From an uncultured Clostridia bacterium (GTDB lineage Bacteria > Bacillota > Clostridia > Christensenellales > Borkfalkiaceae): 52,527 nt of DNA. The notes beneath the pieces are model-generated. The model did no database searches, was not told where the DNA came from, and saw nothing but the letters and a program-made list of their open reading frames with translations. The translations under genes and the position numbers were made by a program. This document shows, in pieces, positions 1-52,527 of the stretch (positions are counted from its first letter, which is position 1; the number at the start of each line of letters is the position of its first letter). Location: assembly GCA_947625245.1 (NCBI GenBank), contig CANQNO010000010.1, positions 1-52,527 of the forward strand, given 5' to 3'.

Positions 1-50
1 AAGCACGCCGCCAGCGTTCATCCTGAGCCAGAATCAAACTCTTAAGTTCA
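1..50 (-). rRNA. 16S ribosomal RNA, 5' end only (partial)
   Basis: The reverse complement of the first bases reads AGAGTTTGATTCTGGCTCAG followed by GATGAACGCTGGCGGCGTGC, the conserved start of bacterial 16S rRNA. The gene runs off the left edge, so only the first ~50 bases are present. The mature 5' end near 50 is an estimate from the usual distance to AGAGTTTGAT. Its promoters lie to the right, at 242-386. Confidence 0.95.
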
Positions 51-241
51 ATTTGTATAAAACCAATCTTTCGATTGTGGCTCTATCTCGACTATTAAGT
101 CTATTATCTTTGCTGACTTTGCTTTGTGGTACTAATGTACTTCAAAGTTAATTGACAGAAACTTTAAAATCGTTTCCTTCTATTCAATTTTTAAGCTGCG
201 TTAGCCGACAAACCGGTCGGCGCTCACTTGCGAGCTTTTCT

Positions 242-270
242 ATACTATCACACCCGAAACGGCTTGTCAA
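242..270 (-). promoter_or_regulatory. rRNA promoter P1
   Basis: On the minus strand TTGACA (270-265) and TAGTAT (247-242) are separated by 17 bases, a good sigma-A promoter reading into 16S about 190 bases away. Confidence 0.7.
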
Positions 271-357
271 CTGATTTTAAAAACTTTTTTAAAAAAAATT
301 TTTATCGGAGTTTGCCGTCCCGCGCCGTTCAAGCAGTTTCCCGCGCAGTGCCTATCT

Positions 358-386
358 AAATTAACATAACAAAATTATATTGTCAA
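358..386 (-). promoter_or_regulatory. possible rRNA promoter P2
   Basis: Minus-strand TTGACA (386-381) is followed after 17 bases by TAATTT (363-358), a weak -10. A tandem P2-P1 arrangement is normal for rRNA operons, and the flanking A/T runs resemble an UP element. The weak -10 makes this uncertain. Confidence 0.4.
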
Positions 387-478
387 GCGAATTTTTGAAT
401 TTTTTTAAATTTTTTTGCTGTTTTATTTTTGACACTTCCGGTGCGCTTTATACCTGTTTTTTAAAAATTTTCAGGCGC

Positions 479-507
479 TTGACAGACGGGGGCTTTTAGG
501 GTATATT
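479..507 (+). promoter_or_regulatory. sigma-A promoter for the small membrane protein gene
   Basis: TTGACA (479-484), 17-base spacer, TATATT (502-507). The predicted transcription start near 514 gives a leader of about 75 bases before the ATG at 589. Confidence 0.65.
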
Positions 508-588
508 ATTATTTATATTATATGTATTGATGCGCAGGAACGCAGGCGGGCGGGAAATTTAAGCCGCTTGCGGCGCGCGGGGGATATT

Positions 589-867
589 ATGTTTAAAATT
601 TTGAGGATTATATGTTCGGTTATCGCAGCCGCAGGTGCGGCGGTCGCCATATTCATATTCGCTTATTTCAGGCTTTGGGGGCTGTTGCCCGTGGGGCTGT
701 GCGTCGCGTTCGCCGCGCTTACCTTCCTCTTTAAACACTTACAGGAGAAAGAAGAACTTAAAAAGAACCCTCCCCCTCCCGAAGGGGACTTTATAAAGGG
801 CAAGGTGAAAAACGGCGGAAACATCTCTCCCGGAAGCGGCAATGCGCAGGATGAGGGAAAAGAATAA
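589..867 (+). CDS. small two-helix membrane protein, unknown function
   Basis: A 92-residue protein. Residues 3-26 and about 31-48 are hydrophobic and should form two membrane helices. The rest is a charged tail with a KNPPPPEG stretch and a Gly/Asn-rich end, probably cytoplasmic. I chose the ATG at 589 because GGGGGA lies just upstream; the frame also stays open from a TTG at 568. It is monocistronic, with its own promoter at 479-507 and a strong terminator at 887. No family is recognised. It is read away from the 16S gene and converges on the DUF1292 gene. Confidence 0.65.
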   Translation: MFKILRIICSVIAAAGAAVAIFIFAYFRLWGLLPVGLCVAFAALTFLFKHLQEKEELKKNPPPPEGDFIKGKVKNGGNISPGSGNAQDEGKE

Positions 868-886
868 ATACGGTCGTTAATATAAA

Positions 887-927
887 GCCGCCTGCCGCGG
901 GTCAGCCGCGGCAGGCGGCTTTTTTTA
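887..927 (+). terminator. rho-independent terminator
   Basis: Perfect 14-bp stem (887-900 with 906-919), 5-base loop, then an eight-T run. It ends the small membrane protein gene and may also serve the converging DUF1292 gene. Confidence 0.9.
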
Positions 928-943
928 AACATTGTAATAAAAC

Positions 944-1255
944 TCAGTTCTCTTCTTCCGGATCGATTTCGTCAAGAAGCTTGGTGTATTCAGAGAACAC
1001 CGCGTCTATCACGCCGTCGTCAAGCTCTATTTCAAACTTGTCGGCTTCGTCGTCGCCGCAGTGCGTGACCTTAAATACCAGCGCCTCGTCGTCGTCCATG
1101 CCTTCCAGCAGTTCTACGGGCTGCAAAATGGCATAAGTGCATTGCTCGTATTCTATGCTCGCTATCTCGTAAAAATCTATCTCCTCGCCGCTGTCCGCCA
1201 TAAGCGTTATTACTTCCTCGTCCCTGTCGCCGTCGTTGAGAATTTCTTCGGACAT
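944..1255 (-). CDS. DUF1292 (YrzB-like) acidic protein
   Basis: A 103-residue, strongly acidic protein matching the DUF1292/YrzB family of Firmicutes: an ITLMADSGEEIDFYEIASIE-type start, a central YAILQPVE strand and a DEALVFKV segment, ending in a Glu/Asp tail. The family is small, cytosolic and of unknown function. In Bacillus and relatives it usually sits with the ruvX-like gene yrrK, which is absent here. GGAG lies 10 bases upstream of the ATG. A consensus promoter (1296-1324) is embedded at the 3' end of the upstream nlpC gene, so it is probably transcribed on its own as well as by readthrough. Confidence 0.85.
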   Translation of the reverse strand: MSEEILNDGDRDEEVITLMADSGEEIDFYEIASIEYEQCTYAILQPVELLEGMDDDEALVFKVTHCGDDEADKFEIELDDGVIDAVFSEYTKLLDEIDPEEEN

Positions 1256-1295
1256 TTTTCCACACTCCGTTTTTTATTTTATATATTATATAATG

Positions 1296-1324
1296 ATTAT
1301 ATAATGCCGACGTGCGGCTGTCAA
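1296..1324 (-). promoter_or_regulatory. consensus promoter for the DUF1292 gene
   Basis: Minus-strand TTGACA (1324-1319), 17-base spacer, TATAAT (1301-1296). The -35 box overlaps the stop codon of the upstream nlpC gene. Confidence 0.8.
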
Positions 1325-2169
1325 ACGATAATCCTGCGCGCCTCGATAAAGTAACTCCACCTCTGCGCCGAAATTTGCTCTATTTTGGCATAGTCGGACG
1401 CCGTGTGCAAAATGTAATTCCCGCCGAGGTACAGCCCGACATGCCCGATACGCTCGTTACCCGTGTTGAAACGGCGTTGCGCGTTGGTGAAAAACATGAG
1501 GTCGCCGCGGCGTAGCTTGTCCGCCGGGACCCTTTCGCCCTGATAAACCTGTGTGCGGGTGTTGACCTGCAAGAGCTTGCCCGCTCCCTTATAAAATATG
1601 TATTGCATGAGCGAGGAACAGTCGAATTCGTCGGCGGAAAAGCCCTTTAAGAGCTTGCCGTTGCCGTCGTGGAAGCGGGTGGCGCCATATACGTAAGGCG
1701 TACCCAAAAGCTTTACGCCTTCGGCAATGACCGACTCTACCTGCGCGTCGGCGCTCGCTTCGAGTGTAACGATATCGCAGTATTTTGAAGATATGTAACC
1801 CGTTTTGTTGCGGTAACCCGTCTTATACCAGCCGCCCTCACTGCCCGAAAGGCAATACAGGGTGGACTTTTCCGCAACGCCGCGCACGGAATAGCCCGTG
1901 CCCGCGCCCGAACGGATATTCACGCCGTCGGACGAGACCGATATGTAGGAAAGCGTTGCGGGCTTGACTACAGCGGGTTCGGGTTGCGGTTCCGCAGGTT
2001 GAGGTTCCGCGGGTTCGGGTTGCAAGGTTGCAACGTCCTCTTCGCGGGGAAGAATTTCGGCTATGTGTTCATCCGCGGAATCTCCGCTCTTATCATATGT
2101 ACAAGCCATCGCGGGAGCCGCCAGCAAAAACGCCGCCGCACCCGCCGCTATGTACTTTAAATATTTCAT
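1321..2169 (-). CDS. secreted SH3b - NlpC/P60 peptidoglycan hydrolase
   Basis: 282 residues: N-terminal signal sequence (about 1-22), a Pro/Glu/Gln linker built from PEPAEPQ-like repeats (51-66), one bacterial SH3 domain (about 75-133, with DGVNIRSGAG) and an NlpC/P60 peptidase domain (about 140-282). The catalytic Cys is C184 in DCSSL, with H243 in GHVGLYLGG and H255 as the rest of the expected triad. Such enzymes cut D-Glu-diaminopimelate bonds in cell-wall peptides. A TATAAT box ends 6 bases before the ATG and there is no useful Shine-Dalgarno site, so the mRNA is probably leaderless. C23 follows AMA, a poor lipobox, so lipid anchoring is unlikely. Confidence 0.9.
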   Translation of the reverse strand: MKYLKYIAAGAAAFLLAAPAMACTYDKSGDSADEHIAEILPREEDVATLQPEPAEPQPAEPQPEPAVVKPATLSYISVSSDGVNIRSGAGTGYSVRGVAEKSTLYCLSGSEGGWYKTGYRNKTGYISSKYCDIVTLEASADAQVESVIAEGVKLLGTPYVYGATRFHDGNGKLLKGFSADEFDCSSLMQYIFYKGAGKLLQVNTRTQVYQGERVPADKLRRGDLMFFTNAQRRFNTGNERIGHVGLYLGGNYILHTASDYAKIEQISAQRWSYFIEARRIIV

Positions 2170-2175
2170 ACCTGA

Positions 2176-2204
2176 ATTATATCACTTATCATTTGTACAA
2201 TCAA
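2176..2204 (-). promoter_or_regulatory. promoter of nlpC-type gene, leaderless layout
   Basis: Minus-strand TTGATT (2204-2199), 17-base spacer, TATAAT (2181-2176). The predicted start coincides with the ATG at 2169. Confidence 0.65.
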
Positions 2205-2241
2205 TGCAAAGATTATGGCAGCTGCGGTAAAAATTGGCTGT

Positions 2242-3276
2242 TTAAACGTTTTTGAATTTCATCTCGTCAAGGGCAGATAAAGGCTGGTAACCTTTATCTT
2301 TCAATTTTTCTTCGAGAATCTTTTTCTTTTGCTGCAAACGCCCGACGACAATTTTCTTTTCAATGCTATACTTTAACAGGAAGTACCCTACAAGCAGGGC
2401 TACTCCCACAAGAAAACAGGGAATTGAGATAAACGTCGCCCAAAGAGCTTCCTCGACGACGGTTGAAATAATGGTAAAAACTATCGCAACCGCTATAAGC
2501 GAAAAAGCGGGAATGTGGAAGCTCAGCTTTTTCTTTTTTTTCAGTTTTGCTTGCTCGTCCTTTTCGTCGCTTTCGGGCAAAGTACACTCGCACAGCATTT
2601 CTCCGCTTGCAAACGATTTGGCGCTGCCACCAGAACCGTTATATTCAAAATTTACCGAATATTCGGGGACTTTAAGCTTGGTTATTTTGGTGATTTTGGC
2701 GGTACCCGAATAGCTGAGATCTTTTGACGTGTCGCCCGGTAATTTAACTTCGCCCATGCACGCGCGTTTACCCATTTCCTGCAAACGGGCTATTGCAGCA
2801 GGGTTGGCTATGAAATTTTCGTCGACGTTTTCATGTTGGCTGTTGTGCTTCAAATAGACACCCCTGTACACCGCACGCGCCCGTTCTTCCGATTTGAAAT
2901 TCAGCTTTTTATCGGCGTTTTCCACAGTTGCCGAGAATTTGCCACTTGCGCTGCTTTGGAAAGGAGACCAATCGGTTACCGTTCGGGTTTTTTTTACGTC
3001 GCGCGTCTTTTGGATTCCGTTTTCGTAATAAGTCTGTCTGTCGATATACTCTTCCTGCCGGTTTTTGCCTATCATGCAGGAAAAAGTTATATCCACATCC
3101 ATTTCCGCAACGAGCACTTCCCCCTCTCCTTCTGTGATTTCCCCGAACTTGCTTGAAAGAATATCCAAAGGAGATTTTTCTTCTGCGCTGAGGTCTATAT
3201 AGACCTGACGCATGAACTGCTCTTCGGAAAACTGCTTGTCCAATTTCAGTATTTCGCAACTTACTTTTTTGTCCAT
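2242..3276 (-). CDS. membrane protein with a large soluble N-terminal domain, unknown
   Basis: 344 residues, not assigned to a family. Residues 1-245 are soluble and mixed alpha/beta, with repeated beta-strand-like segments (VLVAEMDVDITFSC; a KITKITKLKVPEYSV-like run). A lysine-rich stretch (244-250) precedes two membrane helices at about 254-274 and 280-300. The last 40 residues are charged and coiled-coil-like. There is no signal peptide, so the big domain should be cytoplasmic. GGAGGT lies ahead of the ATG. It is divergent from a small HTH regulator across a shared operator-like repeat, which suggests regulated expression, possibly in envelope stress or defence. That function is a guess. 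Confidence 0.7.
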   Translation of the reverse strand: MDKKVSCEILKLDKQFSEEQFMRQVYIDLSAEEKSPLDILSSKFGEITEGEGEVLVAEMDVDITFSCMIGKNRQEEYIDRQTYYENGIQKTRDVKKTRTVTDWSPFQSSASGKFSATVENADKKLNFKSEERARAVYRGVYLKHNSQHENVDENFIANPAAIARLQEMGKRACMGEVKLPGDTSKDLSYSGTAKITKITKLKVPEYSVNFEYNGSGGSAKSFASGEMLCECTLPESDEKDEQAKLKKKKKLSFHIPAFSLIAVAIVFTIISTVVEEALWATFISIPCFLVGVALLVGYFLLKYSIEKKIVVGRLQQKKKILEEKLKDKGYQPLSALDEMKFKNV

Positions 3277-3307
3277 TTTGTGTTTTTACCTCCATATTTT
3301 ACGGTCA

Positions 3308-3367
3308 CTATTATGACTTAGTTGAAATTATACTCATAATTATGACTATTGTCAAGTAAATGACAAT
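3308..3367. promoter_or_regulatory. divergent promoter/operator region
   Basis: Minus-strand promoter: TTGACA (3355-3350), 17 bases, TATAAT (3332-3327), reading into the membrane-protein gene. Plus-strand promoter: TTGTCA (3349-3354), 18 bases, TATAAT (3373-3378), reading into the HTH gene. The two -35 boxes overlap each other and a perfect inverted repeat, ATTGTCA (3348-3354) / TGACAAT (3361-3367). ATTATGACT is directly repeated at 3310-3318 and 3339-3347. A regulator bound here could shut both promoters; the HTH product is the obvious candidate. Confidence 0.6.
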
Positions 3368-3385
3368 AAATATATAATGAATATA

Positions 3386-3583
3386 ATGATAAGTTACGCA
3401 CCGTTCTGGCGAACGCTGAAAATGCGGGGTGAAACCACTTACTCGCTGATTACAAAACACAATATAAGCAGCGCCACAATTGACAGAATGAAAAAGGGCG
3501 GCGGGATAAGCACGGCTAAAATAGAGGATTTTTGCCGTATTCTTGATTGCCGCGTTGAGGATATTATCGAATATATAAAATAG
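3386..3583 (+). CDS. small Cro/CI-type HTH regulator
   Basis: 65 residues starting MISYAPFWRTL. This is the compact Cro/CI-like helix-turn-helix family common in Firmicutes: an N-terminal ISYxPFWxTLK, a YSLITKHNISSATIDRMKKG helix-turn-helix, and an FCRILDCRVEDIIEY tail. I prefer the ATG at 3386 to the in-frame ATG at 3377 because family members begin MISY and because TATAAT (3373-3378) ends 7 bases before 3386, predicting transcription from the start codon itself. No Shine-Dalgarno is present. It probably represses itself and the divergent membrane-protein gene. Confidence 0.85.
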   Translation: MISYAPFWRTLKMRGETTYSLITKHNISSATIDRMKKGGGISTAKIEDFCRILDCRVEDIIEYIK

Positions 3584-3623
3584 TTGAAAAAAACAACAGG
3601 GTTCGGGGAGAAAAAATTCGGAA

Positions 3624-3665
3624 AGCCGCCCGCGGACATAAAGTCTGCGGGCGGCTATTATTTTG
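3624..3665. terminator. bidirectional terminator between HTH gene and sirtuin
   Basis: A 14-bp stem with one G-T pair (3624-3637 with 3643-3656), a 5-base loop, then TATTATTTT on the plus side and a T-rich tail on the minus side. It lies between converging genes. Confidence 0.8.
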
Positions 3666-3677
3666 TCGTTATTAAAT

Positions 3678-4406
3678 TCAATATTTAATTTTTAAGTTGC
3701 TAAATACACTGCCTATACCATCGTTTATAACAAGCTCCGCGCGGCTGTCGGCAGAAGTTTGCGACTTATTTATAACCACAAGGTGCTTGCCGCGGAAAAA
3801 GTCTATAAAACCCGCAGCGGGATATACGACGAGCGAGGTGCCGCCTATTATAAGCGTTTCGGCTTTGGATATCGCCTTTACCGCGGCGGTTATTGTGTTG
3901 CCGTCAAGGCTTTCCTCGTACAGCACTACGTCGGGCTTTATTACTCCGCCGCAAGTACATTGCGGCACACCTTTACTCTCCTTTATAAATTCCATAGGGT
4001 AAAATTTACCGCAACGGGTGCAATAATTCCTTAAAACGCTGCCGTGCAGCTCCAACACGTTTTTACTGCCCGCCGCCTGATGCAGACCGTCTATGTTTTG
4101 CGTGATTACGGCTTTTAACTTGCCCGCCTTTTCAAGCTCCGCAAGATAAATATGCGCGGGATTGGGTTTTGCAGAAGGATAGAGCATTTTGTCGCGGTAG
4201 AATTCGAAGAATTCCGCAGTGCGACCGGTGAAAAAGGTGTGCGACACTATTTGTTCGGGAGGATATTTGTACTTTTGCGCATATAATCCGTCCTGCGAAC
4301 GGAAGTCGGGTATGCCGCTTTCGGTGCTGACCCCCGCCCCGCCGAAAAATACGATATTGTCGCTTTCGTCGATAATCTTTTGAAGTTTTTGAATTTTTTC
4401 TTTCAT
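3678..4406 (-). CDS. cobB: NAD-dependent protein deacylase, sirtuin (SIR2 family)
   Basis: 242 residues, full length for a bacterial sirtuin. It removes acetyl or longer acyl groups from lysines, consuming NAD and releasing O-acyl-ADP-ribose and nicotinamide. Visible motifs: NAD-binding GAGVSTESGIPDFR (23-36), TQNID (102-106), catalytic H121 in LHGS, and four zinc-binding Cys (129, 132, 150, 152) in a CxxC...CxC pattern. Cytosolic. A minus-strand TATAAT at 4434-4429 gives a short leader. It appears monocistronic, between a bidirectional terminator and the structured 4441-4797 intergenic region. Confidence 0.93.
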   Translation of the reverse strand: MKEKIQKLQKIIDESDNIVFFGGAGVSTESGIPDFRSQDGLYAQKYKYPPEQIVSHTFFTGRTAEFFEFYRDKMLYPSAKPNPAHIYLAELEKAGKLKAVITQNIDGLHQAAGSKNVLELHGSVLRNYCTRCGKFYPMEFIKESKGVPQCTCGGVIKPDVVLYEESLDGNTITAAVKAISKAETLIIGGTSLVVYPAAGFIDFFRGKHLVVINKSQTSADSRAELVINDGIGSVFSNLKIKY

Positions 4407-4440
4407 ATTTTACTTTATTACCCTGCAAATTATAATTTAC

Positions 4441-4553
4441 GGCGCAAGTAAAACCACGCTTTTGCGCCGGCACACCACATTTGCGCATACCTGCGCCTGA
4501 GCGGTGGGAATTTGCGCCATTATATTATAAGTGGGCGCTTAAAATGGCGCAAA
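4441..4553. repeat. cluster of TTGCGC motifs and an 11-bp inverted repeat
   Basis: Copies of TTGCGC or its complement recur near 4441, 4462, 4481, 4511 and 4547. The best pair is a perfect 11-bp inverted repeat, TTTGCGCCATT (4511-4521) and AATGGCGCAAA (4543-4553), around an AT-rich 21-base spacer with a TATATTAT-like core. It lies upstream of the sirtuin gene on one side and of the element below on the other. It could be an operator, or the terminal part of a repeat element. Confidence 0.4.
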
Positions 4554-4760
4554 GGGCGGCAGAGCCGCCGAAAATCACGAAAAATCGCAGGCACGGCTTG
4601 CCGAGATTTTTGTGAACTGTTTACGTGAGAAACCGCGGAGAAGCGAGCAAGACAAGGAGCCTGCGGATTTTGCGAAGGGAGTTTACATAGAAGTAAATGA
4701 CCGAGCAAAAACGCAAAGGCGACAAAGTATTGCGAAGCTTATACGCGGTTTGCAGTAGCT
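4550..4760 (+). ncRNA. structured intergenic element (small RNA or interspersed repeat)
   Basis: About 210 bases with no credible coding frame but with many self-complementary parts: GGCGGC (4555-4560) with GCCGCC (4564-4569), CGGC/GCCG around 4600, GCAGGC (near 4590) with GCCTGC (near 4652), TTTAC/GTAAA near 4683-4697, and AAACCGCG (near 4630) with CGCGGTTT (4744-4751). A strong terminator follows at 4761. From memory it resembles intergenic repeats that recur in Clostridia genomes and yield spurious small proteins, but I cannot verify that. Strand is uncertain. Confidence 0.4.
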
Positions 4761-4797
4761 AAAAAAAAGCCCGCCGATTGCGGGCTTCTTTTTTTTA
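4761..4797. terminator. bidirectional rho-independent terminator
   Basis: 8-bp stem AAGCCCGC/GCGGGCTT (4767-4774 with 4780-4787), flanked by eight A on the left and a long T run on the right. It works on either strand and ends the DUF1858 gene. Confidence 0.85.
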
Positions 4798-4805
4798 CCT
4801 TTACT

Positions 4806-5003
4806 TTACTCCACTCCTTCGTTGAGCTTTTCCAGCAGTGCGTCCAAATCGTTGCCGTGAACGAACACCGCTTCTTCGATGGTCTCGCCGTGCGCCATTG
4901 CGCAACCGAGACAGTGCATACCTACAGCCATTAAAATTTCGCCGCTCTTAGGGTTGATTTTAAGGCAATCGGAAATTAAAGTATCCTTTGTTATTTTAGC
5001 CAT
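4806..5003 (-). CDS. DUF1858 small redox-disulfide protein
   Basis: 65 residues matching DUF1858, the small 'hybrid-cluster-associated redox disulfide' proteins. The diagnostic core is MAVGMHCLGCAMAHGETIEE, with the CxxC pair C31 and C34. The N-terminus (ITKDTLISDCLKINP) is the usual helix that precedes it. The role is unknown; the CxxC suggests thiol exchange or metal binding in the cytosol. It has GGAG upstream and its own promoter at 5042-5070, so it is probably independent of the peptidase gene 75 bases upstream. Confidence 0.88.
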   Translation of the reverse strand: MAKITKDTLISDCLKINPKSGEILMAVGMHCLGCAMAHGETIEEAVFVHGNDLDALLEKLNEGVE

Positions 5004-5041
5004 AATTCCGCTCCGTTTTTATTTTTATTTTTTATATTTTT

Positions 5042-5070
5042 ATTATACCACTTAATAACCGGTTTTACAA
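5042..5070 (-). promoter_or_regulatory. promoter of the DUF1858 gene
   Basis: Minus-strand TTGTAA (5070-5065), 17-base spacer, TATAAT (5047-5042). Confidence 0.6.
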
Positions 5071-5078
5071 TCGTTTTT

Positions 5079-6767
5079 TTAAGGTTCTTTATCCAAAAGC
5101 AGTTTTGCGATAGGTTCAACGGCATTTTTAACCGCGTCGTCCGCAAAAGGCACGGTTATTCCGCCCAATTTGAACAGCTCGTAATAGCTTTTGCTGCCGC
5201 CCGCGCGGCAGAGATTGAGATAATCGCGCCAGGCGCCCTGTTTATCTTCGAGATAGCGGTCGTAGTACTCAAAGGCGCAAATCTGTGCAAGCGCGTAATC
5301 GGCATAATAGAAGGGATATAAGAAGATATGCTGTTTTTGCATCCAGAACCCGCCCTCTTCCAAAAAGGCGTTGCCGTCGTATTTGCGCCAGGGCATATAT
5401 ACTTTTTCGAGCCTGCGCCAGCAAGCGCGCCTCTCCTTTGCGGTATAGTCGTGGGAATACACTTCGTATTGGAAGTGATCCACAAGGCACATATAGGGCA
5501 CGTCCTGCACCGCCTGCGCGAGATGGGCAAAGCGGTATTTTGCGGCGTCATTGCCGAAGAATTTTTCCATATGCCCGTGCGCGAACAGCTCCATAGTCAT
5601 GGAGTGGATTTCGCTTATGTCGCTCGAAGACCAGATGAGCGAACTCAAAGGCACCCGCCGCGAGGCGCAGAAAGCCTGAAAGGCATGCCCCGCTTCGTGC
5701 GTTAAAACCTCCACGTCCGCCGAACTGCAATTAAAGTTAGAGAAGATGAACGGTGCGCCGAAGCCGTTTATAAAGGTGCAATATCCGCCCATATGCTTTT
5801 TGGGGCGGGTTTCGAGGTCGAAATACTCGCCGTTAAGCATAAATTCGAAAAATTCCCTTGTTTCGGGCGAAATTTCGGAATACATTTTGCGGGCGGCGTT
5901 TAAAAGGAACTGCGTACCGCCGGCGGGGCGCGCGTTGCCGTCGGGGAAGATTATCTGCTCGTCGTACATGTACAGCCCGTCGATACCGAGGCGCGTTTTT
6001 TGGCGTTCGTACAGTTTTGAAGCGAGCGGCACCACCGTTTCTATAATCTGTTTACGGAATTTTGCAATGTCGTCCGCGTCGTAAAAATAGTGCCCGTTGG
6101 CGAGATACGCCATTTCGATATAGTTCTTAAAGCCCAGCTTTTCAGCCATGCGCTTTCTTAAAACTATCATGCGGTCGTAAATGCCGTCAAGCGTATCCGA
6201 GATGCTTTCATAAAGGTTCGCCCACGCGATATACGCTTCCTTTCTCTCGTCGCGGTCGGTAGAGAGCATATGCTTAGACAGCCCGTAAAAATTGCACTCT
6301 TCGCCGCGGAAATTTACCGAACAGGCGGCGGTGACTTTGGAATACTCCTGACCGAGCTTTGCCTCTTCCACTTTGTCGGCGGATATGCTTTCGTCGGCAA
6401 GCCGTATGGAAGCTTCGTTGGACTTCATGAATTCACTGCCGAATTCCCTGCCGAAGTCCTCTTTGAAAGGGGATGAGATAATAATTTCCGCCGCTCTTTT
6501 GTCCAAAAGGGAAATTTCGGGTTCGGTCTCGTAAAAGAAATTCATTTCCCCGTCGTAAAAGGCGTCGCCCATATCCATGGTACTGCGGATATACGCCACG
6601 TTTTGCATGGTGTCCATGGTGTCGAGAATTTTTTGGTAAGCCAAAAAATTTTTGCGCGCTTCTTCGTAACTTTTCGCCCGTTCCATTGCGGACAGGTGCG
6701 AGCTAAGCTCCGACTTTGATTTTTCAAAGTCCGGACGTACATATTCTATTTCTGAAAATTTTACCAT
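5079..6767 (-). CDS. pepF: M3-family oligoendopeptidase (PepF-like)
   Basis: 562 residues, normal for a PepF/M3B zinc metallopeptidase that degrades cytosolic oligopeptides. The zinc-binding HEAGH is at 357-361 and the downstream glutamate helix is SEIHSMTMELFAHG. The N-terminal helical half forms the lid that restricts the enzyme to short peptides. AAGGAT precedes the ATG. It is the last gene of the parE-parC-mscS-pepF run, 29 bases after mscS, so it is probably co-transcribed although functionally unrelated to topoisomerase. Confidence 0.93.
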   Translation of the reverse strand: MVKFSEIEYVRPDFEKSKSELSSHLSAMERAKSYEEARKNFLAYQKILDTMDTMQNVAYIRSTMDMGDAFYDGEMNFFYETEPEISLLDKRAAEIIISSPFKEDFGREFGSEFMKSNEASIRLADESISADKVEEAKLGQEYSKVTAACSVNFRGEECNFYGLSKHMLSTDRDERKEAYIAWANLYESISDTLDGIYDRMIVLRKRMAEKLGFKNYIEMAYLANGHYFYDADDIAKFRKQIIETVVPLASKLYERQKTRLGIDGLYMYDEQIIFPDGNARPAGGTQFLLNAARKMYSEISPETREFFEFMLNGEYFDLETRPKKHMGGYCTFINGFGAPFIFSNFNCSSADVEVLTHEAGHAFQAFCASRRVPLSSLIWSSSDISEIHSMTMELFAHGHMEKFFGNDAAKYRFAHLAQAVQDVPYMCLVDHFQYEVYSHDYTAKERRACWRRLEKVYMPWRKYDGNAFLEEGGFWMQKQHIFLYPFYYADYALAQICAFEYYDRYLEDKQGAWRDYLNLCRAGGSKSYYELFKLGGITVPFADDAVKNAVEPIAKLLLDKEP

Positions 6768-6796
6768 ATAAAATCCTTAAAAACCCGATGCATATC

Positions 6797-7756
6797 TCAG
6801 TTTTTGGCGTTGTGGACGACGATTTGGGGGAAGGGAATACTTATGCCGTTTTCGTCGAACATTACTTTGAGCGCCGCGTTCAAAGCCCTGCTTACGGCAA
6901 AAATATCCGCTTCGTAACAATCCGTTTCGAATTGAAGCTTCACGCCGCTCGCACCCAGCTCCGAAACGCCGTCGTACCTTATTTCGGACAGCGCGCCCGC
7001 AACTTTGAGTTCGCCTATATGCGCCTTTATAACCGCTTCGACTTTGGGAAGATTCATGCCGTAATCCACGTCTATATAGGAAAGCGCTATGGAGTTGTCG
7101 GTTGTGTGGTTCAAAACGCCCTGAATAGCGTTGTTGTTGAAAATTTTGACGTTGCCCAAAGCTTTTAATTTGGTGGTGCGTATGCCTATGTCTATAACTT
7201 CGCCGCGGAAACCGTCGACCGTTATCCAGTCGCCCACGTTGAACTCGTTTTCGAAAACTATGAAAAGCCCCGCAACCACGTCGGCTATAAGCGACTGCAT
7301 GCCGAGGCCTACTACCAAAGTAATTACTCCCGCGCCCGTGATAAGCGCCGTTGCGTCAACGCCCCAGATGGCGAGCACCGCTATAACAAGAATTATTGCC
7401 GTAAGCCAGCGGATAAGATTGGAAACAAGCCTTGAAACGGTAATGGAACGCTGTGTTTTGCCGAACAGCCTGCGTATTATTATAAGCAACACGGTAACTA
7501 TAACCAAAACTATGGTAATTACCTGTATACAGTTTATGAGACGGGGGATAAGCCTTATGATAGAGTTGACAAGGCTTTGACCGTAATCGTGCGTAGTGCA
7601 CCACTCGTTTTTATCGCCGAAGAAAAAGTCGTAAAAGACATAGGAACATATGGTTCCTATAAGCATTATAAACAGAATTATAAGCTTTACGGGCCCCGCC
7701 GCCTTCAATTTTCTCTTATTTTCCTCGTGACGTTCCCTGAGCTCCTGTTTGTCCAT
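6797..7756 (-). CDS. small-conductance mechanosensitive channel (MscS family)
   Basis: 319 residues. Membrane helices lie at about 23-43, 64-94 and 112-133, followed by the pore-lining segment (about 135-165, with GVITLVVGLGMQSLIADVVA) and the conserved MscS cytoplasmic beta domain starting FENEFNVGDWITVDGFRG. These channels release solutes on hypo-osmotic shock. An N-terminal charged stretch of about 20 residues and one extra helix relative to the minimal MscS are present. It follows parC by 16 bases and likely shares its transcript. Confidence 0.92.
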   Translation of the reverse strand: MDKQELRERHEENKRKLKAAGPVKLIILFIMLIGTICSYVFYDFFFGDKNEWCTTHDYGQSLVNSIIRLIPRLINCIQVITIVLVIVTVLLIIIRRLFGKTQRSITVSRLVSNLIRWLTAIILVIAVLAIWGVDATALITGAGVITLVVGLGMQSLIADVVAGLFIVFENEFNVGDWITVDGFRGEVIDIGIRTTKLKALGNVKIFNNNAIQGVLNHTTDNSIALSYIDVDYGMNLPKVEAVIKAHIGELKVAGALSEIRYDGVSELGASGVKLQFETDCYEADIFAVSRALNAALKVMFDENGISIPFPQIVVHNAKN

Positions 7757-7772
7757 TTAACAATCTCCTTTT

Positions 7773-10253
7773 TTAAAATTTTATCTGAACGGCGCTGCCG
7801 TATTCGGATTTATGTTTCAACGCCACGACTTTTGCCGCGTCCGCTACGTTTGCGAGCGGCTTGCCCTTAGAGACGCGGCTCTCTATGGTGATATCCTCCG
7901 TATCGAATTCCGTAACCGTTTTATCGGAGGAAATTACGGCAAGCTTGTAGGGCACGGTGACGTAATCGGCAAAAATAAGTTCGCCCTTGCCCTTTATGTC
8001 GGCTATCATCACGCCCTTAGAGCCCCTGCCGTATTCGTCGAAGAGGGAAGAAATGACCCGCTTGAACCCGCCGAGGGAGGTGGCGACTATTATCTCGCCC
8101 TCGCTCCTGTGCTGTGTTGCGAAAATCACCTCGTCGCCGTCCGACAAAGAAATGCCGCGCACACCGCCCGCTACACGCCCCTGCGAGGGCACGTCGTCCT
8201 TAGAAGCGTTCAGGCACATTGCTTTTTTGGTAACGAACAGCATTGTGGCGTACTCGTCGGGGTCGTAATTTTCAACCGCCATAACCTCGTCGCCCGGCTT
8301 TAATTTGATTGCGGGGAACACCCGCTTAGACATGTCGTATTCCGACCAGGGCGTACGCTTTACCGCGCCCTGTTTTGTGAAGAACATGAGTTCCCCCTCT
8401 TCCGGCGCTCCCTTTACGGCAAAAACCGCCACGGGATATTCGCCCTTTAAAACGCCGTCGGCAATAGCTTCCGCCTTGACGCCGGCAGAGCGGTATTCGC
8501 AGGGTTCGGTTTCGTCGAGGAATATTTTTATGCAGTTGCCCAAATTCGTAAAGGCGTAAACTATGGAATCGGAACCGCAGTTCAAAGTCTTTTTATGCAG
8601 CTGCGAAAGGCTTGCCGAAGAGGAGAGTTTCTTTTTGGAACACTCGTCAAACTCCTCCTTTTCCATAAATTTCAAAGTGTTGGAAGCCGTGATCGCGACC
8701 GTCCACTCCGAAACCTGCCGCTTGACGTCGGCGCGCTTTACGGAAATTTTTTCCACGCTGTCCACTATGCGGGTCTTGCGCTCGTTTTTGTACTTGTCCT
8801 TTATTTCGAGCATCTCTTTTTTGACTATCGAAAATTGCATATCCCTGCTGTCGATAATCTTTTTGAGCTCTTCTATGCGCTTTTTAAGCTCCCTCAGCTC
8901 GTCCTCGAGCTTAGTGACTTCCAGCTTTGCGAGGCGGGCGAGCCGCAAATCGAGAATAGCCTGCGCCTGCTTTTCGGAAAGGGCGAAGCGCTCCATAAGC
9001 CTTGCGCGGGCGTGGGCGGTGTTTTCGGAAGTCTTGATTATTTTTACCACCTCGTCCACGTTGTGCACGCCTATTATCAGACCTTCGAGGATATGGCAGC
9101 GGGCTTCGGCTTCTTTCAGTTCGAACTTGCAACGCCTTAAAACGACCTGCTGCTGGTAGCGGGTGTAGTATTTTAAGATATCGAGAAGTCCCAGCTGCCG
9201 CGGCTTGCCGCCCGCAATCGCAACCATGTTTATGCCGAAGGTGCACTCCAGATCGGTGTACTTGAACAATATCTGTAAGACGCTGTCCACGTCGGCGTCC
9301 TTTTTTAGCGTTATCACGGCGCGCATGCCCGAACGGTCGGACTCGTCCACGATATCCGAAATCCCGTCGAGGAGAGCCTTCTTCTCCTCGCGCAACAACA
9401 TTATTTTGCGCAACAGCTCCGCCTTGTTCGTCTGGTACGGCAGTTCGGTTATTACTATCTGCTTTTTGCCGTAATCCCCCGCTTCCACCGAATATTTGGC
9501 GCGGAGAGTTATTTTGCCCTTGCCCGTCTCGTACGCCTGTTTAAGTTCGTTGGCGATTATATACCCGCCCGTGGAGAAGTCGGGACCGGGGATTATCTTC
9601 ATAATTTCGTTCAGCGTAATTTTGGGGTTGTCGATATACGCGCAACAGCCGTCTATAACTTCGGCGAGGTTGTGCGTGGGAATATTGGTGGCAAGCCCCA
9701 CGGCTATGCCGTTGGCGCCGTTGACGAGAAGGTTTGGAAACCTGCCGGGGAGGATATCCGGTTCGAGCAGCGAGTCGTCGAAGTTGAACGAAAAGGATAC
9801 CGTCTCCTTGTCCAGATCCTTTAAAAGTTCCAGCGCGAGGGGTTCGAGACGGGCTTCGGTGTACCTCATCGCGGCGGCGGGGTCGCCGTCCACCGAACCG
9901 AAGTTGCCGTGCCCGTTTACCAGAGTTTCGCGCATGTTGAAAGGCTGCGCCATCCTTACCATGGCGTCGTAAACGGAGCTGTCGCCGTGCGGGTGGTATT
10001 TGCCCATGCAGTCGCCCACTATTCTCGCCGACTTTTTATGCGGTTTGTCGGGGGTGAGCCCCATCTCCATCATTGTGTACAAAATACGCCTTTGGACGGG
10101 CTTTAAGCCGTCCTCGACGCGCGGCAGCGCCCTGTCGAGAATTACGAATTCGGCATAGGGCAGCATGGAGCCGGGCATTACCTGCTCTATGGGCTGTACG
10201 TATACGTTGCCCTGAGGAATAGAAGTCTGAAATCCGTTGCTCTTTTTAGCCAT
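7773..10253 (-). CDS. parC: type IIA topoisomerase subunit A, topoisomerase IV ParC-like
   Basis: 826 residues. The N-terminal breakage-reunion domain carries QRRILYTM, the quinolone-region [14 protein letters not shown], and the catalytic tyrosine Y131 in RYTEARL. A coiled-coil tower ([14 protein letters not shown]) and a six-blade C-terminal domain follow. I call it ParC because no QRRGGKG gyrase box is visible after the tower, although YGRGSKG occurs in a late blade; gyrase normally has the box at the start of this domain. With ParE it should decatenate chromosomes. Its ATG overlaps the parE stop, a sign of translational coupling. Confidence 0.9.
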
Positions 10254-12331
10254 CAGTCGTCCTCCCTCGCGCCGTTATTTACAAAATTGACCTTTTCGAT
10301 AAAGCCGTCCACCTTGTTGAAGTTGGCGTTTTCGGCAAGGAATTCTTTTCTGCCCTCCACCTTGTCGCCCATCAGCATTTCTATCACGCTCGCCGCTTCG
10401 GCGGCGTCCTCTATGGTGACCTGTATCAAATTGCGCGTGGCGGGGTTCATGGTGGTATCCCACAGCTGTTCGGCGGACATTTCGCCCAATCCCTTATACC
10501 GCTGCAAAGAATAGCCCTTGCCCACTTTTTTTATCTTTTCGTCCAGCTCCGCGTCGTCGTAGGCGTATTCGGTAACGTCCTTTTTGTACACCTTGTAAAG
10601 GGGCGGCATACCTATATACACGTATCCCGAATTAATGAGGTCGCGCATGTATTTGAAAAAGAAAGTCAACAGAATACAGCGTATGTGCATGCCGTCCTGG
10701 TCGGCATCGGAGAGGATTATTACCTTTTTGTATTTGGTCTTTTCCACGTCGAAGGAGCGGTTGAACCCCGCGCCTATCGCCGATATCATTGTCTTGATTT
10801 CTTCGTTTTGCAGGGCTTGCAGGGCGCTCTTTTTTTGCACGTTCAAGGGCTTGCCGCGCAGGGGCAGTATACTTTGGTAAGACCGCACCCTCGCCTGCTT
10901 AGCCGTGCCGCCCGCCGAATCGCCCTCTACTATGAACAGCTCGTTCAAATCGGGATTTTTCCCCGAACAGGACGCCAGCTTGCCCACGAGGTTAAGCCCG
11001 TCGTTTTCGCTTGCGGCTTTGGCGACGTCGCGCTCCGCACGGTGCTTTATCCTGTCGTCCGCGGCGAATTTGGCTTTTTTGGCTATCTCTTCGAAAACCG
11101 TCTTGTTGCCGCGCGCCGATTGAAGTTTGGAAAGCCCTTCGATGACCGCCTGCTCCACGGGCGCTTTTACTTCGGGGTTGCCGAGTTTGGTCTTTGTTTG
11201 CCCCTCGAACTCCACGTTGGCGAGCTTTACGTTTAAAACCGCCGTAAGCCCTTCCTTAATGTCGTCCGCAATGAACGGGGCGTCTTTCGCCTTTAAAAAG
11301 CCGTTTGCGCGGGCATAGTCGTTCACCGCCTTTAAAAGCCCCGAATGAAAGCCGTTTTCGTGATAGCCGCCCTCTACGGTGGAGATATTGTTCACGAACG
11401 AGAACATGCTTTCGGAGTCGTCTTTGGTGTGGCACAGGGCAAACTCTATTTTTATCTTGCCCGCGGGCGCGCCCTTTATCTGTATGTCCTTTATGTCGGA
11501 ATAGTACAGCGGCTCTTCGTACACGGGCGTTTTGCCGTCGTTGAGATATTTTACAAAGTCCACAAGCCCGCCGTCGTATTTATAGGAAACGGGCTCGCGC
11601 GGGGGCTGTTCGGTCTTTACGGTGACGGGGTTCCCTTCGGCGTCCTCCCCCTCTTCAAAGGAATAGGTGGGGCGCTCGTCTATAAAGTTTATCCTTACCC
11701 CTTTATTTAAAAACGCCAGCTCTTTAAGCCGCTTTGCAACCGTATCGTAATTCCACTCAGTAGTTTCAAACACTTCCCCGTCGGGCATAAACCGCACAAA
11801 AGTGCCGCGCTTGTCCGTCTTTTGCTTTGTGTCGCAAAGGGGCGCGGAAGGAATTCCGCACAGCCATTTCTTTTTGGTTTTGTCATAGGTGGATGTAAAG
11901 GACATTTTATAGATATTGCCGCGGTAAACTTCCACGTTGAGCCATTTTGAAAGGGCGTTGGTGACCGAAGCCCCCACGCCGTGAAGCCCGCCCGAAAAGG
12001 CGTAATTTTCGTTGTCGAATTTGCCGCCCGCGTGGAGTTTGGTAAATATAATTTCCACGCCGCTCATCTTTGCCTTGCTGTTGATATCGGTGGGCATGCC
12101 CCTGCCGTTATCCTCTACCGACGCCGAACCGTCCTTATACAAAGTTACGGTAATTTCGTCGGCGTAGCCGTTGGCGGCTTCGTCCACGGAGTTGTCCACT
12201 ATTTCCCACAGTATGTGGTGGAGTCCGTTCACGCCCGTAGAGCCTATATACATGCCCGGGCGCACACGCACCGCTTCCAGCCCTTCCAAAATTTTAAGGT
12301 CGTCCGCGTTGTAGTGCTGATTTTTTTCCAT
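10253..12331 (-). CDS. parE: type IIA topoisomerase subunit B, topoisomerase IV ParE-like
   Basis: 692 residues. A GHKL ATPase domain has [11 protein letters not shown] (ATP/Mg site around N47), EDNGRGMP (73-80) and [15 protein letters not shown]. The transducer domain is followed by the TOPRIM domain with [18 protein letters not shown] and DADQDG, and a C-terminal QRYKGLGEM. It powers strand passage by the parC product and is first in the operon parE-parC-mscS-pepF. Promoter at 12373-12401; AAAGGAA precedes the ATG. A true gyrB elsewhere in the genome is expected but not visible here. Confidence 0.9.
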
Positions 12332-12372
12332 ATCGTTCCTTTACGGCAACATATTGTTTTGCCGACTTTATT

Positions 12373-12401
12373 ATTATACCATATTTAGTATAAAATGTAA
12401 A
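12373..12401 (-). promoter_or_regulatory. promoter of the parE-parC operon
   Basis: Minus-strand TTTACA (12401-12396), 17-base spacer, TATAAT (12378-12373), leader about 35 bases. Confidence 0.75.
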
Positions 12402-12431
12402 GAACAGGAATATATTTTTTTATTTATTATT

Positions 12432-12474
12432 ATGGCAAAACGAAAGGCGCCCGTTGCGTAACGCAACGGGCGCC
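12432..12474 (-). terminator. terminator after the large surface protein gene
   Basis: Near-perfect palindrome, 14 bases on each side of A12460 (12446-12459 with 12461-12474), followed on the minus strand by TTTCGTTTTG. Confidence 0.7.
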
Positions 12475-12489
12475 AAAATTTAAATTAGC

Positions 12490-15180
12490 TTATTTGCCGT
12501 TTTTATCTTTGCGGTTCTTTTTGGCGGCGGCGTCCGCTTTTTCAGCCGCCTCGCGCTCGAACTGCTCGTCGATGTCCACCTTTTCTTTGGGCTTTATTAC
12601 AAGCAACAAAATTATGCCTATAAACGCCGCGCCCGCGATGGTAAGGAGAATTATGGAAATCATATTGTCCTTAACCCAGGTGTCCTCGCCCTTTATGGGG
12701 TCGGGCGTAACCGAAGCCGCTATTCCCATATACGCCTTTACGGAAGGCATGTCGGGGAACTGTGTGCTGGTAGCCTCGCATACCACAAGGTAAAAAGCGT
12801 TGCCGTCCTGCGGCACAAAGGTGCGGGTGGAAGCATCCCAGCCGTAGCTTGCAAACTGTTCGTATTCCGCGCTGCCCTCTTCGAGATCGGCAACCGCGGG
12901 TATATTTATAAAGTACTTCCTGCCCTCGCCGTCGAACAGCTCGCCCTTTATTTCCATAAAGTTTTCATAGCTCAGCACCCTTCCGTCGTGGTCGGCTGCG
13001 TACAGTTCGCTGTTGAAGCGGTACAGCGTGTTCACCGATTTGGTGGAAATGCCCTTGACTTCAAACGAGTCCGCCGTAAAGTTTTTGCCCACATACGCCG
13101 TCTCCTGCTCTTCGGGCTCCTCTATGCTTATTTCCGAAATGCCCGCCTTGAAAGAGAACCAGGGCAATGTTTCGCGCAGATCCTCGTCGTCGTAAATATC
13201 CCAAATTTCGCTCGCCGCAAATTTTACCTTTTCCTTTTCGCCGCCGTCGACTTCCTTGTTATACCACATCTCGTTGGAAGCCGCGTCCTGCGCATATACG
13301 GTGAAGAGATAATCCCCCGCGGAATTGAGCGTTAGCGAAAGCTCGCTTGCCGATTTGCCCGTTGCCGACGACTTTGTGCCGTTTACCATATAGTATATGG
13401 AGAAAGTCATGTCGGAGTACGCCGTGGAGTTGTCCTTTATGAGTTTTTCGAAAGAGGGAAGATAGAAATCGTCCGTTCCCGCGCGCAATTCGCTTGCCGC
13501 CTCGTCCACTTCTTTCTGGTATTCTTTTGTAAGCGTATCCCAAGCTTGCGGGGTCACGTCGTTCCCCTCGCCGTCCTTTCCGTCTTTCGCATAGTACGCG
13601 CCCGACTTGTCGGTGGTGACGGCGACATAGTCGTTGCCGTTTATTTTAAGCTTGTACTGCGCGTCAAGATACCAGTCGAGGAACACATATGAGGTTTGAC
13701 CGCCCGTCGAAGTAGTGTCGGTCATCTTTACGTATACCTTTATAGCCGCTACGGGCACGTAATCTTCGCCGAAGTTGGTGCCTGCGTAATCCGCCTCCTG
13801 AGGTACATAGTGGTTTGCGTGGGGAATTATATATTGGTCGTAATCGGTTTTAACCGTTTTGAACAGACTTGTGTCGGAGTAATCTTCCGCTTTGAAACCC
13901 GTATTTTGCGCCTGTTCACCGGTGAGGATAAAATAGCCCGTCTCTGTGGTAGTGTACTGCGTAAGAACGTCTATCGCGGTATAGGAGGACAATTCGCTGC
14001 CCTCGTTAATATGCCTTAAACTGTTGGAGAGGCACAGCACGGGGGGAGTTGTGTCGTTTACCTGTCCGCCCGTATAGTGCTTTTTGCCGTCGCCGTCGTC
14101 CACTTCGTTTATGGGCGAAAAGCTGTTGGTATAGCCGTCCGCGTCACGGTTGAGAAGGAAGGACTGACCGTTGAGACTGTAAAGGGGCATGCGTACGCGG
14201 GTAACCGAAGAATCGCCCTCACCGCTTTCGGGAAGTTCGGCTTTGAACGAAAGGGGAACAACGGGGTTGGTGTTGGAAGTCACGTTCCTCGCAAATGTTC
14301 CGCCGACGTTTTCGAATTTACCCGTTTGCGGGGTACCGTATTCCTCATTGTCCGCAGGGTTTACGTTGACTACTTTTACGTCGAAATCTCCCCCGTTGCG
14401 GTTGGAAAGTTCAATTTTTATGTGGTCGGAAATAAGAGTTTGGGAATCTGCGGGAACCTCTATGTCTTTTGCCGCGCTTTCGGCTACGTCCTTGTCTGAA
14501 GTTATAACGCACTTCAATTCGTTCTGAGCCACGGCTCCCGCCTCGCCTGCGGATATGGGCAAAAAGATAATATAATTAACCGTCTTTTCGTCCTTAGTCA
14601 TGTTGTACTGCTGGGTTTCGAAAGTTATAGTGAACTTTTCGAAATTTATCTCTTCGAATCCTATTTCAAGGCTGAGATATCCCTTTTTTGCCTCGGGTGC
14701 GGTAAAGCCGCGGGTTTCGCTGACGCCCGTATCCTGTCCGTCTATCACCCACACGCCGTTTTCCACAACGGGCTTGACGTCGGGGTTGTAGGGGATATCC
14801 GTGTCGTGTTCGCGTATCCACCAATCTCCGTCTTTACCTTTTCTCGGAGTGTCGGGCAGGCAGTCGTCTATGTCGTTGCCGTCGTAGAACCACTCGTATG
14901 CGAGGTTGCGCCTGTAATTTACGGCGTCGTCGTCGTTTTCGAATACGAACATAGTGTAGTAATAAGGGTCGTCCGTTTCGGCATCGCCGCTTCCCGTCTT
15001 ATGTTCCACCCTGTGCGCCCAAATGCGCGCGTCCCCCGATACGGAGAACACGTTGGAACTGCCGACGGTGACCGCCCTGTCCGCGCGCGACAGCGTTATA
15101 CCGAAAAACGCGCCCACGGAAACCGCCGCCAAAAGGGCAAGCGCAATTATTAAACAGAATTTGATTTTAACCGACTTCAT
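12490..15180 (-). CDS. large membrane-anchored extracellular protein, unknown
   Basis: 896 residues. An N-terminal signal/anchor helix (about 6-30) is followed by an 800-residue, acidic, Ser/Thr/Tyr-rich extracellular region. A C-terminal membrane helix (about 845-868, SIILLTIAGAAFIGIILLLV) precedes a short Lys/Glu/Ala-rich cytoplasmic tail. Segments such as SELSLTLNSAGDYLFTVYAQ and DTTPPVLCLSN look like Ig-like or PKD-like beta domains of surface proteins. No catalytic motif, LPXTG signal or known family is recognised. It is monocistronic between its own promoter (15261-15289) and a terminator. It could be an adhesin or envelope scaffold; that is inference from topology. Confidence 0.8.
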   Translation of the reverse strand: MKSVKIKFCLIIALALLAAVSVGAFFGITLSRADRAVTVGSSNVFSVSGDARIWAHRVEHKTGSGDAETDDPYYYTMFVFENDDDAVNYRRNLAYEWFYDGNDIDDCLPDTPRKGKDGDWWIREHDTDIPYNPDVKPVVENGVWVIDGQDTGVSETRGFTAPEAKKGYLSLEIGFEEINFEKFTITFETQQYNMTKDEKTVNYIIFLPISAGEAGAVAQNELKCVITSDKDVAESAAKDIEVPADSQTLISDHIKIELSNRNGGDFDVKVVNVNPADNEEYGTPQTGKFENVGGTFARNVTSNTNPVVPLSFKAELPESGEGDSSVTRVRMPLYSLNGQSFLLNRDADGYTNSFSPINEVDDGDGKKHYTGGQVNDTTPPVLCLSNSLRHINEGSELSSYTAIDVLTQYTTTETGYFILTGEQAQNTGFKAEDYSDTSLFKTVKTDYDQYIIPHANHYVPQEADYAGTNFGEDYVPVAAIKVYVKMTDTTSTGGQTSYVFLDWYLDAQYKLKINGNDYVAVTTDKSGAYYAKDGKDGEGNDVTPQAWDTLTKEYQKEVDEAASELRAGTDDFYLPSFEKLIKDNSTAYSDMTFSIYYMVNGTKSSATGKSASELSLTLNSAGDYLFTVYAQDAASNEMWYNKEVDGGEKEKVKFAASEIWDIYDDEDLRETLPWFSFKAGISEISIEEPEEQETAYVGKNFTADSFEVKGISTKSVNTLYRFNSELYAADHDGRVLSYENFMEIKGELFDGEGRKYFINIPAVADLEEGSAEYEQFASYGWDASTRTFVPQDGNAFYLVVCEATSTQFPDMPSVKAYMGIAASVTPDPIKGEDTWVKDNMISIILLTIAGAAFIGIILLLVIKPKEKVDIDEQFEREAAEKADAAAKKNRKDKNGK

Positions 15181-15260
15181 AACTTTCTCGCTTAAAATGT
15201 TGATTTTTGATTTGTTTTAAATAGTACCAAACGGCAAAAACCGCAATTTAATACTCCTTT

Positions 15261-15289
15261 AATATACAATAATATAAAATTCTTGTCAA
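15261..15289 (-). promoter_or_regulatory. promoter of the large surface protein gene
   Basis: Minus-strand TTGACA (15289-15284), 17-base spacer, TATATT (15266-15261), leader about 75 bases. Confidence 0.75.
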
Positions 15290-15341
15290 TGGATTTAATC
15301 GCCCGCAACCGATATTTTAGCGCTTTTTTTTGTTTTTTCGC

Positions 15342-16037
15342 TCACAATTTAAGTTCGCCGGCGAATTTGTTCCAGGGGATTTCCTCTTTGGGCGGCTCCG
15401 CCAAGAACCGCATCGCCTCGCCCGTGACGGGATGGGTGAAACGGAGGGAATACGCCCACAGCGCGAGTTTGCCCTTGCGGGCTTTTTCGCCGCCGTAGCG
15501 CATGTCGCCGTAAACGGGGCAGTTTATTGCCGCAGTTTGTACGCGGATCTGGTGCGTCCTGCCCGTATGCAGTGTTATGTCGGCGAGGGCAAGCCCTTCG
15601 GCGCTGTCCTTTATTTCGTATTCGAGCGAGGCGAACTTAGCCCCCTCCTCGCTCTCCGTGGCGACATATACGGTGTTGTTTATGGAACTCTTTCTCAAAT
15701 AATTTACGAGCGTGGCTTTGCTCTTGCCCGGAACGCCGCAAAGCACGGCGAAATACTTTTTTTCGAAGCCGCCGTTTTTCATCTGTTCGGAGAGCCTTGC
15801 CGCCGCTTTTGAAGTTTTGGCAAACACCATAACCCCGCCCGTAGGGCGGTCCAGACGGTGTACAAGCCCCAAAAATACGTTGCCCGGCTTGTTGTAAGTT
15901 GTTTTAATATACCTCTTTATGCAGTCGAACAGGTTGTCGTCGCCGCTCTCGTCGGGGCAGCACGCCACCGCCTGCGGCTTTAATGTCACAATTATATGGT
16001 TGTCCTCGTATAAAATGTTCAGTTCGTTATCCTGCAT
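15342..16037 (-). CDS. RluA-family RNA pseudouridine synthase
   Basis: 231 residues covering only the catalytic domain, with no S4 RNA-binding domain. The signature HRLDRPTGG contains the catalytic aspartate D63, and the C-terminal GRTHQIRVQ and YGDMRYGG motifs are typical. It isomerises uridine in rRNA or tRNA; the exact target cannot be read from sequence. It overlaps the end of the upstream methyltransferase gene by 11 bases, so the pair is a two-gene RNA-modification operon. Confidence 0.9.
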   Translation of the reverse strand: MQDNELNILYEDNHIIVTLKPQAVACCPDESGDDNLFDCIKRYIKTTYNKPGNVFLGLVHRLDRPTGGVMVFAKTSKAAARLSEQMKNGGFEKKYFAVLCGVPGKSKATLVNYLRKSSINNTVYVATESEEGAKFASLEYEIKDSAEGLALADITLHTGRTHQIRVQTAAINCPVYGDMRYGGEKARKGKLALWAYSLRFTHPVTGEAMRFLAEPPKEEIPWNKFAGELKL

Positions 16038-16908
16038 GGTTTTCTCCTATAAAAAGTCCGCTCGCCCCGCACGGCAGGGGTATGCCCTCTGAGGTGGGAA
16101 CACCAATTTCGTAAGCCGACGCGCTGCCCGGTATGCCTTTCAGGGCAAGGGTGAGGATATTATTGAGCACTGCGGGCTGAAGCCCCGTGGTATAGCTGTT
16201 GATAAGGAAGAACAGCGGGTCGTCCGAAAGAAGCTTTACGCACTCCGTCACGAACCCGAACAGATCCTTTTCTATCTTCCACATTTCCCCGCCCGGTCCC
16301 CTGCCGTAGCTGGGCGGATCCATTATGACGGCGTCGTACCTGTTCCCGCGGCGTATTTCCCGCAGAACGAATTTCATGCAGTCGTCCACTATATAGCGGA
16401 TATTTTTGTCGGCGCCCGAAAGCCGAGCGTTTTCGCCCGCCTGCGCAACCATGCCTTTGGCGGCGTCCACGTGGGTGATGTATGCCCCCTCTTTGGCGCA
16501 GGCAACCGAAGCCCCGCCCGTATAGGCGAAAAGGTTTAGCACCTTTATCTCTCTTTTGGGGTCTTTTTTCCCAGCCGCGGCTATTATTTTTCTGCACTCG
16601 TCCCAGTTGACCGCCTGTTCGGGGAATATGCCCGTGTGCTTGAAGCCCGTGGGTCTTACTTTGAAAGTCAAATCCTTATAGCGGATATTCCACTCCGCGG
16701 GGAAAGGCGAACGTATCTCCCATCTTCCGCCGCCGCGCTCGCTCCTCAAATACACGGCGTTTATGCCCTTGCGGGCAAACAGGTCGCCGCCTTTCCAAAT
16801 GACCTGCGGGTCGGGGCGCAACAAAATAATTCCGTTCCAATCTTCCAGCTTCATCCCGTCGGATGTAGCCAAAATTTTGTATTCCTGCCAGCCGTCAGCG
16901 ATTTTCAT
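16027..16908 (-). CDS. class I SAM-dependent rRNA methyltransferase (RlmI-like)
   Basis: 293 residues. The SAM-binding motif I, KVLNLFAYTGGAS, starts near residue 122, and the base-methylating DPPSYGRG motif is at 187-194, as in the RlmI/RlmK-type family that makes 5-methylcytosine or related marks on 23S rRNA. The N-terminal part is short and lacks an obvious PUA domain, so the exact target is uncertain. It has an excellent promoter whose predicted start falls on the ATG, and no Shine-Dalgarno, so the mRNA is probably leaderless. It heads the operon with the pseudouridine synthase. Confidence 0.87.
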   Translation of the reverse strand: MKIADGWQEYKILATSDGMKLEDWNGIILLRPDPQVIWKGGDLFARKGINAVYLRSERGGGRWEIRSPFPAEWNIRYKDLTFKVRPTGFKHTGIFPEQAVNWDECRKIIAAAGKKDPKREIKVLNLFAYTGGASVACAKEGAYITHVDAAKGMVAQAGENARLSGADKNIRYIVDDCMKFVLREIRRGNRYDAVIMDPPSYGRGPGGEMWKIEKDLFGFVTECVKLLSDDPLFFLINSYTTGLQPAVLNNILTLALKGIPGSASAYEIGVPTSEGIPLPCGASGLFIGENHAG

Positions 16909-16915
16909 ATGCTAA

Positions 16916-16944
16916 ATTATAGCAAACGCCCGCGCCTTTGTAAA
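16916..16944 (-). promoter_or_regulatory. promoter of the methyltransferase-pseudouridine synthase operon, leaderless layout
   Basis: Minus-strand TTTACA (16944-16939), 17-base spacer, TATAAT (16921-16916), then 7 bases to the ATG at 16908. Confidence 0.75.
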
Positions 16945-16964
16945 GTAATTTCCCCGCGCGCGGC

Positions 16965-17001
16965 GCAAAATGAAAAGCGGCGGCGGAAAATCCGCCGCCG
17001 C
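16965..17001 (-). terminator. terminator closing the capsid operon
   Basis: Perfect 11-bp GC-rich stem (16977-16987 with 16991-17001) with an AAA loop, followed on the minus strand by TTTTCATTTT. It marks the 3' boundary of the phage-derived operon. Confidence 0.75.
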
Positions 17002-17009
17002 CCGCCCGT

Positions 17010-17498
17010 TCAGCGGGCGTAGCTGTAAAGCACGTTGTAGAGTATTGTGTAGTATTCGCCGAGATAGCGCTTTGCGACTTCGTCCGCAGAGTACAGATTG
17101 AGCCGCTCCACGGGATCGTCTATAGCAAAATAGTAGGCGCGCACCACCGCGTAACGGTCGGCGTAGGACAGGGAATAGTCCACCGTGTACCCCACTTCCT
17201 CCCGGTCGTCCGATTCGTCGGGGAAAGGAGTGTTCAAATCGAGCGAATACATGAGCTGTTCCCTTAAAATTTCCGCCTGATAATCAAATTCCGCCTTTAA
17301 GCTGTCGCGCTTCTGCTCATAGAGCGAGGAGTTTTTCATGCCGTTAGTATACAGCATTCTCTTGAACATTTCCAGCTCGTTTTGCATTTTGTGTTCAAGC
17401 TCGTTTTTTCTCTTTTGCGCGCTCCTAAGAAGCTGCATCTGCACTTCGGAAAATTTTGCAAGTTCGTCGTCGGTGAATTCGGCTATGTCGAAAGTCAT
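17010..17498 (-). CDS. coiled-coil protein, last gene of the capsid operon
   Basis: 162 residues, not recognised. Residues about 10-90 are charged, heptad-like helix (ELEHKMQNELEMFKRML region). The C-terminal half is Tyr-rich and acidic (YTVDYSLSYADRYAVVRAYY). Its ATG overlaps the stop of the upstream gene (ATGA) and AGCGGAGGTGAG provides a strong ribosome site, so it is tightly tied to the cassette. In P22-like phages the gene after the hub (gp10) encodes gp26, a trimeric coiled-coil plug. This could be an analogue, but no sequence similarity is evident to me. Confidence 0.65.
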   Translation of the reverse strand: MTFDIAEFTDDELAKFSEVQMQLLRSAQKRKNELEHKMQNELEMFKRMLYTNGMKNSSLYEQKRDSLKAEFDYQAEILREQLMYSLDLNTPFPDESDDREEVGYTVDYSLSYADRYAVVRAYYFAIDDPVERLNLYSADEVAKRYLGEYYTILYNVLYSYAR

Positions 17499-18730
17499 TT
17501 TCTCACCTCCGCTTTGAGTTTAAGCGCCCGTATATCTCCCGTGCCCGAAACGCTCAGCGAAAATTTGCCGCCGCGTATGCCCAGCTTTTTGGACCCTTCG
17601 GTTTTAAACTTGCACGTACCGCTTCCGCTGCTAACCGTAACCGCCGTTTCGCCGTCGCAGTCTATAATTAGTTCGGTGAGAAGTTTGCGCTTTCTTACGC
17701 CGAAATCGAATTCGCCGAATTCCACTTCGTAACCGTCGTGCTTTGCAAACCTGTACGCCTGCAAATATGCGTCGATAATAAAATCATCGCCGTTTTCGTA
17801 CATGCACAGAGCGTCCGTTTCCAGCACGTACCCCGTTTGGAGAAGTACGTCGTAAACGTACACAACGTTATAGCCGAGTTTTTTAGAGAGGGCTTTCAGA
17901 AGGTAATACCTGCCGTACGCCGCACTGCCGAAAGAGAAGTTTGACGCGTCGCCGAAGAGCCCGCAATCCAGTTTTTCGGCTTTGCCGTTGCTAAAGCGCA
18001 AAACGTCGTCCCCGCAGCAGAAATACAGCCCGCCGCCCGCAACCGCCGCCGTGGCGGGCAAAATTTTTCCGGTCATTACAAGCTCGCGCGAGACGCGGAA
18101 ACTTTCGGGGGTGCCGCCCACCGAAAAGCAGGTAATGCCCCTCTCGCGCAAGGCGACGATTTCCCCGCCGAAATCGAATAGCCTTGTTATTTTTCCACCT
18201 GCGGGGTCCGCGTAATAATATCCGCTCCCCGCAATGCCTTTCTGCCAGTTGAGGATATCGTCCATGCCCGACCATCTGAGGATAAATCCCGTTTCGGAGT
18301 CGGCGGCAAACACCCTGCCGCAGCGCACAGCCGCGCAGGCGGAGGGCGGAAATCCCGAAGCAAAGCCGCAGGTGCCGTTGCGTAGAAGCACGGAAGTCTT
18401 GTCGCCGGCAAGCAGAAGATCGGTCCGCGCGCCCGCCTGCATTTCCACGAAGAACGGGGAAGACGCTTCGAGGGTGTTAAAACGCCTTAAACGGGTAATA
18501 TCCCCGTCCGTTATTCTGTACACGGTGCGGTCTTTGGTATAAGCCAGCCCGTCGCCCGACGGCAGTATGTGCGCGCAGACAAGGTTTTTGACGGGCGGCG
18601 CCGCCAGCGGTTCCAGCCCCATAGCCTGTTTTATGACCCCGTCTTTCAAAATGCCGTATCGCGGGAAAGCCTTTACCGACGCTATCAAATCCGCCTCGAC
18701 TTCACGGCTTTGGGGATAGGGAAATTTCAC
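17495..18730 (-). CDS. phage tail-hub / packaged-DNA stabilisation-like protein
   Basis: 411 residues from a GTG start. I place the start at 18730 because the GTG overlaps the upstream TAG (TAGTG) and AGGAGG lies 8 bases before it; the frame stays open further upstream inside the previous gene. The protein is rich in beta-strands with recurring Gly/Asp turns and Phe/Tyr-rich strands (LFDFGGEIVALRERGITCF), like a beta-propeller. Position directly after the adaptor and its length resemble P22 gp10, which stabilises packaged DNA. The assignment rests on order and fold impression, not on a signature motif. Confidence 0.6.
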   Translation of the reverse strand: MKFPYPQSREVEADLIASVKAFPRYGILKDGVIKQAMGLEPLAAPPVKNLVCAHILPSGDGLAYTKDRTVYRITDGDITRLRRFNTLEASSPFFVEMQAGARTDLLLAGDKTSVLLRNGTCGFASGFPPSACAAVRCGRVFAADSETGFILRWSGMDDILNWQKGIAGSGYYYADPAGGKITRLFDFGGEIVALRERGITCFSVGGTPESFRVSRELVMTGKILPATAAVAGGGLYFCCGDDVLRFSNGKAEKLDCGLFGDASNFSFGSAAYGRYYLLKALSKKLGYNVVYVYDVLLQTGYVLETDALCMYENGDDFIIDAYLQAYRFAKHDGYEVEFGEFDFGVRKRKLLTELIIDCDGETAVTVSSGSGTCKFKTEGSKKLGIRGGKFSLSVSGTGDIRALKLKAEVRK

Positions 18731-19287
18731 TACACCCACCTCCTCGGCGGTATGTACAGGGGCGGGCGGTATTCCTTTTTTGCCCTCTCTATAGCGGCGC
18801 GGTAGCGGGTTTCCCATATTTCCGCCATAGCCGCCTCGCCGCACATCAGGCAGTATTCCGCCGCGGCGCCCAAAGCCGTAACAGTGCCGTCGCCGAACAG
18901 CCCGAATTCGCTTTCGCCGTCTATGGTTTTGCGCGACGGCGCGTACATATAGGTTATTTCTATTTCGGGGTAATCCGCAGCAAGGAAATTGGCGTAAGTG
19001 CGGTACTCCGCTTCCTTTCCGCCGGCGGCCACGCCCAAAATTCTTACGGGCGTAAAGGCAAACGAGCTGTAAAAATATTTGCCCGTTCCGCTTTTTAAAA
19101 CTTCTTTATGGATAAGCGGGTGGTAATACCGTGCAAGTTCGGCTTCGGCGGCGTTTACGCAGAACAGCATCGTCTTTACCGTTTCGCCTCCCTCGCCTGC
19201 GGGTTCGCCGCCGTTTTCGACGTCGGCGGCAAGCTCCTCTCTTCCTATAAATCTCAACGCGCTCGCCAGAACGTCTCTTATCTTCAT
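18730..19287 (-). CDS. head-tail connector / adaptor (gp4-like)
   Basis: 185 residues. It begins MKIRDVLASALRFIGREELA, which looks like the helical start of phage connector proteins, and has a beta-rich middle and a helical end (AALGAAAEYCLMCGEAAMAEIWETRYRAA region). Its place after the capsid gene and before the hub-like gene matches P22 gp4, the ring under the portal. GAGGGG precedes the ATG, 8 bases after the capsid gene stop. No catalytic (muramidase) motif is visible. Confidence 0.65.
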   Translation of the reverse strand: MKIRDVLASALRFIGREELAADVENGGEPAGEGGETVKTMLFCVNAAEAELARYYHPLIHKEVLKSGTGKYFYSSFAFTPVRILGVAAGGKEAEYRTYANFLAADYPEIEITYMYAPSRKTIDGESEFGLFGDGTVTALGAAAEYCLMCGEAAMAEIWETRYRAAIERAKKEYRPPLYIPPRRWV

Positions 19288-19295
19288 TTATCCCC

Positions 19296-20450
19296 TCACA
19301 CGTTGCTCAGCACGGCTTGCGCGCAGGGCTTTTTGCAGATGAGTTCGGCATATTTAACGAGCGTTGCGCTGTACGCCGCCCTCTGCGGCACCTGTTTTAA
19401 AATTTTGCCGTCTTCATCCTCGAGCCACTCCCAATCGCAGAGTTGGCAAAGCGCGAAGTCGTCTGTATTTATAAAATACACCACGCCGTCGGGGCAGAAC
19501 CTGTCGGCATAAACGGGGATATTGTTCACCGTAACCACGCCCACGCCCGTATGCGCGTCTATGGAGTTGACTATCATCTTGTTGTCCTCTACAAGCGCGG
19601 CTATCTTCTTCCTCGTGGAATAGGAACAGAGTATCATGTTTATGCGGGAGTTGAAGTTCTCTTCCATATGGTCGACGATATCCGTAAGACTTCCGCTCGA
19701 AAGATCGGAGGGTTGGGAAAGCTTTACGGAATAGGGCGCGAAGAAAGGCTCCTCCTCCCTGTCGTAACCGTAGAGCTTGCCGCCGCCGAAAATCGCGCCG
19801 AGCCCCGTGAGCTCGTTGCCGTACGCGCCCGCTCTCGACACAATTGCGTTTTCCACGTCGCCCGTAACCGCCTTGTCGAGGGTTATCACGCCCGCATCCG
19901 TTTCGGTGACGGTCGCCCTTTCGAATTTAGTGCCTGCGGCGAGAATTACGTCCACGGTCATGCCCTTATAAACCGCCGCGGTGCTGTCGACGTTGAACTT
20001 TTTGTCGTCGGAGCTTGCCACCGCCGAAGTGATGGTGCACACCCTGCCCGTGCCGTCGCCGTACAACATCCTCTGGAAGTTGAATTTAGCGCCCGAAACA
20101 AGCCCTTCCATTTCGGCGTTTACAAGGTTTACGAACGCCCCCGAATCGTCGCGGGAAGCGCGCATGGCTTTGTCGCTCACCTCTATTGTGCCGTAAATGT
20201 TTTTGAGGGGTGAGGTGATTTTTATGTATCTGTTTTTATGGGGTGCGGGCAACGCCGCGTCCTCCGCGCACGCGCAAACGCTGTCCTCGCCGCCGCGCAC
20301 CACCGCAATGCTCACGTCCTTGCCGTACACGTTTTCGGCGGTCTTTTCTATCGCCGAGAAAAAGGGCGAAACGTTGTCGTTGAGCTGTGCCGTCAATGCT
20401 TTGAGATAATATTCCTTTAATGCTTTGTCCGCGTTTTCTATGGTAATCAA
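19296..20450 (-). CDS. phage major capsid protein
   Basis: 384 residues from a TTG start with AAAGGAG 7 bases upstream. The N-terminal helix is followed by a YGTIEVSDKAMRAS segment and a central AEMEGLVSGAKFNFQRMLYGDG helix, both typical of HK97-fold coat proteins. A beta-rich insertion and a C-terminal part with DIVDHMEENFNSRINMILCS and VYADRFCPDGVVYFIN then follow. No prohead protease is present next to it, which fits a P22-type, scaffold-dependent, uncleaved coat. A TTG start for the most abundant structural protein is unusual and may limit output. Confidence 0.8.
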   Translation of the reverse strand: MITIENADKALKEYYLKALTAQLNDNVSPFFSAIEKTAENVYGKDVSIAVVRGGEDSVCACAEDAALPAPHKNRYIKITSPLKNIYGTIEVSDKAMRASRDDSGAFVNLVNAEMEGLVSGAKFNFQRMLYGDGTGRVCTITSAVASSDDKKFNVDSTAAVYKGMTVDVILAAGTKFERATVTETDAGVITLDKAVTGDVENAIVSRAGAYGNELTGLGAIFGGGKLYGYDREEEPFFAPYSVKLSQPSDLSSGSLTDIVDHMEENFNSRINMILCSYSTRKKIAALVEDNKMIVNSIDAHTGVGVVTVNNIPVYADRFCPDGVVYFINTDDFALCQLCDWEWLEDEDGKILKQVPQRAAYSATLVKYAELICKKPCAQAVLSNV

Positions 20451-20468
20451 TTTTTTTCTCCTTTAAAT

Positions 20469-20936
20469 TTAAAATTTTAAAAATTGTTTTGCGAGCGCGC
20501 CCGCCTCTTTCACCGATTTCGGCGCGTTCTTAGGCGCCGCGCAGGGCGCGCCGCCGACGAGCAGGGGAACGCTTTTTAACCCGGATATCTTTTTAAGATA
20601 TTCCCCGACCACCGCGTTTTTCACGTCTTCGTCACGGAGCACGGCGTTTAAAAGCTCCTCCCCTTCGGGAATTTTGGGAGAGGGCGCCTCTTCCGCCTTG
20701 CTCTCCAACTCTTTGAGTTTCTGGCTGCGCCGGGTGAACTCCGCTTCCAGATTGAGGTATGCCGCCAATAGGGCCTCTGCGCTTTTGAATTTACCGTATG
20801 CGGGCGCGGTGTTCTCGTTTTTTTCTTCCGCTTCCGCGGTATCCGCCGCAATTACGGTTCCGTCGCGCGGGTTATCCGCTTCGGCGCTTTGCGCCGCGGT
20901 ATTTGTATTAATTTCCTTCTCTGTTTTCTCTGTCAT
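20469..20936 (-). CDS. capsid scaffolding-like protein
   Basis: 155 residues, acidic and helical. A disordered Thr/Glu/Ala-rich N-terminus (1-45) precedes a KFKSAEALLAAYLNLEAEF helix followed by RRSQKLKELE, a pattern seen in scaffolding proteins of Clostridia phages. The C-terminus is basic and helical (KEAGALAKQFLKF), as expected for coat binding. It overlaps the portal gene by 29 bases in another frame, with GGGAG before the ATG, and lies immediately upstream of the coat gene, the normal scaffold position. Confidence 0.75.
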   Translation of the reverse strand: MTEKTEKEINTNTAAQSAEADNPRDGTVIAADTAEAEEKNENTAPAYGKFKSAEALLAAYLNLEAEFTRRSQKLKELESKAEEAPSPKIPEGEELLNAVLRDEDVKNAVVGEYLKKISGLKSVPLLVGGAPCAAPKNAPKSVKEAGALAKQFLKF

Positions 20937-22551
20937 ATTCTCCCTCCCCGTTGGGAATAGCGTCGGTTAACGAAGCGTATCCCAGCAAATCGAGTATTTT
21001 CTTTTTAGCCGCCTGCGTCATCTTTCCCTCACCGTCCGAAAACAGCCCCCTGTCCATCAGTTCGTAAATCACCGTCCTGCGCTGTGCGGGCGAAAGGTTT
21101 AAATCGGTATCGGCTTCGAGCACCACGTCGTCGCCCGAAACGTCGCTCCCCTTAAAGCAGAGCGCCTTTGTTTTGCCGTCGCCGTCGACAAGTTGCACCA
21201 GCCGCACGTCGGTGGAAAACTGCCTGTAAAGCCGCAATACCAGCCTGCCGATTTTTCTCACGGCGCGCTTTATGCTCTGGTATGCCACGTTCAGGCGCGC
21301 GTCGTCCTGGTCTATTATAAGTTGCAGCCCCGTCGCCGAAGTTATCCCCGCAAAGGCGTCGGCGTTGTCGGAAATTTCCGTCGTGCCCGATATTTTGGTG
21401 AATTCGGACAAAAGGCTCTGTTCTTCCTTCCAGAACTCTTCGGGCACACTGCCCAACGCCAGCATTTCGGGCGCGGAGCCGCCCTGCCTGTACACTATTA
21501 TCTTGCCCGGCGCAAGCCCCGTTTCGGCAAGCTCGTCCACATCCACCGAACCCTCTTCCACCGCCACCGTGCCCATGGAAATGCGGTTCAAAAATTCGTG
21601 TTTGCGGTTTTTAACGGCGTTGTACGCGCGCTGTACGGGGATAAGCCTTTCCACCACGCTCCAACCGAAAAACGAACCGGGCGCGGACGTGGAGACCTGC
21701 TTGACGAAGGGATACCCGCGCGTGCCGTTGTCGCCGTTCAAATAGGGCAGTGGTCCGTCGTAAAGGAGCGTTCCGCCCGCGGCGACCGTCAGCCGCCCGT
21801 CGGGCAGATCCCCCGAAGGGCGCTCGTACCTTTCGAGAACGAGTTCGAAATTTACCCCCGTATCGCCTTTCGCGCCGCAGCCGGGGATATCGAAGAGGGA
21901 AGCTTCCTTTCCCTCGAGCCTTACGCCGTACACCGAAAATATTTCTTTTACCGGCAGTAATTCGGCGTGGATAATGCTGGGCTGCATGTCGAGGTTTTCC
22001 TCGTCGAGGGAAAAGGGATAAATTTCAAAGGGCGAAACCGCCGCTATGTTTACCCCGCCTTCCGCAATGCTTTTGCCGTCCTCCGTGACCCCGACCCGCT
22101 TGCCCGAAGCCGAATTCCACACAACCTTGTAAAACGCCGTGCCGCAGATCTCCGACCACATCGTGGCAGAGGAGATCACCCCGTCGAGATCGGCGTCGTC
22201 CTGCACGAAAGAGAGTATTGCCGAAGCTATTTCGGAGGCGTTTTTGTCGTTTTCCCCGTCCGACGCCGCCCTCACCGCGAGCGCGGGGCGTATACGCGCA
22301 AGTTTTGAGAGCCTTGTGTCGATTATCGGGGCTATGTGGTTGAAAACCCGCCTCTGCTCCCAATCGTAATTCGGTTCCGAAAACACTATTTCGCCGCCGT
22401 CCGTAATTCGGCAATACTGTTCGCCGCGGGCGAAGTTTAAATTCAGCTCCCACTGCCGTTCCAGACTTTTTCGCTGCCTGCGGCGGGTTTCGAAATCCTC
22501 GCCGACTTCGCGGGCAAGCTGTTCTTCGTCCGTTATTTGCAATTCTTCCAT
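20908..22551 (-). CDS. phage portal protein (P22-like)
   Basis: 547 residues. It forms the dodecameric DNA gate at one capsid vertex. Recognisable regions: an N-terminal helical wing (DFETRRRQRKSLERQWELNL), VFNHIAPIIDTRLSKLARIR, a stem with SFFGWSVVERLIPVQRAYNA, and a long C-terminal helix with TSATGLQLIIDQDDARLNVA. Length and order match P22-type portals. The ATG shares one base with the stop of the small-terminase-like gene (TAATG) and GGAG precedes it, so the two are translationally coupled. Confidence 0.85.
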   Translation of the reverse strand: MEELQITDEEQLAREVGEDFETRRRQRKSLERQWELNLNFARGEQYCRITDGGEIVFSEPNYDWEQRRVFNHIAPIIDTRLSKLARIRPALAVRAASDGENDKNASEIASAILSFVQDDADLDGVISSATMWSEICGTAFYKVVWNSASGKRVGVTEDGKSIAEGGVNIAAVSPFEIYPFSLDEENLDMQPSIIHAELLPVKEIFSVYGVRLEGKEASLFDIPGCGAKGDTGVNFELVLERYERPSGDLPDGRLTVAAGGTLLYDGPLPYLNGDNGTRGYPFVKQVSTSAPGSFFGWSVVERLIPVQRAYNAVKNRKHEFLNRISMGTVAVEEGSVDVDELAETGLAPGKIIVYRQGGSAPEMLALGSVPEEFWKEEQSLLSEFTKISGTTEISDNADAFAGITSATGLQLIIDQDDARLNVAYQSIKRAVRKIGRLVLRLYRQFSTDVRLVQLVDGDGKTKALCFKGSDVSGDDVVLEADTDLNLSPAQRRTVIYELMDRGLFSDGEGKMTQAAKKKILDLLGYASLTDAIPNGEGEYDRENREGN

Positions 22552-22796
22552 TAATTCTCCTTTAACATGTTCAATAGTTTTTGTCTTTCTTCTTCCAGTT
22601 CTTCGTCCGAAAGTTCTTCCCTGCCGTCCATCAGCATCTTCACCGCCTTGATATCGGGCGGGATCTCCCTTTTGGTGATTTTCTTTTTCACGAGTTTAAG
22701 CTCTCCGTTTTCGACGGCGAATTCTTCCACCGTCTCGCTTGCCGAAAGCCCCGTGGCGCACTTTATGAGCGCGTTTTTAACCTTTTCGTCGGAAAT
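22551..22796 (-). CDS. small-terminase C-terminal-like protein with an ATT start
   Basis: An 81-residue frame lying exactly between the terminase and portal genes. It begins SDEKVKNALIKCATGLSASE and contains TKREIPPDIKAVKMLMDG. This resembles the end of small-terminase subunits (an ALxxRAxG helix, an acidic hairpin, then VPPDxxA and a helix), without the N-terminal HTH DNA-binding domain. No ATG, GTG or TTG fits, but AAAGGAGGTG ends six bases ahead of an ATT (22796-22794), an ideal spacing, so a rare ATT start is likely. The stop overlaps the portal ATG. In most phages the small subunit lies before, not after, the large one. Confidence 0.65.
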   Translation of the reverse strand: MSDEKVKNALIKCATGLSASETVEEFAVENGELKLVKKKITKREIPPDIKAVKMLMDGREELSDEELEEERQKLLNMLKEN

Positions 22797-22808
22797 GGAA
22801 CACCTCCT

Positions 22809-24248
22809 TTAATCGCTCGCCGGTCTGCGCTTCAATCTGTTGATCCTCTTCAGCTTGTCTTTGCCCACTTCCGAAAGCCCGGCGGTCCTTTCGGGCGGGC
22901 GGGGGCGGGTCATTAAGTAGTACCTCAATTCGTCCATACAGTGGTCGTCGCGCTTTACGGGCAAATCGTTCTCTCCCCAAAAATACCCCTTAAACTCCTC
23001 TATCATGTTCGTGCATGTGGAAAAGATATAAAGGTTCCCCTCCCCGTTATCCCTGTTCAAAAAGGACTTTACCCTCGAAATGCCCGCAAATACGTCCTTG
23101 TCGACGTTCGTGTTCACCATGATGCCCCGCTCGTAAAAGAGTTCCGCGACCGACTTTGCCGAAGAGAGCGTCCTCTGGTTGGCGGCGCTGTCGATGAACG
23201 CCCGCACCCGCCCGTTTTTATCGGATTTCCAGCCGAGCTTGCGGCTTATGGAAAGGATAGCCCGTGAGTGGAAATCTATGTCCTTGCCGCTTGCAAAGTG
23301 TTCCGCCACTACATATACGTTCCCGTCCCAGTCCACGCAGTACCAATGCGCCGAAAGCGGGTTGTTCAGCCCCGGGTCTATGGAAATCGCGTCCTGCCAC
23401 TCCGCGGGGATTTTAAAGGGCTTTATAACGTGCACGGCTTCGTCGAATTCGGGATATACAAGCCCCTGCCCTTCGGAAAACTTGCCGTAACGGCGGGAAT
23501 CGAGCGACGACGCGTCCAGCGAATTTTCCAAAAGCTTTATTTCCTTTTTGGAAAGATAAGGGTTGTCCTCCCAGGTCATAAACTCGTGCCATATTTCGGG
23601 ATTTTTGCGCACGTTCATATAAATTTCGTTGTAGATAAACGTCTTGCCTTTCAAGGGCGTCATCGTGCCGAAAATATCCCCCTGCCTGTCCATGACCCGC
23701 ATAAGACACTCCTCGTATATGTCGCGGGGCGGCTCCTCGTCGAACCACACGAAATCGAGGCTCGACCCCTGAAACTTTTCCCGCCCCTGGTCGCAACTTT
23801 TAAACCCCAGCGTAGAAATTCCGCCGAAAACGTTTTTTATTTTTATCTGGTCTATCACTCCCCCGCCCGGGCTGTCCCTGCGCCCCGACAGCATAACTAT
23901 GTCGGCTATCCAGCTTTTGGGAAGATAATGCAAAATTTTTGCCTGCGCAACGTCTCTTTGCACCTGTTGCGAAAGTGAAACGCACCACCCGAACACATTT
24001 TTTTTGTTCTTGCGGTAAGGGTGTATGCCGCGGAGCGCCCATATGCACTCCACCGCGCCGCACTCCGTCTTGCCCGAACGGTTTCCGCCGAAAACCCACC
24101 TGTTGCGCTTTTTGCACCTGTGGAACGCCATCTGCTTTTTATGCTTCTTTTTGCCCGTATTGTACCCCGAAAGATAATCGTTGCCTTTCCGCCTTTTCTG
24201 CTCAGCCTCTATCTCCGCAATCCGCTTTAAAATCTCTTCCTTTTGCAT
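22809..24248 (-). CDS. phage terminase large subunit (DNA-packaging motor)
   Basis: 479 residues, full length. The ATPase domain has Walker A GGNRSGKTE (54-62), Walker B FVWFDE (D170, E171) and a C-motif-like GTMTPLKG. The RNase H-fold nuclease domain has three acidic residues in good context: D291 (SIDPG), D353 (FIDSAAN) and D439 (CMDELRYY). All catalytic residues are therefore present and the motor looks functional. It is first in the capsid operon. A GAGGAG lies about 18 bases before the ATG, too far to be a good ribosome site, so initiation may be weak. No strong promoter is visible in the 60-base gap to the divergent gene. Confidence 0.9.
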   Translation of the reverse strand: MQKEEILKRIAEIEAEQKRRKGNDYLSGYNTGKKKHKKQMAFHRCKKRNRWVFGGNRSGKTECGAVECIWALRGIHPYRKNKKNVFGWCVSLSQQVQRDVAQAKILHYLPKSWIADIVMLSGRRDSPGGGVIDQIKIKNVFGGISTLGFKSCDQGREKFQGSSLDFVWFDEEPPRDIYEECLMRVMDRQGDIFGTMTPLKGKTFIYNEIYMNVRKNPEIWHEFMTWEDNPYLSKKEIKLLENSLDASSLDSRRYGKFSEGQGLVYPEFDEAVHVIKPFKIPAEWQDAISIDPGLNNPLSAHWYCVDWDGNVYVVAEHFASGKDIDFHSRAILSISRKLGWKSDKNGRVRAFIDSAANQRTLSSAKSVAELFYERGIMVNTNVDKDVFAGISRVKSFLNRDNGEGNLYIFSTCTNMIEEFKGYFWGENDLPVKRDDHCMDELRYYLMTRPRPPERTAGLSEVGKDKLKRINRLKRRPASD

Positions 24249-24296
24249 ACGACTTTTTCAGACAAAACTCCTCAATTATTTCGCCGTGTTAAAGTA

Positions 24297-24302
24297 TATA
24301 AT
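24297..24302 (+). promoter_or_regulatory. -10 box before the 24311 gene, leaderless layout
   Basis: TATAAT ends 8 bases before the ATG at 24311. No good -35 is seen and no Shine-Dalgarno is present. On the minus strand the same bases contain TATACT (24298-24293), a possible weak -10 for the terminase gene. Confidence 0.4.
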
Positions 24303-24310
24303 CGGCGTGT

Positions 24311-24982
24311 ATGAAAGTATTAAAGTGCCTTTGCTGCCTTGCGCTGTCGGTTACGGTCTGCACTTTTCCCGCCGCACAAACGGCTTCGGCTTCGGACGGG
24401 CGGCAATACGCCCGCGCCGATACCCGCAACGTCTATTTTTGCGCGGATACGGACGACGGTTCGGCGCGTTTTGCGGTGCCCTATACCTATTGCGTGGAAA
24501 TACTCGCCGACAAGGGCGATTGGTATCTCGTCCGGTATGCCGAGGACGACGGGTTTTATATATCCCAAACTGGCTATTGCCGAAAAGACGGGCTTACCCT
24601 TCTGGACGACACTCCCCAAAACCCCTACCTGAGCTATCCCGTGACGACAACCCTGCGCGCAAACGTGCCCGACGACGGCTCTCTCCCGGGGCTGGAAATC
24701 ACGGTGGAAGCGGCATATTACGGGGTCTATTACAAGGGCGCGGCGGCTTACTCCTGCGTTTTGTACGACGAAAAATTCTGGTACGTGCCCGGCGCGAACG
24801 ACGGCTACCCGCTAAACGAAATCCCCGCCCAACCCGCCTTTTCGCCCACCGAACCGCAGGACGGCGGCGGTAACGCAAGGCTTATAACCGCGGTGCTCAT
24901 CGTCGCCGTCGCCGCAACCGTCGTAGCCGTTCTCCTCATCACGGGCAGGCAGGCGTCGAAAGGCAGGCGGGAAAAGCTATAA
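24311..24982 (+). CDS. secreted, C-terminally anchored SH3-like protein
   Basis: 223 residues. A signal peptide (about 1-27, ending ASA) is followed by an SH3-like beta domain (TRNVYFCADTDDGSARF, then KGDWYLVRYAEDDGFY). A second small beta region carries LRANVPDDGSLPGLEITVEA, and a membrane helix (about 188-211) precedes a basic tail. No catalytic motif is visible. The layout parallels the larger 25550 protein, so both may be sensors or scaffolds at the cell surface. It is divergent from the capsid operon and converges on the 129-residue gene, overlapping it by 6 bases. Confidence 0.75.
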   Translation: MKVLKCLCCLALSVTVCTFPAAQTASASDGRQYARADTRNVYFCADTDDGSARFAVPYTYCVEILADKGDWYLVRYAEDDGFYISQTGYCRKDGLTLLDDTPQNPYLSYPVTTTLRANVPDDGSLPGLEITVEAAYYGVYYKGAAAYSCVLYDEKFWYVPGANDGYPLNEIPAQPAFSPTEPQDGGGNARLITAVLIVAVAATVVAVLLITGRQASKGRREKL

Positions 24983-25366
24983 AAGACAGTAAAACCTGTT
25001 TATCAACGCCTCTTCCGCCGCAAACCTTCCGCAAAATCTCGCCCTCCGCAAAAACTTTATAAGCGCCCTCTTTATGCACTTCACGGTTCCGGGCGGCAGC
25101 CCCATGATCCCCGTCCTAAGCCTTGCATAAAATTGCAGCGCGCCGGCGTCCGCGGCGGGCAGACTTTTAATCACCCCGTCCAGATACCCCCAAAAACCCG
25201 ACAGCGCGTCCTTCGCCTCAATAATTTTTAAAATCTTTCCGGCATAATACTCTCCCCCGCCCTCCGCTCCCGCGGAAAGACACGCATATCGCATTATAAG
25301 ATTGTTTAACGCCCTGTCCAACGCCTCCGCGTTGAAGTAAAAGCGCAAAACTCGTTTGCTTTTCAT
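24977..25366 (-). CDS. small basic helical protein, unknown
   Basis: 129 residues, mostly helical and basic. A RFYFNAEALDRALNNLIMRYAC start, a GFWGYLDGVIKSLP middle and a C-terminal KRALIKFLRRARF helix are visible. The alternation of helices with a basic end could be a DNA-binding (sigma-like or ArpU-like) fold, but no motif proves it. It is in the same orientation as the capsid operon and upstream of it, separated by an opposite-strand gene, so a regulatory link is possible but unproven. Confidence 0.6.
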   Translation of the reverse strand: MKSKRVLRFYFNAEALDRALNNLIMRYACLSAGAEGGGEYYAGKILKIIEAKDALSGFWGYLDGVIKSLPAADAGALQFYARLRTGIMGLPPGTVKCIKRALIKFLRRARFCGRFAAEEALINRFYCLL

Positions 25367-25515
25367 ACCCGTCTCACTTAAACGTTTGTTTATATTTTCG
25401 TTTAAATTATACCCGTCAAATATGACAAAATACGTACATATTAAAAATTTTTATGGTGTATTTTATTGTTTTGCATCAGTTTTTTGCGTAACATTACGGA
25501 TTTTTGAATTTACAG

Positions 25516-25545
25516 TTTACAAATAAACAAAAGGTGTGCTATAAT
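25516..25545 (+). promoter_or_regulatory. extended -10 promoter, leaderless layout
   Basis: TTTACA (25516-25521), 18-base spacer, TATAAT (25540-25545) preceded by TGC, an extended -10. ATG codons follow at 25550 and 25553, the second 7 bases after the box. Confidence 0.7.
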
Positions 25546-25549
25546 TAAA

Positions 25550-26926
25550 ATGATGAAAAAGTTTTGTGTTTTTGCTATTCTCTTATGTATGTCGGCGGCG
25601 GCGTTTTCGCCCGCTGCGGCTTTTGCCGCGGAAGTTACGGGCGGCTATCCCGACCTTTTGAGGGAAAAGCTTACCTTTGATAATTTAAAAGATTATGCCG
25701 TAAATTCGGACGGGAGCGTGCTGTTCGCCGACGGCAATAAGCTTATTTTGTGGACGCAGGACGAAAAGACCCTGCCTTTTAACGCCAAAGGCGAAGTAAC
25801 CGACGTGGATTGTTCGGACGGCAATTATTTTTACGCCACGGCGGAAGGGGCATACGTTCTCCCCTCCTCGCCCGAAAATCTTCCGGGCGAAAAGACAAAC
25901 CACGACTTTACCAAATCGATAAAAAGAGATTTCCCCGTGCGCGACGGGTTCAGGTACTATTTCGGCGGCAACGATAACGACGACACCTTCGACGGTTCAA
26001 ACGTATTCCATGTCGTAAAAACTTCCGACAGTACCGACCAATCTTTCCCCGATTACATAAAAGTAAAGCCTTACGGCGATAAAATTTACGCCGTAAAGGA
26101 CAATGTGCTATACGAGATTACCGACGGACAAGCCCAACCCGAAGAATATTATTATTCCAACTACAATCTTTTGACGCAGGTTCCCGTGCAGAACGCCGCC
26201 GAAACGCTAAGGCTGTTTTCGGAGAGTCCCCAAAAGGTGATAATACAGCAGGGCAGCCGCGTTACGGAGCTTAACCCCGATAAAATAGCGGACGGGGATT
26301 ATTTTTACGCGGGCGACGAGCTGAGCGCGCGCAATAAAACCCATGAGGACGTTTCGGGATCCGCACTGTTGCTTGCAGAAACGGACGGAACGAAGGTCGT
26401 TTCGCAGGGTTCTAAAATTTATATGCTCGGGAAAGACGACGCCGTAGCAAGCGGCGGGCTGAACGTTCAGCAAATGAACGCCACGGCAAACCCCAACTGC
26501 AATGAATATGCGTACGCCCTCCCCTTTGTTTCGCGCTCCACCTCTGTGTTCGGGATAACCCCGCAGGACAGCCTTACGGTAGTCGGCGCGGTTTTAAAGG
26601 AAAACGATTCCTGCCTCGCCCATGATTTTTACATAGTGGAAAAAGACGGGGTGCGCGGATATGTGCCCAAAGAATTTTTAAACGATTTGGCTTATCCAAA
26701 CTTCAACGAGGGCAGCGCGGGGTTGACCGCCGACCCCTCGCCCGAAAACGGCAACAACGTTAGAACGGTCGTGCTGGTTCTGCTTGTAATTTTGTTGCTG
26801 CTGGTTGCGGCGGGGTATCTCACCTATCTTTTCACAAGCGGGAAAAAGTCGGCAAAAGCGCGCAAATCCGGCACTGCGGACGGAGATTACGGCGATGGAA
26901 AAATCAATACGGACGACATGCTTTAA
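25550..26926 (+). CDS. secreted membrane-anchored beta-rich protein, unknown
   Basis: 458 residues. A signal peptide (about 1-27, ending AFAAE) is followed by a long extracellular part with repeated short strands (VLFADGNKLILWT; GDKIYAVKDNVLYEI; GSKIYMLGKDD), which reads like a beta-propeller. A small SH3-like module with KDGVRGYVPKEFL precedes a membrane helix (about 407-430) and a charged tail ending KINTDDML. Not assigned to a named family. The promoter predicts transcription from the start codon; the second ATG (25553) fits a leaderless start best. No Shine-Dalgarno. It is followed by a hairpin terminator and then the tRNA operon. Confidence 0.8.
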   Translation: MMKKFCVFAILLCMSAAAFSPAAAFAAEVTGGYPDLLREKLTFDNLKDYAVNSDGSVLFADGNKLILWTQDEKTLPFNAKGEVTDVDCSDGNYFYATAEGAYVLPSSPENLPGEKTNHDFTKSIKRDFPVRDGFRYYFGGNDNDDTFDGSNVFHVVKTSDSTDQSFPDYIKVKPYGDKIYAVKDNVLYEITDGQAQPEEYYYSNYNLLTQVPVQNAAETLRLFSESPQKVIIQQGSRVTELNPDKIADGDYFYAGDELSARNKTHEDVSGSALLLAETDGTKVVSQGSKIYMLGKDDAVASGGLNVQQMNATANPNCNEYAYALPFVSRSTSVFGITPQDSLTVVGAVLKENDSCLAHDFYIVEKDGVRGYVPKEFLNDLAYPNFNEGSAGLTADPSPENGNNVRTVVLVLLVILLLLVAAGYLTYLFTSGKKSAKARKSGTADGDYGDGKINTDDML

Positions 26927-26962
26927 TTAAAAGCTTATTAATACAAACAGTCACAAAACGGC

Positions 26963-26995
26963 AAAACGCCGCGCGGTATGCGCGGCGTTTTACTT
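26963..26995 (+). terminator. hairpin terminator
   Basis: 12-bp stem (26963-26974 with 26980-26991) and a GGTAT loop; the T run is only four bases, so it is of moderate quality. Confidence 0.6.
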
Positions 26996-27051
26996 AATAA
27001 TAAAAGGCATACATTATTTCAAAATATTGCCGAAAACTATTTTAAAATAAG

Positions 27052-27080
27052 TTGACAGTGCTTTTTTGATTTGCTATAAT
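27052..27080 (+). promoter_or_regulatory. consensus promoter of the tRNA operon
   Basis: TTGACA (27052-27057), 17-base spacer, TATAAT (27075-27080) preceded by TGC. A fully consensus promoter, 50 bases before the first tRNA. Confidence 0.9.
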
Positions 27081-27133
27081 CTTTTAGCATTGAGTTGTGC
27101 AAAACCGCTCGTGTGTTTGAGTACAAACGAAAT

Positions 27134-27207
27134 GCGGGTGTAGTTCAATGGTAGAACACTAGCCTTCCAAGCTGGTTGCGTGGGTCCGATTCCCATCACC
27201 CGCTCCA
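27134..27207 (+). tRNA. tRNA-Gly (TCC)
   Basis: 74 bases with CCA encoded. Acceptor GCGGGTG pairs with CACCCGC, anticodon stem CTAGC/GCTGG, anticodon TCC at 27166-27168. Confidence 0.95.
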
Positions 27208-27244
27208 ACCTTAAAGGCTGAATTCTCGAACGATAAAGTAATAT

Positions 27245-27321
27245 GCGCCTGTAGCTCAGCAGGATAGAGCAACGGCCTTCTAAGCCGTGTGTCGGGGGTT
27301 CGAGTCTCTCCAGGCGCGCCA
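27245..27321 (+). tRNA. tRNA-Arg (TCT)
   Basis: 77 bases with CCA encoded. Acceptor GCGCCTG/CAGGCGC, anticodon loop CTTCTAA gives TCT. Confidence 0.95.
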
Positions 27322-27328
27322 GAAGTAC

Positions 27329-27405
27329 GGCGGGCGTAGCTCAATCGGTAGAGCGCCAGATTGTGGCTCTGGAGGCAGCAAGTTCGAAACTTGTCGCCCG
27401 CCCCA
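27329..27405 (+). tRNA. tRNA-His (GTG)
   Basis: Acceptor GCGGGCG/CGCCCGC with an extra G (27329) facing the C discriminator, the identity element of histidine tRNA. Anticodon GTG; CCA encoded. Confidence 0.95.
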
Positions 27406-27434
27406 CTTTTACTCCGCCATCATGGCGGAATCGA

Positions 27435-27509
27435 TGGGGTATCGCCAAGCGGTAAGGCACGGGATTTTGATTCCCGCATTCGTTGGTTCGAATCCAGCTA
27501 CCCCAGCCA
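27435..27509 (+). tRNA. tRNA-Gln (TTG)
   Basis: 75 bases with CCA encoded. TGGGGTA/TACCCCA acceptor and GCCAAGCGGTAAGGC D arm typical of glutamine tRNA; anticodon TTG. Confidence 0.95.
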
Positions 27510-27515
27510 TTATAA

Positions 27516-27591
27516 GGCCCATTAGCTCAGTTGGCAGAGCACTTGACTTTTAATCAAGGTGTCCCGGGTTCGAGTCTCGGATGGACCACCA
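27516..27591 (+). tRNA. tRNA-Lys (TTT), acceptor mismatch
   Basis: 76 bases with CCA encoded and anticodon TTT. The acceptor arms GGCCCAT and ATGGACC leave a C-A mismatch at the third pair (C27518 against A27585), where T would be expected. The rest of the cloverleaf is regular. Confidence 0.92.
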
Positions 27592-27597
27592 CAATAT

Positions 27598-27673
27598 GCA
27601 CCTTTAGCTCAGTTGGTAGAGCAAATGACTCTTAATCATTGGGCCCAGGGTTCGAGTCCCTGAAGGTGCACCA
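27598..27673 (+). tRNA. tRNA-Lys (CTT)
   Basis: 76 bases with CCA encoded. GCACCTT/AAGGTGC acceptor, anticodon loop CTCTTAA gives CTT. Last gene of the cluster. Confidence 0.95.
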
Positions 27674-27682
27674 AAAGAGTAT

Positions 27683-27735
27683 AATCCGAATTGTTTACTT
27701 GTTACGAGTGAGTGGTTCGGATTTACTTTTTATTT
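27683..27735 (+). terminator. terminator of the tRNA operon
   Basis: AATCCGAA (27683-27690) pairs with TTCGGATT (27716-27723), followed by TACTTTTTATTTT. Confidence 0.75.
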
Positions 27736-27782
27736 TGAGTAATTGTGACGCTATAATTATTAAATAAAGGAGCAGAAATACA

Positions 27783-28586
27783 ATGGCAAATGAAATGTAT
27801 GTGAAAGACACGAAAATCAATGTTATCCAAATCGGCGAGCAGGATTATATCTGTATTACCGATATGCTTAAAGCAAAAGACGGCGATTTTTTTATCACCG
27901 ATTGGCTTCGCAACAGAAACACGCTCGAATATCTCGGTATATGGGAATCTATCTACAACCCGAATTTTAATTATGGCGAATTCGCCGCAATTAAAAGTAA
28001 AGCAGGACTCAACAGTTTTAAAATCAGCGTCAAAGAATTTGTAGCAAGAACAAATGCAATAGGAATTCAAGCGAAAGCGGGACGTTACGGCGGTACATAC
28101 GCTCATAAGGATATTGCCTTTGAGTTCGGGATGTGGATAAGCCCCGAATTCAAGATTTATCTCGTCAAAGAATTTCAACGTCTTAAAGACGAAGAGCAGA
28201 AACAACTCGGTTGGTCGGCAAAGCGGGAACTCGCAAGAATAAACTATCGTATTCACACGGACGCAATCAAGGAGAACCTCATCCCTCCCGAACTTACTCC
28301 GTCGCAAATCAGCGTTGTCTATGCCAGCGAGGCGGATGTTTTAAATGTCGCGCTGTTTGGCATGACTGCCGCACAATGGAGAGCAGACAATCACGATAAA
28401 AGTGGAAATATCCGCGATTACGCAACCATCAACGAACTGATATGTTTGTCGAATATGGAAAATATCAACGCTGTTTTGATAGCCGACGGCATCCCGCAAT
28501 CCGAAAGGTTGAAAAAGTTGAACCAAATAGCCATATCGCAAATGAAAGTTCTTAATGAAAACGACAACAGGAAATTTTTGAAATGA
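27783..28586 (+). CDS. KilA-N domain protein
   Basis: 267 residues. The KilA-N DNA-binding domain fills about residues 1-130 and is recognisable from GRYGGTYAHKDIAFEFGMWI followed by SPEFKIYLVKEFQRLK. The C-terminal half is helical, of the type seen in phage antirepressors and defence-island proteins. AAAGGAG precedes the ATG. AT-richer codon use than neighbours, location directly behind a tRNA operon and the recombinase stub after it all indicate a mobile-element origin. It could still be expressed; no toxin or nuclease motif is visible. Confidence 0.9.
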   Translation: MANEMYVKDTKINVIQIGEQDYICITDMLKAKDGDFFITDWLRNRNTLEYLGIWESIYNPNFNYGEFAAIKSKAGLNSFKISVKEFVARTNAIGIQAKAGRYGGTYAHKDIAFEFGMWISPEFKIYLVKEFQRLKDEEQKQLGWSAKRELARINYRIHTDAIKENLIPPELTPSQISVVYASEADVLNVALFGMTAAQWRADNHDKSGNIRDYATINELICLSNMENINAVLIADGIPQSERLKKLNQIAISQMKVLNENDNRKFLK

Positions 28587-28590
28587 AAAC

Positions 28591-28656
28591 GTGATTTATG
28601 CCCGCTATTCGAGCGACAACCAAACGGAAGTACAGTTCCAAATCGCCGCCCGCCGA
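28591..28656 (+). pseudogene. N-terminal stub of a serine recombinase
   Basis: The frame from GTG 28591 reads VIYARYSSDNQTE and then QFQIAARR, the start of a resolvase/serine integrase including the catalytic-serine motif YARYSS. Homology ends after about 20 codons, where a GC-rich hairpin begins. This is the broken remnant of a recombinase that once followed the KilA-N gene. Confidence 0.7.
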
Positions 28657-28685
28657 CCGCAATCGGCGGGCGGCTCTTCTTGTCC
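28645..28685 (+). terminator. terminator after the KilA-N gene
   Basis: Perfect 12-bp stem (28645-28656 with 28663-28674), CCGCAA loop, then TCTTCTTGT. Confidence 0.7.
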
Positions 28686-28730
28686 CCACGCCCGCGGGAT
28701 ACGGGATTGCAACGTTTTTTGTTTATTGTC

Positions 28731-28759
28731 TTGACATAAAAGATAAATTATGTTATATT
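28731..28759 (+). promoter_or_regulatory. promoter of structured RNA 1
   Basis: TTGACA (28731-28736), 17-base spacer, TATATT (28754-28759) preceded by TGT, an extended -10. The predicted start near 28766 coincides with the first base of the closing stem. Confidence 0.8.
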
Positions 28760-28765
28760 ACCAAT

Positions 28766-28977
28766 TGCCAAACAAGTTATTTTAAAAGGAGCAGTACAGT
28801 TTTTTTATGCACTAATTGACGGGGAAGGTATATCTTTCCCTAAAATTACCGATATAGAATTTGGCAAAATTGCAAATTCCACAATATCGGTAATTAACTG
28901 TACCGCATATAAACTTGTTTGGCGACAATCGGGGTTTGCGTTTTGTAGTGCGCCGACTTCGGTTGGCGCATTTTTTA
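28766..28977 (+). ncRNA. structured small RNA 1, class unknown
   Basis: About 212 bases with no open frame beyond a three-codon one. Stems: closing stem 28767-28780 with 28909-28923 (one bulge); inner stem 28791-28801 with 28896-28906 (10 of 11 pairs); hairpin 28822-28828/28834-28840; and a long hairpin of perfect 12-bp 28844-28855/28884-28895, capped by 28857-28863/28873-28879. The stems nest without conflict into a branched fold. It has its own promoter and ends in a C(TTCG)G terminator with six T. I do not recognise an Rfam class. A transposon-derived palindrome (MITE) is the main alternative, but the promoter and terminator lie outside the repeats. Confidence 0.75.
28949..28976 (+). terminator. 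terminator of structured RNA 1
   Basis: 9-bp stem with one G-T pair (28949-28957 with 28962-28970) closed by a TTCG tetraloop on a C-G pair, then TTTTTT. Confidence 0.9.
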
Positions 28978-29074
28978 TTAAAAAAGTTCAATTATAAAAT
29001 CGCCCTGTCATATTACTGAATACAGGGAATTGCCGATATTAAAATGCAGGAATTTTTTATTATGCCTTTAATTA
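28978..29074 (+). other. spacer between the two RNA genes
   Basis: AT-rich, with a small hairpin (CCCTGT near 29008 with ACAGGG near 29026). No gene seen. Confidence 0.4.
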
Positions 29075-29103
29075 TTGATATTTTTATATAAACGTGATAT
29101 AAT
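29075..29103 (+). promoter_or_regulatory. promoter of structured RNA 2
   Basis: TTGATA (29075-29080), 17-base spacer, TATAAT (29098-29103). The predicted start is G29110, the first paired base of the RNA. Confidence 0.8.
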
Positions 29104-29109
29104 TTTAAT

Positions 29110-29309
29110 GCTACGTCTTAATAATTTTTTTCCGGTTTCCCCCTGTCCGGGGAGATTATGCATTTTTTATGCAAAAAAACAGAACAATAAGGGTAGTAAT
29201 ATCTGTTCCAATCTGTTTTTTATAAAAAATGGGGAAAAAAATTAAGGCGTAGCAACCATGGAACGGTATTCTACGGGCGCCGTTCCTTAAGGAGCGGCGC
29301 TTCTTTTTA
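29110..29309 (+). ncRNA. structured RNA 2 (6S-like RNA or attenuator leader)
   Basis: 200 bases. The first 13 bases (29110-29122) pair with 29241-29253 and the stem continues as a T7/A7 helix plus two C-G pairs, about 21 bp with a 2-base bulge. Inside are CCCC/GGGG (29139-29152), TGCAT/ATGCA (29159-29173) and a perfect 10-bp hairpin (29174-29183 with 29212-29221). A terminator hairpin ends the transcript. Length, a long closing stem starting at +1 and position next to tcdA recall 6S RNA, which in Bacillus subtilis lies near the tcdA homologue yrvM. Against this, the bubble is very asymmetric, and a competing hairpin before the terminator suggests attenuation of the 29355 gene. Confidence 0.7.
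29277..29309 (+). terminator. terminator of structured RNA 2, with a competing hairpin
   Basis: 12-bp stem with one G-T pair (29277-29288 with 29289-29300), then TTCTTTTT. GGAACGG (29260-29266) can instead pair with CCGTTCC (29280-29286), which would break the terminator stem. Confidence 0.75.
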
Positions 29310-29354
29310 TGCCTCGGGTTACGGGGCGGATAAAAATAACGGGAGTTATGTACT

Positions 29355-29567
29355 ATGAAAAATAAAATAAAAAATTTTTTTAAGACTGTTTGGGATTATA
29401 TCCGCTTGCCTTTCCTTGTGCTGTCTTCAAGGAAAACCGAAAAAAAGCTTAAACGGGCGGCTGCCGAGGACAAGGCGGAAATTTTTACCGAAAAGGACGT
29501 GGAATTTTTAAAGAGCGTAGGCGTGGAAACCGACTTGGAAACTCTGCAAAACAATTGCAAAAAATAA
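29355..29567 (+). CDS. small basic/acidic protein with one hydrophobic patch, unknown
   Basis: 70 residues. A lysine-rich start with a WDYIRLPFLVLSS segment could be an amphipathic membrane-associated helix; a highly charged helix (TEKKLKRAAAEDKAEIF) and a FLKSVGVETDLETL end follow. Not recognised. GGGAG is well placed before the ATG. It lies 45 bases after the terminator of structured RNA 2, so it may be expressed only on readthrough. A strong bidirectional terminator follows. Confidence 0.7.
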   Translation: MKNKIKNFFKTVWDYIRLPFLVLSSRKTEKKLKRAAAEDKAEIFTEKDVEFLKSVGVETDLETLQNNCKK

Positions 29568-29615
29568 AAATTGCGCGGTGACGGGCAAAAGCCCGTCGCC
29601 GCGCAATTTGTTTTA
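29568..29615. terminator. bidirectional terminator
   Basis: 19-bp stem with one G-T pair (29568-29586 with 29591-29609) and an AAAA loop, between the small gene and the converging tcdA. Confidence 0.9.
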
Positions 29616-29637
29616 ATAAACGCCTCTTCCCCTAAAA

Positions 29638-30351
29638 TCAAAAGGAAGTTAAATCCTTGACGACCTCGGCGGCGATAATCAGCCCCGCGACCGGCGGCAC
29701 AAACGCCACGCTGCCGGGAACCCTGCGGGATTGCGTTTCGCCCGTTTCCCCCTCCGCTTCCGTTTTAAGCGGTTCTTCCCGCGAGTAAACCACTTTAAGG
29801 CTGTCTACGCCCGCCTTTTTAAGTTCCCTGCGCATGACTTTTGCAAGCGGGCAAACCGAAGTTTTATAAATATCTTCCACCCCGAAAGCCGTAGGGTTAA
29901 GCTTGTTTCCCGCCCCCATCGAGCTTATCACCCTTACCTTTGCCGCCTTTGCCGCGCGCACAATGGCTATTTTGCCCGCAACCGTGTCGATTGCGTCTAT
30001 CACGTAGTCATAGAGCGAAAAATCAAACTCCCCCGCCGTTTGAGGAAGAAAAAAGGTATTATGCGTAACCACCTTGCAGCAGGGATTTATTTCGGCTACC
30101 CTTTCGCGGGCAACGTCCACCTTTAATTTCCCCACCGTTTTGTGGGTTGCCAAAATCTGGCGGTTGATATTGGAAAGGCTGATTTTATCGTTGTCGACGA
30201 GGTCGAGAGCGCCCACTCCCGTTCTTGCGAGGGCTTCAACGGCATATCCGCCAACGCCGCCCAACCCGAACACCGCCACGCGCGATGAGGAGAGCTTTTG
30301 CATTGCCTCTTCCCCCAACAACATAATGGTTCGCGAAAATTGTTCGATCAT
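29638..30351 (-). CDS. tcdA: tRNA threonylcarbamoyladenosine dehydratase (TcdA)
   Basis: 237 residues. This E1-like enzyme uses ATP to cyclise t6A37 to ct6A37 in ANN-decoding tRNAs. The nucleotide-binding glycine motif VAVFGLGGVGGYAVEALART is near residues 25-44, then DNDKISLSNINRQILA, the adenylation site typical of ThiF/MoeB relatives, and VIDAIDTVAGK. The C-terminal SRRVPGSVAFVPPVAGLIIA closes the family pattern. Promoter TTGACA-16-TATAGA ends 8 bases before the ATG and there is no Shine-Dalgarno, so it is probably leaderless. Divergent from the YjbR-family gene. Confidence 0.93.
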   Translation of the reverse strand: MIEQFSRTIMLLGEEAMQKLSSSRVAVFGLGGVGGYAVEALARTGVGALDLVDNDKISLSNINRQILATHKTVGKLKVDVARERVAEINPCCKVVTHNTFFLPQTAGEFDFSLYDYVIDAIDTVAGKIAIVRAAKAAKVRVISSMGAGNKLNPTAFGVEDIYKTSVCPLAKVMRRELKKAGVDSLKVVYSREEPLKTEAEGETGETQSRRVPGSVAFVPPVAGLIIAAEVVKDLTSF

Positions 30352-30359
30352 GCTTTAAT

Positions 30360-30387
30360 TCTATACCAAAACGCCGCGGTCTGTCAA
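30360..30387 (-). promoter_or_regulatory. promoter of tcdA, leaderless layout
   Basis: Minus-strand TTGACA (30387-30382), 16-base spacer, TATAGA (30365-30360), then 8 bases to the ATG. Confidence 0.65.
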
Positions 30388-30441
30388 TATTTTTAAAGTT
30401 TTTGCCCGCAACCGCAAAATAATACATAATTTGAAACCCGC

Positions 30442-30470
30442 TTGACCGCGGGCGCGGAGCGGGCTATAAT
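30442..30470 (+). promoter_or_regulatory. promoter of the YjbR-family gene, leaderless layout
   Basis: TTGACC (30442-30447), 17-base spacer, TATAAT (30465-30470), then 6 bases to the ATG at 30477. Confidence 0.75.
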
Positions 30471-30476
30471 AAATTT

Positions 30477-31136
30477 ATGGATTTATTCTACGGCAAAACA
30501 GCCGATTACGGAAAGCTTATCAACTTCGGGTTCACGGATAAAGGCGGCAAACTTTTTTACCGCGCCCCGATTATGGACGGGCAATTTGAGCTGAGAGTGG
30601 AAATTGTTAAGGACGGCGGCATAAAAACCGAAGTTATTGACACGGCGACGGGCGAGCCCTATACCCTGCACCTTGTGGAGAGCGCGGGCGGCGCGTTTGT
30701 GGGCGCGGTGCGCGGGGAATACAGGCAAAAGCTTGAAGAAATTGCGCAAAAGTGTTACCGCAACGACGTATTCAAATCCCAAAACGCCCGCGGGCTTATT
30801 GCATACGCCGCCGAAAAATACGGCGGGGAGCTTGAATTTCTTTGGAGCGACCTGCCCGACGCAGCAATTTTAAGGCGTTCGGACAGCAAAAAATGGTACG
30901 CCGCTTTTATGGTTGTGGAAAGGCGCAGGTTGGGCGTGGGCAAAGACGGCAAAGCCGAAATAGCCGACCTTCACGCCGAACCCCCGGACATAGAAAAGCT
31001 TGTCGACGGCAAACGCTTTTTACCGGGCTATCACATGAACAAAAAGCACTGGATAACCGTGCTGTTAGACGGCGACGACGCCTTAAACGAGCTGTGCGCT
31101 ATGCTTGATAAAAGCTATGCCCTTGCCAAAAAATAA
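30477..31136 (+). CDS. MmcQ/YjbR-family protein
   Basis: 219 residues. The C-terminal ~110 residues are the MmcQ/YjbR fold (CyaY-like), recognisable from KWYAAFMVVERRRLG and the closing PGYHMNKKHWITVLLDG plus LDKSYALA. An N-terminal ~90-residue beta-rich extension is also typical of the two-part Firmicutes version. The family binds DNA in vitro in some members, but the cellular role is not settled. No Shine-Dalgarno; probably leaderless. It converges on ligD with a 15-base gap. Confidence 0.88.
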   Translation: MDLFYGKTADYGKLINFGFTDKGGKLFYRAPIMDGQFELRVEIVKDGGIKTEVIDTATGEPYTLHLVESAGGAFVGAVRGEYRQKLEEIAQKCYRNDVFKSQNARGLIAYAAEKYGGELEFLWSDLPDAAILRRSDSKKWYAAFMVVERRRLGVGKDGKAEIADLHAEPPDIEKLVDGKRFLPGYHMNKKHWITVLLDGDDALNELCAMLDKSYALAKK

Positions 31137-31151
31137 TGCCTGTACCGCGTT

Positions 31152-33620
31152 TTAAAACAGCTTTTTATTTGTAAGGCTCTGCGAAGCCTTCACCGCAAAA
31201 AAGTCTGCCCACGGGTCTGTTTCCGAACGCTCTGCCGCGTCGGCGAGCGTTACTGAAGCGGGAGCAATTTTGTAGAGTTCTTCCCAGCTTATGGGCATGG
31301 AGACGGGCGCGCCGCGGCGGGCGCGGACGCTGTACGGCGCCACATCGGTTGCGCCCGGGCTGTTGCGTTGCCAATCTATAAAAATTTTCCCCCGCCGCGC
31401 CTTTTTGGAAATATCCGAAGTATAGCGGTCGGGGAACCTGCCCTCCAAAAGCTCCGCCACGCCCTTTGAAAAATCGCGGAAGACCTTACCGTTAATGCCG
31501 TTTTTGAACGGCACCACAATGTGGTATCCCTTGCCGCCGCTGGTTTTTAAAAAGGATTTTAGCCCCAAACCGTTTAAAACTTCCTTTAAATCCTCAACGC
31601 CCCTTCTCACCTTTTCGAGGTCAAGCCCCTCGTCGGGGTCGAGGTCGAAAACCATCACGTCGGGGCGGCGCGGGCTGCCTTTCTTGCTTGCCCATACGTG
31701 GAATTCCACCGCGTTGTTCTGCGCGAGATAAATTATCGCATTTTTGGTTGTGGGATAAAAGTACTCGCCCTCCTCCGCGGGGGATTTTTTTATGCCCGGA
31801 AAGTCTTTGGATAAATGCCTTAAAAAAAACTTTTCGCCGTCCGTGCCCGAAGGACAGCACACCGCGCTTATAAACCTGTCCTTTATATAGGGCAGAATTT
31901 TTTCGGCGACCGCCGCGTAATAGCCTATGAGCTCAAGTTTGGTTATGTCGGGTCCGGTGAACATTTTTTTATCGGGATGGGAGACGGCAACACCCGCCAC
32001 GCTTACGTGCAGACCCGACGGTCCGCTTTTAACGTCTTTGGGCGCGGGGGTACTTTTAACGGCTTCCGCCCAACCGTCGTTGATTTCCTTTATGCCCTTA
32101 TCCTCTCTCATCCCCAAAAAACTTGCCTGCCGCAGCAATCCCGAGGAGGTGAGCGCCGCAAATTCGGTCTGCGCCGCATACTTAGGGCTTACGAATACCG
32201 CGCCTTCGTTAAAAGTGTTCGGCATGCCGTAAAAGGGGGAAGTTTTGCGGCGGATCTTTTGGAGTTTTGATAAAATTTTTTCCTTATCCTCCGCGCCGAA
32301 ACCCGTGCCCACACAGCCGAAAAATTTGAGATTGCCCCCCGAATATGCCCCGACGAGCAGAGATTTAAGCTTGCCGTCCTCCGAAAGTTTATAGCCGCCT
32401 ATAACAAATTCTTCGCAATTTCTGAACTTGAGTTTAAGCCAGCTGTCGTTCCCGCCCCCGACGTATGCGGAGTTTTTGTCTTTGGCGACAACCCCCTCTA
32501 TTCCCTTTTCCTTTAGGATTTTAAGCGAGCTTTCGGTCATTTTAAAGGTATGCCCGCTGTACGAGAGAGTTGCGGGCGCGCCCTTTAAAAGCTTTTTCAA
32601 TTTTTCCTTGCGCCCGCAAAGGGGGAGATTCCGCAAATCCTCGCCGTCGAGGGCGAGAAGGTCGAACAGCACATAGTTGAGCCCGCCCCCGCTCTTATTT
32701 TTAGCATACGCCTGCAACGCCGAAAAGTCGGGTATGCCGTTCTCGCCCGCCACGGTCATTTCGCCGTCCAACACCGCCGCCCTGCCCTTTAATAATTCGG
32801 ACACAGCCTTTGCCGCTTTTGAAAATTTTTTTGTGCAGTCGCACCCGTTGCGGGAGAGCAGCCGCGTTTCGCCGTTTTGCGAAAAGGCGAGAACGCGAAA
32901 ACCGTCGTATTTTAATTCGTAAAGCCACTCCCCGCCCCGCGGCAGTTTATCGCAGTGCTTTGCAAGCATTACCGAGGCGGTTTTAAACGGATTTTCCGCC
33001 CCCTTGTCCGCATTTTGGGCGTTTAAGGAATTATGTGTACTTATATCTTTTGCGGCAGGCTTGCCGCGGGCGATCTCCGCCATGCTCCTGCCCGTGCGCA
33101 CTCCGCGCGTAAAGCGGCTTATCCCCGCCGCGGTTTTGGCAAATTCGTCCTTTTCCTTTATCAACAGCCACGGCTCGCCGTTTTGGGACTTCATCTTAAC
33201 AAGCGCCCAATCGCCCTTAAGCCGCTGCCCGTTCAGCCTGAATTTAAGCGAGCCTTCCTTTAAGCCCTTTGCGGGGTCGCCGTGCGGCGTCCACTCCCCC
33301 TCGTCCCACAGCATTACCGTGCCGCCGCCGTATTCGCCTTTGGGGATAGAGCCTTCAAAGTCCATGTAACTTACGGGGTGGTCCTCAACGCGCACGGCAA
33401 GCCGCTTGTCCGCGGAGTTGAAAGACGGACCTTTGGGCACCGCCCAGCTGAGCGCCACGCCGTTGAATTCCAGCCGCAAATCATAATGTTCCGCACGTGC
33501 CAGATGCCGCTGTACCGAAAATCTTAAATTTTTTTGCCGCACCCGCCCCAATTTGCCGCGCGGCTCGCCCGTTTTGCCGAAATTTCGTTTTGAATTGTAC
33601 TCTTTTAATCTTTGCGCCAT
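31152..33620 (-). CDS. ligD: multifunctional DNA ligase D (non-homologous end joining)
   Basis: 822 residues in the order phosphoesterase - ligase - polymerase, the Pseudomonas-type arrangement. The phosphoesterase domain has HYDLRLEF (45-52) and DHPVSYMDFEGSIPKGEYGG. The ATP-dependent ligase has the adenylation lysine K237 in ELKYDGFR. The polymerase/primase domain (about 540-810) has VMVFDLDPDEG and SGGKGYHIVVP. It processes and joins double-strand breaks with Ku. The gene is divergent from ku across 90 bases. A CATACT hexamer 6 bases before the ATG (33632-33627) could be a -10, perhaps of a sporulation sigma factor; no Shine-Dalgarno is evident. Confidence 0.95.
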   Translation of the reverse strand: MAQRLKEYNSKRNFGKTGEPRGKLGRVRQKNLRFSVQRHLARAEHYDLRLEFNGVALSWAVPKGPSFNSADKRLAVRVEDHPVSYMDFEGSIPKGEYGGGTVMLWDEGEWTPHGDPAKGLKEGSLKFRLNGQRLKGDWALVKMKSQNGEPWLLIKEKDEFAKTAAGISRFTRGVRTGRSMAEIARGKPAAKDISTHNSLNAQNADKGAENPFKTASVMLAKHCDKLPRGGEWLYELKYDGFRVLAFSQNGETRLLSRNGCDCTKKFSKAAKAVSELLKGRAAVLDGEMTVAGENGIPDFSALQAYAKNKSGGGLNYVLFDLLALDGEDLRNLPLCGRKEKLKKLLKGAPATLSYSGHTFKMTESSLKILKEKGIEGVVAKDKNSAYVGGGNDSWLKLKFRNCEEFVIGGYKLSEDGKLKSLLVGAYSGGNLKFFGCVGTGFGAEDKEKILSKLQKIRRKTSPFYGMPNTFNEGAVFVSPKYAAQTEFAALTSSGLLRQASFLGMREDKGIKEINDGWAEAVKSTPAPKDVKSGPSGLHVSVAGVAVSHPDKKMFTGPDITKLELIGYYAAVAEKILPYIKDRFISAVCCPSGTDGEKFFLRHLSKDFPGIKKSPAEEGEYFYPTTKNAIIYLAQNNAVEFHVWASKKGSPRRPDVMVFDLDPDEGLDLEKVRRGVEDLKEVLNGLGLKSFLKTSGGKGYHIVVPFKNGINGKVFRDFSKGVAELLEGRFPDRYTSDISKKARRGKIFIDWQRNSPGATDVAPYSVRARRGAPVSMPISWEELYKIAPASVTLADAAERSETDPWADFFAVKASQSLTNKKLF

Positions 33621-33711
33621 ACTTTGAGTATGCGGAAATTATCGCTTAAATAACCCGCCGCGGAATAACCGTTTATAAAAAGGTCAATAAAAATTTTTAA
33701 GAGGTGAATTT

Positions 33712-34530
33712 ATGGCGGTCATCCAAAAGGGCGCAATTTCGTTCGGGCTTGTGTATATCCCCGTAAGCCTTTACACGGCAACGCAGGACAGCGACATAGC
33801 TTTTAACCAGCTGCACAAGACGGATAAATCCCGCATACGCTACAAAAAAGTGTGCGCGCACTGCGGCAAAGAGGTAAAACCCGAGGACATAGTGCGCGGC
33901 TTTCAGTACGCAAAGGACCAGTATGTGGTAATAACCGACGAGGAAATAGAAAAAATAAAGACCGAAAAAGACCGCACGATTACTATTTTGAGCTTTACTT
34001 CTTTAAGCGAAATAAGCCCCGTATACTACGATAGGGCGTATTACGTAGTGCCGCAGAAAGGGGGCGGCAAGGCGTTGGAGCTGTTGCGGCGGGCTATGCT
34101 TAAAACCAACCGCGCGGCTTTGGGCAAAACGGTTTTCGGCAACACCGAAAAAATGCTTGTGATTATCCCCCGCGAGGACGGGATGCTTATCCAAACCCTT
34201 TTGTACAGTGAGGAAGTAAAGGATATCCCCGTAGAATACGAACGCCCGAAAGTGACGGACGCCGAACTGGATATGGCGGAAAAACTTATAAACGGCATGG
34301 AAGAGCCTTTCCTGCCCGAAAAGTACAAGAACGAATTTCAGGAAAAACTTAAAGCTTTGATAGACGGCAAAATAGCGGGCAAAACGGTGGAAAAGCCCAA
34401 AGAGGAAAAGCCCGGGAAAATTATAGACCTTATGGAAGCCTTAAAAGCGAGCGTAAAGAGCGCGGGCGCCAAAAAGCCCGCCGCAAAGAGCGGCGGGCGC
34501 AAGACCGTAAAGGTCAAAAAAGAAGCTTAA
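33712..34530 (+). CDS. ku: Ku protein, non-homologous end joining
   Basis: 272 residues. The single bacterial Ku core spans about 1-230: it starts VIQKGAISFGLVYIPVSLYT and carries RIRYKKVCAHCGKEV and FTSLSEISPVYYDRAYYV. A lysine/alanine-rich C-terminal tail (about 235-272) is of the type that binds DNA or recruits LigD. As a homodimer it rings broken DNA ends. AAGAGGTG precedes the ATG. Divergent from ligD; the two make a complete minimal bacterial end-joining system. Confidence 0.95.
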   Translation: MAVIQKGAISFGLVYIPVSLYTATQDSDIAFNQLHKTDKSRIRYKKVCAHCGKEVKPEDIVRGFQYAKDQYVVITDEEIEKIKTEKDRTITILSFTSLSEISPVYYDRAYYVVPQKGGGKALELLRRAMLKTNRAALGKTVFGNTEKMLVIIPREDGMLIQTLLYSEEVKDIPVEYERPKVTDAELDMAEKLINGMEEPFLPEKYKNEFQEKLKALIDGKIAGKTVEKPKEEKPGKIIDLMEALKASVKSAGAKKPAAKSGGRKTVKVKKEA

Positions 34531-34551
34531 AACTCAATACAGGTTGTAAAT

Positions 34552-35142
34552 TCAGTTCAAATCAATCCAGATTGCAATCTGACGGGCGGGGTAAATAAAA
34601 TTTACTCCCTCTACCGTTTCGCTTGTTTCGGCGGCGCCGATGCTCGTATAATCGTCGTACCCCATAAACGCCACACAGCCGTTATACGTTCCGTAATACG
34701 CTTTGATATGAAAGCCCCCTACATCCTCCGCATATCCGCTTTTACCCCAAAGATTTTTAGCCATGGCGCACTTTATCTTCAATTCGGTAATTTCGTCGAG
34801 CACAACAGGAGTTTTGGGCAAAGGCTCGTAATCCTCTCCCATTATCTCTTCGTTGCCTTTGCGGCCGTCATAGCGGTAGGCTATGCTCATTAAATCTTCC
34901 TTCGTCAGCAAACCTTTGTCCGACGCATCTTGCAAGGTTAAGATTGTTCCGGGCAGCTTTTGGGCAAGCTCCCTTTCCAGCCCGTCGATTTTTTCTTGCT
35001 TTTCCGAAAGGGAATCGCTCATTTCGTTTAAAGCGTTCTGCAATTCGTCTATTTTGGACTGCAACTCATCCGTACCCGCATTGCAACCCGCAATGCCGAA
35101 CGCAATTATAAAGGCAAAAAGCGCGGCAAATAATTTTTTCAT
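34552..35142 (-). CDS. lipoprotein with a coiled-coil N-terminus, unknown
   Basis: 196 residues from the ATG at 35142, chosen over a GTG nine bases upstream because AGGGAG is better spaced to it. A lipoprotein signal ends GIAGC, so the mature protein is tethered to the membrane by a diacylglyceryl Cys. A heptad-rich coiled coil follows (LQSKIDELQNALNEM and SLSEKQEKIDGLERELAQ). The C-terminal globular part (VVLDEITELKIKCAMAKNLW; YYGTYNGCVAFMGYDDYTS) has no family I recognise. It converges on ku. Confidence 0.75.
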   Translation of the reverse strand: MKKLFAALFAFIIAFGIAGCNAGTDELQSKIDELQNALNEMSDSLSEKQEKIDGLERELAQKLPGTILTLQDASDKGLLTKEDLMSIAYRYDGRKGNEEIMGEDYEPLPKTPVVLDEITELKIKCAMAKNLWGKSGYAEDVGGFHIKAYYGTYNGCVAFMGYDDYTSIGAAETSETVEGVNFIYPARQIAIWIDLN

Positions 35143-35210
35143 TTTGCACACTCCCTGTTTATTTCCGATTACATTTTATGATATAACAAAAAAAATGTCA
35201 ATCCCCTTTT

Positions 35211-35245
35211 AAAAATTAAAAAAGAACGGCGGATAACCGCCGCTC
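35211..35245 (-). terminator. terminator of the glycine cleavage operon
   Basis: 9-bp stem with one G-U pair on the minus strand (35245-35237 with 35232-35224), TTAT loop, then TTTTTTAATTTTT on the minus strand. Confidence 0.8.
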
Positions 35246-35263
35246 TTTTATTTTTTGAAACTT

Positions 35264-36697
35264 TTAATTTTTGATATATCTTACTACGGGCTGGCGGGCG
35301 GCTTTTACCTCGTCCGGACGGCCTATCTGCGCGTGATGGGGCGCGGCTTTCATGTATTCGGGGTCCTTAAACGCCTCCTCATAGATTTCGCGGAGAGCCG
35401 CGATAACCTCGTCGAGGGTGCGCTTGTTCTCCGTTTCCGTGGGCTCGAACATCAGCGCTTCGTGGATAATGAGCGGGAAGTACATTGTGGGCGGGTGATA
35501 TCCGCGGTCTATCATAGTCTTTGCTATATCCATAGCCGATACGCCCGTCTTATCCTTCAGCTCCTGCATGCTCACCACAAACTCGTGCATGCAGTGCCTG
35601 CCCTTTTCGGTGGGATACAAGTCCTCTATATTGGCTTTTAAATAATTTGCGTTGAGCACCGCGTGTTGCGCCGCCGACTTTATACCCTCTGCGCCCAAAG
35701 CCGTGATATAGGCGAGAGCGCGCACATATACGCCGAAGTTGCCGTAGAAAGAAGCAACTTTGCCTATGCTCTTTTTGCCGTAAACAAACTTATAGCCCTT
35801 TTCGGTCTTTTCCACGCGGGGATCGGGCAGGAAAGGCGCAAGCGCCTTTTTGCAGCCGACGGGACCCGAACCGGGACCGCCGCCGCCGTGGGGGGTGGAG
35901 AAAGTTTTGTGCAGGTTGAGGTGCACTACGTCGAAGCCCATGTCGCCGGGGCGTACGACGCCCATTACGGCGTTGAGGTTGGCTCCGTCATAATATAACA
36001 GTCCGCCCGCCTTATGGATAATTTCGGATATCTCCTTAATATTCTTTTCGAACAAGCCCAAAGTCGTGGGGTTGGTGAGCATCAATGCCGCCGTATCCCT
36101 GCCTACTGCCTTTTTGAGCGCTTTTAAATCTACTCCCTTTTCCTCGTCGGAGGGCACGTTTATTATTTCGAAGCCCGCCATAACCGCGCTGGCGGGGTTG
36201 GTGCCGTGCGCGCTGTCGGGAACTATTACCTTGGTTCTCTTAAAATCCCTTCTCGCCGCATGGTACGCCGCAATGAGAAGAAGCCCCGTGTACTCGCCGT
36301 GCGCGCCCGCGTTGGGCTGTAAGGTAACGGCGTCCATACCCGTGATTTCGGCAAGATAGCCGCTCAAAGTCTCCATTACTTCCAAAGAGCCCTGCACGGT
36401 CTTTTCATCCTGCAAGGGGTGAACGCGTGTAAACCCGGGCAGCGCGGCAACCTCTTCGTTAATTTTGGGGTTGTACTTCATAGTGCACGAGCCGAGAGGA
36501 TAAAATCCGTTGTCCACGCCGAACGCCCTGCGGGAAAGCGCGGTGTAATGTCTGGAAAAATCCACTTCGCTCACTTCGGGAAGCGCGGGCTTTTCCGCTC
36601 TCAAATATTTTTTATCGGTCTTTACAGCCTTGACGTCGGGCGTCCTTATGGTTGCGCAACGCTTTCCGTGTTCGGAAATTTCGAATATCAGATTCAT
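35264..36697 (-). CDS. gcvPB: glycine dehydrogenase (decarboxylating) subunit 2, P-protein
   Basis: 477 residues from the ATG at 36697, which overlaps the gcvPA stop as ATGA; AAGGAGG inside the end of gcvPA is the ribosome site. This half of the split P-protein carries the pyridoxal-phosphate lysine in [20 protein letters not shown]. With subunit 1 it decarboxylates glycine and passes the aminomethyl group to GcvH. A neighbouring [15 protein letters not shown] motif is also typical. Last gene of the operon, followed by a terminator. Confidence 0.95.
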
Positions 36698-38004
36698 TTT
36701 ACCCTCCTTACAACGTCGACTGCCTTGTCGATTGCCGCTTTTGAAAGAGTTTCGGTCGCGCACCACAGAATTTCGTTTTTGGAAAGTTTTAAACCGCCCA
36801 AAATTCCCGCTTTATCCAAAGCCTTTAAAATTTTGTCCGCGGGGATATCGCTTTCGGTTACGAACTCGTGGAAGAAATCGCCGTGATATTTGAGTTTAAG
36901 CCCCGCGCCCTTCAGACCGTCGGCAAGATAGTGCGCATAGCTTACGCAGGCTTCGGCAACTTCGCCCATACCGTCGGGGCCCATCGCCGACATGTACATG
37001 GAAGCGACGAGCGCGCAATAAGCCTGGTTGGAACATATGTTGGAAAACGCCTTTTCGCGGCGGATGTGCTGTTCGCGCGCCTGCAACGTAAGAACGTACG
37101 CGCGGTTGCCGTCGTGGTCGCAGGTTTCGCCCACTATCCTTCCGGGAAGCTTGCGCATTTCCTTGTTGGTACAAGCCATATAGCCCACATACGGTCCGCC
37201 GAACGCCATGGGAAGCCCCAAAGGCTGTGCGTCGCCCACGGCTATGTCCGCGCCGCATTCCGCGGGGGATTTGAGTATCGCGAGGGCGATGGGGTTGCAG
37301 CCCATAACAAACTTTGCCCCTGCTTCGTGCGCGGCTTTGCCAATTTCTTCCGCATTTTCTATAAGCCCGAAGTAGTTGGGCTGTTCGATATATACCGAAG
37401 CGGTCTCTTCGCCGAGCTCGCATTTAAGCGCTTTCAAGTCGACAGCTCCGCCGGGTACGGGCAAAACCTTTACGGTAATTCCGCGGCGGCGGGCATAAGT
37501 CTTTAAAACTTTTAAAGTGTCGGGGCGGATATTTTGGAAGGTGACAAGCGTTTTGCGGTTCTTTTCGCAGCACATGAGCATTGCTTCGGCGGCGGCGTTG
37601 GCGCCGTTGTAAACGGAAGCGTTGCTCACGTCCATGCCCGTAAGGTCGCAAATCATGCTCTGGTATTCGAAAATCGCCTGCAAAATGCCCTGGCTCATTT
37701 CGGCTTGGTACGGGGTGTATGCCGTGATGAATTCCGAACGCGAGGAAAGATTTTTGACCATAGAAGGTATGTAATGGTCGTAGCTCCCCGCGCCGCGGAG
37801 GATTATGTCGTAAACTTTGTTCTTTTGGGACAAAGCCGTCATAATCTCCATAGTCTCCTGCTGGCTTTTGCCGGCAGGAAGGTTGAGTTTTTTAAGTTTT
37901 AAGTCGGCGGGAACGTCCTCAAACAGTTCGTCGAGCGATTTTACGCCGATGCTGTCGAGCATTTCCTTTGTCTCCCGCTCTGTGGCAGAAAGATAATCAG
38001 ACAT
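36694..38004 (-). CDS. gcvPA: glycine dehydrogenase (decarboxylating) subunit 1, P-protein
   Basis: 436 residues, the N-terminal-type half of the two-subunit P-protein found in Firmicutes. Typical segments: [56 protein letters not shown] and GGPYVGYMA. It forms a heterotetramer with GcvPB. It begins 19 bases after gcvH. Confidence 0.95.
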
Positions 38005-38023
38005 ATTGTACCCTGAAAATTCC

Positions 38024-38383
38024 TTAACCCTTAATGAATTTTGCGTAAGCGGCTTCGTCCATAAGGTCGGAAGGCACTTCCGTAACCTCTATCTCGCATA
38101 TCCAGGCGCCCATGGCGTCGCGGTTGATGAGTTCGGGCGCGCCCTCGAGCTCTTCGTTCACCTTTACTATTTTGCCCGATACGGGTGCGTAAAGATCGGA
38201 AACGGCTTTTACCGATTCCACGTCGCAGAGCACGTCGCCCGCTTTAACGGTTGCGCCCACTTCGGGAAGATTGATGAACACAAGGTCGCCCAATTCTTTT
38301 TGCGCGTGGTCGGAAATGCCGATCTTTGCCGTTTTGCCTTCGATTGCCGCCCACTCATGGGATTCTCTGTATAAGATTTTCAT
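38024..38383 (-). CDS. gcvH: glycine cleavage system H protein
   Basis: 119 residues. The lipoyl-carrier protein that shuttles the aminomethyl arm between P, T and L proteins. The lipoylated lysine sits in CDVESVKAVSDLYAPVSG, and the family hallmarks SHEWAAIEG and DLVFINLPEVGA are present. It is lipoylated presumably by the lplA product of the same operon. Confidence 0.96.
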   Translation of the reverse strand: MKILYRESHEWAAIEGKTAKIGISDHAQKELGDLVFINLPEVGATVKAGDVLCDVESVKAVSDLYAPVSGKIVKVNEELEGAPELINRDAMGAWICEIEVTEVPSDLMDEAAYAKFIKG

Positions 38384-38421
38384 AAATTTTAAACTCCTTA
38401 AATTTTTAATATATTTTATTT

Positions 38422-39498
38422 TTAAGATTTTTTATAGAAAGGAAGGTCTATTACCTGCAATTTAAGCCTTCTGCCGCGCACGTCGGCTTCGAGGGGTTTA
38501 TCCGCAAACTCTTTTTTTATGCGGAGCATTGCTATGGGATAGCCCAAAAGGGGAGCGTGTGTGCCCGAAGTTACGCAGCCCACAAGCTCATTGCCCGAGT
38601 ATACGTCGGTGTGCTCTCTCGCAATTCCCCTGTCCACAACCTTTGCGCCAACGCGCACGTATTCGGGAGTATGCGCTTCGAGCGCCTTTTTGCCGATGAA
38701 GTCCTCTTTGCCCATCTTTATGGCAAAGCCCAGCCCCACTTCGTTCACGGGGATGTCCTCGCCCAGCTCGTGCCCGTAAAGGGGCATAGCCGCTTCAAGG
38801 CGCAGGGTGTCGCGCGCGCCCAGCCCGCAGGGCAAAATGCCCTCTTCCTTGCCCTCTTTGAGAAGAAGTTCAAAGAGTTTGGGCGCGTCGGCGTTGGCGC
38901 AGTAGAGTTCAAAGCCGCTCTCGCCCGTGTAGCCCGTGCGGGAAACAAGGCACTTTATGCCCTTGACTTTGGTCTCCTTAGTAAAAGAATAATATTTTTT
39001 GGGGATAAATTCTTCCGCGAGCACCTTTTTGAGGACGGTCTCCGCGAGAGGTCCCTGAAGGGCAAGCTGCGAAACTTTATCCGAAATATTTTCGAATTGA
39101 ACGTCTTTGGGAAGGTGGGAAGAGATCCACGCCGCGTCCTTGTCGGCGTTGCTGGCGTTTACTACTATGTAGAAGCACTCCGCGTTTATGCGGTAAACGA
39201 GGATATCGTCCACCGCGCCCCCCTTGTCGTTGGGGAGAAGGGAATATCTCACCTGCCCGTCGTACATTCCCCTTATGTCGTTGGTGACTATATAGTTTAA
39301 CGCCGCTTCGGCGTTCTTGCCCTTAACAACCACTTCGCCCATGTGTGAAACGTCGAAAAGCCCCACTTTTTTGCGGACCGTCATGTGTTCGGTTATAACG
39401 CCCGCCTCGTACTGTACGGGAAGTTCGTATCCCGCAAATTCGACAATCTTGCCGCCGTGCGCAACGTGGTTGTCGTAAAGTGCCGTTCTCTTTGCCAT
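38422..39498 (-). CDS. gcvT: glycine cleavage system T protein (aminomethyltransferase)
   Basis: 358 residues. It transfers the methylene group from H-bound aminomethyl-lipoate to tetrahydrofolate, releasing ammonia. Characteristic features: FAGYELPVQYEAGVITEH, the KKVGLFDVSHMGEV catalytic segment, SRTGYTGESGFELY, and a C-terminal GCVTSGTHAPLL. Length is normal for the family. GGAGGA precedes the ATG. Confidence 0.96.
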   Translation of the reverse strand: MAKRTALYDNHVAHGGKIVEFAGYELPVQYEAGVITEHMTVRKKVGLFDVSHMGEVVVKGKNAEAALNYIVTNDIRGMYDGQVRYSLLPNDKGGAVDDILVYRINAECFYIVVNASNADKDAAWISSHLPKDVQFENISDKVSQLALQGPLAETVLKKVLAEEFIPKKYYSFTKETKVKGIKCLVSRTGYTGESGFELYCANADAPKLFELLLKEGKEEGILPCGLGARDTLRLEAAMPLYGHELGEDIPVNEVGLGFAIKMGKEDFIGKKALEAHTPEYVRVGAKVVDRGIAREHTDVYSGNELVGCVTSGTHAPLLGYPIAMLRIKKEFADKPLEADVRGRRLKLQVIDLPFYKKS

Positions 39499-39537
39499 TT
39501 TATAATGTCCTCCTTGAATATACGGAATTTTTTATTT

Positions 39538-40908
39538 TTATCTTTTAGCGTGGGGCGCCATATGCGTGGCAAGCCCCTCGATGTCGCTGTACGCTTCGTC
39601 GATACTCTCCATAACCGTGGGATGGGGATGGATTACCGAAGAAACTTCCTCTATAGTCAGCCCGAGCGAAATTGCAAGCGCGAGTTCGCCTATCATTTCG
39701 GTGGCGCGCACGCAGAACAGCTCCGCGCCGACTACCACGTAATTTTCGTCCGCAACTACCTTTACAAAGCCGCGCGCCATGCCCTCGATTTGGGATTTGC
39801 CGTTGGCGGTCATCAAAAATTTACCGACTTTGGCGTTGGGCACTTCCTCTTCCTTTTTGCCCACAAAAGCTATTTCGGGTTGGGTGTAAATGCAGGAAGG
39901 AACTATGTCCAGATCGAGCGAGTGCGGCTTGTTGAGCATGCTCTCCACGGCGGTTATAGCCGTAGCCGAGGCATAGTGCGCCAGCTGTATGCGCCCTATC
40001 GCGTCGCCGCAGGCGTAAATTTTGCCCACGCCCGTATACATGTTTTCGTCCACTTCTATGCGCTTTTCCGCATTAATGCCCACTTTTTCGAGCCCCAGCC
40101 CCTTAAGGTTGGCGTTCCTGCCTATGGAAGTTATTACGTTGTCGAATTTCTCCTCGAAGTCCCCGCTTTCGGTAGAGTATTTAACCGTGTGGTCGGGGAA
40201 AATTTCGGTGACTTTTGCGCCCGTTATGATTTTAACGCCCTTGCGCTTGAAAATGGCTGAAAGCTGTGCGCTCGTCTCCTTGTTCATCATTGCGACTATG
40301 CGGGGCAGCGGCTCTATAAGCGTAATGTTCCTTCCGGCGTTGGAAAGATAGTCGGTAAACTCCACGCCTATTACGCCCGCGCCTATCACGGCGATATTTT
40401 TGCCCTGCACCTTTTCCGCCAGCACCTTGTCGGAATTGAGCGCGTACTCCATGCCCTTTATGGGGCGTCTTGCGGGGTCGCTCCCTACGGGAACGGAACC
40501 CGTCGCTATCAAAATGTACTCTGTTTCCAGCTCTTCGCCGCCCGCCGTAACGGTGTGCTCGCCCGAAATTTCGCCGTGCGCCTCGTAAAGATCTATCTTA
40601 TTTGCCTTTACAAGGTTCTTTATGCCGTTACGGAGATTTTCCACTATCGCGTCCTTGCGGCGGTAGATGGCGTCCTCGTCCAGCGTTACGTTTTCGGCGT
40701 TGACGCCGAGCTGCGCCCACTCGTTGCGCGAAGCGTAGATATCCCCGCTGTGCAAGAGCGTTTTGGTGGGGATACATCCCCTGTTAAGGCAGGTGCCGCC
40801 GAGGTCGCGTTCCTCTATGAGTGCGACTTTCATCCCGAACTTCGCCGCCCTTATCGCGCCCGTGTAGCCGCCTGTGCCGCCTCCGATAACAACCAAATCA
40901 TATTTCAT
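39538..40908 (-). CDS. lpdA: dihydrolipoyl dehydrogenase (L protein, E3)
   Basis: 456 residues. A flavoprotein disulfide reductase that reoxidises the H-protein dihydrolipoate with NAD. FAD-binding GGGTGGYTGAIRAA at the N-terminus, the redox disulfide in GGTCLNRGCIPTK, NAD-binding IGAGVIGVEF, and the C-terminal His-Glu motif in SVIHPHPTVMES. No other 2-oxoacid dehydrogenase genes are nearby, so it is dedicated to glycine cleavage here. Its ATG overlaps the lplA stop by 4 bases. Confidence 0.95.
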   Translation of the reverse strand: MKYDLVVIGGGTGGYTGAIRAAKFGMKVALIEERDLGGTCLNRGCIPTKTLLHSGDIYASRNEWAQLGVNAENVTLDEDAIYRRKDAIVENLRNGIKNLVKANKIDLYEAHGEISGEHTVTAGGEELETEYILIATGSVPVGSDPARRPIKGMEYALNSDKVLAEKVQGKNIAVIGAGVIGVEFTDYLSNAGRNITLIEPLPRIVAMMNKETSAQLSAIFKRKGVKIITGAKVTEIFPDHTVKYSTESGDFEEKFDNVITSIGRNANLKGLGLEKVGINAEKRIEVDENMYTGVGKIYACGDAIGRIQLAHYASATAITAVESMLNKPHSLDLDIVPSCIYTQPEIAFVGKKEEEVPNAKVGKFLMTANGKSQIEGMARGFVKVVADENYVVVGAELFCVRATEMIGELALAISLGLTIEEVSSVIHPHPTVMESIDEAYSDIEGLATHMAPHAKR

Positions 40909-41861
40909 TTTCTGACCTCTCCTATGGTTTCGATAATATCTTTTATTCTCGGGTCGGGCTTTTTTGTTATATCCAGACCCTTCAACAGTTTCTCTTTCAG
41001 TTCCACCGCTTCGCAGTCCAGCGCGTCGGAATATATCCTTGCGTCTTCTATCACGTCGCCGTCAATGTTTAGCCGCACGTCGGCGACCCCCCACTCGTAA
41101 CGCCGCTCGAAGCGCAACCCGAAATGTCTGTCGTCGCCGAGCACATAATTTCGGTCTGCAAACTCCGCCGTAAGCCTTTGTATTTCGGCGGCGGGCAACC
41201 CGCTTTCTTTTATCGCACGGCAGCCCGCCGAGGGGTAACGCGCCGTAAAAGCCTTTATAATGGCTTCCGAAATATCCGCCGCCGTGACGCGGGGGTCGAA
41301 TTCCGAAAGGTTGCACACCCTGCTCTTTACGCTCTTCACTCCCTTTGCTTCCAGCTTTACGCGGCTCACGTCGAGATATTTTTCCATAGCCGCGCCGTCG
41401 GTTTTTATTAGTACCGTGCCGTGGTGCAGGCACCCGTTTTTGCCCTTATAAAAAGCGTTGCCCGAAAACTTTCTGCCGTCCGCGACCATGTCGTTCCTGC
41501 CGTTGAGTTCGGCGGGCAAGCCCAAAGACTTTAAGGCGCAGATAATTATGGAAAATTGGTTTTTTATATCGTAATCTTCTTCGGGGAGAACAAAGGTGAA
41601 ATTGAGGTTGCCCTTGTCGTGATAAACGGCTCCGCCGCCCGTAAACCTGCGGGCGAGAAACCCTCCGTCCTCTTTCAGCGCCGCTACGCGGCACTCAGTA
41701 TAGGCGTTCTGGTTTTTACCTATAAAAACCGTTTTGTCGTTCTGCCAGAGATACAGCGCGGCTTCGCCGCTTTTGCAGGTTTTAAGCAGGTATTTTTCTA
41801 TCGCCTGGTTGCGGTAGGGCATAAATCCTTCCGCGCGGACGATTTTAAGCGAATTTATCAT
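40905..41861 (-). CDS. lplA: lipoate-protein ligase A
   Basis: 318 residues. It activates free lipoate with ATP and attaches it to GcvH. Family motifs: the RRFTGGGAVYHDKGNLNFTF core (lipoate-binding RRxxGGGxVxHD), GRNDMVADGRKFSGNA, and HHGTVLI. The C-terminal accessory domain used by ligases for activation is present. First gene of the glycine cleavage operon, so lipoylation and its target are co-expressed; this suggests the organism scavenges lipoate. Confidence 0.94.
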   Translation of the reverse strand: MINSLKIVRAEGFMPYRNQAIEKYLLKTCKSGEAALYLWQNDKTVFIGKNQNAYTECRVAALKEDGGFLARRFTGGGAVYHDKGNLNFTFVLPEEDYDIKNQFSIIICALKSLGLPAELNGRNDMVADGRKFSGNAFYKGKNGCLHHGTVLIKTDGAAMEKYLDVSRVKLEAKGVKSVKSRVCNLSEFDPRVTAADISEAIIKAFTARYPSAGCRAIKESGLPAAEIQRLTAEFADRNYVLGDDRHFGLRFERRYEWGVADVRLNIDGDVIEDARIYSDALDCEAVELKEKLLKGLDITKKPDPRIKDIIETIGEVRK

Positions 41862-41898
41862 GCGCCGTGTTTTCCCCCGTATTTGCTATACACAAAAC

Positions 41899-41904
41899 AT
41901 TATA
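41899..41904 (-). promoter_or_regulatory. -10 box of the glycine cleavage operon
   Basis: Minus-strand TATAAT (41904-41899), with a poor -35 (TTTACT) 18 bases upstream. The leader is only about 30 bases, too short for a glycine riboswitch. Confidence 0.5.
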
Positions 41905-41979
41905 TCACGCAGGTAAAAACAAGTAAAGAATTTTATGATAATTGAATTGAAAATCTTTTTTCACACGCCCCTTTTACGG

Positions 41980-42011
41980 CGGCAAAAAAGGCGGGAAAAT
42001 TCCCGCCTTTT
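41980..42011 (-). terminator. terminator after cardiolipin synthase
   Basis: 12-bp arms AAAAGGCGGGAA (41986-41997) and TTCCCGCCTTTT (42000-42011), followed on the minus strand by T6. Confidence 0.75.
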
Positions 42012-42025
42012 AAAAATGCAATAAG

Positions 42026-43600
42026 CTACATCAGCGGCGAAACCACCCTCAGCGCAGCCGCTATCGCTTTTTTGAACCACCCCGTTTTTATGGGACCCGT
42101 TTGGGGGTTTTCTTCAAAAGTCTTTAAAAAATCAGCTTCGGCGTCCGCCATTACCTGTTTGTCGTCGGTGTAGATGCCGTTGTCGAACTCAATATAAAAG
42201 GAACGCATATCAAAATTCGCCGAACCCACCATTGCGCAGTTTTCGGTGAGCACCACCTTGCCGTGCACAAAGGTGTTGTCCACATAATGTATTTTTACAC
42301 CGTGCTTTTTAAGCCTTTCCGCGTTGGAGCGGGTAACGGCGTAAATAAACGGGTAGTCGGGCACGGCGGGCAGAACTATGTGCACGTCCACCCCCGACTT
42401 GGCTTTGGCTTTTATCTGGTTCATCATAGCGCCGTCGGGTATGAGATAGGGGGTCATTATATACAGCTTGTTCCTCGCCCCGCTTATCGCGTTGAAATAC
42501 ACCCCGCGGCACAGCGGCTCGTCAAGCTCCGGTCCGCCCGCATAGGGCAGGACGACCGAAGAATTTTCTTCGGGCACGTACTTGCCGATATATTTATCGA
42601 AAACTATTTCCTCGCGGGTGGAAAGTTCCCACTGCCTCAAAAAGGTAAGGCTGAGCCCGTCCACTGCCTCGCCCTGTATTTTAAGCCCCGCGTCCTTCCA
42701 CTTTCCGCCGTTTTTAATGTTGTAGTTAACATAGTCGTCGGCTATGTTACAGCCGCCCGTATAGCCGTATTTGCCGTCTATAACCACAATTTTACGGTGG
42801 TCGCGGTAGTTTAGCCCGAACCCGAAAAGGGTTGCGAGCTTCTGGAAAGAGTGCAGCTTTACCCTCGCCTCTTTCAAAACTTTTTTGGACGAAGTTTTAA
42901 ATACCCCCTGGCAGCCCACGTCGTCGTACAAAAACCTGACTTCTACGCCTTCCGCGGCTTTCCTTGCCAGAATTTCCGAAAGCTTTTCGAGGAGCTTCCC
43001 TTCTGCCACTATAAAATATTCCAGAAATATGAATTCCCGCGCGCTCTCCATATCGGCAAGCATATCCTCGAAAAGGGGCGCCGCGTCCGGATAGTACTTT
43101 ATTGCGGTATTTGCGTAAGGCACGTACCCGCCCGAATTGCGCACGTACTCGCAGTCGTTTTTAACGGCTTCCGATCTCCCGTCGAGGCAGCGGGTCTTTG
43201 TATATTTTTCGGTGCGCGCCGCTATTTTGTCGTATCTCATCTTGTCGTAGCCGTAGCATACCCGCTTATCCGCGAGGAAGTACACTATATAGCCGCTTCC
43301 GAAAGAGACCAAAAGCAAAAACAGCCAGCTCGTTTTGGACTGCACGTCCCGCTCGCATATAAATACGTACACCCCCGTAAGCAGGGTGAGCGCCAGCGAA
43401 ACATAATAAAATATTTTAAATTTAAAGGCGAAAAAAGCGTACAGGAAAGCCAATACGGAGAGCTGCAGCACAATGCCCAGATCGGTAAACAGCGCCTTTG
43501 CGCCCGTGCGCAGGTCTACCCATTTTTTATGAATACTCTTCGCTCTTTTCGGGCAGGAAGCTATCTCTCCGCCCTTTAAAACCGGTTCCGTATTTTCCAT
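42026..43600 (-). CDS. cls: cardiolipin synthase (phospholipase D family)
   Basis: 524 residues. Two N-terminal membrane helices (about 45-90) and another near 105-125 are followed by two PLD domains. HKD motif one is DHRKIVVIDGKYGYTGGCN; motif two is VHGKVVLTENCAMVGSANFD. It joins two phosphatidylglycerols into cardiolipin at the membrane. It lies 28 bases after the metallohydrolase gene in the valS operon. The N-terminal ~35 residues are an unusual charged extension. Confidence 0.93.
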   Translation of the reverse strand: MENTEPVLKGGEIASCPKRAKSIHKKWVDLRTGAKALFTDLGIVLQLSVLAFLYAFFAFKFKIFYYVSLALTLLTGVYVFICERDVQSKTSWLFLLLVSFGSGYIVYFLADKRVCYGYDKMRYDKIAARTEKYTKTRCLDGRSEAVKNDCEYVRNSGGYVPYANTAIKYYPDAAPLFEDMLADMESAREFIFLEYFIVAEGKLLEKLSEILARKAAEGVEVRFLYDDVGCQGVFKTSSKKVLKEARVKLHSFQKLATLFGFGLNYRDHRKIVVIDGKYGYTGGCNIADDYVNYNIKNGGKWKDAGLKIQGEAVDGLSLTFLRQWELSTREEIVFDKYIGKYVPEENSSVVLPYAGGPELDEPLCRGVYFNAISGARNKLYIMTPYLIPDGAMMNQIKAKAKSGVDVHIVLPAVPDYPFIYAVTRSNAERLKKHGVKIHYVDNTFVHGKVVLTENCAMVGSANFDMRSFYIEFDNGIYTDDKQVMADAEADFLKTFEENPQTGPIKTGWFKKAIAAALRVVSPLM

Positions 43601-43628
43601 ATCAAAATCTCCATCTTCCCGCGGAAAA

Positions 43629-44831
43629 TCACACCCCGTTCCAGGTTCTGTTGGCTTTGAACCACTCCGTATCTTTAAGCAAGGTGTAATTGTTTGAACA
43701 GTAAAGCTTTAATTCCCCGTCAAAATAAAAAACTATATTCCCGTTCATCTGTTTATAGCCGCTGCCGTCGGCAAGGTTGGTGCAGTAAATTTTATCGGTG
43801 TACGCCGACACCCTGTCTACAAACTCCTGCGCGGGGAAATAGTGCAGAGGGTCGGACGCATATTCGTCCGAACCCGCGCAACAGCTCACCACAACGTATT
43901 TCGGCTTTACAGCCTCTAAAAGCTCTTCGCCCGACGCGGTATAACTGCCGTGGTGCCCAGCTTTGAAAAGCTCCGCTTCGGGCAAAACGTCGTACTTGCT
44001 TTTGGAATTTTTGGGGTCTTTGTAGTACTCCGCAAGCTTTTTCTCCCCCTTTTCCTCCAAATCGCCCGTGAACAGGTAATGGGAAACTTCCGTCTGCCTT
44101 TCATATGTCAAAAGGGTGACTACCGAGTGGTTGTTTTCGTTGCTCTTGTCTACGTTGTAGTAATAATAGTTGTAAAGTATGTTGAGGGAAAGGGTGCGCG
44201 CGTCGTTCAAAAAGTACTGCCTGAAAGCCCCGTCCTTTTCCTCGTAGCATTGGCTTGCCGTAAAAACGGAACTCCCCTTGCCGCGCAGCTCTTCAGCCGC
44301 GTTTAAAAAATCACCGTAGAGTTTGCTCGAAGCGGGATCCTTGCCCGACTTGTCGAACATTATAAAAGTGCCTATTTCGTATTTATAAAATATCCCGTTG
44401 CCCTTGCCGCTCTCGCCCAAAAACGCCGAAATATGGTCCTGGTCTGAGTGTGTGGCTATAACGTATTCGAGCTTCCCGTCCGCGCAATAGCCGTCTATGT
44501 ATGCGCCGAGAGTATCCGCGCTGTTCTTGCGGGAACCCGCGTCTATCAGCACTTCCGTTTCGCCGCAGTCAATCAAAATGCAGTCGCCCGTAAACTTGTT
44601 GCCCACGTCGAGAAAATGCACCGAAAATTCCGCGCCGCTTATTTCATCCGTCGTGCCCTGCGTTATGTCTGGGGAATTATTTTGTGGGTTTTTAAACAGT
44701 TTTTCAAAGATGTCGGGTCTGAAACGCCACAAAATTATCAAACCCGCCACGACAATAACTACCGCGGCAACTATGCCCGCAACAGCGGCGGCGGGAAATT
44801 TAAATGCCCTGTTATATTTGCGCTTAGCCAT
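43629..44831 (-). CDS. membrane-anchored ComEC/Rec2-like metallo-beta-lactamase-fold hydrolase
   Basis: 400 residues. An N-terminal membrane helix (about 12-33) and a Ser/Thr-rich linker precede an extracytoplasmic MBL-fold domain. The metal motif reads ATHSDQDHIS, where the classic HxHxDH has Ser-Asp in place of the second His, as in ComEC-type enzymes (HPDxDH). FLDVGNKFTGDCILIDCGE and FKAGHHGSYTASGEELL are other typical parts. Likely a secreted nuclease or phosphodiesterase of the DNA-uptake or nutrient type, without the ComEC channel. It begins 8 bases after valS. Confidence 0.82.
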   Translation of the reverse strand: MAKRKYNRAFKFPAAAVAGIVAAVVIVVAGLIILWRFRPDIFEKLFKNPQNNSPDITQGTTDEISGAEFSVHFLDVGNKFTGDCILIDCGETEVLIDAGSRKNSADTLGAYIDGYCADGKLEYVIATHSDQDHISAFLGESGKGNGIFYKYEIGTFIMFDKSGKDPASSKLYGDFLNAAEELRGKGSSVFTASQCYEEKDGAFRQYFLNDARTLSLNILYNYYYYNVDKSNENNHSVVTLLTYERQTEVSHYLFTGDLEEKGEKKLAEYYKDPKNSKSKYDVLPEAELFKAGHHGSYTASGEELLEAVKPKYVVVSCCAGSDEYASDPLHYFPAQEFVDRVSAYTDKIYCTNLADGSGYKQMNGNIVFYFDGELKLYCSNNYTLLKDTEWFKANRTWNGV

Positions 44832-44839
44832 ATTTAAAA

Positions 44840-47455
44840 TTAAAGATTTTTAAGCTGTTCCAAAATTTTTTCGCGCATGGTGATATATTTTTCGAGCTTA
44901 GCCCTCTCTTCGTCCACAAGTTTTTTGGGCGCTTTGGACATAAAGCCCTGGTTGGAAAGCTTGCCGTCGGCGCGGCGGATCTCCGCAACCGCCTTTTCAA
45001 GCTCCCCTTCAAGCCTCTCCCGCTCCTTTTCGGTGTCCACGAGGTCGCCCATGGGGATATACAGCGTACCCACCGCCAAAACTTTGGCGACTACCTTTTC
45101 GCCCGCTTCCGACTGGCAGGAGACGAACTCTATCTCTTTTACCCCGGCAAGTTTCATAATGCTGTCGCGGTTGGCGGAAACCAGCCTCTTCGCCTCCGTG
45201 GATATAAACAGGCTTACCTTTTTGGAGGGCGGGCAACCCACTTCGGTTTTGGCGGCGCGCACCGCCTTTATTATCTCCATCACTCCCTCAAAAGCCTGCG
45301 CGTCCTTTTTAAAGGTAAGGCGGGAATTGTAGCGGGGATAATCCTTTAACATTATAGTGCCCGAAGCGCCCGGAAGAGAACGGTAGATTTCATCCGTTAT
45401 AAAGGGTATGAACGGGTGTAGAAGTTTGAGTATTCCGTCCAGCACGAAGGTGAGCACGGCAAGCGCCGCGTCCTTTTTGTCCTCGTCCGCGCCGTAGAGC
45501 GCGGGTTTGGAAAGCTCTATATACCAATCGCAGAAATCGGACCAGGTAAAGTCGTAAAGGGTTTGGCAGGCTATGCCCAGCTCGAATTTGTTTAAGTTTA
45601 ACGTGACGTCGCGTATTACAGATTGCAGGCGGGATATTATCCACTTGTCCGCGCCGCAGAGCTTTACTTCCGAAAGGGCTTTCACCTTTCTCCCCTCCGC
45701 GTTGGTTATTACAAAGCGGCTGGCGTTCCAGATTTTATTCATAAAGTTGGAGCAGGCTTCTACTTTGGCGTCCGAATACCGCGTATCGTTGCCGGGAGCG
45801 ACGCCCTGCAAAAGCGAAAACCTTAGGCTGTCCGCGCCGTATTTTTCTATTACGTCGAGCGGGTCCACGCCGTTGCCCAGACTTTTCGACATTTTTCTGC
45901 CCTTTTCGTCACGCACGAGCCCGTGCATGAGCACGTCGCGGAAAGGCACTTTGCGCATGTGCCTCAGCCCCGAAAATATCATCCTCGCTACCCAGAAAAA
46001 GATTATGTCATAGCCCGTGACGAGCACGTCGGTAGGATAAAAATATTCGAGATCGGAAGTGTCGTCGGGATAGCCGAGCGTGGAAAAAGGCCAAAGTGCG
46101 GAAGAGAACCAGGTGTCGAGCACGTCCTCGTCCTGCGTAAGGTTTGCACTGCCGCATTCGGGGCAGACTTCGGGGTCGTTTTTGGCGCAGATCTCCTTGC
46201 CGCAGTCGCCGCAGTACCATACGGGTATCCTGTGCCCCCACCAGAGCTGGCGGGATATGCACCAATCCTTTACGTTCTCCATCCAATTGTAATAGGTCTT
46301 TGCAAAGCGTTCGGGCACGAAAGTAACTTTTTTGTCCATGACCGCGTTGATAGCGGGGCGGGCAAGTTCTTCCATTTTGACGAACCACTGTTTGGAGACA
46401 ATGGGCTCGACGGTGGAGCGGCAACGGTAGCAGTGCCCTACGTTGTGCGCGTGGGGCACGGTTTTTATTAGGTGACCGCTCTCTTTTAAATCCTTTACGA
46501 GCAGCTTTCTGCACTCGTACCTGTCCATACCGGCGTATTTGCCGGCGTTTTCGTTCATCGTGCCGTCGTCGTTCATGACCCTTATTACGGGCAGGTTGTG
46601 CCTTAACCCGACTTCAAAGTCGTTGGGGTCGTGCGCGGGGGTGATTTTAACCACGCCCGTGCCGAACTCCATATCGGCGTGTTCGTCGCCAACTATGGGG
46701 ATCGCCCTGCCGACGGCGGGCAGAATTACCTTTTTGCCTATAAGGCGGTTATAACGCTTGTCGGCGGGGTTGACCGCAACGGCGGTGTCGCCGAACATCG
46801 TTTCGGGGCGGGTAGTCGCCACTTCGAGCGCAAAATCCCCGTCCTCGGAAAAATATTTTATATGCCAGAAATTGCCCTCTTCCTCCGCGTACTCCACTTC
46901 CGCGTCCGAAAGCGCCGTTTTACAGCAAGGGCACCAGTTTATTATGCGGCTGCCGCGGTAAATCAGATGGGAATTGTAGAGGTTTACAAAAACTTCCCTT
47001 ACCGCTTTGGAGCACTTTTCGTCCATAGTGAAGGTGAGGCGGGACCAATCGCACGAGGAGCCCAATTTTTTGAGCTGGCTGCAGATCCTGTTCTCGTACT
47101 TGTCTTTCCACGCCCAGGCGCGCTTCAAAAAGCCTTCCCTGCCCAAATCGGCTTTGGTAAGCCCTTCCTTTTTCATGTCCTCTACGATTTTTACTTCGGT
47201 AGCTATGGAAGCGTGATCGGTGCCGGGCAGCCAAAGAGTACAATAACCCTGCATGCGCTTGAAGCGTATGATGGTGTCCTGCAACGTCTCGTCCATGGCG
47301 TGACCCATATGGAGCTGCCCCGTAATGTTGGGAGGGGGCATTACAATGGTAAAGGGCACTTTTTTGTCGTCGCGCACGGCTTTGAAACAGCCCGTTTCCT
47401 CCCACTCCTTATATAATCTGTCCTCGAATCTCTTCGGGTCGTATGTCTTTTCCAT
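44840..47455 (-). CDS. valS: valyl-tRNA synthetase
   Basis: 871 residues, full length. Class I signature HMGH in PPPNITGQLHMGHAMD, the KMSKS motif in KGRKMSKSLGNGVDP, a zinc-type Cys cluster in CGDCGKEICAKNDPEVCPEC, and a C-terminal coiled coil that binds tRNA. The editing domain (TTRPETMFGDTAVAVNP) is intact. GAGGTAATT precedes the ATG. It heads a three-gene operon with the metallohydrolase and cls. The 5' leader (~75 bases) is too short for the T-box that often controls valS. Confidence 0.96.
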   Translation of the reverse strand: MEKTYDPKRFEDRLYKEWEETGCFKAVRDDKKVPFTIVMPPPNITGQLHMGHAMDETLQDTIIRFKRMQGYCTLWLPGTDHASIATEVKIVEDMKKEGLTKADLGREGFLKRAWAWKDKYENRICSQLKKLGSSCDWSRLTFTMDEKCSKAVREVFVNLYNSHLIYRGSRIINWCPCCKTALSDAEVEYAEEEGNFWHIKYFSEDGDFALEVATTRPETMFGDTAVAVNPADKRYNRLIGKKVILPAVGRAIPIVGDEHADMEFGTGVVKITPAHDPNDFEVGLRHNLPVIRVMNDDGTMNENAGKYAGMDRYECRKLLVKDLKESGHLIKTVPHAHNVGHCYRCRSTVEPIVSKQWFVKMEELARPAINAVMDKKVTFVPERFAKTYYNWMENVKDWCISRQLWWGHRIPVWYCGDCGKEICAKNDPEVCPECGSANLTQDEDVLDTWFSSALWPFSTLGYPDDTSDLEYFYPTDVLVTGYDIIFFWVARMIFSGLRHMRKVPFRDVLMHGLVRDEKGRKMSKSLGNGVDPLDVIEKYGADSLRFSLLQGVAPGNDTRYSDAKVEACSNFMNKIWNASRFVITNAEGRKVKALSEVKLCGADKWIISRLQSVIRDVTLNLNKFELGIACQTLYDFTWSDFCDWYIELSKPALYGADEDKKDAALAVLTFVLDGILKLLHPFIPFITDEIYRSLPGASGTIMLKDYPRYNSRLTFKKDAQAFEGVMEIIKAVRAAKTEVGCPPSKKVSLFISTEAKRLVSANRDSIMKLAGVKEIEFVSCQSEAGEKVVAKVLAVGTLYIPMGDLVDTEKERERLEGELEKAVAEIRRADGKLSNQGFMSKAPKKLVDEERAKLEKYITMREKILEQLKNL

Positions 47456-47532
47456 AATTACCTCTTATCCCGCGTCCCGTTTCTTCGGGCGGCGGGGAAC
47501 GCCTGTTTTTTACCTTGACCGTATACGGAAGT

Positions 47533-47583
47533 ATTATACATTAATTAAACCTTCGTTGTCAAACCAAACGGCGGCGGCATAAT
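47533..47583. promoter_or_regulatory. overlapping divergent promoters of valS and the ABC importer
   Basis: Minus strand: TTGACA (47562-47557), 18 bases, TATAAT (47538-47533) toward valS. Plus strand: TTGTCA (47556-47561), 16 bases, CATAAT (47578-47583) toward the importer. The two -35 boxes occupy the same bases, so the promoters should compete. Confidence 0.6.
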
Positions 47584-47613
47584 ATGTATTATTAAAATTT
47601 TAAGGAGCTTACA

Positions 47614-48609
47614 GTGAAAAACAAGCTGATTTACTTATTGACCGCCGCCGTATGCGCCTTTATGGCAGCATTTGCGGCGGCGGGCTGCAAAAAGGACGAC
47701 AAAGTCGTCCGGATAAACGAAGTCACCCACTCGGTGTTCTATGCCCCCATGTACCTTGCCGACGCGCTGGGATATTTCGGGGAAGAAGGTTTTAAAGTTG
47801 AAATTACCAACGGCGGCGGCGCGGACGCAACCATGGCTGCGGTGCTTTCGGGCGGCGCGGACGTGGGATTTTGCGGTCCCGAAGCCGCCATTTACGTCAA
47901 TATCGGCGGCAGCGACGACCAGCCCGTCGTCTTTGCACAGCTGACCAAACGCGACGGCTCGTTCCTTGTGGGGAGAGATCCCGAACCCGATTTCACCTGG
48001 GCTAAACTCGAGGGGAAAAACGTGCTGGCGGGCAGACGCGGCGGCGTCCCCGCAATGACTTTCGAATACGTGCTTAAACAGGGCGGCATCCACGCCAATC
48101 TGAATTATGACGTAGCGTTCAACATGATGACTTCGGCGTTCGAGAGCGGCATTGCCGACTACTGCACCATGTTCGAACCCGTGGCAAGCGAATACCAGGC
48201 GGCGGGCAAAGGCTATGTAGTGGCTTCGGTAGGGCAGGATTCGGGCGAAATCCCCTACACCTGCTTTATGGCAAAAAAGAGCTATATCGAAAGTCACAAA
48301 GAAAATGTGGAAGGTCTTACCCGCGCCGTGACTAAGGCGATAAAATATATAAATACCGCCGACAGCGCAACGGTGGCTTCGATGCTTGCGCCCTATTTTG
48401 CGGGCACGAGCGAAGCAAGCCTTAAGATCTCGGTCGAAAGTTACAAAAAAATCGACGCGTGGGTAACGAATATGGCGATGAAAGAAGAGTCTTTCGAGAA
48501 GTTGCAGGACGTTATAGAGCTTGCGGGCGAACTCGAAAAACGCGTAGCTTTCCGGGAAGTAGTCGACACCGGAATCGCCGATAGGATATACAGAGAAGTT
48601 TACGCATAA
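47614..48609 (+). CDS. ABC importer substrate-binding lipoprotein (NitT/TauT, NMT1-like)
   Basis: 331 residues from a GTG start with AAGGAG upstream. The lipoprotein signal ends AAAGC, followed by KKDDK. The fold is NMT1/THI5-SsuA-like: [19 protein letters not shown] near the start, then [14 protein letters not shown] and FMAKKSYIE. Such proteins bind sulfonates, nitrate, pyrimidine thiamine precursors or riboflavin; the ligand cannot be told here because no biosynthetic neighbour is present. Its stop overlaps the ATPase start codon. Confidence 0.9.
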
Positions 48610-49331
48610 TGCTGGAATTCGAAAACGTCTCCTACACCTATCATACGAAATCGGGCGAAACTTCCGCCGTGCGCGACTTGAACTTCAAAGTCTTAAAGGG
48701 GCAATTCGTTTCGGTAATAGGTCCTTCGGGCTGCGGCAAGTCCACCATACTTTCTATAGCCGCGGGACTGCTTTCCCCCTCGTCGGGGAAAGTGGTGTGC
48801 GACAGCGCCGAATTCGGATATATGCTCCAGCGCGACGCGCTGTTCGAGTGGCGCACGGTGGAACAGAATATATTTCTGCCGCTGGAAATAAAAAAGCGCA
48901 ACAGCGCCGAAATGCGCAAAAAGGCAGTGGAACTCGCCGAAAAATACGGGCTTAAAGACTTTTTGAAAAAGAGCCCTTCGCAGCTTTCGGGCGGGATGCG
49001 GCAGAGAGTGGCGCTTATAAGGACGCTTGCCGCCGAACCCGAAATACTGTTACTCGACGAACCTTTTTCCGCACTCGATTACCAAACACGTTTGGAAGTG
49101 TGCGACGACGTTCAGGCGATAATAAAATCGGAAAAAAAGACGGCGCTTCTCGTCACGCACGATATTTCGGAGGCGATAGCCCTTTCGGACAAAGTCGTGG
49201 TTTTGTCCTCGCGCCCGGCGCACGTAGTCGCCGAACATGCGATAGATTTTGCCGCGACCCCGCGCGAAAGGCGTAACGACGTGCGTTTTGCAAAAACTTT
49301 CGAAGTCCTGCGCGAAGAACTCGGGCTGTAA
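48609..49331 (+). CDS. ABC importer ATPase (NitT/TauT family)
   Basis: 240 residues. Walker [11 protein letters not shown]-loop [11 protein letters not shown], signature [11 protein letters not shown], Walker [13 protein letters not shown] and switch VTHDISEAI are all intact. It energises the importer. The ATG overlaps the upstream stop (TAATG), so the two are coupled. Confidence 0.95.
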
Positions 49332-49362
49332 AAAGCCGACGACAATGAGGATATTTCCAAAG

Positions 49363-50166
49363 ATGAAAAACAAGAACTATTCCCGCGAGCATCTCGCGTT
49401 TTTAAAAAAACAAAGGACGAAAAAAATAACGGTCATAGTGCTGCGCTGCCTCGTTCTCGCCGCCGTATTCGGCGTTTGGGAACTTCTTGCGCGGTATAAG
49501 GTGATAAATTCCTTTATAACCAGCTCCCCGAGCCGCGTTATCAAAACGATAGGCATGCTGTATAACGAGGGAACGCTGTTTTACCATATAGGCATAACCC
49601 TCGGCGAAACCATGGCGGGATTTTTTGCAGCCGTCATTTTGGGCTATGCGACAGCCGTGCTGTTATGGTCGAGCGATACCCTGCACGCAGTGATGGAACC
49701 TTATATAGTGGTGCTCAACTCCCTGCCGAAAATCGCGCTGGGACCCCTGATAATCATATGGATAGGCACCGGCAACGACGCCATAATTTTTATGACGGTG
49801 ATAGTGGCGGTGATCCTGTGCATAATGAATACCTATGCGGGATTTTCGGCGGTTGACCCTACAAAACTCACCCTTATGAAAGCAATGGGCGCGGGTAAGC
49901 TTACAACTCTTGTAAAACTTGTCGCGCCCGCCTCGCTGCCCGCGCTCATGAACACCCTTAAAGTGGCGGTCGGGCTGGCGTGGATAGGCTCGATAATGGG
50001 CGAATATATAGTCTCGCGCGCGGGGCTGGGATATCTGATAGTTTACGGCGGGCAGGTTATGAAACTCGACCTCGTAATGACCGCAACCCTGATTTTATGC
50101 GCGCTGGCGGGCGGCATGTACGCCATAATAGCGCTTATCGAAAAAATTGTAGTCAAACAATTTTGA
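49363..50166 (+). CDS. ABC importer permease (NitT/TauT family)
   Basis: 267 residues from the ATG at 49363; an ATG at 49345 is the other plausible start and neither has a strong ribosome site. The EAA loop that contacts the ATPase reads LMKAMGAGKLTTLVKLVAPA, with a following SLPALMNTLKVAVGLAWIGS. About six membrane helices. Completes the importer operon. Confidence 0.88.
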   Translation: MKNKNYSREHLAFLKKQRTKKITVIVLRCLVLAAVFGVWELLARYKVINSFITSSPSRVIKTIGMLYNEGTLFYHIGITLGETMAGFFAAVILGYATAVLLWSSDTLHAVMEPYIVVLNSLPKIALGPLIIIWIGTGNDAIIFMTVIVAVILCIMNTYAGFSAVDPTKLTLMKAMGAGKLTTLVKLVAPASLPALMNTLKVAVGLAWIGSIMGEYIVSRAGLGYLIVYGGQVMKLDLVMTATLILCALAGGMYAIIALIEKIVVKQF

Positions 50167-50182
50167 ACGGTTTTAAATACGG

Positions 50183-50222
50183 ATTGCGTTTTAAATGTTA
50201 ATATTGCGTTTTAAATGCTAAT
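50183..50222 (+). repeat. two tandem 20-bp direct repeats
   Basis: Bases 50183-50202 and 50203-50222 are the same 20-mer (ATTGCGTTTTAAATG..TAAT) with one T/C difference. It lies just after the importer operon and before the integrative element. Confidence 0.75.
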
Positions 50223-50278
50223 AAAGACATTTACAAAGCGCCGCCCGCGCATTATGCGGGTTGCGGTAGGGATTCTAT

Positions 50279-50315
50279 GAATAAGCGGTTTGGCGGTTAG
50301 TCAAACCGCTTATTC
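50279..50315. repeat. 14-bp perfect inverted repeat next to the serine recombinase
   Basis: GAATAAGCGGTTTG (50279-50292) and its exact complement (50302-50315) with a 9-base loop. No T-run follows on either strand, so it is a weak terminator at best; it could belong to the end of the integrative element. Confidence 0.5.
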
Positions 50316-50332
50316 GTTGTCCTTCCCGAAGT

Positions 50333-52155
<1,823 letters not shown>

Positions 52156-52440
52156 TTCTCCTTTTTGTATTGCGCGGCGGCGATGCCGCCGCGCGCTCCT
52201 CCCGATTTACTGCCACAGAGGGTTTCCCCTCGGGCATCTTCTTTCCGCGCGCGGCGCGGTCTACTCGGGTTTCGGTTTCTTTTCCATCTGCTCCAACTCG
52301 AAGCCAAAGAAATCATCGTAGCCATCCTCGTCGCAGCAAACTTCATATTAAGCAATTTACCTTGCGGCAAATTGCAACTTCATTCCGTTGCTGCTCCTCT
52401 TCGCAAAAAATCTCTGCGATATTTTTTGCGAGTATCAAGG
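52156..52440 (-). other. decayed or unassigned stretch in the integrative element
   Basis: No convincing intact gene. A perfect 10-bp GC inverted repeat (52172-52181 with 52185-52194) precedes tnpW. A short frame near 52260-52350 ends FELEQMEKKPKPE and reads like the C-terminus of a lost protein. A 33-residue frame (52343-52444) starting MTLILAKNIAEIF overlaps the stop of the partial gene to the right, but is too short to call. Confidence 0.4.
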
Positions 52441-52527
52441 TCATGTCCCTTTCCCGAGCGAAAGGTCATGTTCTGCGGCATCGTCCAAGAGGGCGTGATA
52501 GCCCGCTTCGATAAGTTCCACTTTGGT
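52441..52527 (-). CDS. partial gene of the integrative element, C-terminus only
   Basis: Only the last 28 codons are in the window, reading TKVELIEAGYHALLDDAAEH and ending LGKGT. It runs off the right edge. Not recognised; codon use and position fit element cargo. Confidence 0.45.
   Translation of the reverse strand, partial: TKVELIEAGYHALLDDAAEHDLSLGKGT

Follow-up and report, generated by a model that had tools for sequence, protein, structure and literature searches.

A head, packaging, and short-tail gene block in gut Clostridia is a likely gene transfer agent core

Results

Organization of the locus. The window, a 52,527-nucleotide stretch of Borkfalkiaceae DNA, carries at positions 17010 to 24248 eight intact, tightly spaced genes, all read from the minus strand. 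Their products run from terminase through portal, scaffold, and coat to neck proteins; a terminator and host genes follow. The features are as follows.

25550..26926, plus strand: o458, secreted anchored protein (profile matches upstream in most family loci)
24977..25366, minus strand: u129, probable activator of late genes and first in the conserved unit (profile matches in relatives)
24311..24982, plus strand: SH3-like protein, secreted and anchored in the membrane, encoded divergently from TerL (SH3_3 matches in relatives)
22809..24248, minus strand: large terminase TerL, ATPase and nuclease (PF03237, phrog_2, invariant positions, 5oe8)
22551..22796, minus strand: small open reading frame with an ATT start (read from the sequence; conserved)
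20908..22551, minus strand: portal (P22_portal, phrog_156)
20469..20936, minus strand: scaffold (position and conservation between portal and coat)
19296..20450, minus strand: major coat protein (phrog_14242)
18730..19287, minus strand: head-tail adaptor (fold like podoviral adaptors)
17495..18730, minus strand: tail nozzle, earlier called a hub (predicted fold)
17010..17498, minus strand: coiled-coil protein (DUF7934 matches in relatives)
about 16965..17007, minus strand: terminator-like GC-rich hairpin and T-run after the last stop (read by eye, with no program score)

Reading frames and library matches confirmed the eight close-packed genes and their order as given in a preliminary description of this DNA. 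The coat gene starts with TTG, the GTG start of the nozzle gene overlaps the adaptor stop, the coiled-coil gene overlaps the nozzle stop, and, as had been claimed, no frame of the block is broken in this genome. The same description placed host genes after a terminator, in line with the hairpin and T-run, and the host genes that come next, for a methyltransferase (PF10672, 1.2e-12) and a pseudouridine synthase (2.6e-26). It was also right that the block differs in composition from other regions: its GC content is 0.505 to 0.586 per kb, equal to or above that of its neighbors, versus 0.42 to 0.45 in the 27- to 30-kb region. An integrase of the tyrosine recombinase type beside the block, as would be expected of a prophage or satellite, was not found on this contig; the tyrosine recombinase profile PF00589 has three matches in the genome, none of them on the contig of the block. 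The conserved unit is larger than the eight genes described, however, and takes in the upstream gene at 24977-25366 and the divergent secreted-protein gene at 24311-24982.

Packaging and head proteins. In library searches, TerL matched PF03237 (1.9e-13) and phrog_2 (6.8e-31), and its nuclease half matched 5oe8 at 1.4e-10. Positions that we take to form the motor and nuclease motifs were invariant in an alignment of 13 rows from five families. The portal matched P22_portal (5e-16) and phrog_156 (2.1e-34). A P22-type head had been claimed earlier, but judged by these library searches the coat is not that of P22. The coat protein matched phrog_14242 (1.5e-44), and SU10_MCP appeared only below the cut-off. 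No library matches were found for the window's own scaffold, adaptor, nozzle, or coiled-coil proteins; the scaffold is kept between portal and coat across the loci of relatives. The small open reading frame, whose ATT start stands behind AAAGGAGGTG, was missing from the original list of open reading frames because ATT was not among the start codons of that list. It is conserved after TerL or before the portal and could perhaps encode a small terminase subunit.

Tail and neck proteins. The block had been called tail-less, which proved wrong. The model of the supposed hub (pLDDT, 87.9) has a fold resembling the nozzles P22 gp10, Sf6 gp8, Pa223, and T7 gp12, and the adaptor folds like podoviral adaptors; the particle would therefore be short-tailed. 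In the coiled-coil family, 9 of 21 relatives matched DUF7934 (best, 3.9e-30), while the window's own copy had no match; from its place after the nozzle, we guess that this protein is a needle or fiber. No receptor-binding protein was recognized.

Linked genes. A profile search placed u129, probably a late-gene activator, upstream of TerL in every one of the 20 block-spanning family loci. Half of its relatives (12/24) matched phrog_36 regulators (best, 6.2e-12), and the window's copy had no library match. A TTTTGTC-N7-GTC element precedes terL. The SH3-like gene and terL are read divergently in 43/44 loci of the genus, including that of the window; three of six relatives of its product matched SH3_3 (best, 2.4e-6), and the window's copy gave 0.056. 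Profile matches to o458 were found upstream in most family loci but not all, and we are unsure whether it belongs to the unit. Lysis genes had been described as missing. None was recognized in the block itself, but in two related families (f2 and f6) two holins adjoin it within the operon; for the window's family, a search of 17 genomes with the BhlA holin profile returned one weak match (E value, 0.002), and none in the window's genome.

Distribution among relatives. TerL was present in 84/93 genomes of the genus, 287/301 of the family, and 246/396 of the order, the last count using a threshold of 1e-100, at which 150/396 genomes lacked it; all genomes compared are drafts. Among the 84 TerL-bearing genomes of the genus, 73 have a near full-length, uninterrupted gene, 3 have one in-frame stop, and 8 have a partial gene; one copy (G018) is a real pseudogene-like TerL. 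The coat was found in 83/93 genomes, in two only as fragments of 42 to 43 residues. By comparison, an ordinary prophage portal of HK97 type (PF04860) occurred in 8/93, so that the patchy presence among close relatives seen with prophages or satellites does not apply to TerL at 84/93. All 20 family loci spanning the block retain the complete set, packaging motor through nozzle. The preliminary description had named random absence among close relatives as evidence against its own reading; a minority of the genus lacks TerL (9/93), and a few more genomes retain only fragments of the block. Either the block can be lost or some families never had it.

Gene order in GC-rich loci was taken from profile matches, as the simple gene caller picked antisense frames there. 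In one genus of a related family (f2/g19), TerL and portal are separated in seven of eight genomes, by 40 to 105 kb in six and on different contigs in one; one genome of this genus, G344, lacks TerL, portal, and coat. In a genus of another order (f45/g73), TerL, portal, and coat lie on three contigs among host genes in 3/3 genomes, with the portal gene directly behind the spoIIIA sporulation operon. The f45 nozzle rests on a profile match (E value, 4.3e-7; probability, 93%) with no library match, and the f45 adaptor is named by position. In these two lineages, the particle genes occupy two or three separate sites and are unbroken there; a single locus is known in the window's family.

Inheritance and selection. 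In the portal tree, all seven genera of the family with two or more rows formed single clades. The copies of the order grouped together (support, 98) with 7/9 viral contigs outside the group; L125 was omitted, L268 (38% filled) landed inside f2, and L270 is a long branch. The f45 rows fell outside both the viral contigs and the order (support, 90; midpoint root), and f45 may therefore represent a separate taming. A combined tree of TerL, portal, and coat shared 16 of 23 splits with a tree of host topoisomerase B, against 3 in the best of 1,000 shuffles. This comparison used one host gene, which in several genomes is linked to the block, and 26 of 30 genomes; four (G133, G098, G234, and G442) were excluded because the sequence retrieved was, or possibly was, a paralogue; three host rows covered only 214 to 231 residues, and the coat was missing for one genome.

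In the closest pair, dN/dS was 0.080 for terL, 0.128 for portal, 0.153 for coat, and 0.49 for nozzle, compared with 0.127 for rlmI, 0.129 for rluD, and 0.051 for a gyrB-like gene of the host; all of these values are rough, since dS of the pair is about 0.9 to 2.6, and the scaffold, with only 25 codons, was dropped. When seven loci were compared in all pairwise combinations, where synonymous sites approach saturation, pN/pS was 0.53 for coat, 0.88 for nozzle, and 0.23 to 0.33 for host genes. Terminase, portal, and coat are under purifying selection, and the nozzle evolves fast. The values for terminase and coat, the two genes singled out earlier for this check, are far below 1.

Discussion

Prevalence, trees, split loci, and purifying selection strongly support the earlier suggestion that the particle is domesticated. 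Among the three forms then proposed, a gene transfer agent (GTA) fits best, and we consider it likely that the block represents the core of a GTA that descends from a short-tailed phage and has been retained by the host lineage. The invariant motor and nuclease positions of the terminase speak against a secreted, DNA-free device resembling a capsid. Vertical inheritance, together with the two lineages whose genes are distributed among separate loci, speaks against a satellite. Of the six features of GTAs set out in the accessible text of PMC9662315, the block has structural proteins derived from caudoviricetes, full endogenization (host genes flank it in the window, and it occupies several loci in f2/g19 and f45/g73), and mostly vertical inheritance with codivergence. 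The other three features are an own gene set that cannot be packaged whole, a cargo of mostly random host DNA, and delivery of DNA to other cells. In f2/g19 and f45/g73, where TerL and portal lie 40 to 105 kb or contigs apart, both could not enter one small head, whereas the block of the window's family, at 7.2 kb, might fit.

In such a GTA, the linked activator would induce the operon in a fraction of cells. Coat and scaffold would assemble a small head on the portal, and TerL would load it with whatever chromosomal DNA it encounters. Adaptor and nozzle would seal the head and make the short tail. Cells would then lyse, through the operon's holins in some families and by another route in the window's family, and the particles would carry DNA to kin. 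The f2 and f6 holins belong to the operon that is inherited vertically, in keeping with a GTA.

The same conservation and purifying selection would fit any useful particle, including one kept vertically for another job, which would be filled with or handle DNA and act against competitors or phage invaders, much as PBSX-like killing particles or capsid-interfering satellites do, with packaging that does not serve gene transfer. A fast-evolving nozzle would suit a target-facing part, the block has no recognized receptor-binding protein, and PBSX is discussed as an alternative for the Faecalibacterium agent FpGTA in the accessible text of PMC12946183. Killing particles need no intact packaging motor, however, and the set from motor to nozzle is kept in 20/20 family loci; we regard this explanation as improbable. 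A recent or decaying prophage remnant would account for the phage origin of the genes, for the losses and fragments in some genomes, and for the pseudogene-like TerL of G018, but it is in the main refuted by the 73/84 near full-length, uninterrupted TerL genes, by purifying selection, and by the rarity of ordinary prophage portals (8/93), and it now seems most unlikely. We give no more credence to the block as the structural half of a satellite dependent on a helper phage. Capsid-forming phage satellites likewise carry a head and packaging module in a bacterial chromosome, and neither integrase nor replication genes were recognized beside that module in the window. These satellites are mobile, whereas the block is near-universal and vertical in the family, has its own adaptor and nozzle, and is dispersed over distant loci in other lineages.

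The nearest known system, likened by gene content and type and not by sequence, is FpGTA. According to the accessible text of PMC12946183, this podovirus-like GTA candidate of gut Clostridia was the first of its type to be reported (January 2026, in one gut genus) and was found in 12/12 Faecalibacterium genomes examined. Its operon I encodes a possible TerS, TerL, portal (RCH50851.1), scaffold, coat (RCH50849.1), and phage-like proteins, and a second operon holds further structural and lysis genes; the evidence, from one genus, comprises particles of about 40 nm, about 9 kb of DNA, and proteomics (PMC12946183). Both candidates have terminase, portal, scaffold, and coat genes; FpGTA has been reported from one genus, with particles seen, whereas the block spans an order and is known from genes alone. 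No Faecalibacterium title occurs among the best 80 of at least 571 loci listed, which excludes nothing. RcGTA and other recognized GTAs share with the block vertical inheritance, caudoviricete-derived proteins, and genes spread over several loci, but the tail of RcGTA measures 49 nm and its hosts are alphaproteobacteria (PMC9662315, accessible text), in contrast to the podoviral nozzle and adaptor and the clostridial hosts found here. P22, Sf6, T7, and other short-tailed phages have the same portal family and the same adaptor and nozzle folds and order; unlike them, the block has no recognized integrase, replication, tailspike, or lysis gene, and its coat is not matched to that of P22. Four IMG/VR viral contigs (L248, L252, L254, and L255), putative phages judging from their length and neighboring genes, have the same TerL-portal-coat-nozzle order and a TerL 49 to 52% identical, but u129, the SH3-like gene, and the small open reading frame were not recognized in them.

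The evidence leans toward the taming of a short-tailed phage as a GTA at, or close to, the root of a large clostridial order from gut and rumen. This order is probably GTDB Christensenellales, in which many families, Borkfalkiaceae included, have been placed (PMC8035907, accessible text). At least 17 family-level groups still carry the genes, which in some lineages would have drifted to separate chromosomal sites; the more scattered set of g73, in another order, would stem from the same or a separate taming. No earlier report of the cluster was found in the literature searched, with preprints and most subscription papers outside its scope. Recognized GTAs are few, and a vertically inherited, order-wide candidate would push podoviral taming further back in time and extend its range within Clostridia. 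Users of virus databases should be aware that clusters of this kind are stored there as viruses. GTA-like packaging has been seen in Christensenellaceae (HGM11616 and QANA01; 3/25 events) in gut viromes, and these genomes are not among the four listed as searched for operons in the accessible text of PMC12946183. The block offers genes to test for that packaging and, if our reading is true, could be its missing source. If taming at the base of the order is also true, members of a very common but uncultured gut group would inherit the capacity for particle-borne gene exchange.

Organization of the block and its surroundings

The window is the entire contig C10 (52.5 kb) of a draft genome of 1.42 Mb with a completeness of 94%. 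The phage-derived block and the features around it are as follows:

10253–12331: topoisomerase subunit B
17010–24248 (minus): eight close-packed genes, from 24248 downward TerL, small ORF (22551–22796), portal, scaffold, coat, adaptor, tail nozzle (the hub of the preliminary description) and coiled-coil protein
24249–24310: TTTTGTC-N7-GTC element just ahead of the TerL start, and ATTATA box on the side of the divergent gene
24311–24982 (plus): SH3-like gene, divergent from TerL
24977–25366 (minus): u129, putative late-gene activator
27134–28586: array of six tRNAs, then a KilA-N protein; low-GC stretch
31152–33620: full-length LigD that combines a ligase, a phosphoesterase and a primase-polymerase domain

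All eight reading frames are open, and a hairpin with a T-run lies directly after the coiled-coil gene, followed by methyltransferase and pseudouridine synthase genes. A search of the genome gave three tyrosine recombinase matches, all on contigs other than that of the window. The small ORF has an apparent ATT start with a strong ribosome-binding site ahead of it; several of its relatives have ATG at the corresponding place. Most genomes searched carry two topoisomerase B paralogues, and in some genomes of genera g1, g10 and g14 the paralogue represented by the gene at 10253–12331 lies about 12 kb or less from the block. As a speculation, LigD might bear on incoming linear DNA.

Distribution and conservation of the cluster

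Of 93 genomes from the genus, 61 of them good, TerL was present in 84 (57 of the good ones) and the coat in 83 (55 of the good ones; two of the 83 as fragments only). As a control, the HK97-type portal family PF04860, which marks many ordinary prophages, was counted in the same genomes; 8 of the 93 and 3 of the 61 carried it. As tallied from the search table, TerL was near full-length (at least 443 of 479 residues) and uninterrupted in 73 of the 84 genomes, carried one in-frame stop in three and was partial in eight, several of these partial copies sitting at contig ends; the TerL of G018 looks truly broken. Near full-length same-genus matches, the query's own excluded, were 72–85% identical. 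TerL was further found in 287 of 301 genomes and 17 of 18 genera of the family and, among order-level genomes at least 85% complete searched at E ≤ 1e-100, in 246 of 396 genomes, 71 of 138 genera and 17 family-level groups (counted from rows). The class-level search found it in 22 of 392 genomes. Five of these do not belong to the order, namely four f45/g73 genomes and G365 (f31, phage-like). A scan of named genomes returned at least 571 related stretches.

The block was fully spanned in 20 of the 22 family loci used. Profile searches recovered u129, the divergent SH3-like gene, TerL, small ORF, portal, scaffold, coat, adaptor and nozzle in all 20 and the coiled-coil gene in 17, matches that are partly by construction because the profiles were built from the same and other loci; a single-sequence search missed some adaptors, nozzles and last genes. 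Methyltransferase and pseudouridine synthase genes follow the block in 7/7 loci of genus g1 (the window's counted), and among 44 same-genus TerL loci including the window, the small ORF, portal and divergent gene were each found in 43. Beyond the family, the divergent gene was present in an f7 locus, with only a weak activator match, and matched weakly in an f6 locus, where a u129 match was absent. The relatives of u129 (n = 24) matched phrog_36 (12), phrog_248 (10), antitermination Q-like (4) and DUF1492 (4) entries and look like phage late-gene activators; the window's copy is too diverged to have a library match. The element and box at 24249–24310 are common to 43 same-genus loci, and this region is a possible operator of the u129 activator. 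In one f2/g21 genome (L098, 8026–10379) two coat genes stand in tandem; the coat profile matches both, and the second also matches SU10_MCP below the cut-off (9.2e-5).

Descent and selection

In a portal tree of 41 rows, all seven family genera with at least two rows formed single clades, and the order's copies formed one group (support, 98) with 7 of 9 viral contigs and f45 outside; the exceptions were L268, a poor row inside the group, and L270, far outside. A TerL-portal-coat tree of 26 genomes shared 16 of 23 splits with a host topoisomerase B tree (best of 1000 shuffles, 3). Between the window and its nearest full locus, G067, dN/dS was 0.080 for terL, 0.085 for the small ORF, 0.128 for portal, 0.153 for coat, 0.175 for the coiled-coil gene, 0.224 for adaptor and 0.493 for nozzle; the linked SH3-like gene and u129 gave 0.160 and 0.187, and the host genes rlmI, rluD and gyrB-like 0.127, 0.129 and 0.051. 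Median pN/pS over all pairs of seven loci, at which synonymous sites are saturated, was 0.26 for terL, 0.44 for portal, 0.53 for coat and 0.88 for nozzle (host genes, 0.23–0.33). TerL motor and nuclease positions were invariant in 13 rows from five families.

Phage and IMG/VR matches and dispersal of the gene set

GenBank phages were 22.6–30.3% identical among the matches listed. Four larger IMG/VR contigs (L248, L252, L254 and L255; TerL identity, 49–52%) carry the genes for TerL, portal, coat and nozzle arranged as in the block, with no match to u129 or the SH3-like gene upstream, and look like phage relatives. Another 41 IMG/VR loci (L207–L247; 56–74%), of which 36 come from contigs shorter than 16 kb, have their genes arranged as in the cluster, and several also include u129 and the SH3-like gene; they are probably bacterial pieces of the cluster filed as viruses.

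In f2/g19, u129 and the SH3-like gene are still next to TerL, but the other block genes lie elsewhere: the rest of the set was apart from TerL in seven of eight genomes tested, 40–105 kb away on one contig in six and on a different contig in one. TerL, portal and coat were all absent from G344 of this group. At four f2/g19 portal loci examined, scaffold, coat, adaptor and nozzle are followed by two holins (in the one tested, BhlA at 3.4e-16 and Phage_holin_1 at 2.5e-6), and an f6 locus has the same two (2.3e-10 and 1.9e-4). In three genomes of f45/g73, a different order, the portal comes immediately after the spoIIIA sporulation operon (L121–L123; SpoIIIAC/AD, AE and AH matches), and another contig carries scaffold and coat together with an adaptor-sized gene and a nozzle relative (profile match, E = 4.3e-7), flanked by serC-like and leuB-like or other host genes. 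Intact pieces of the set at separate sites are at odds with a mobile phage or satellite, the latter raised in the preliminary description. In g73, G486 has a coat on C20 and, in a stretch of C18 (35477–41247), part of a TerL match and another coat that is more distant; this stretch may belong to a related phage whose host has the dispersed set.

Among 80 of the named TerL loci, the portal adjoins TerL in 43, lies 2.7–8.6 kb off in 8 and was not found in 15, where the downstream DNA searched was at least 8 kb; 14 had too little DNA to place it. The gapped loci are L134, L137, L140, L146, L154, L183, L194 and L199, and host-like genes lie in the gap in the two examined, L137 and L154. As a side observation, such loci may be stages of the set's break-up.

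Relation to known gene transfer agents

PMC9662315 gives six features of gene transfer agents (GTAs), among them random host DNA in the particles and delivery of DNA; the cluster shows three others of the six. The nearest known case is the Faecalibacterium candidate FpGTA (PMC12946183), which is podovirus-like, with two operons, heads of about 40 nm and about 9 kb of DNA. In that study, Christensenellaceae accounted for 3 of 25 events of GTA-like packaging. We propose the cluster as a candidate GTA.
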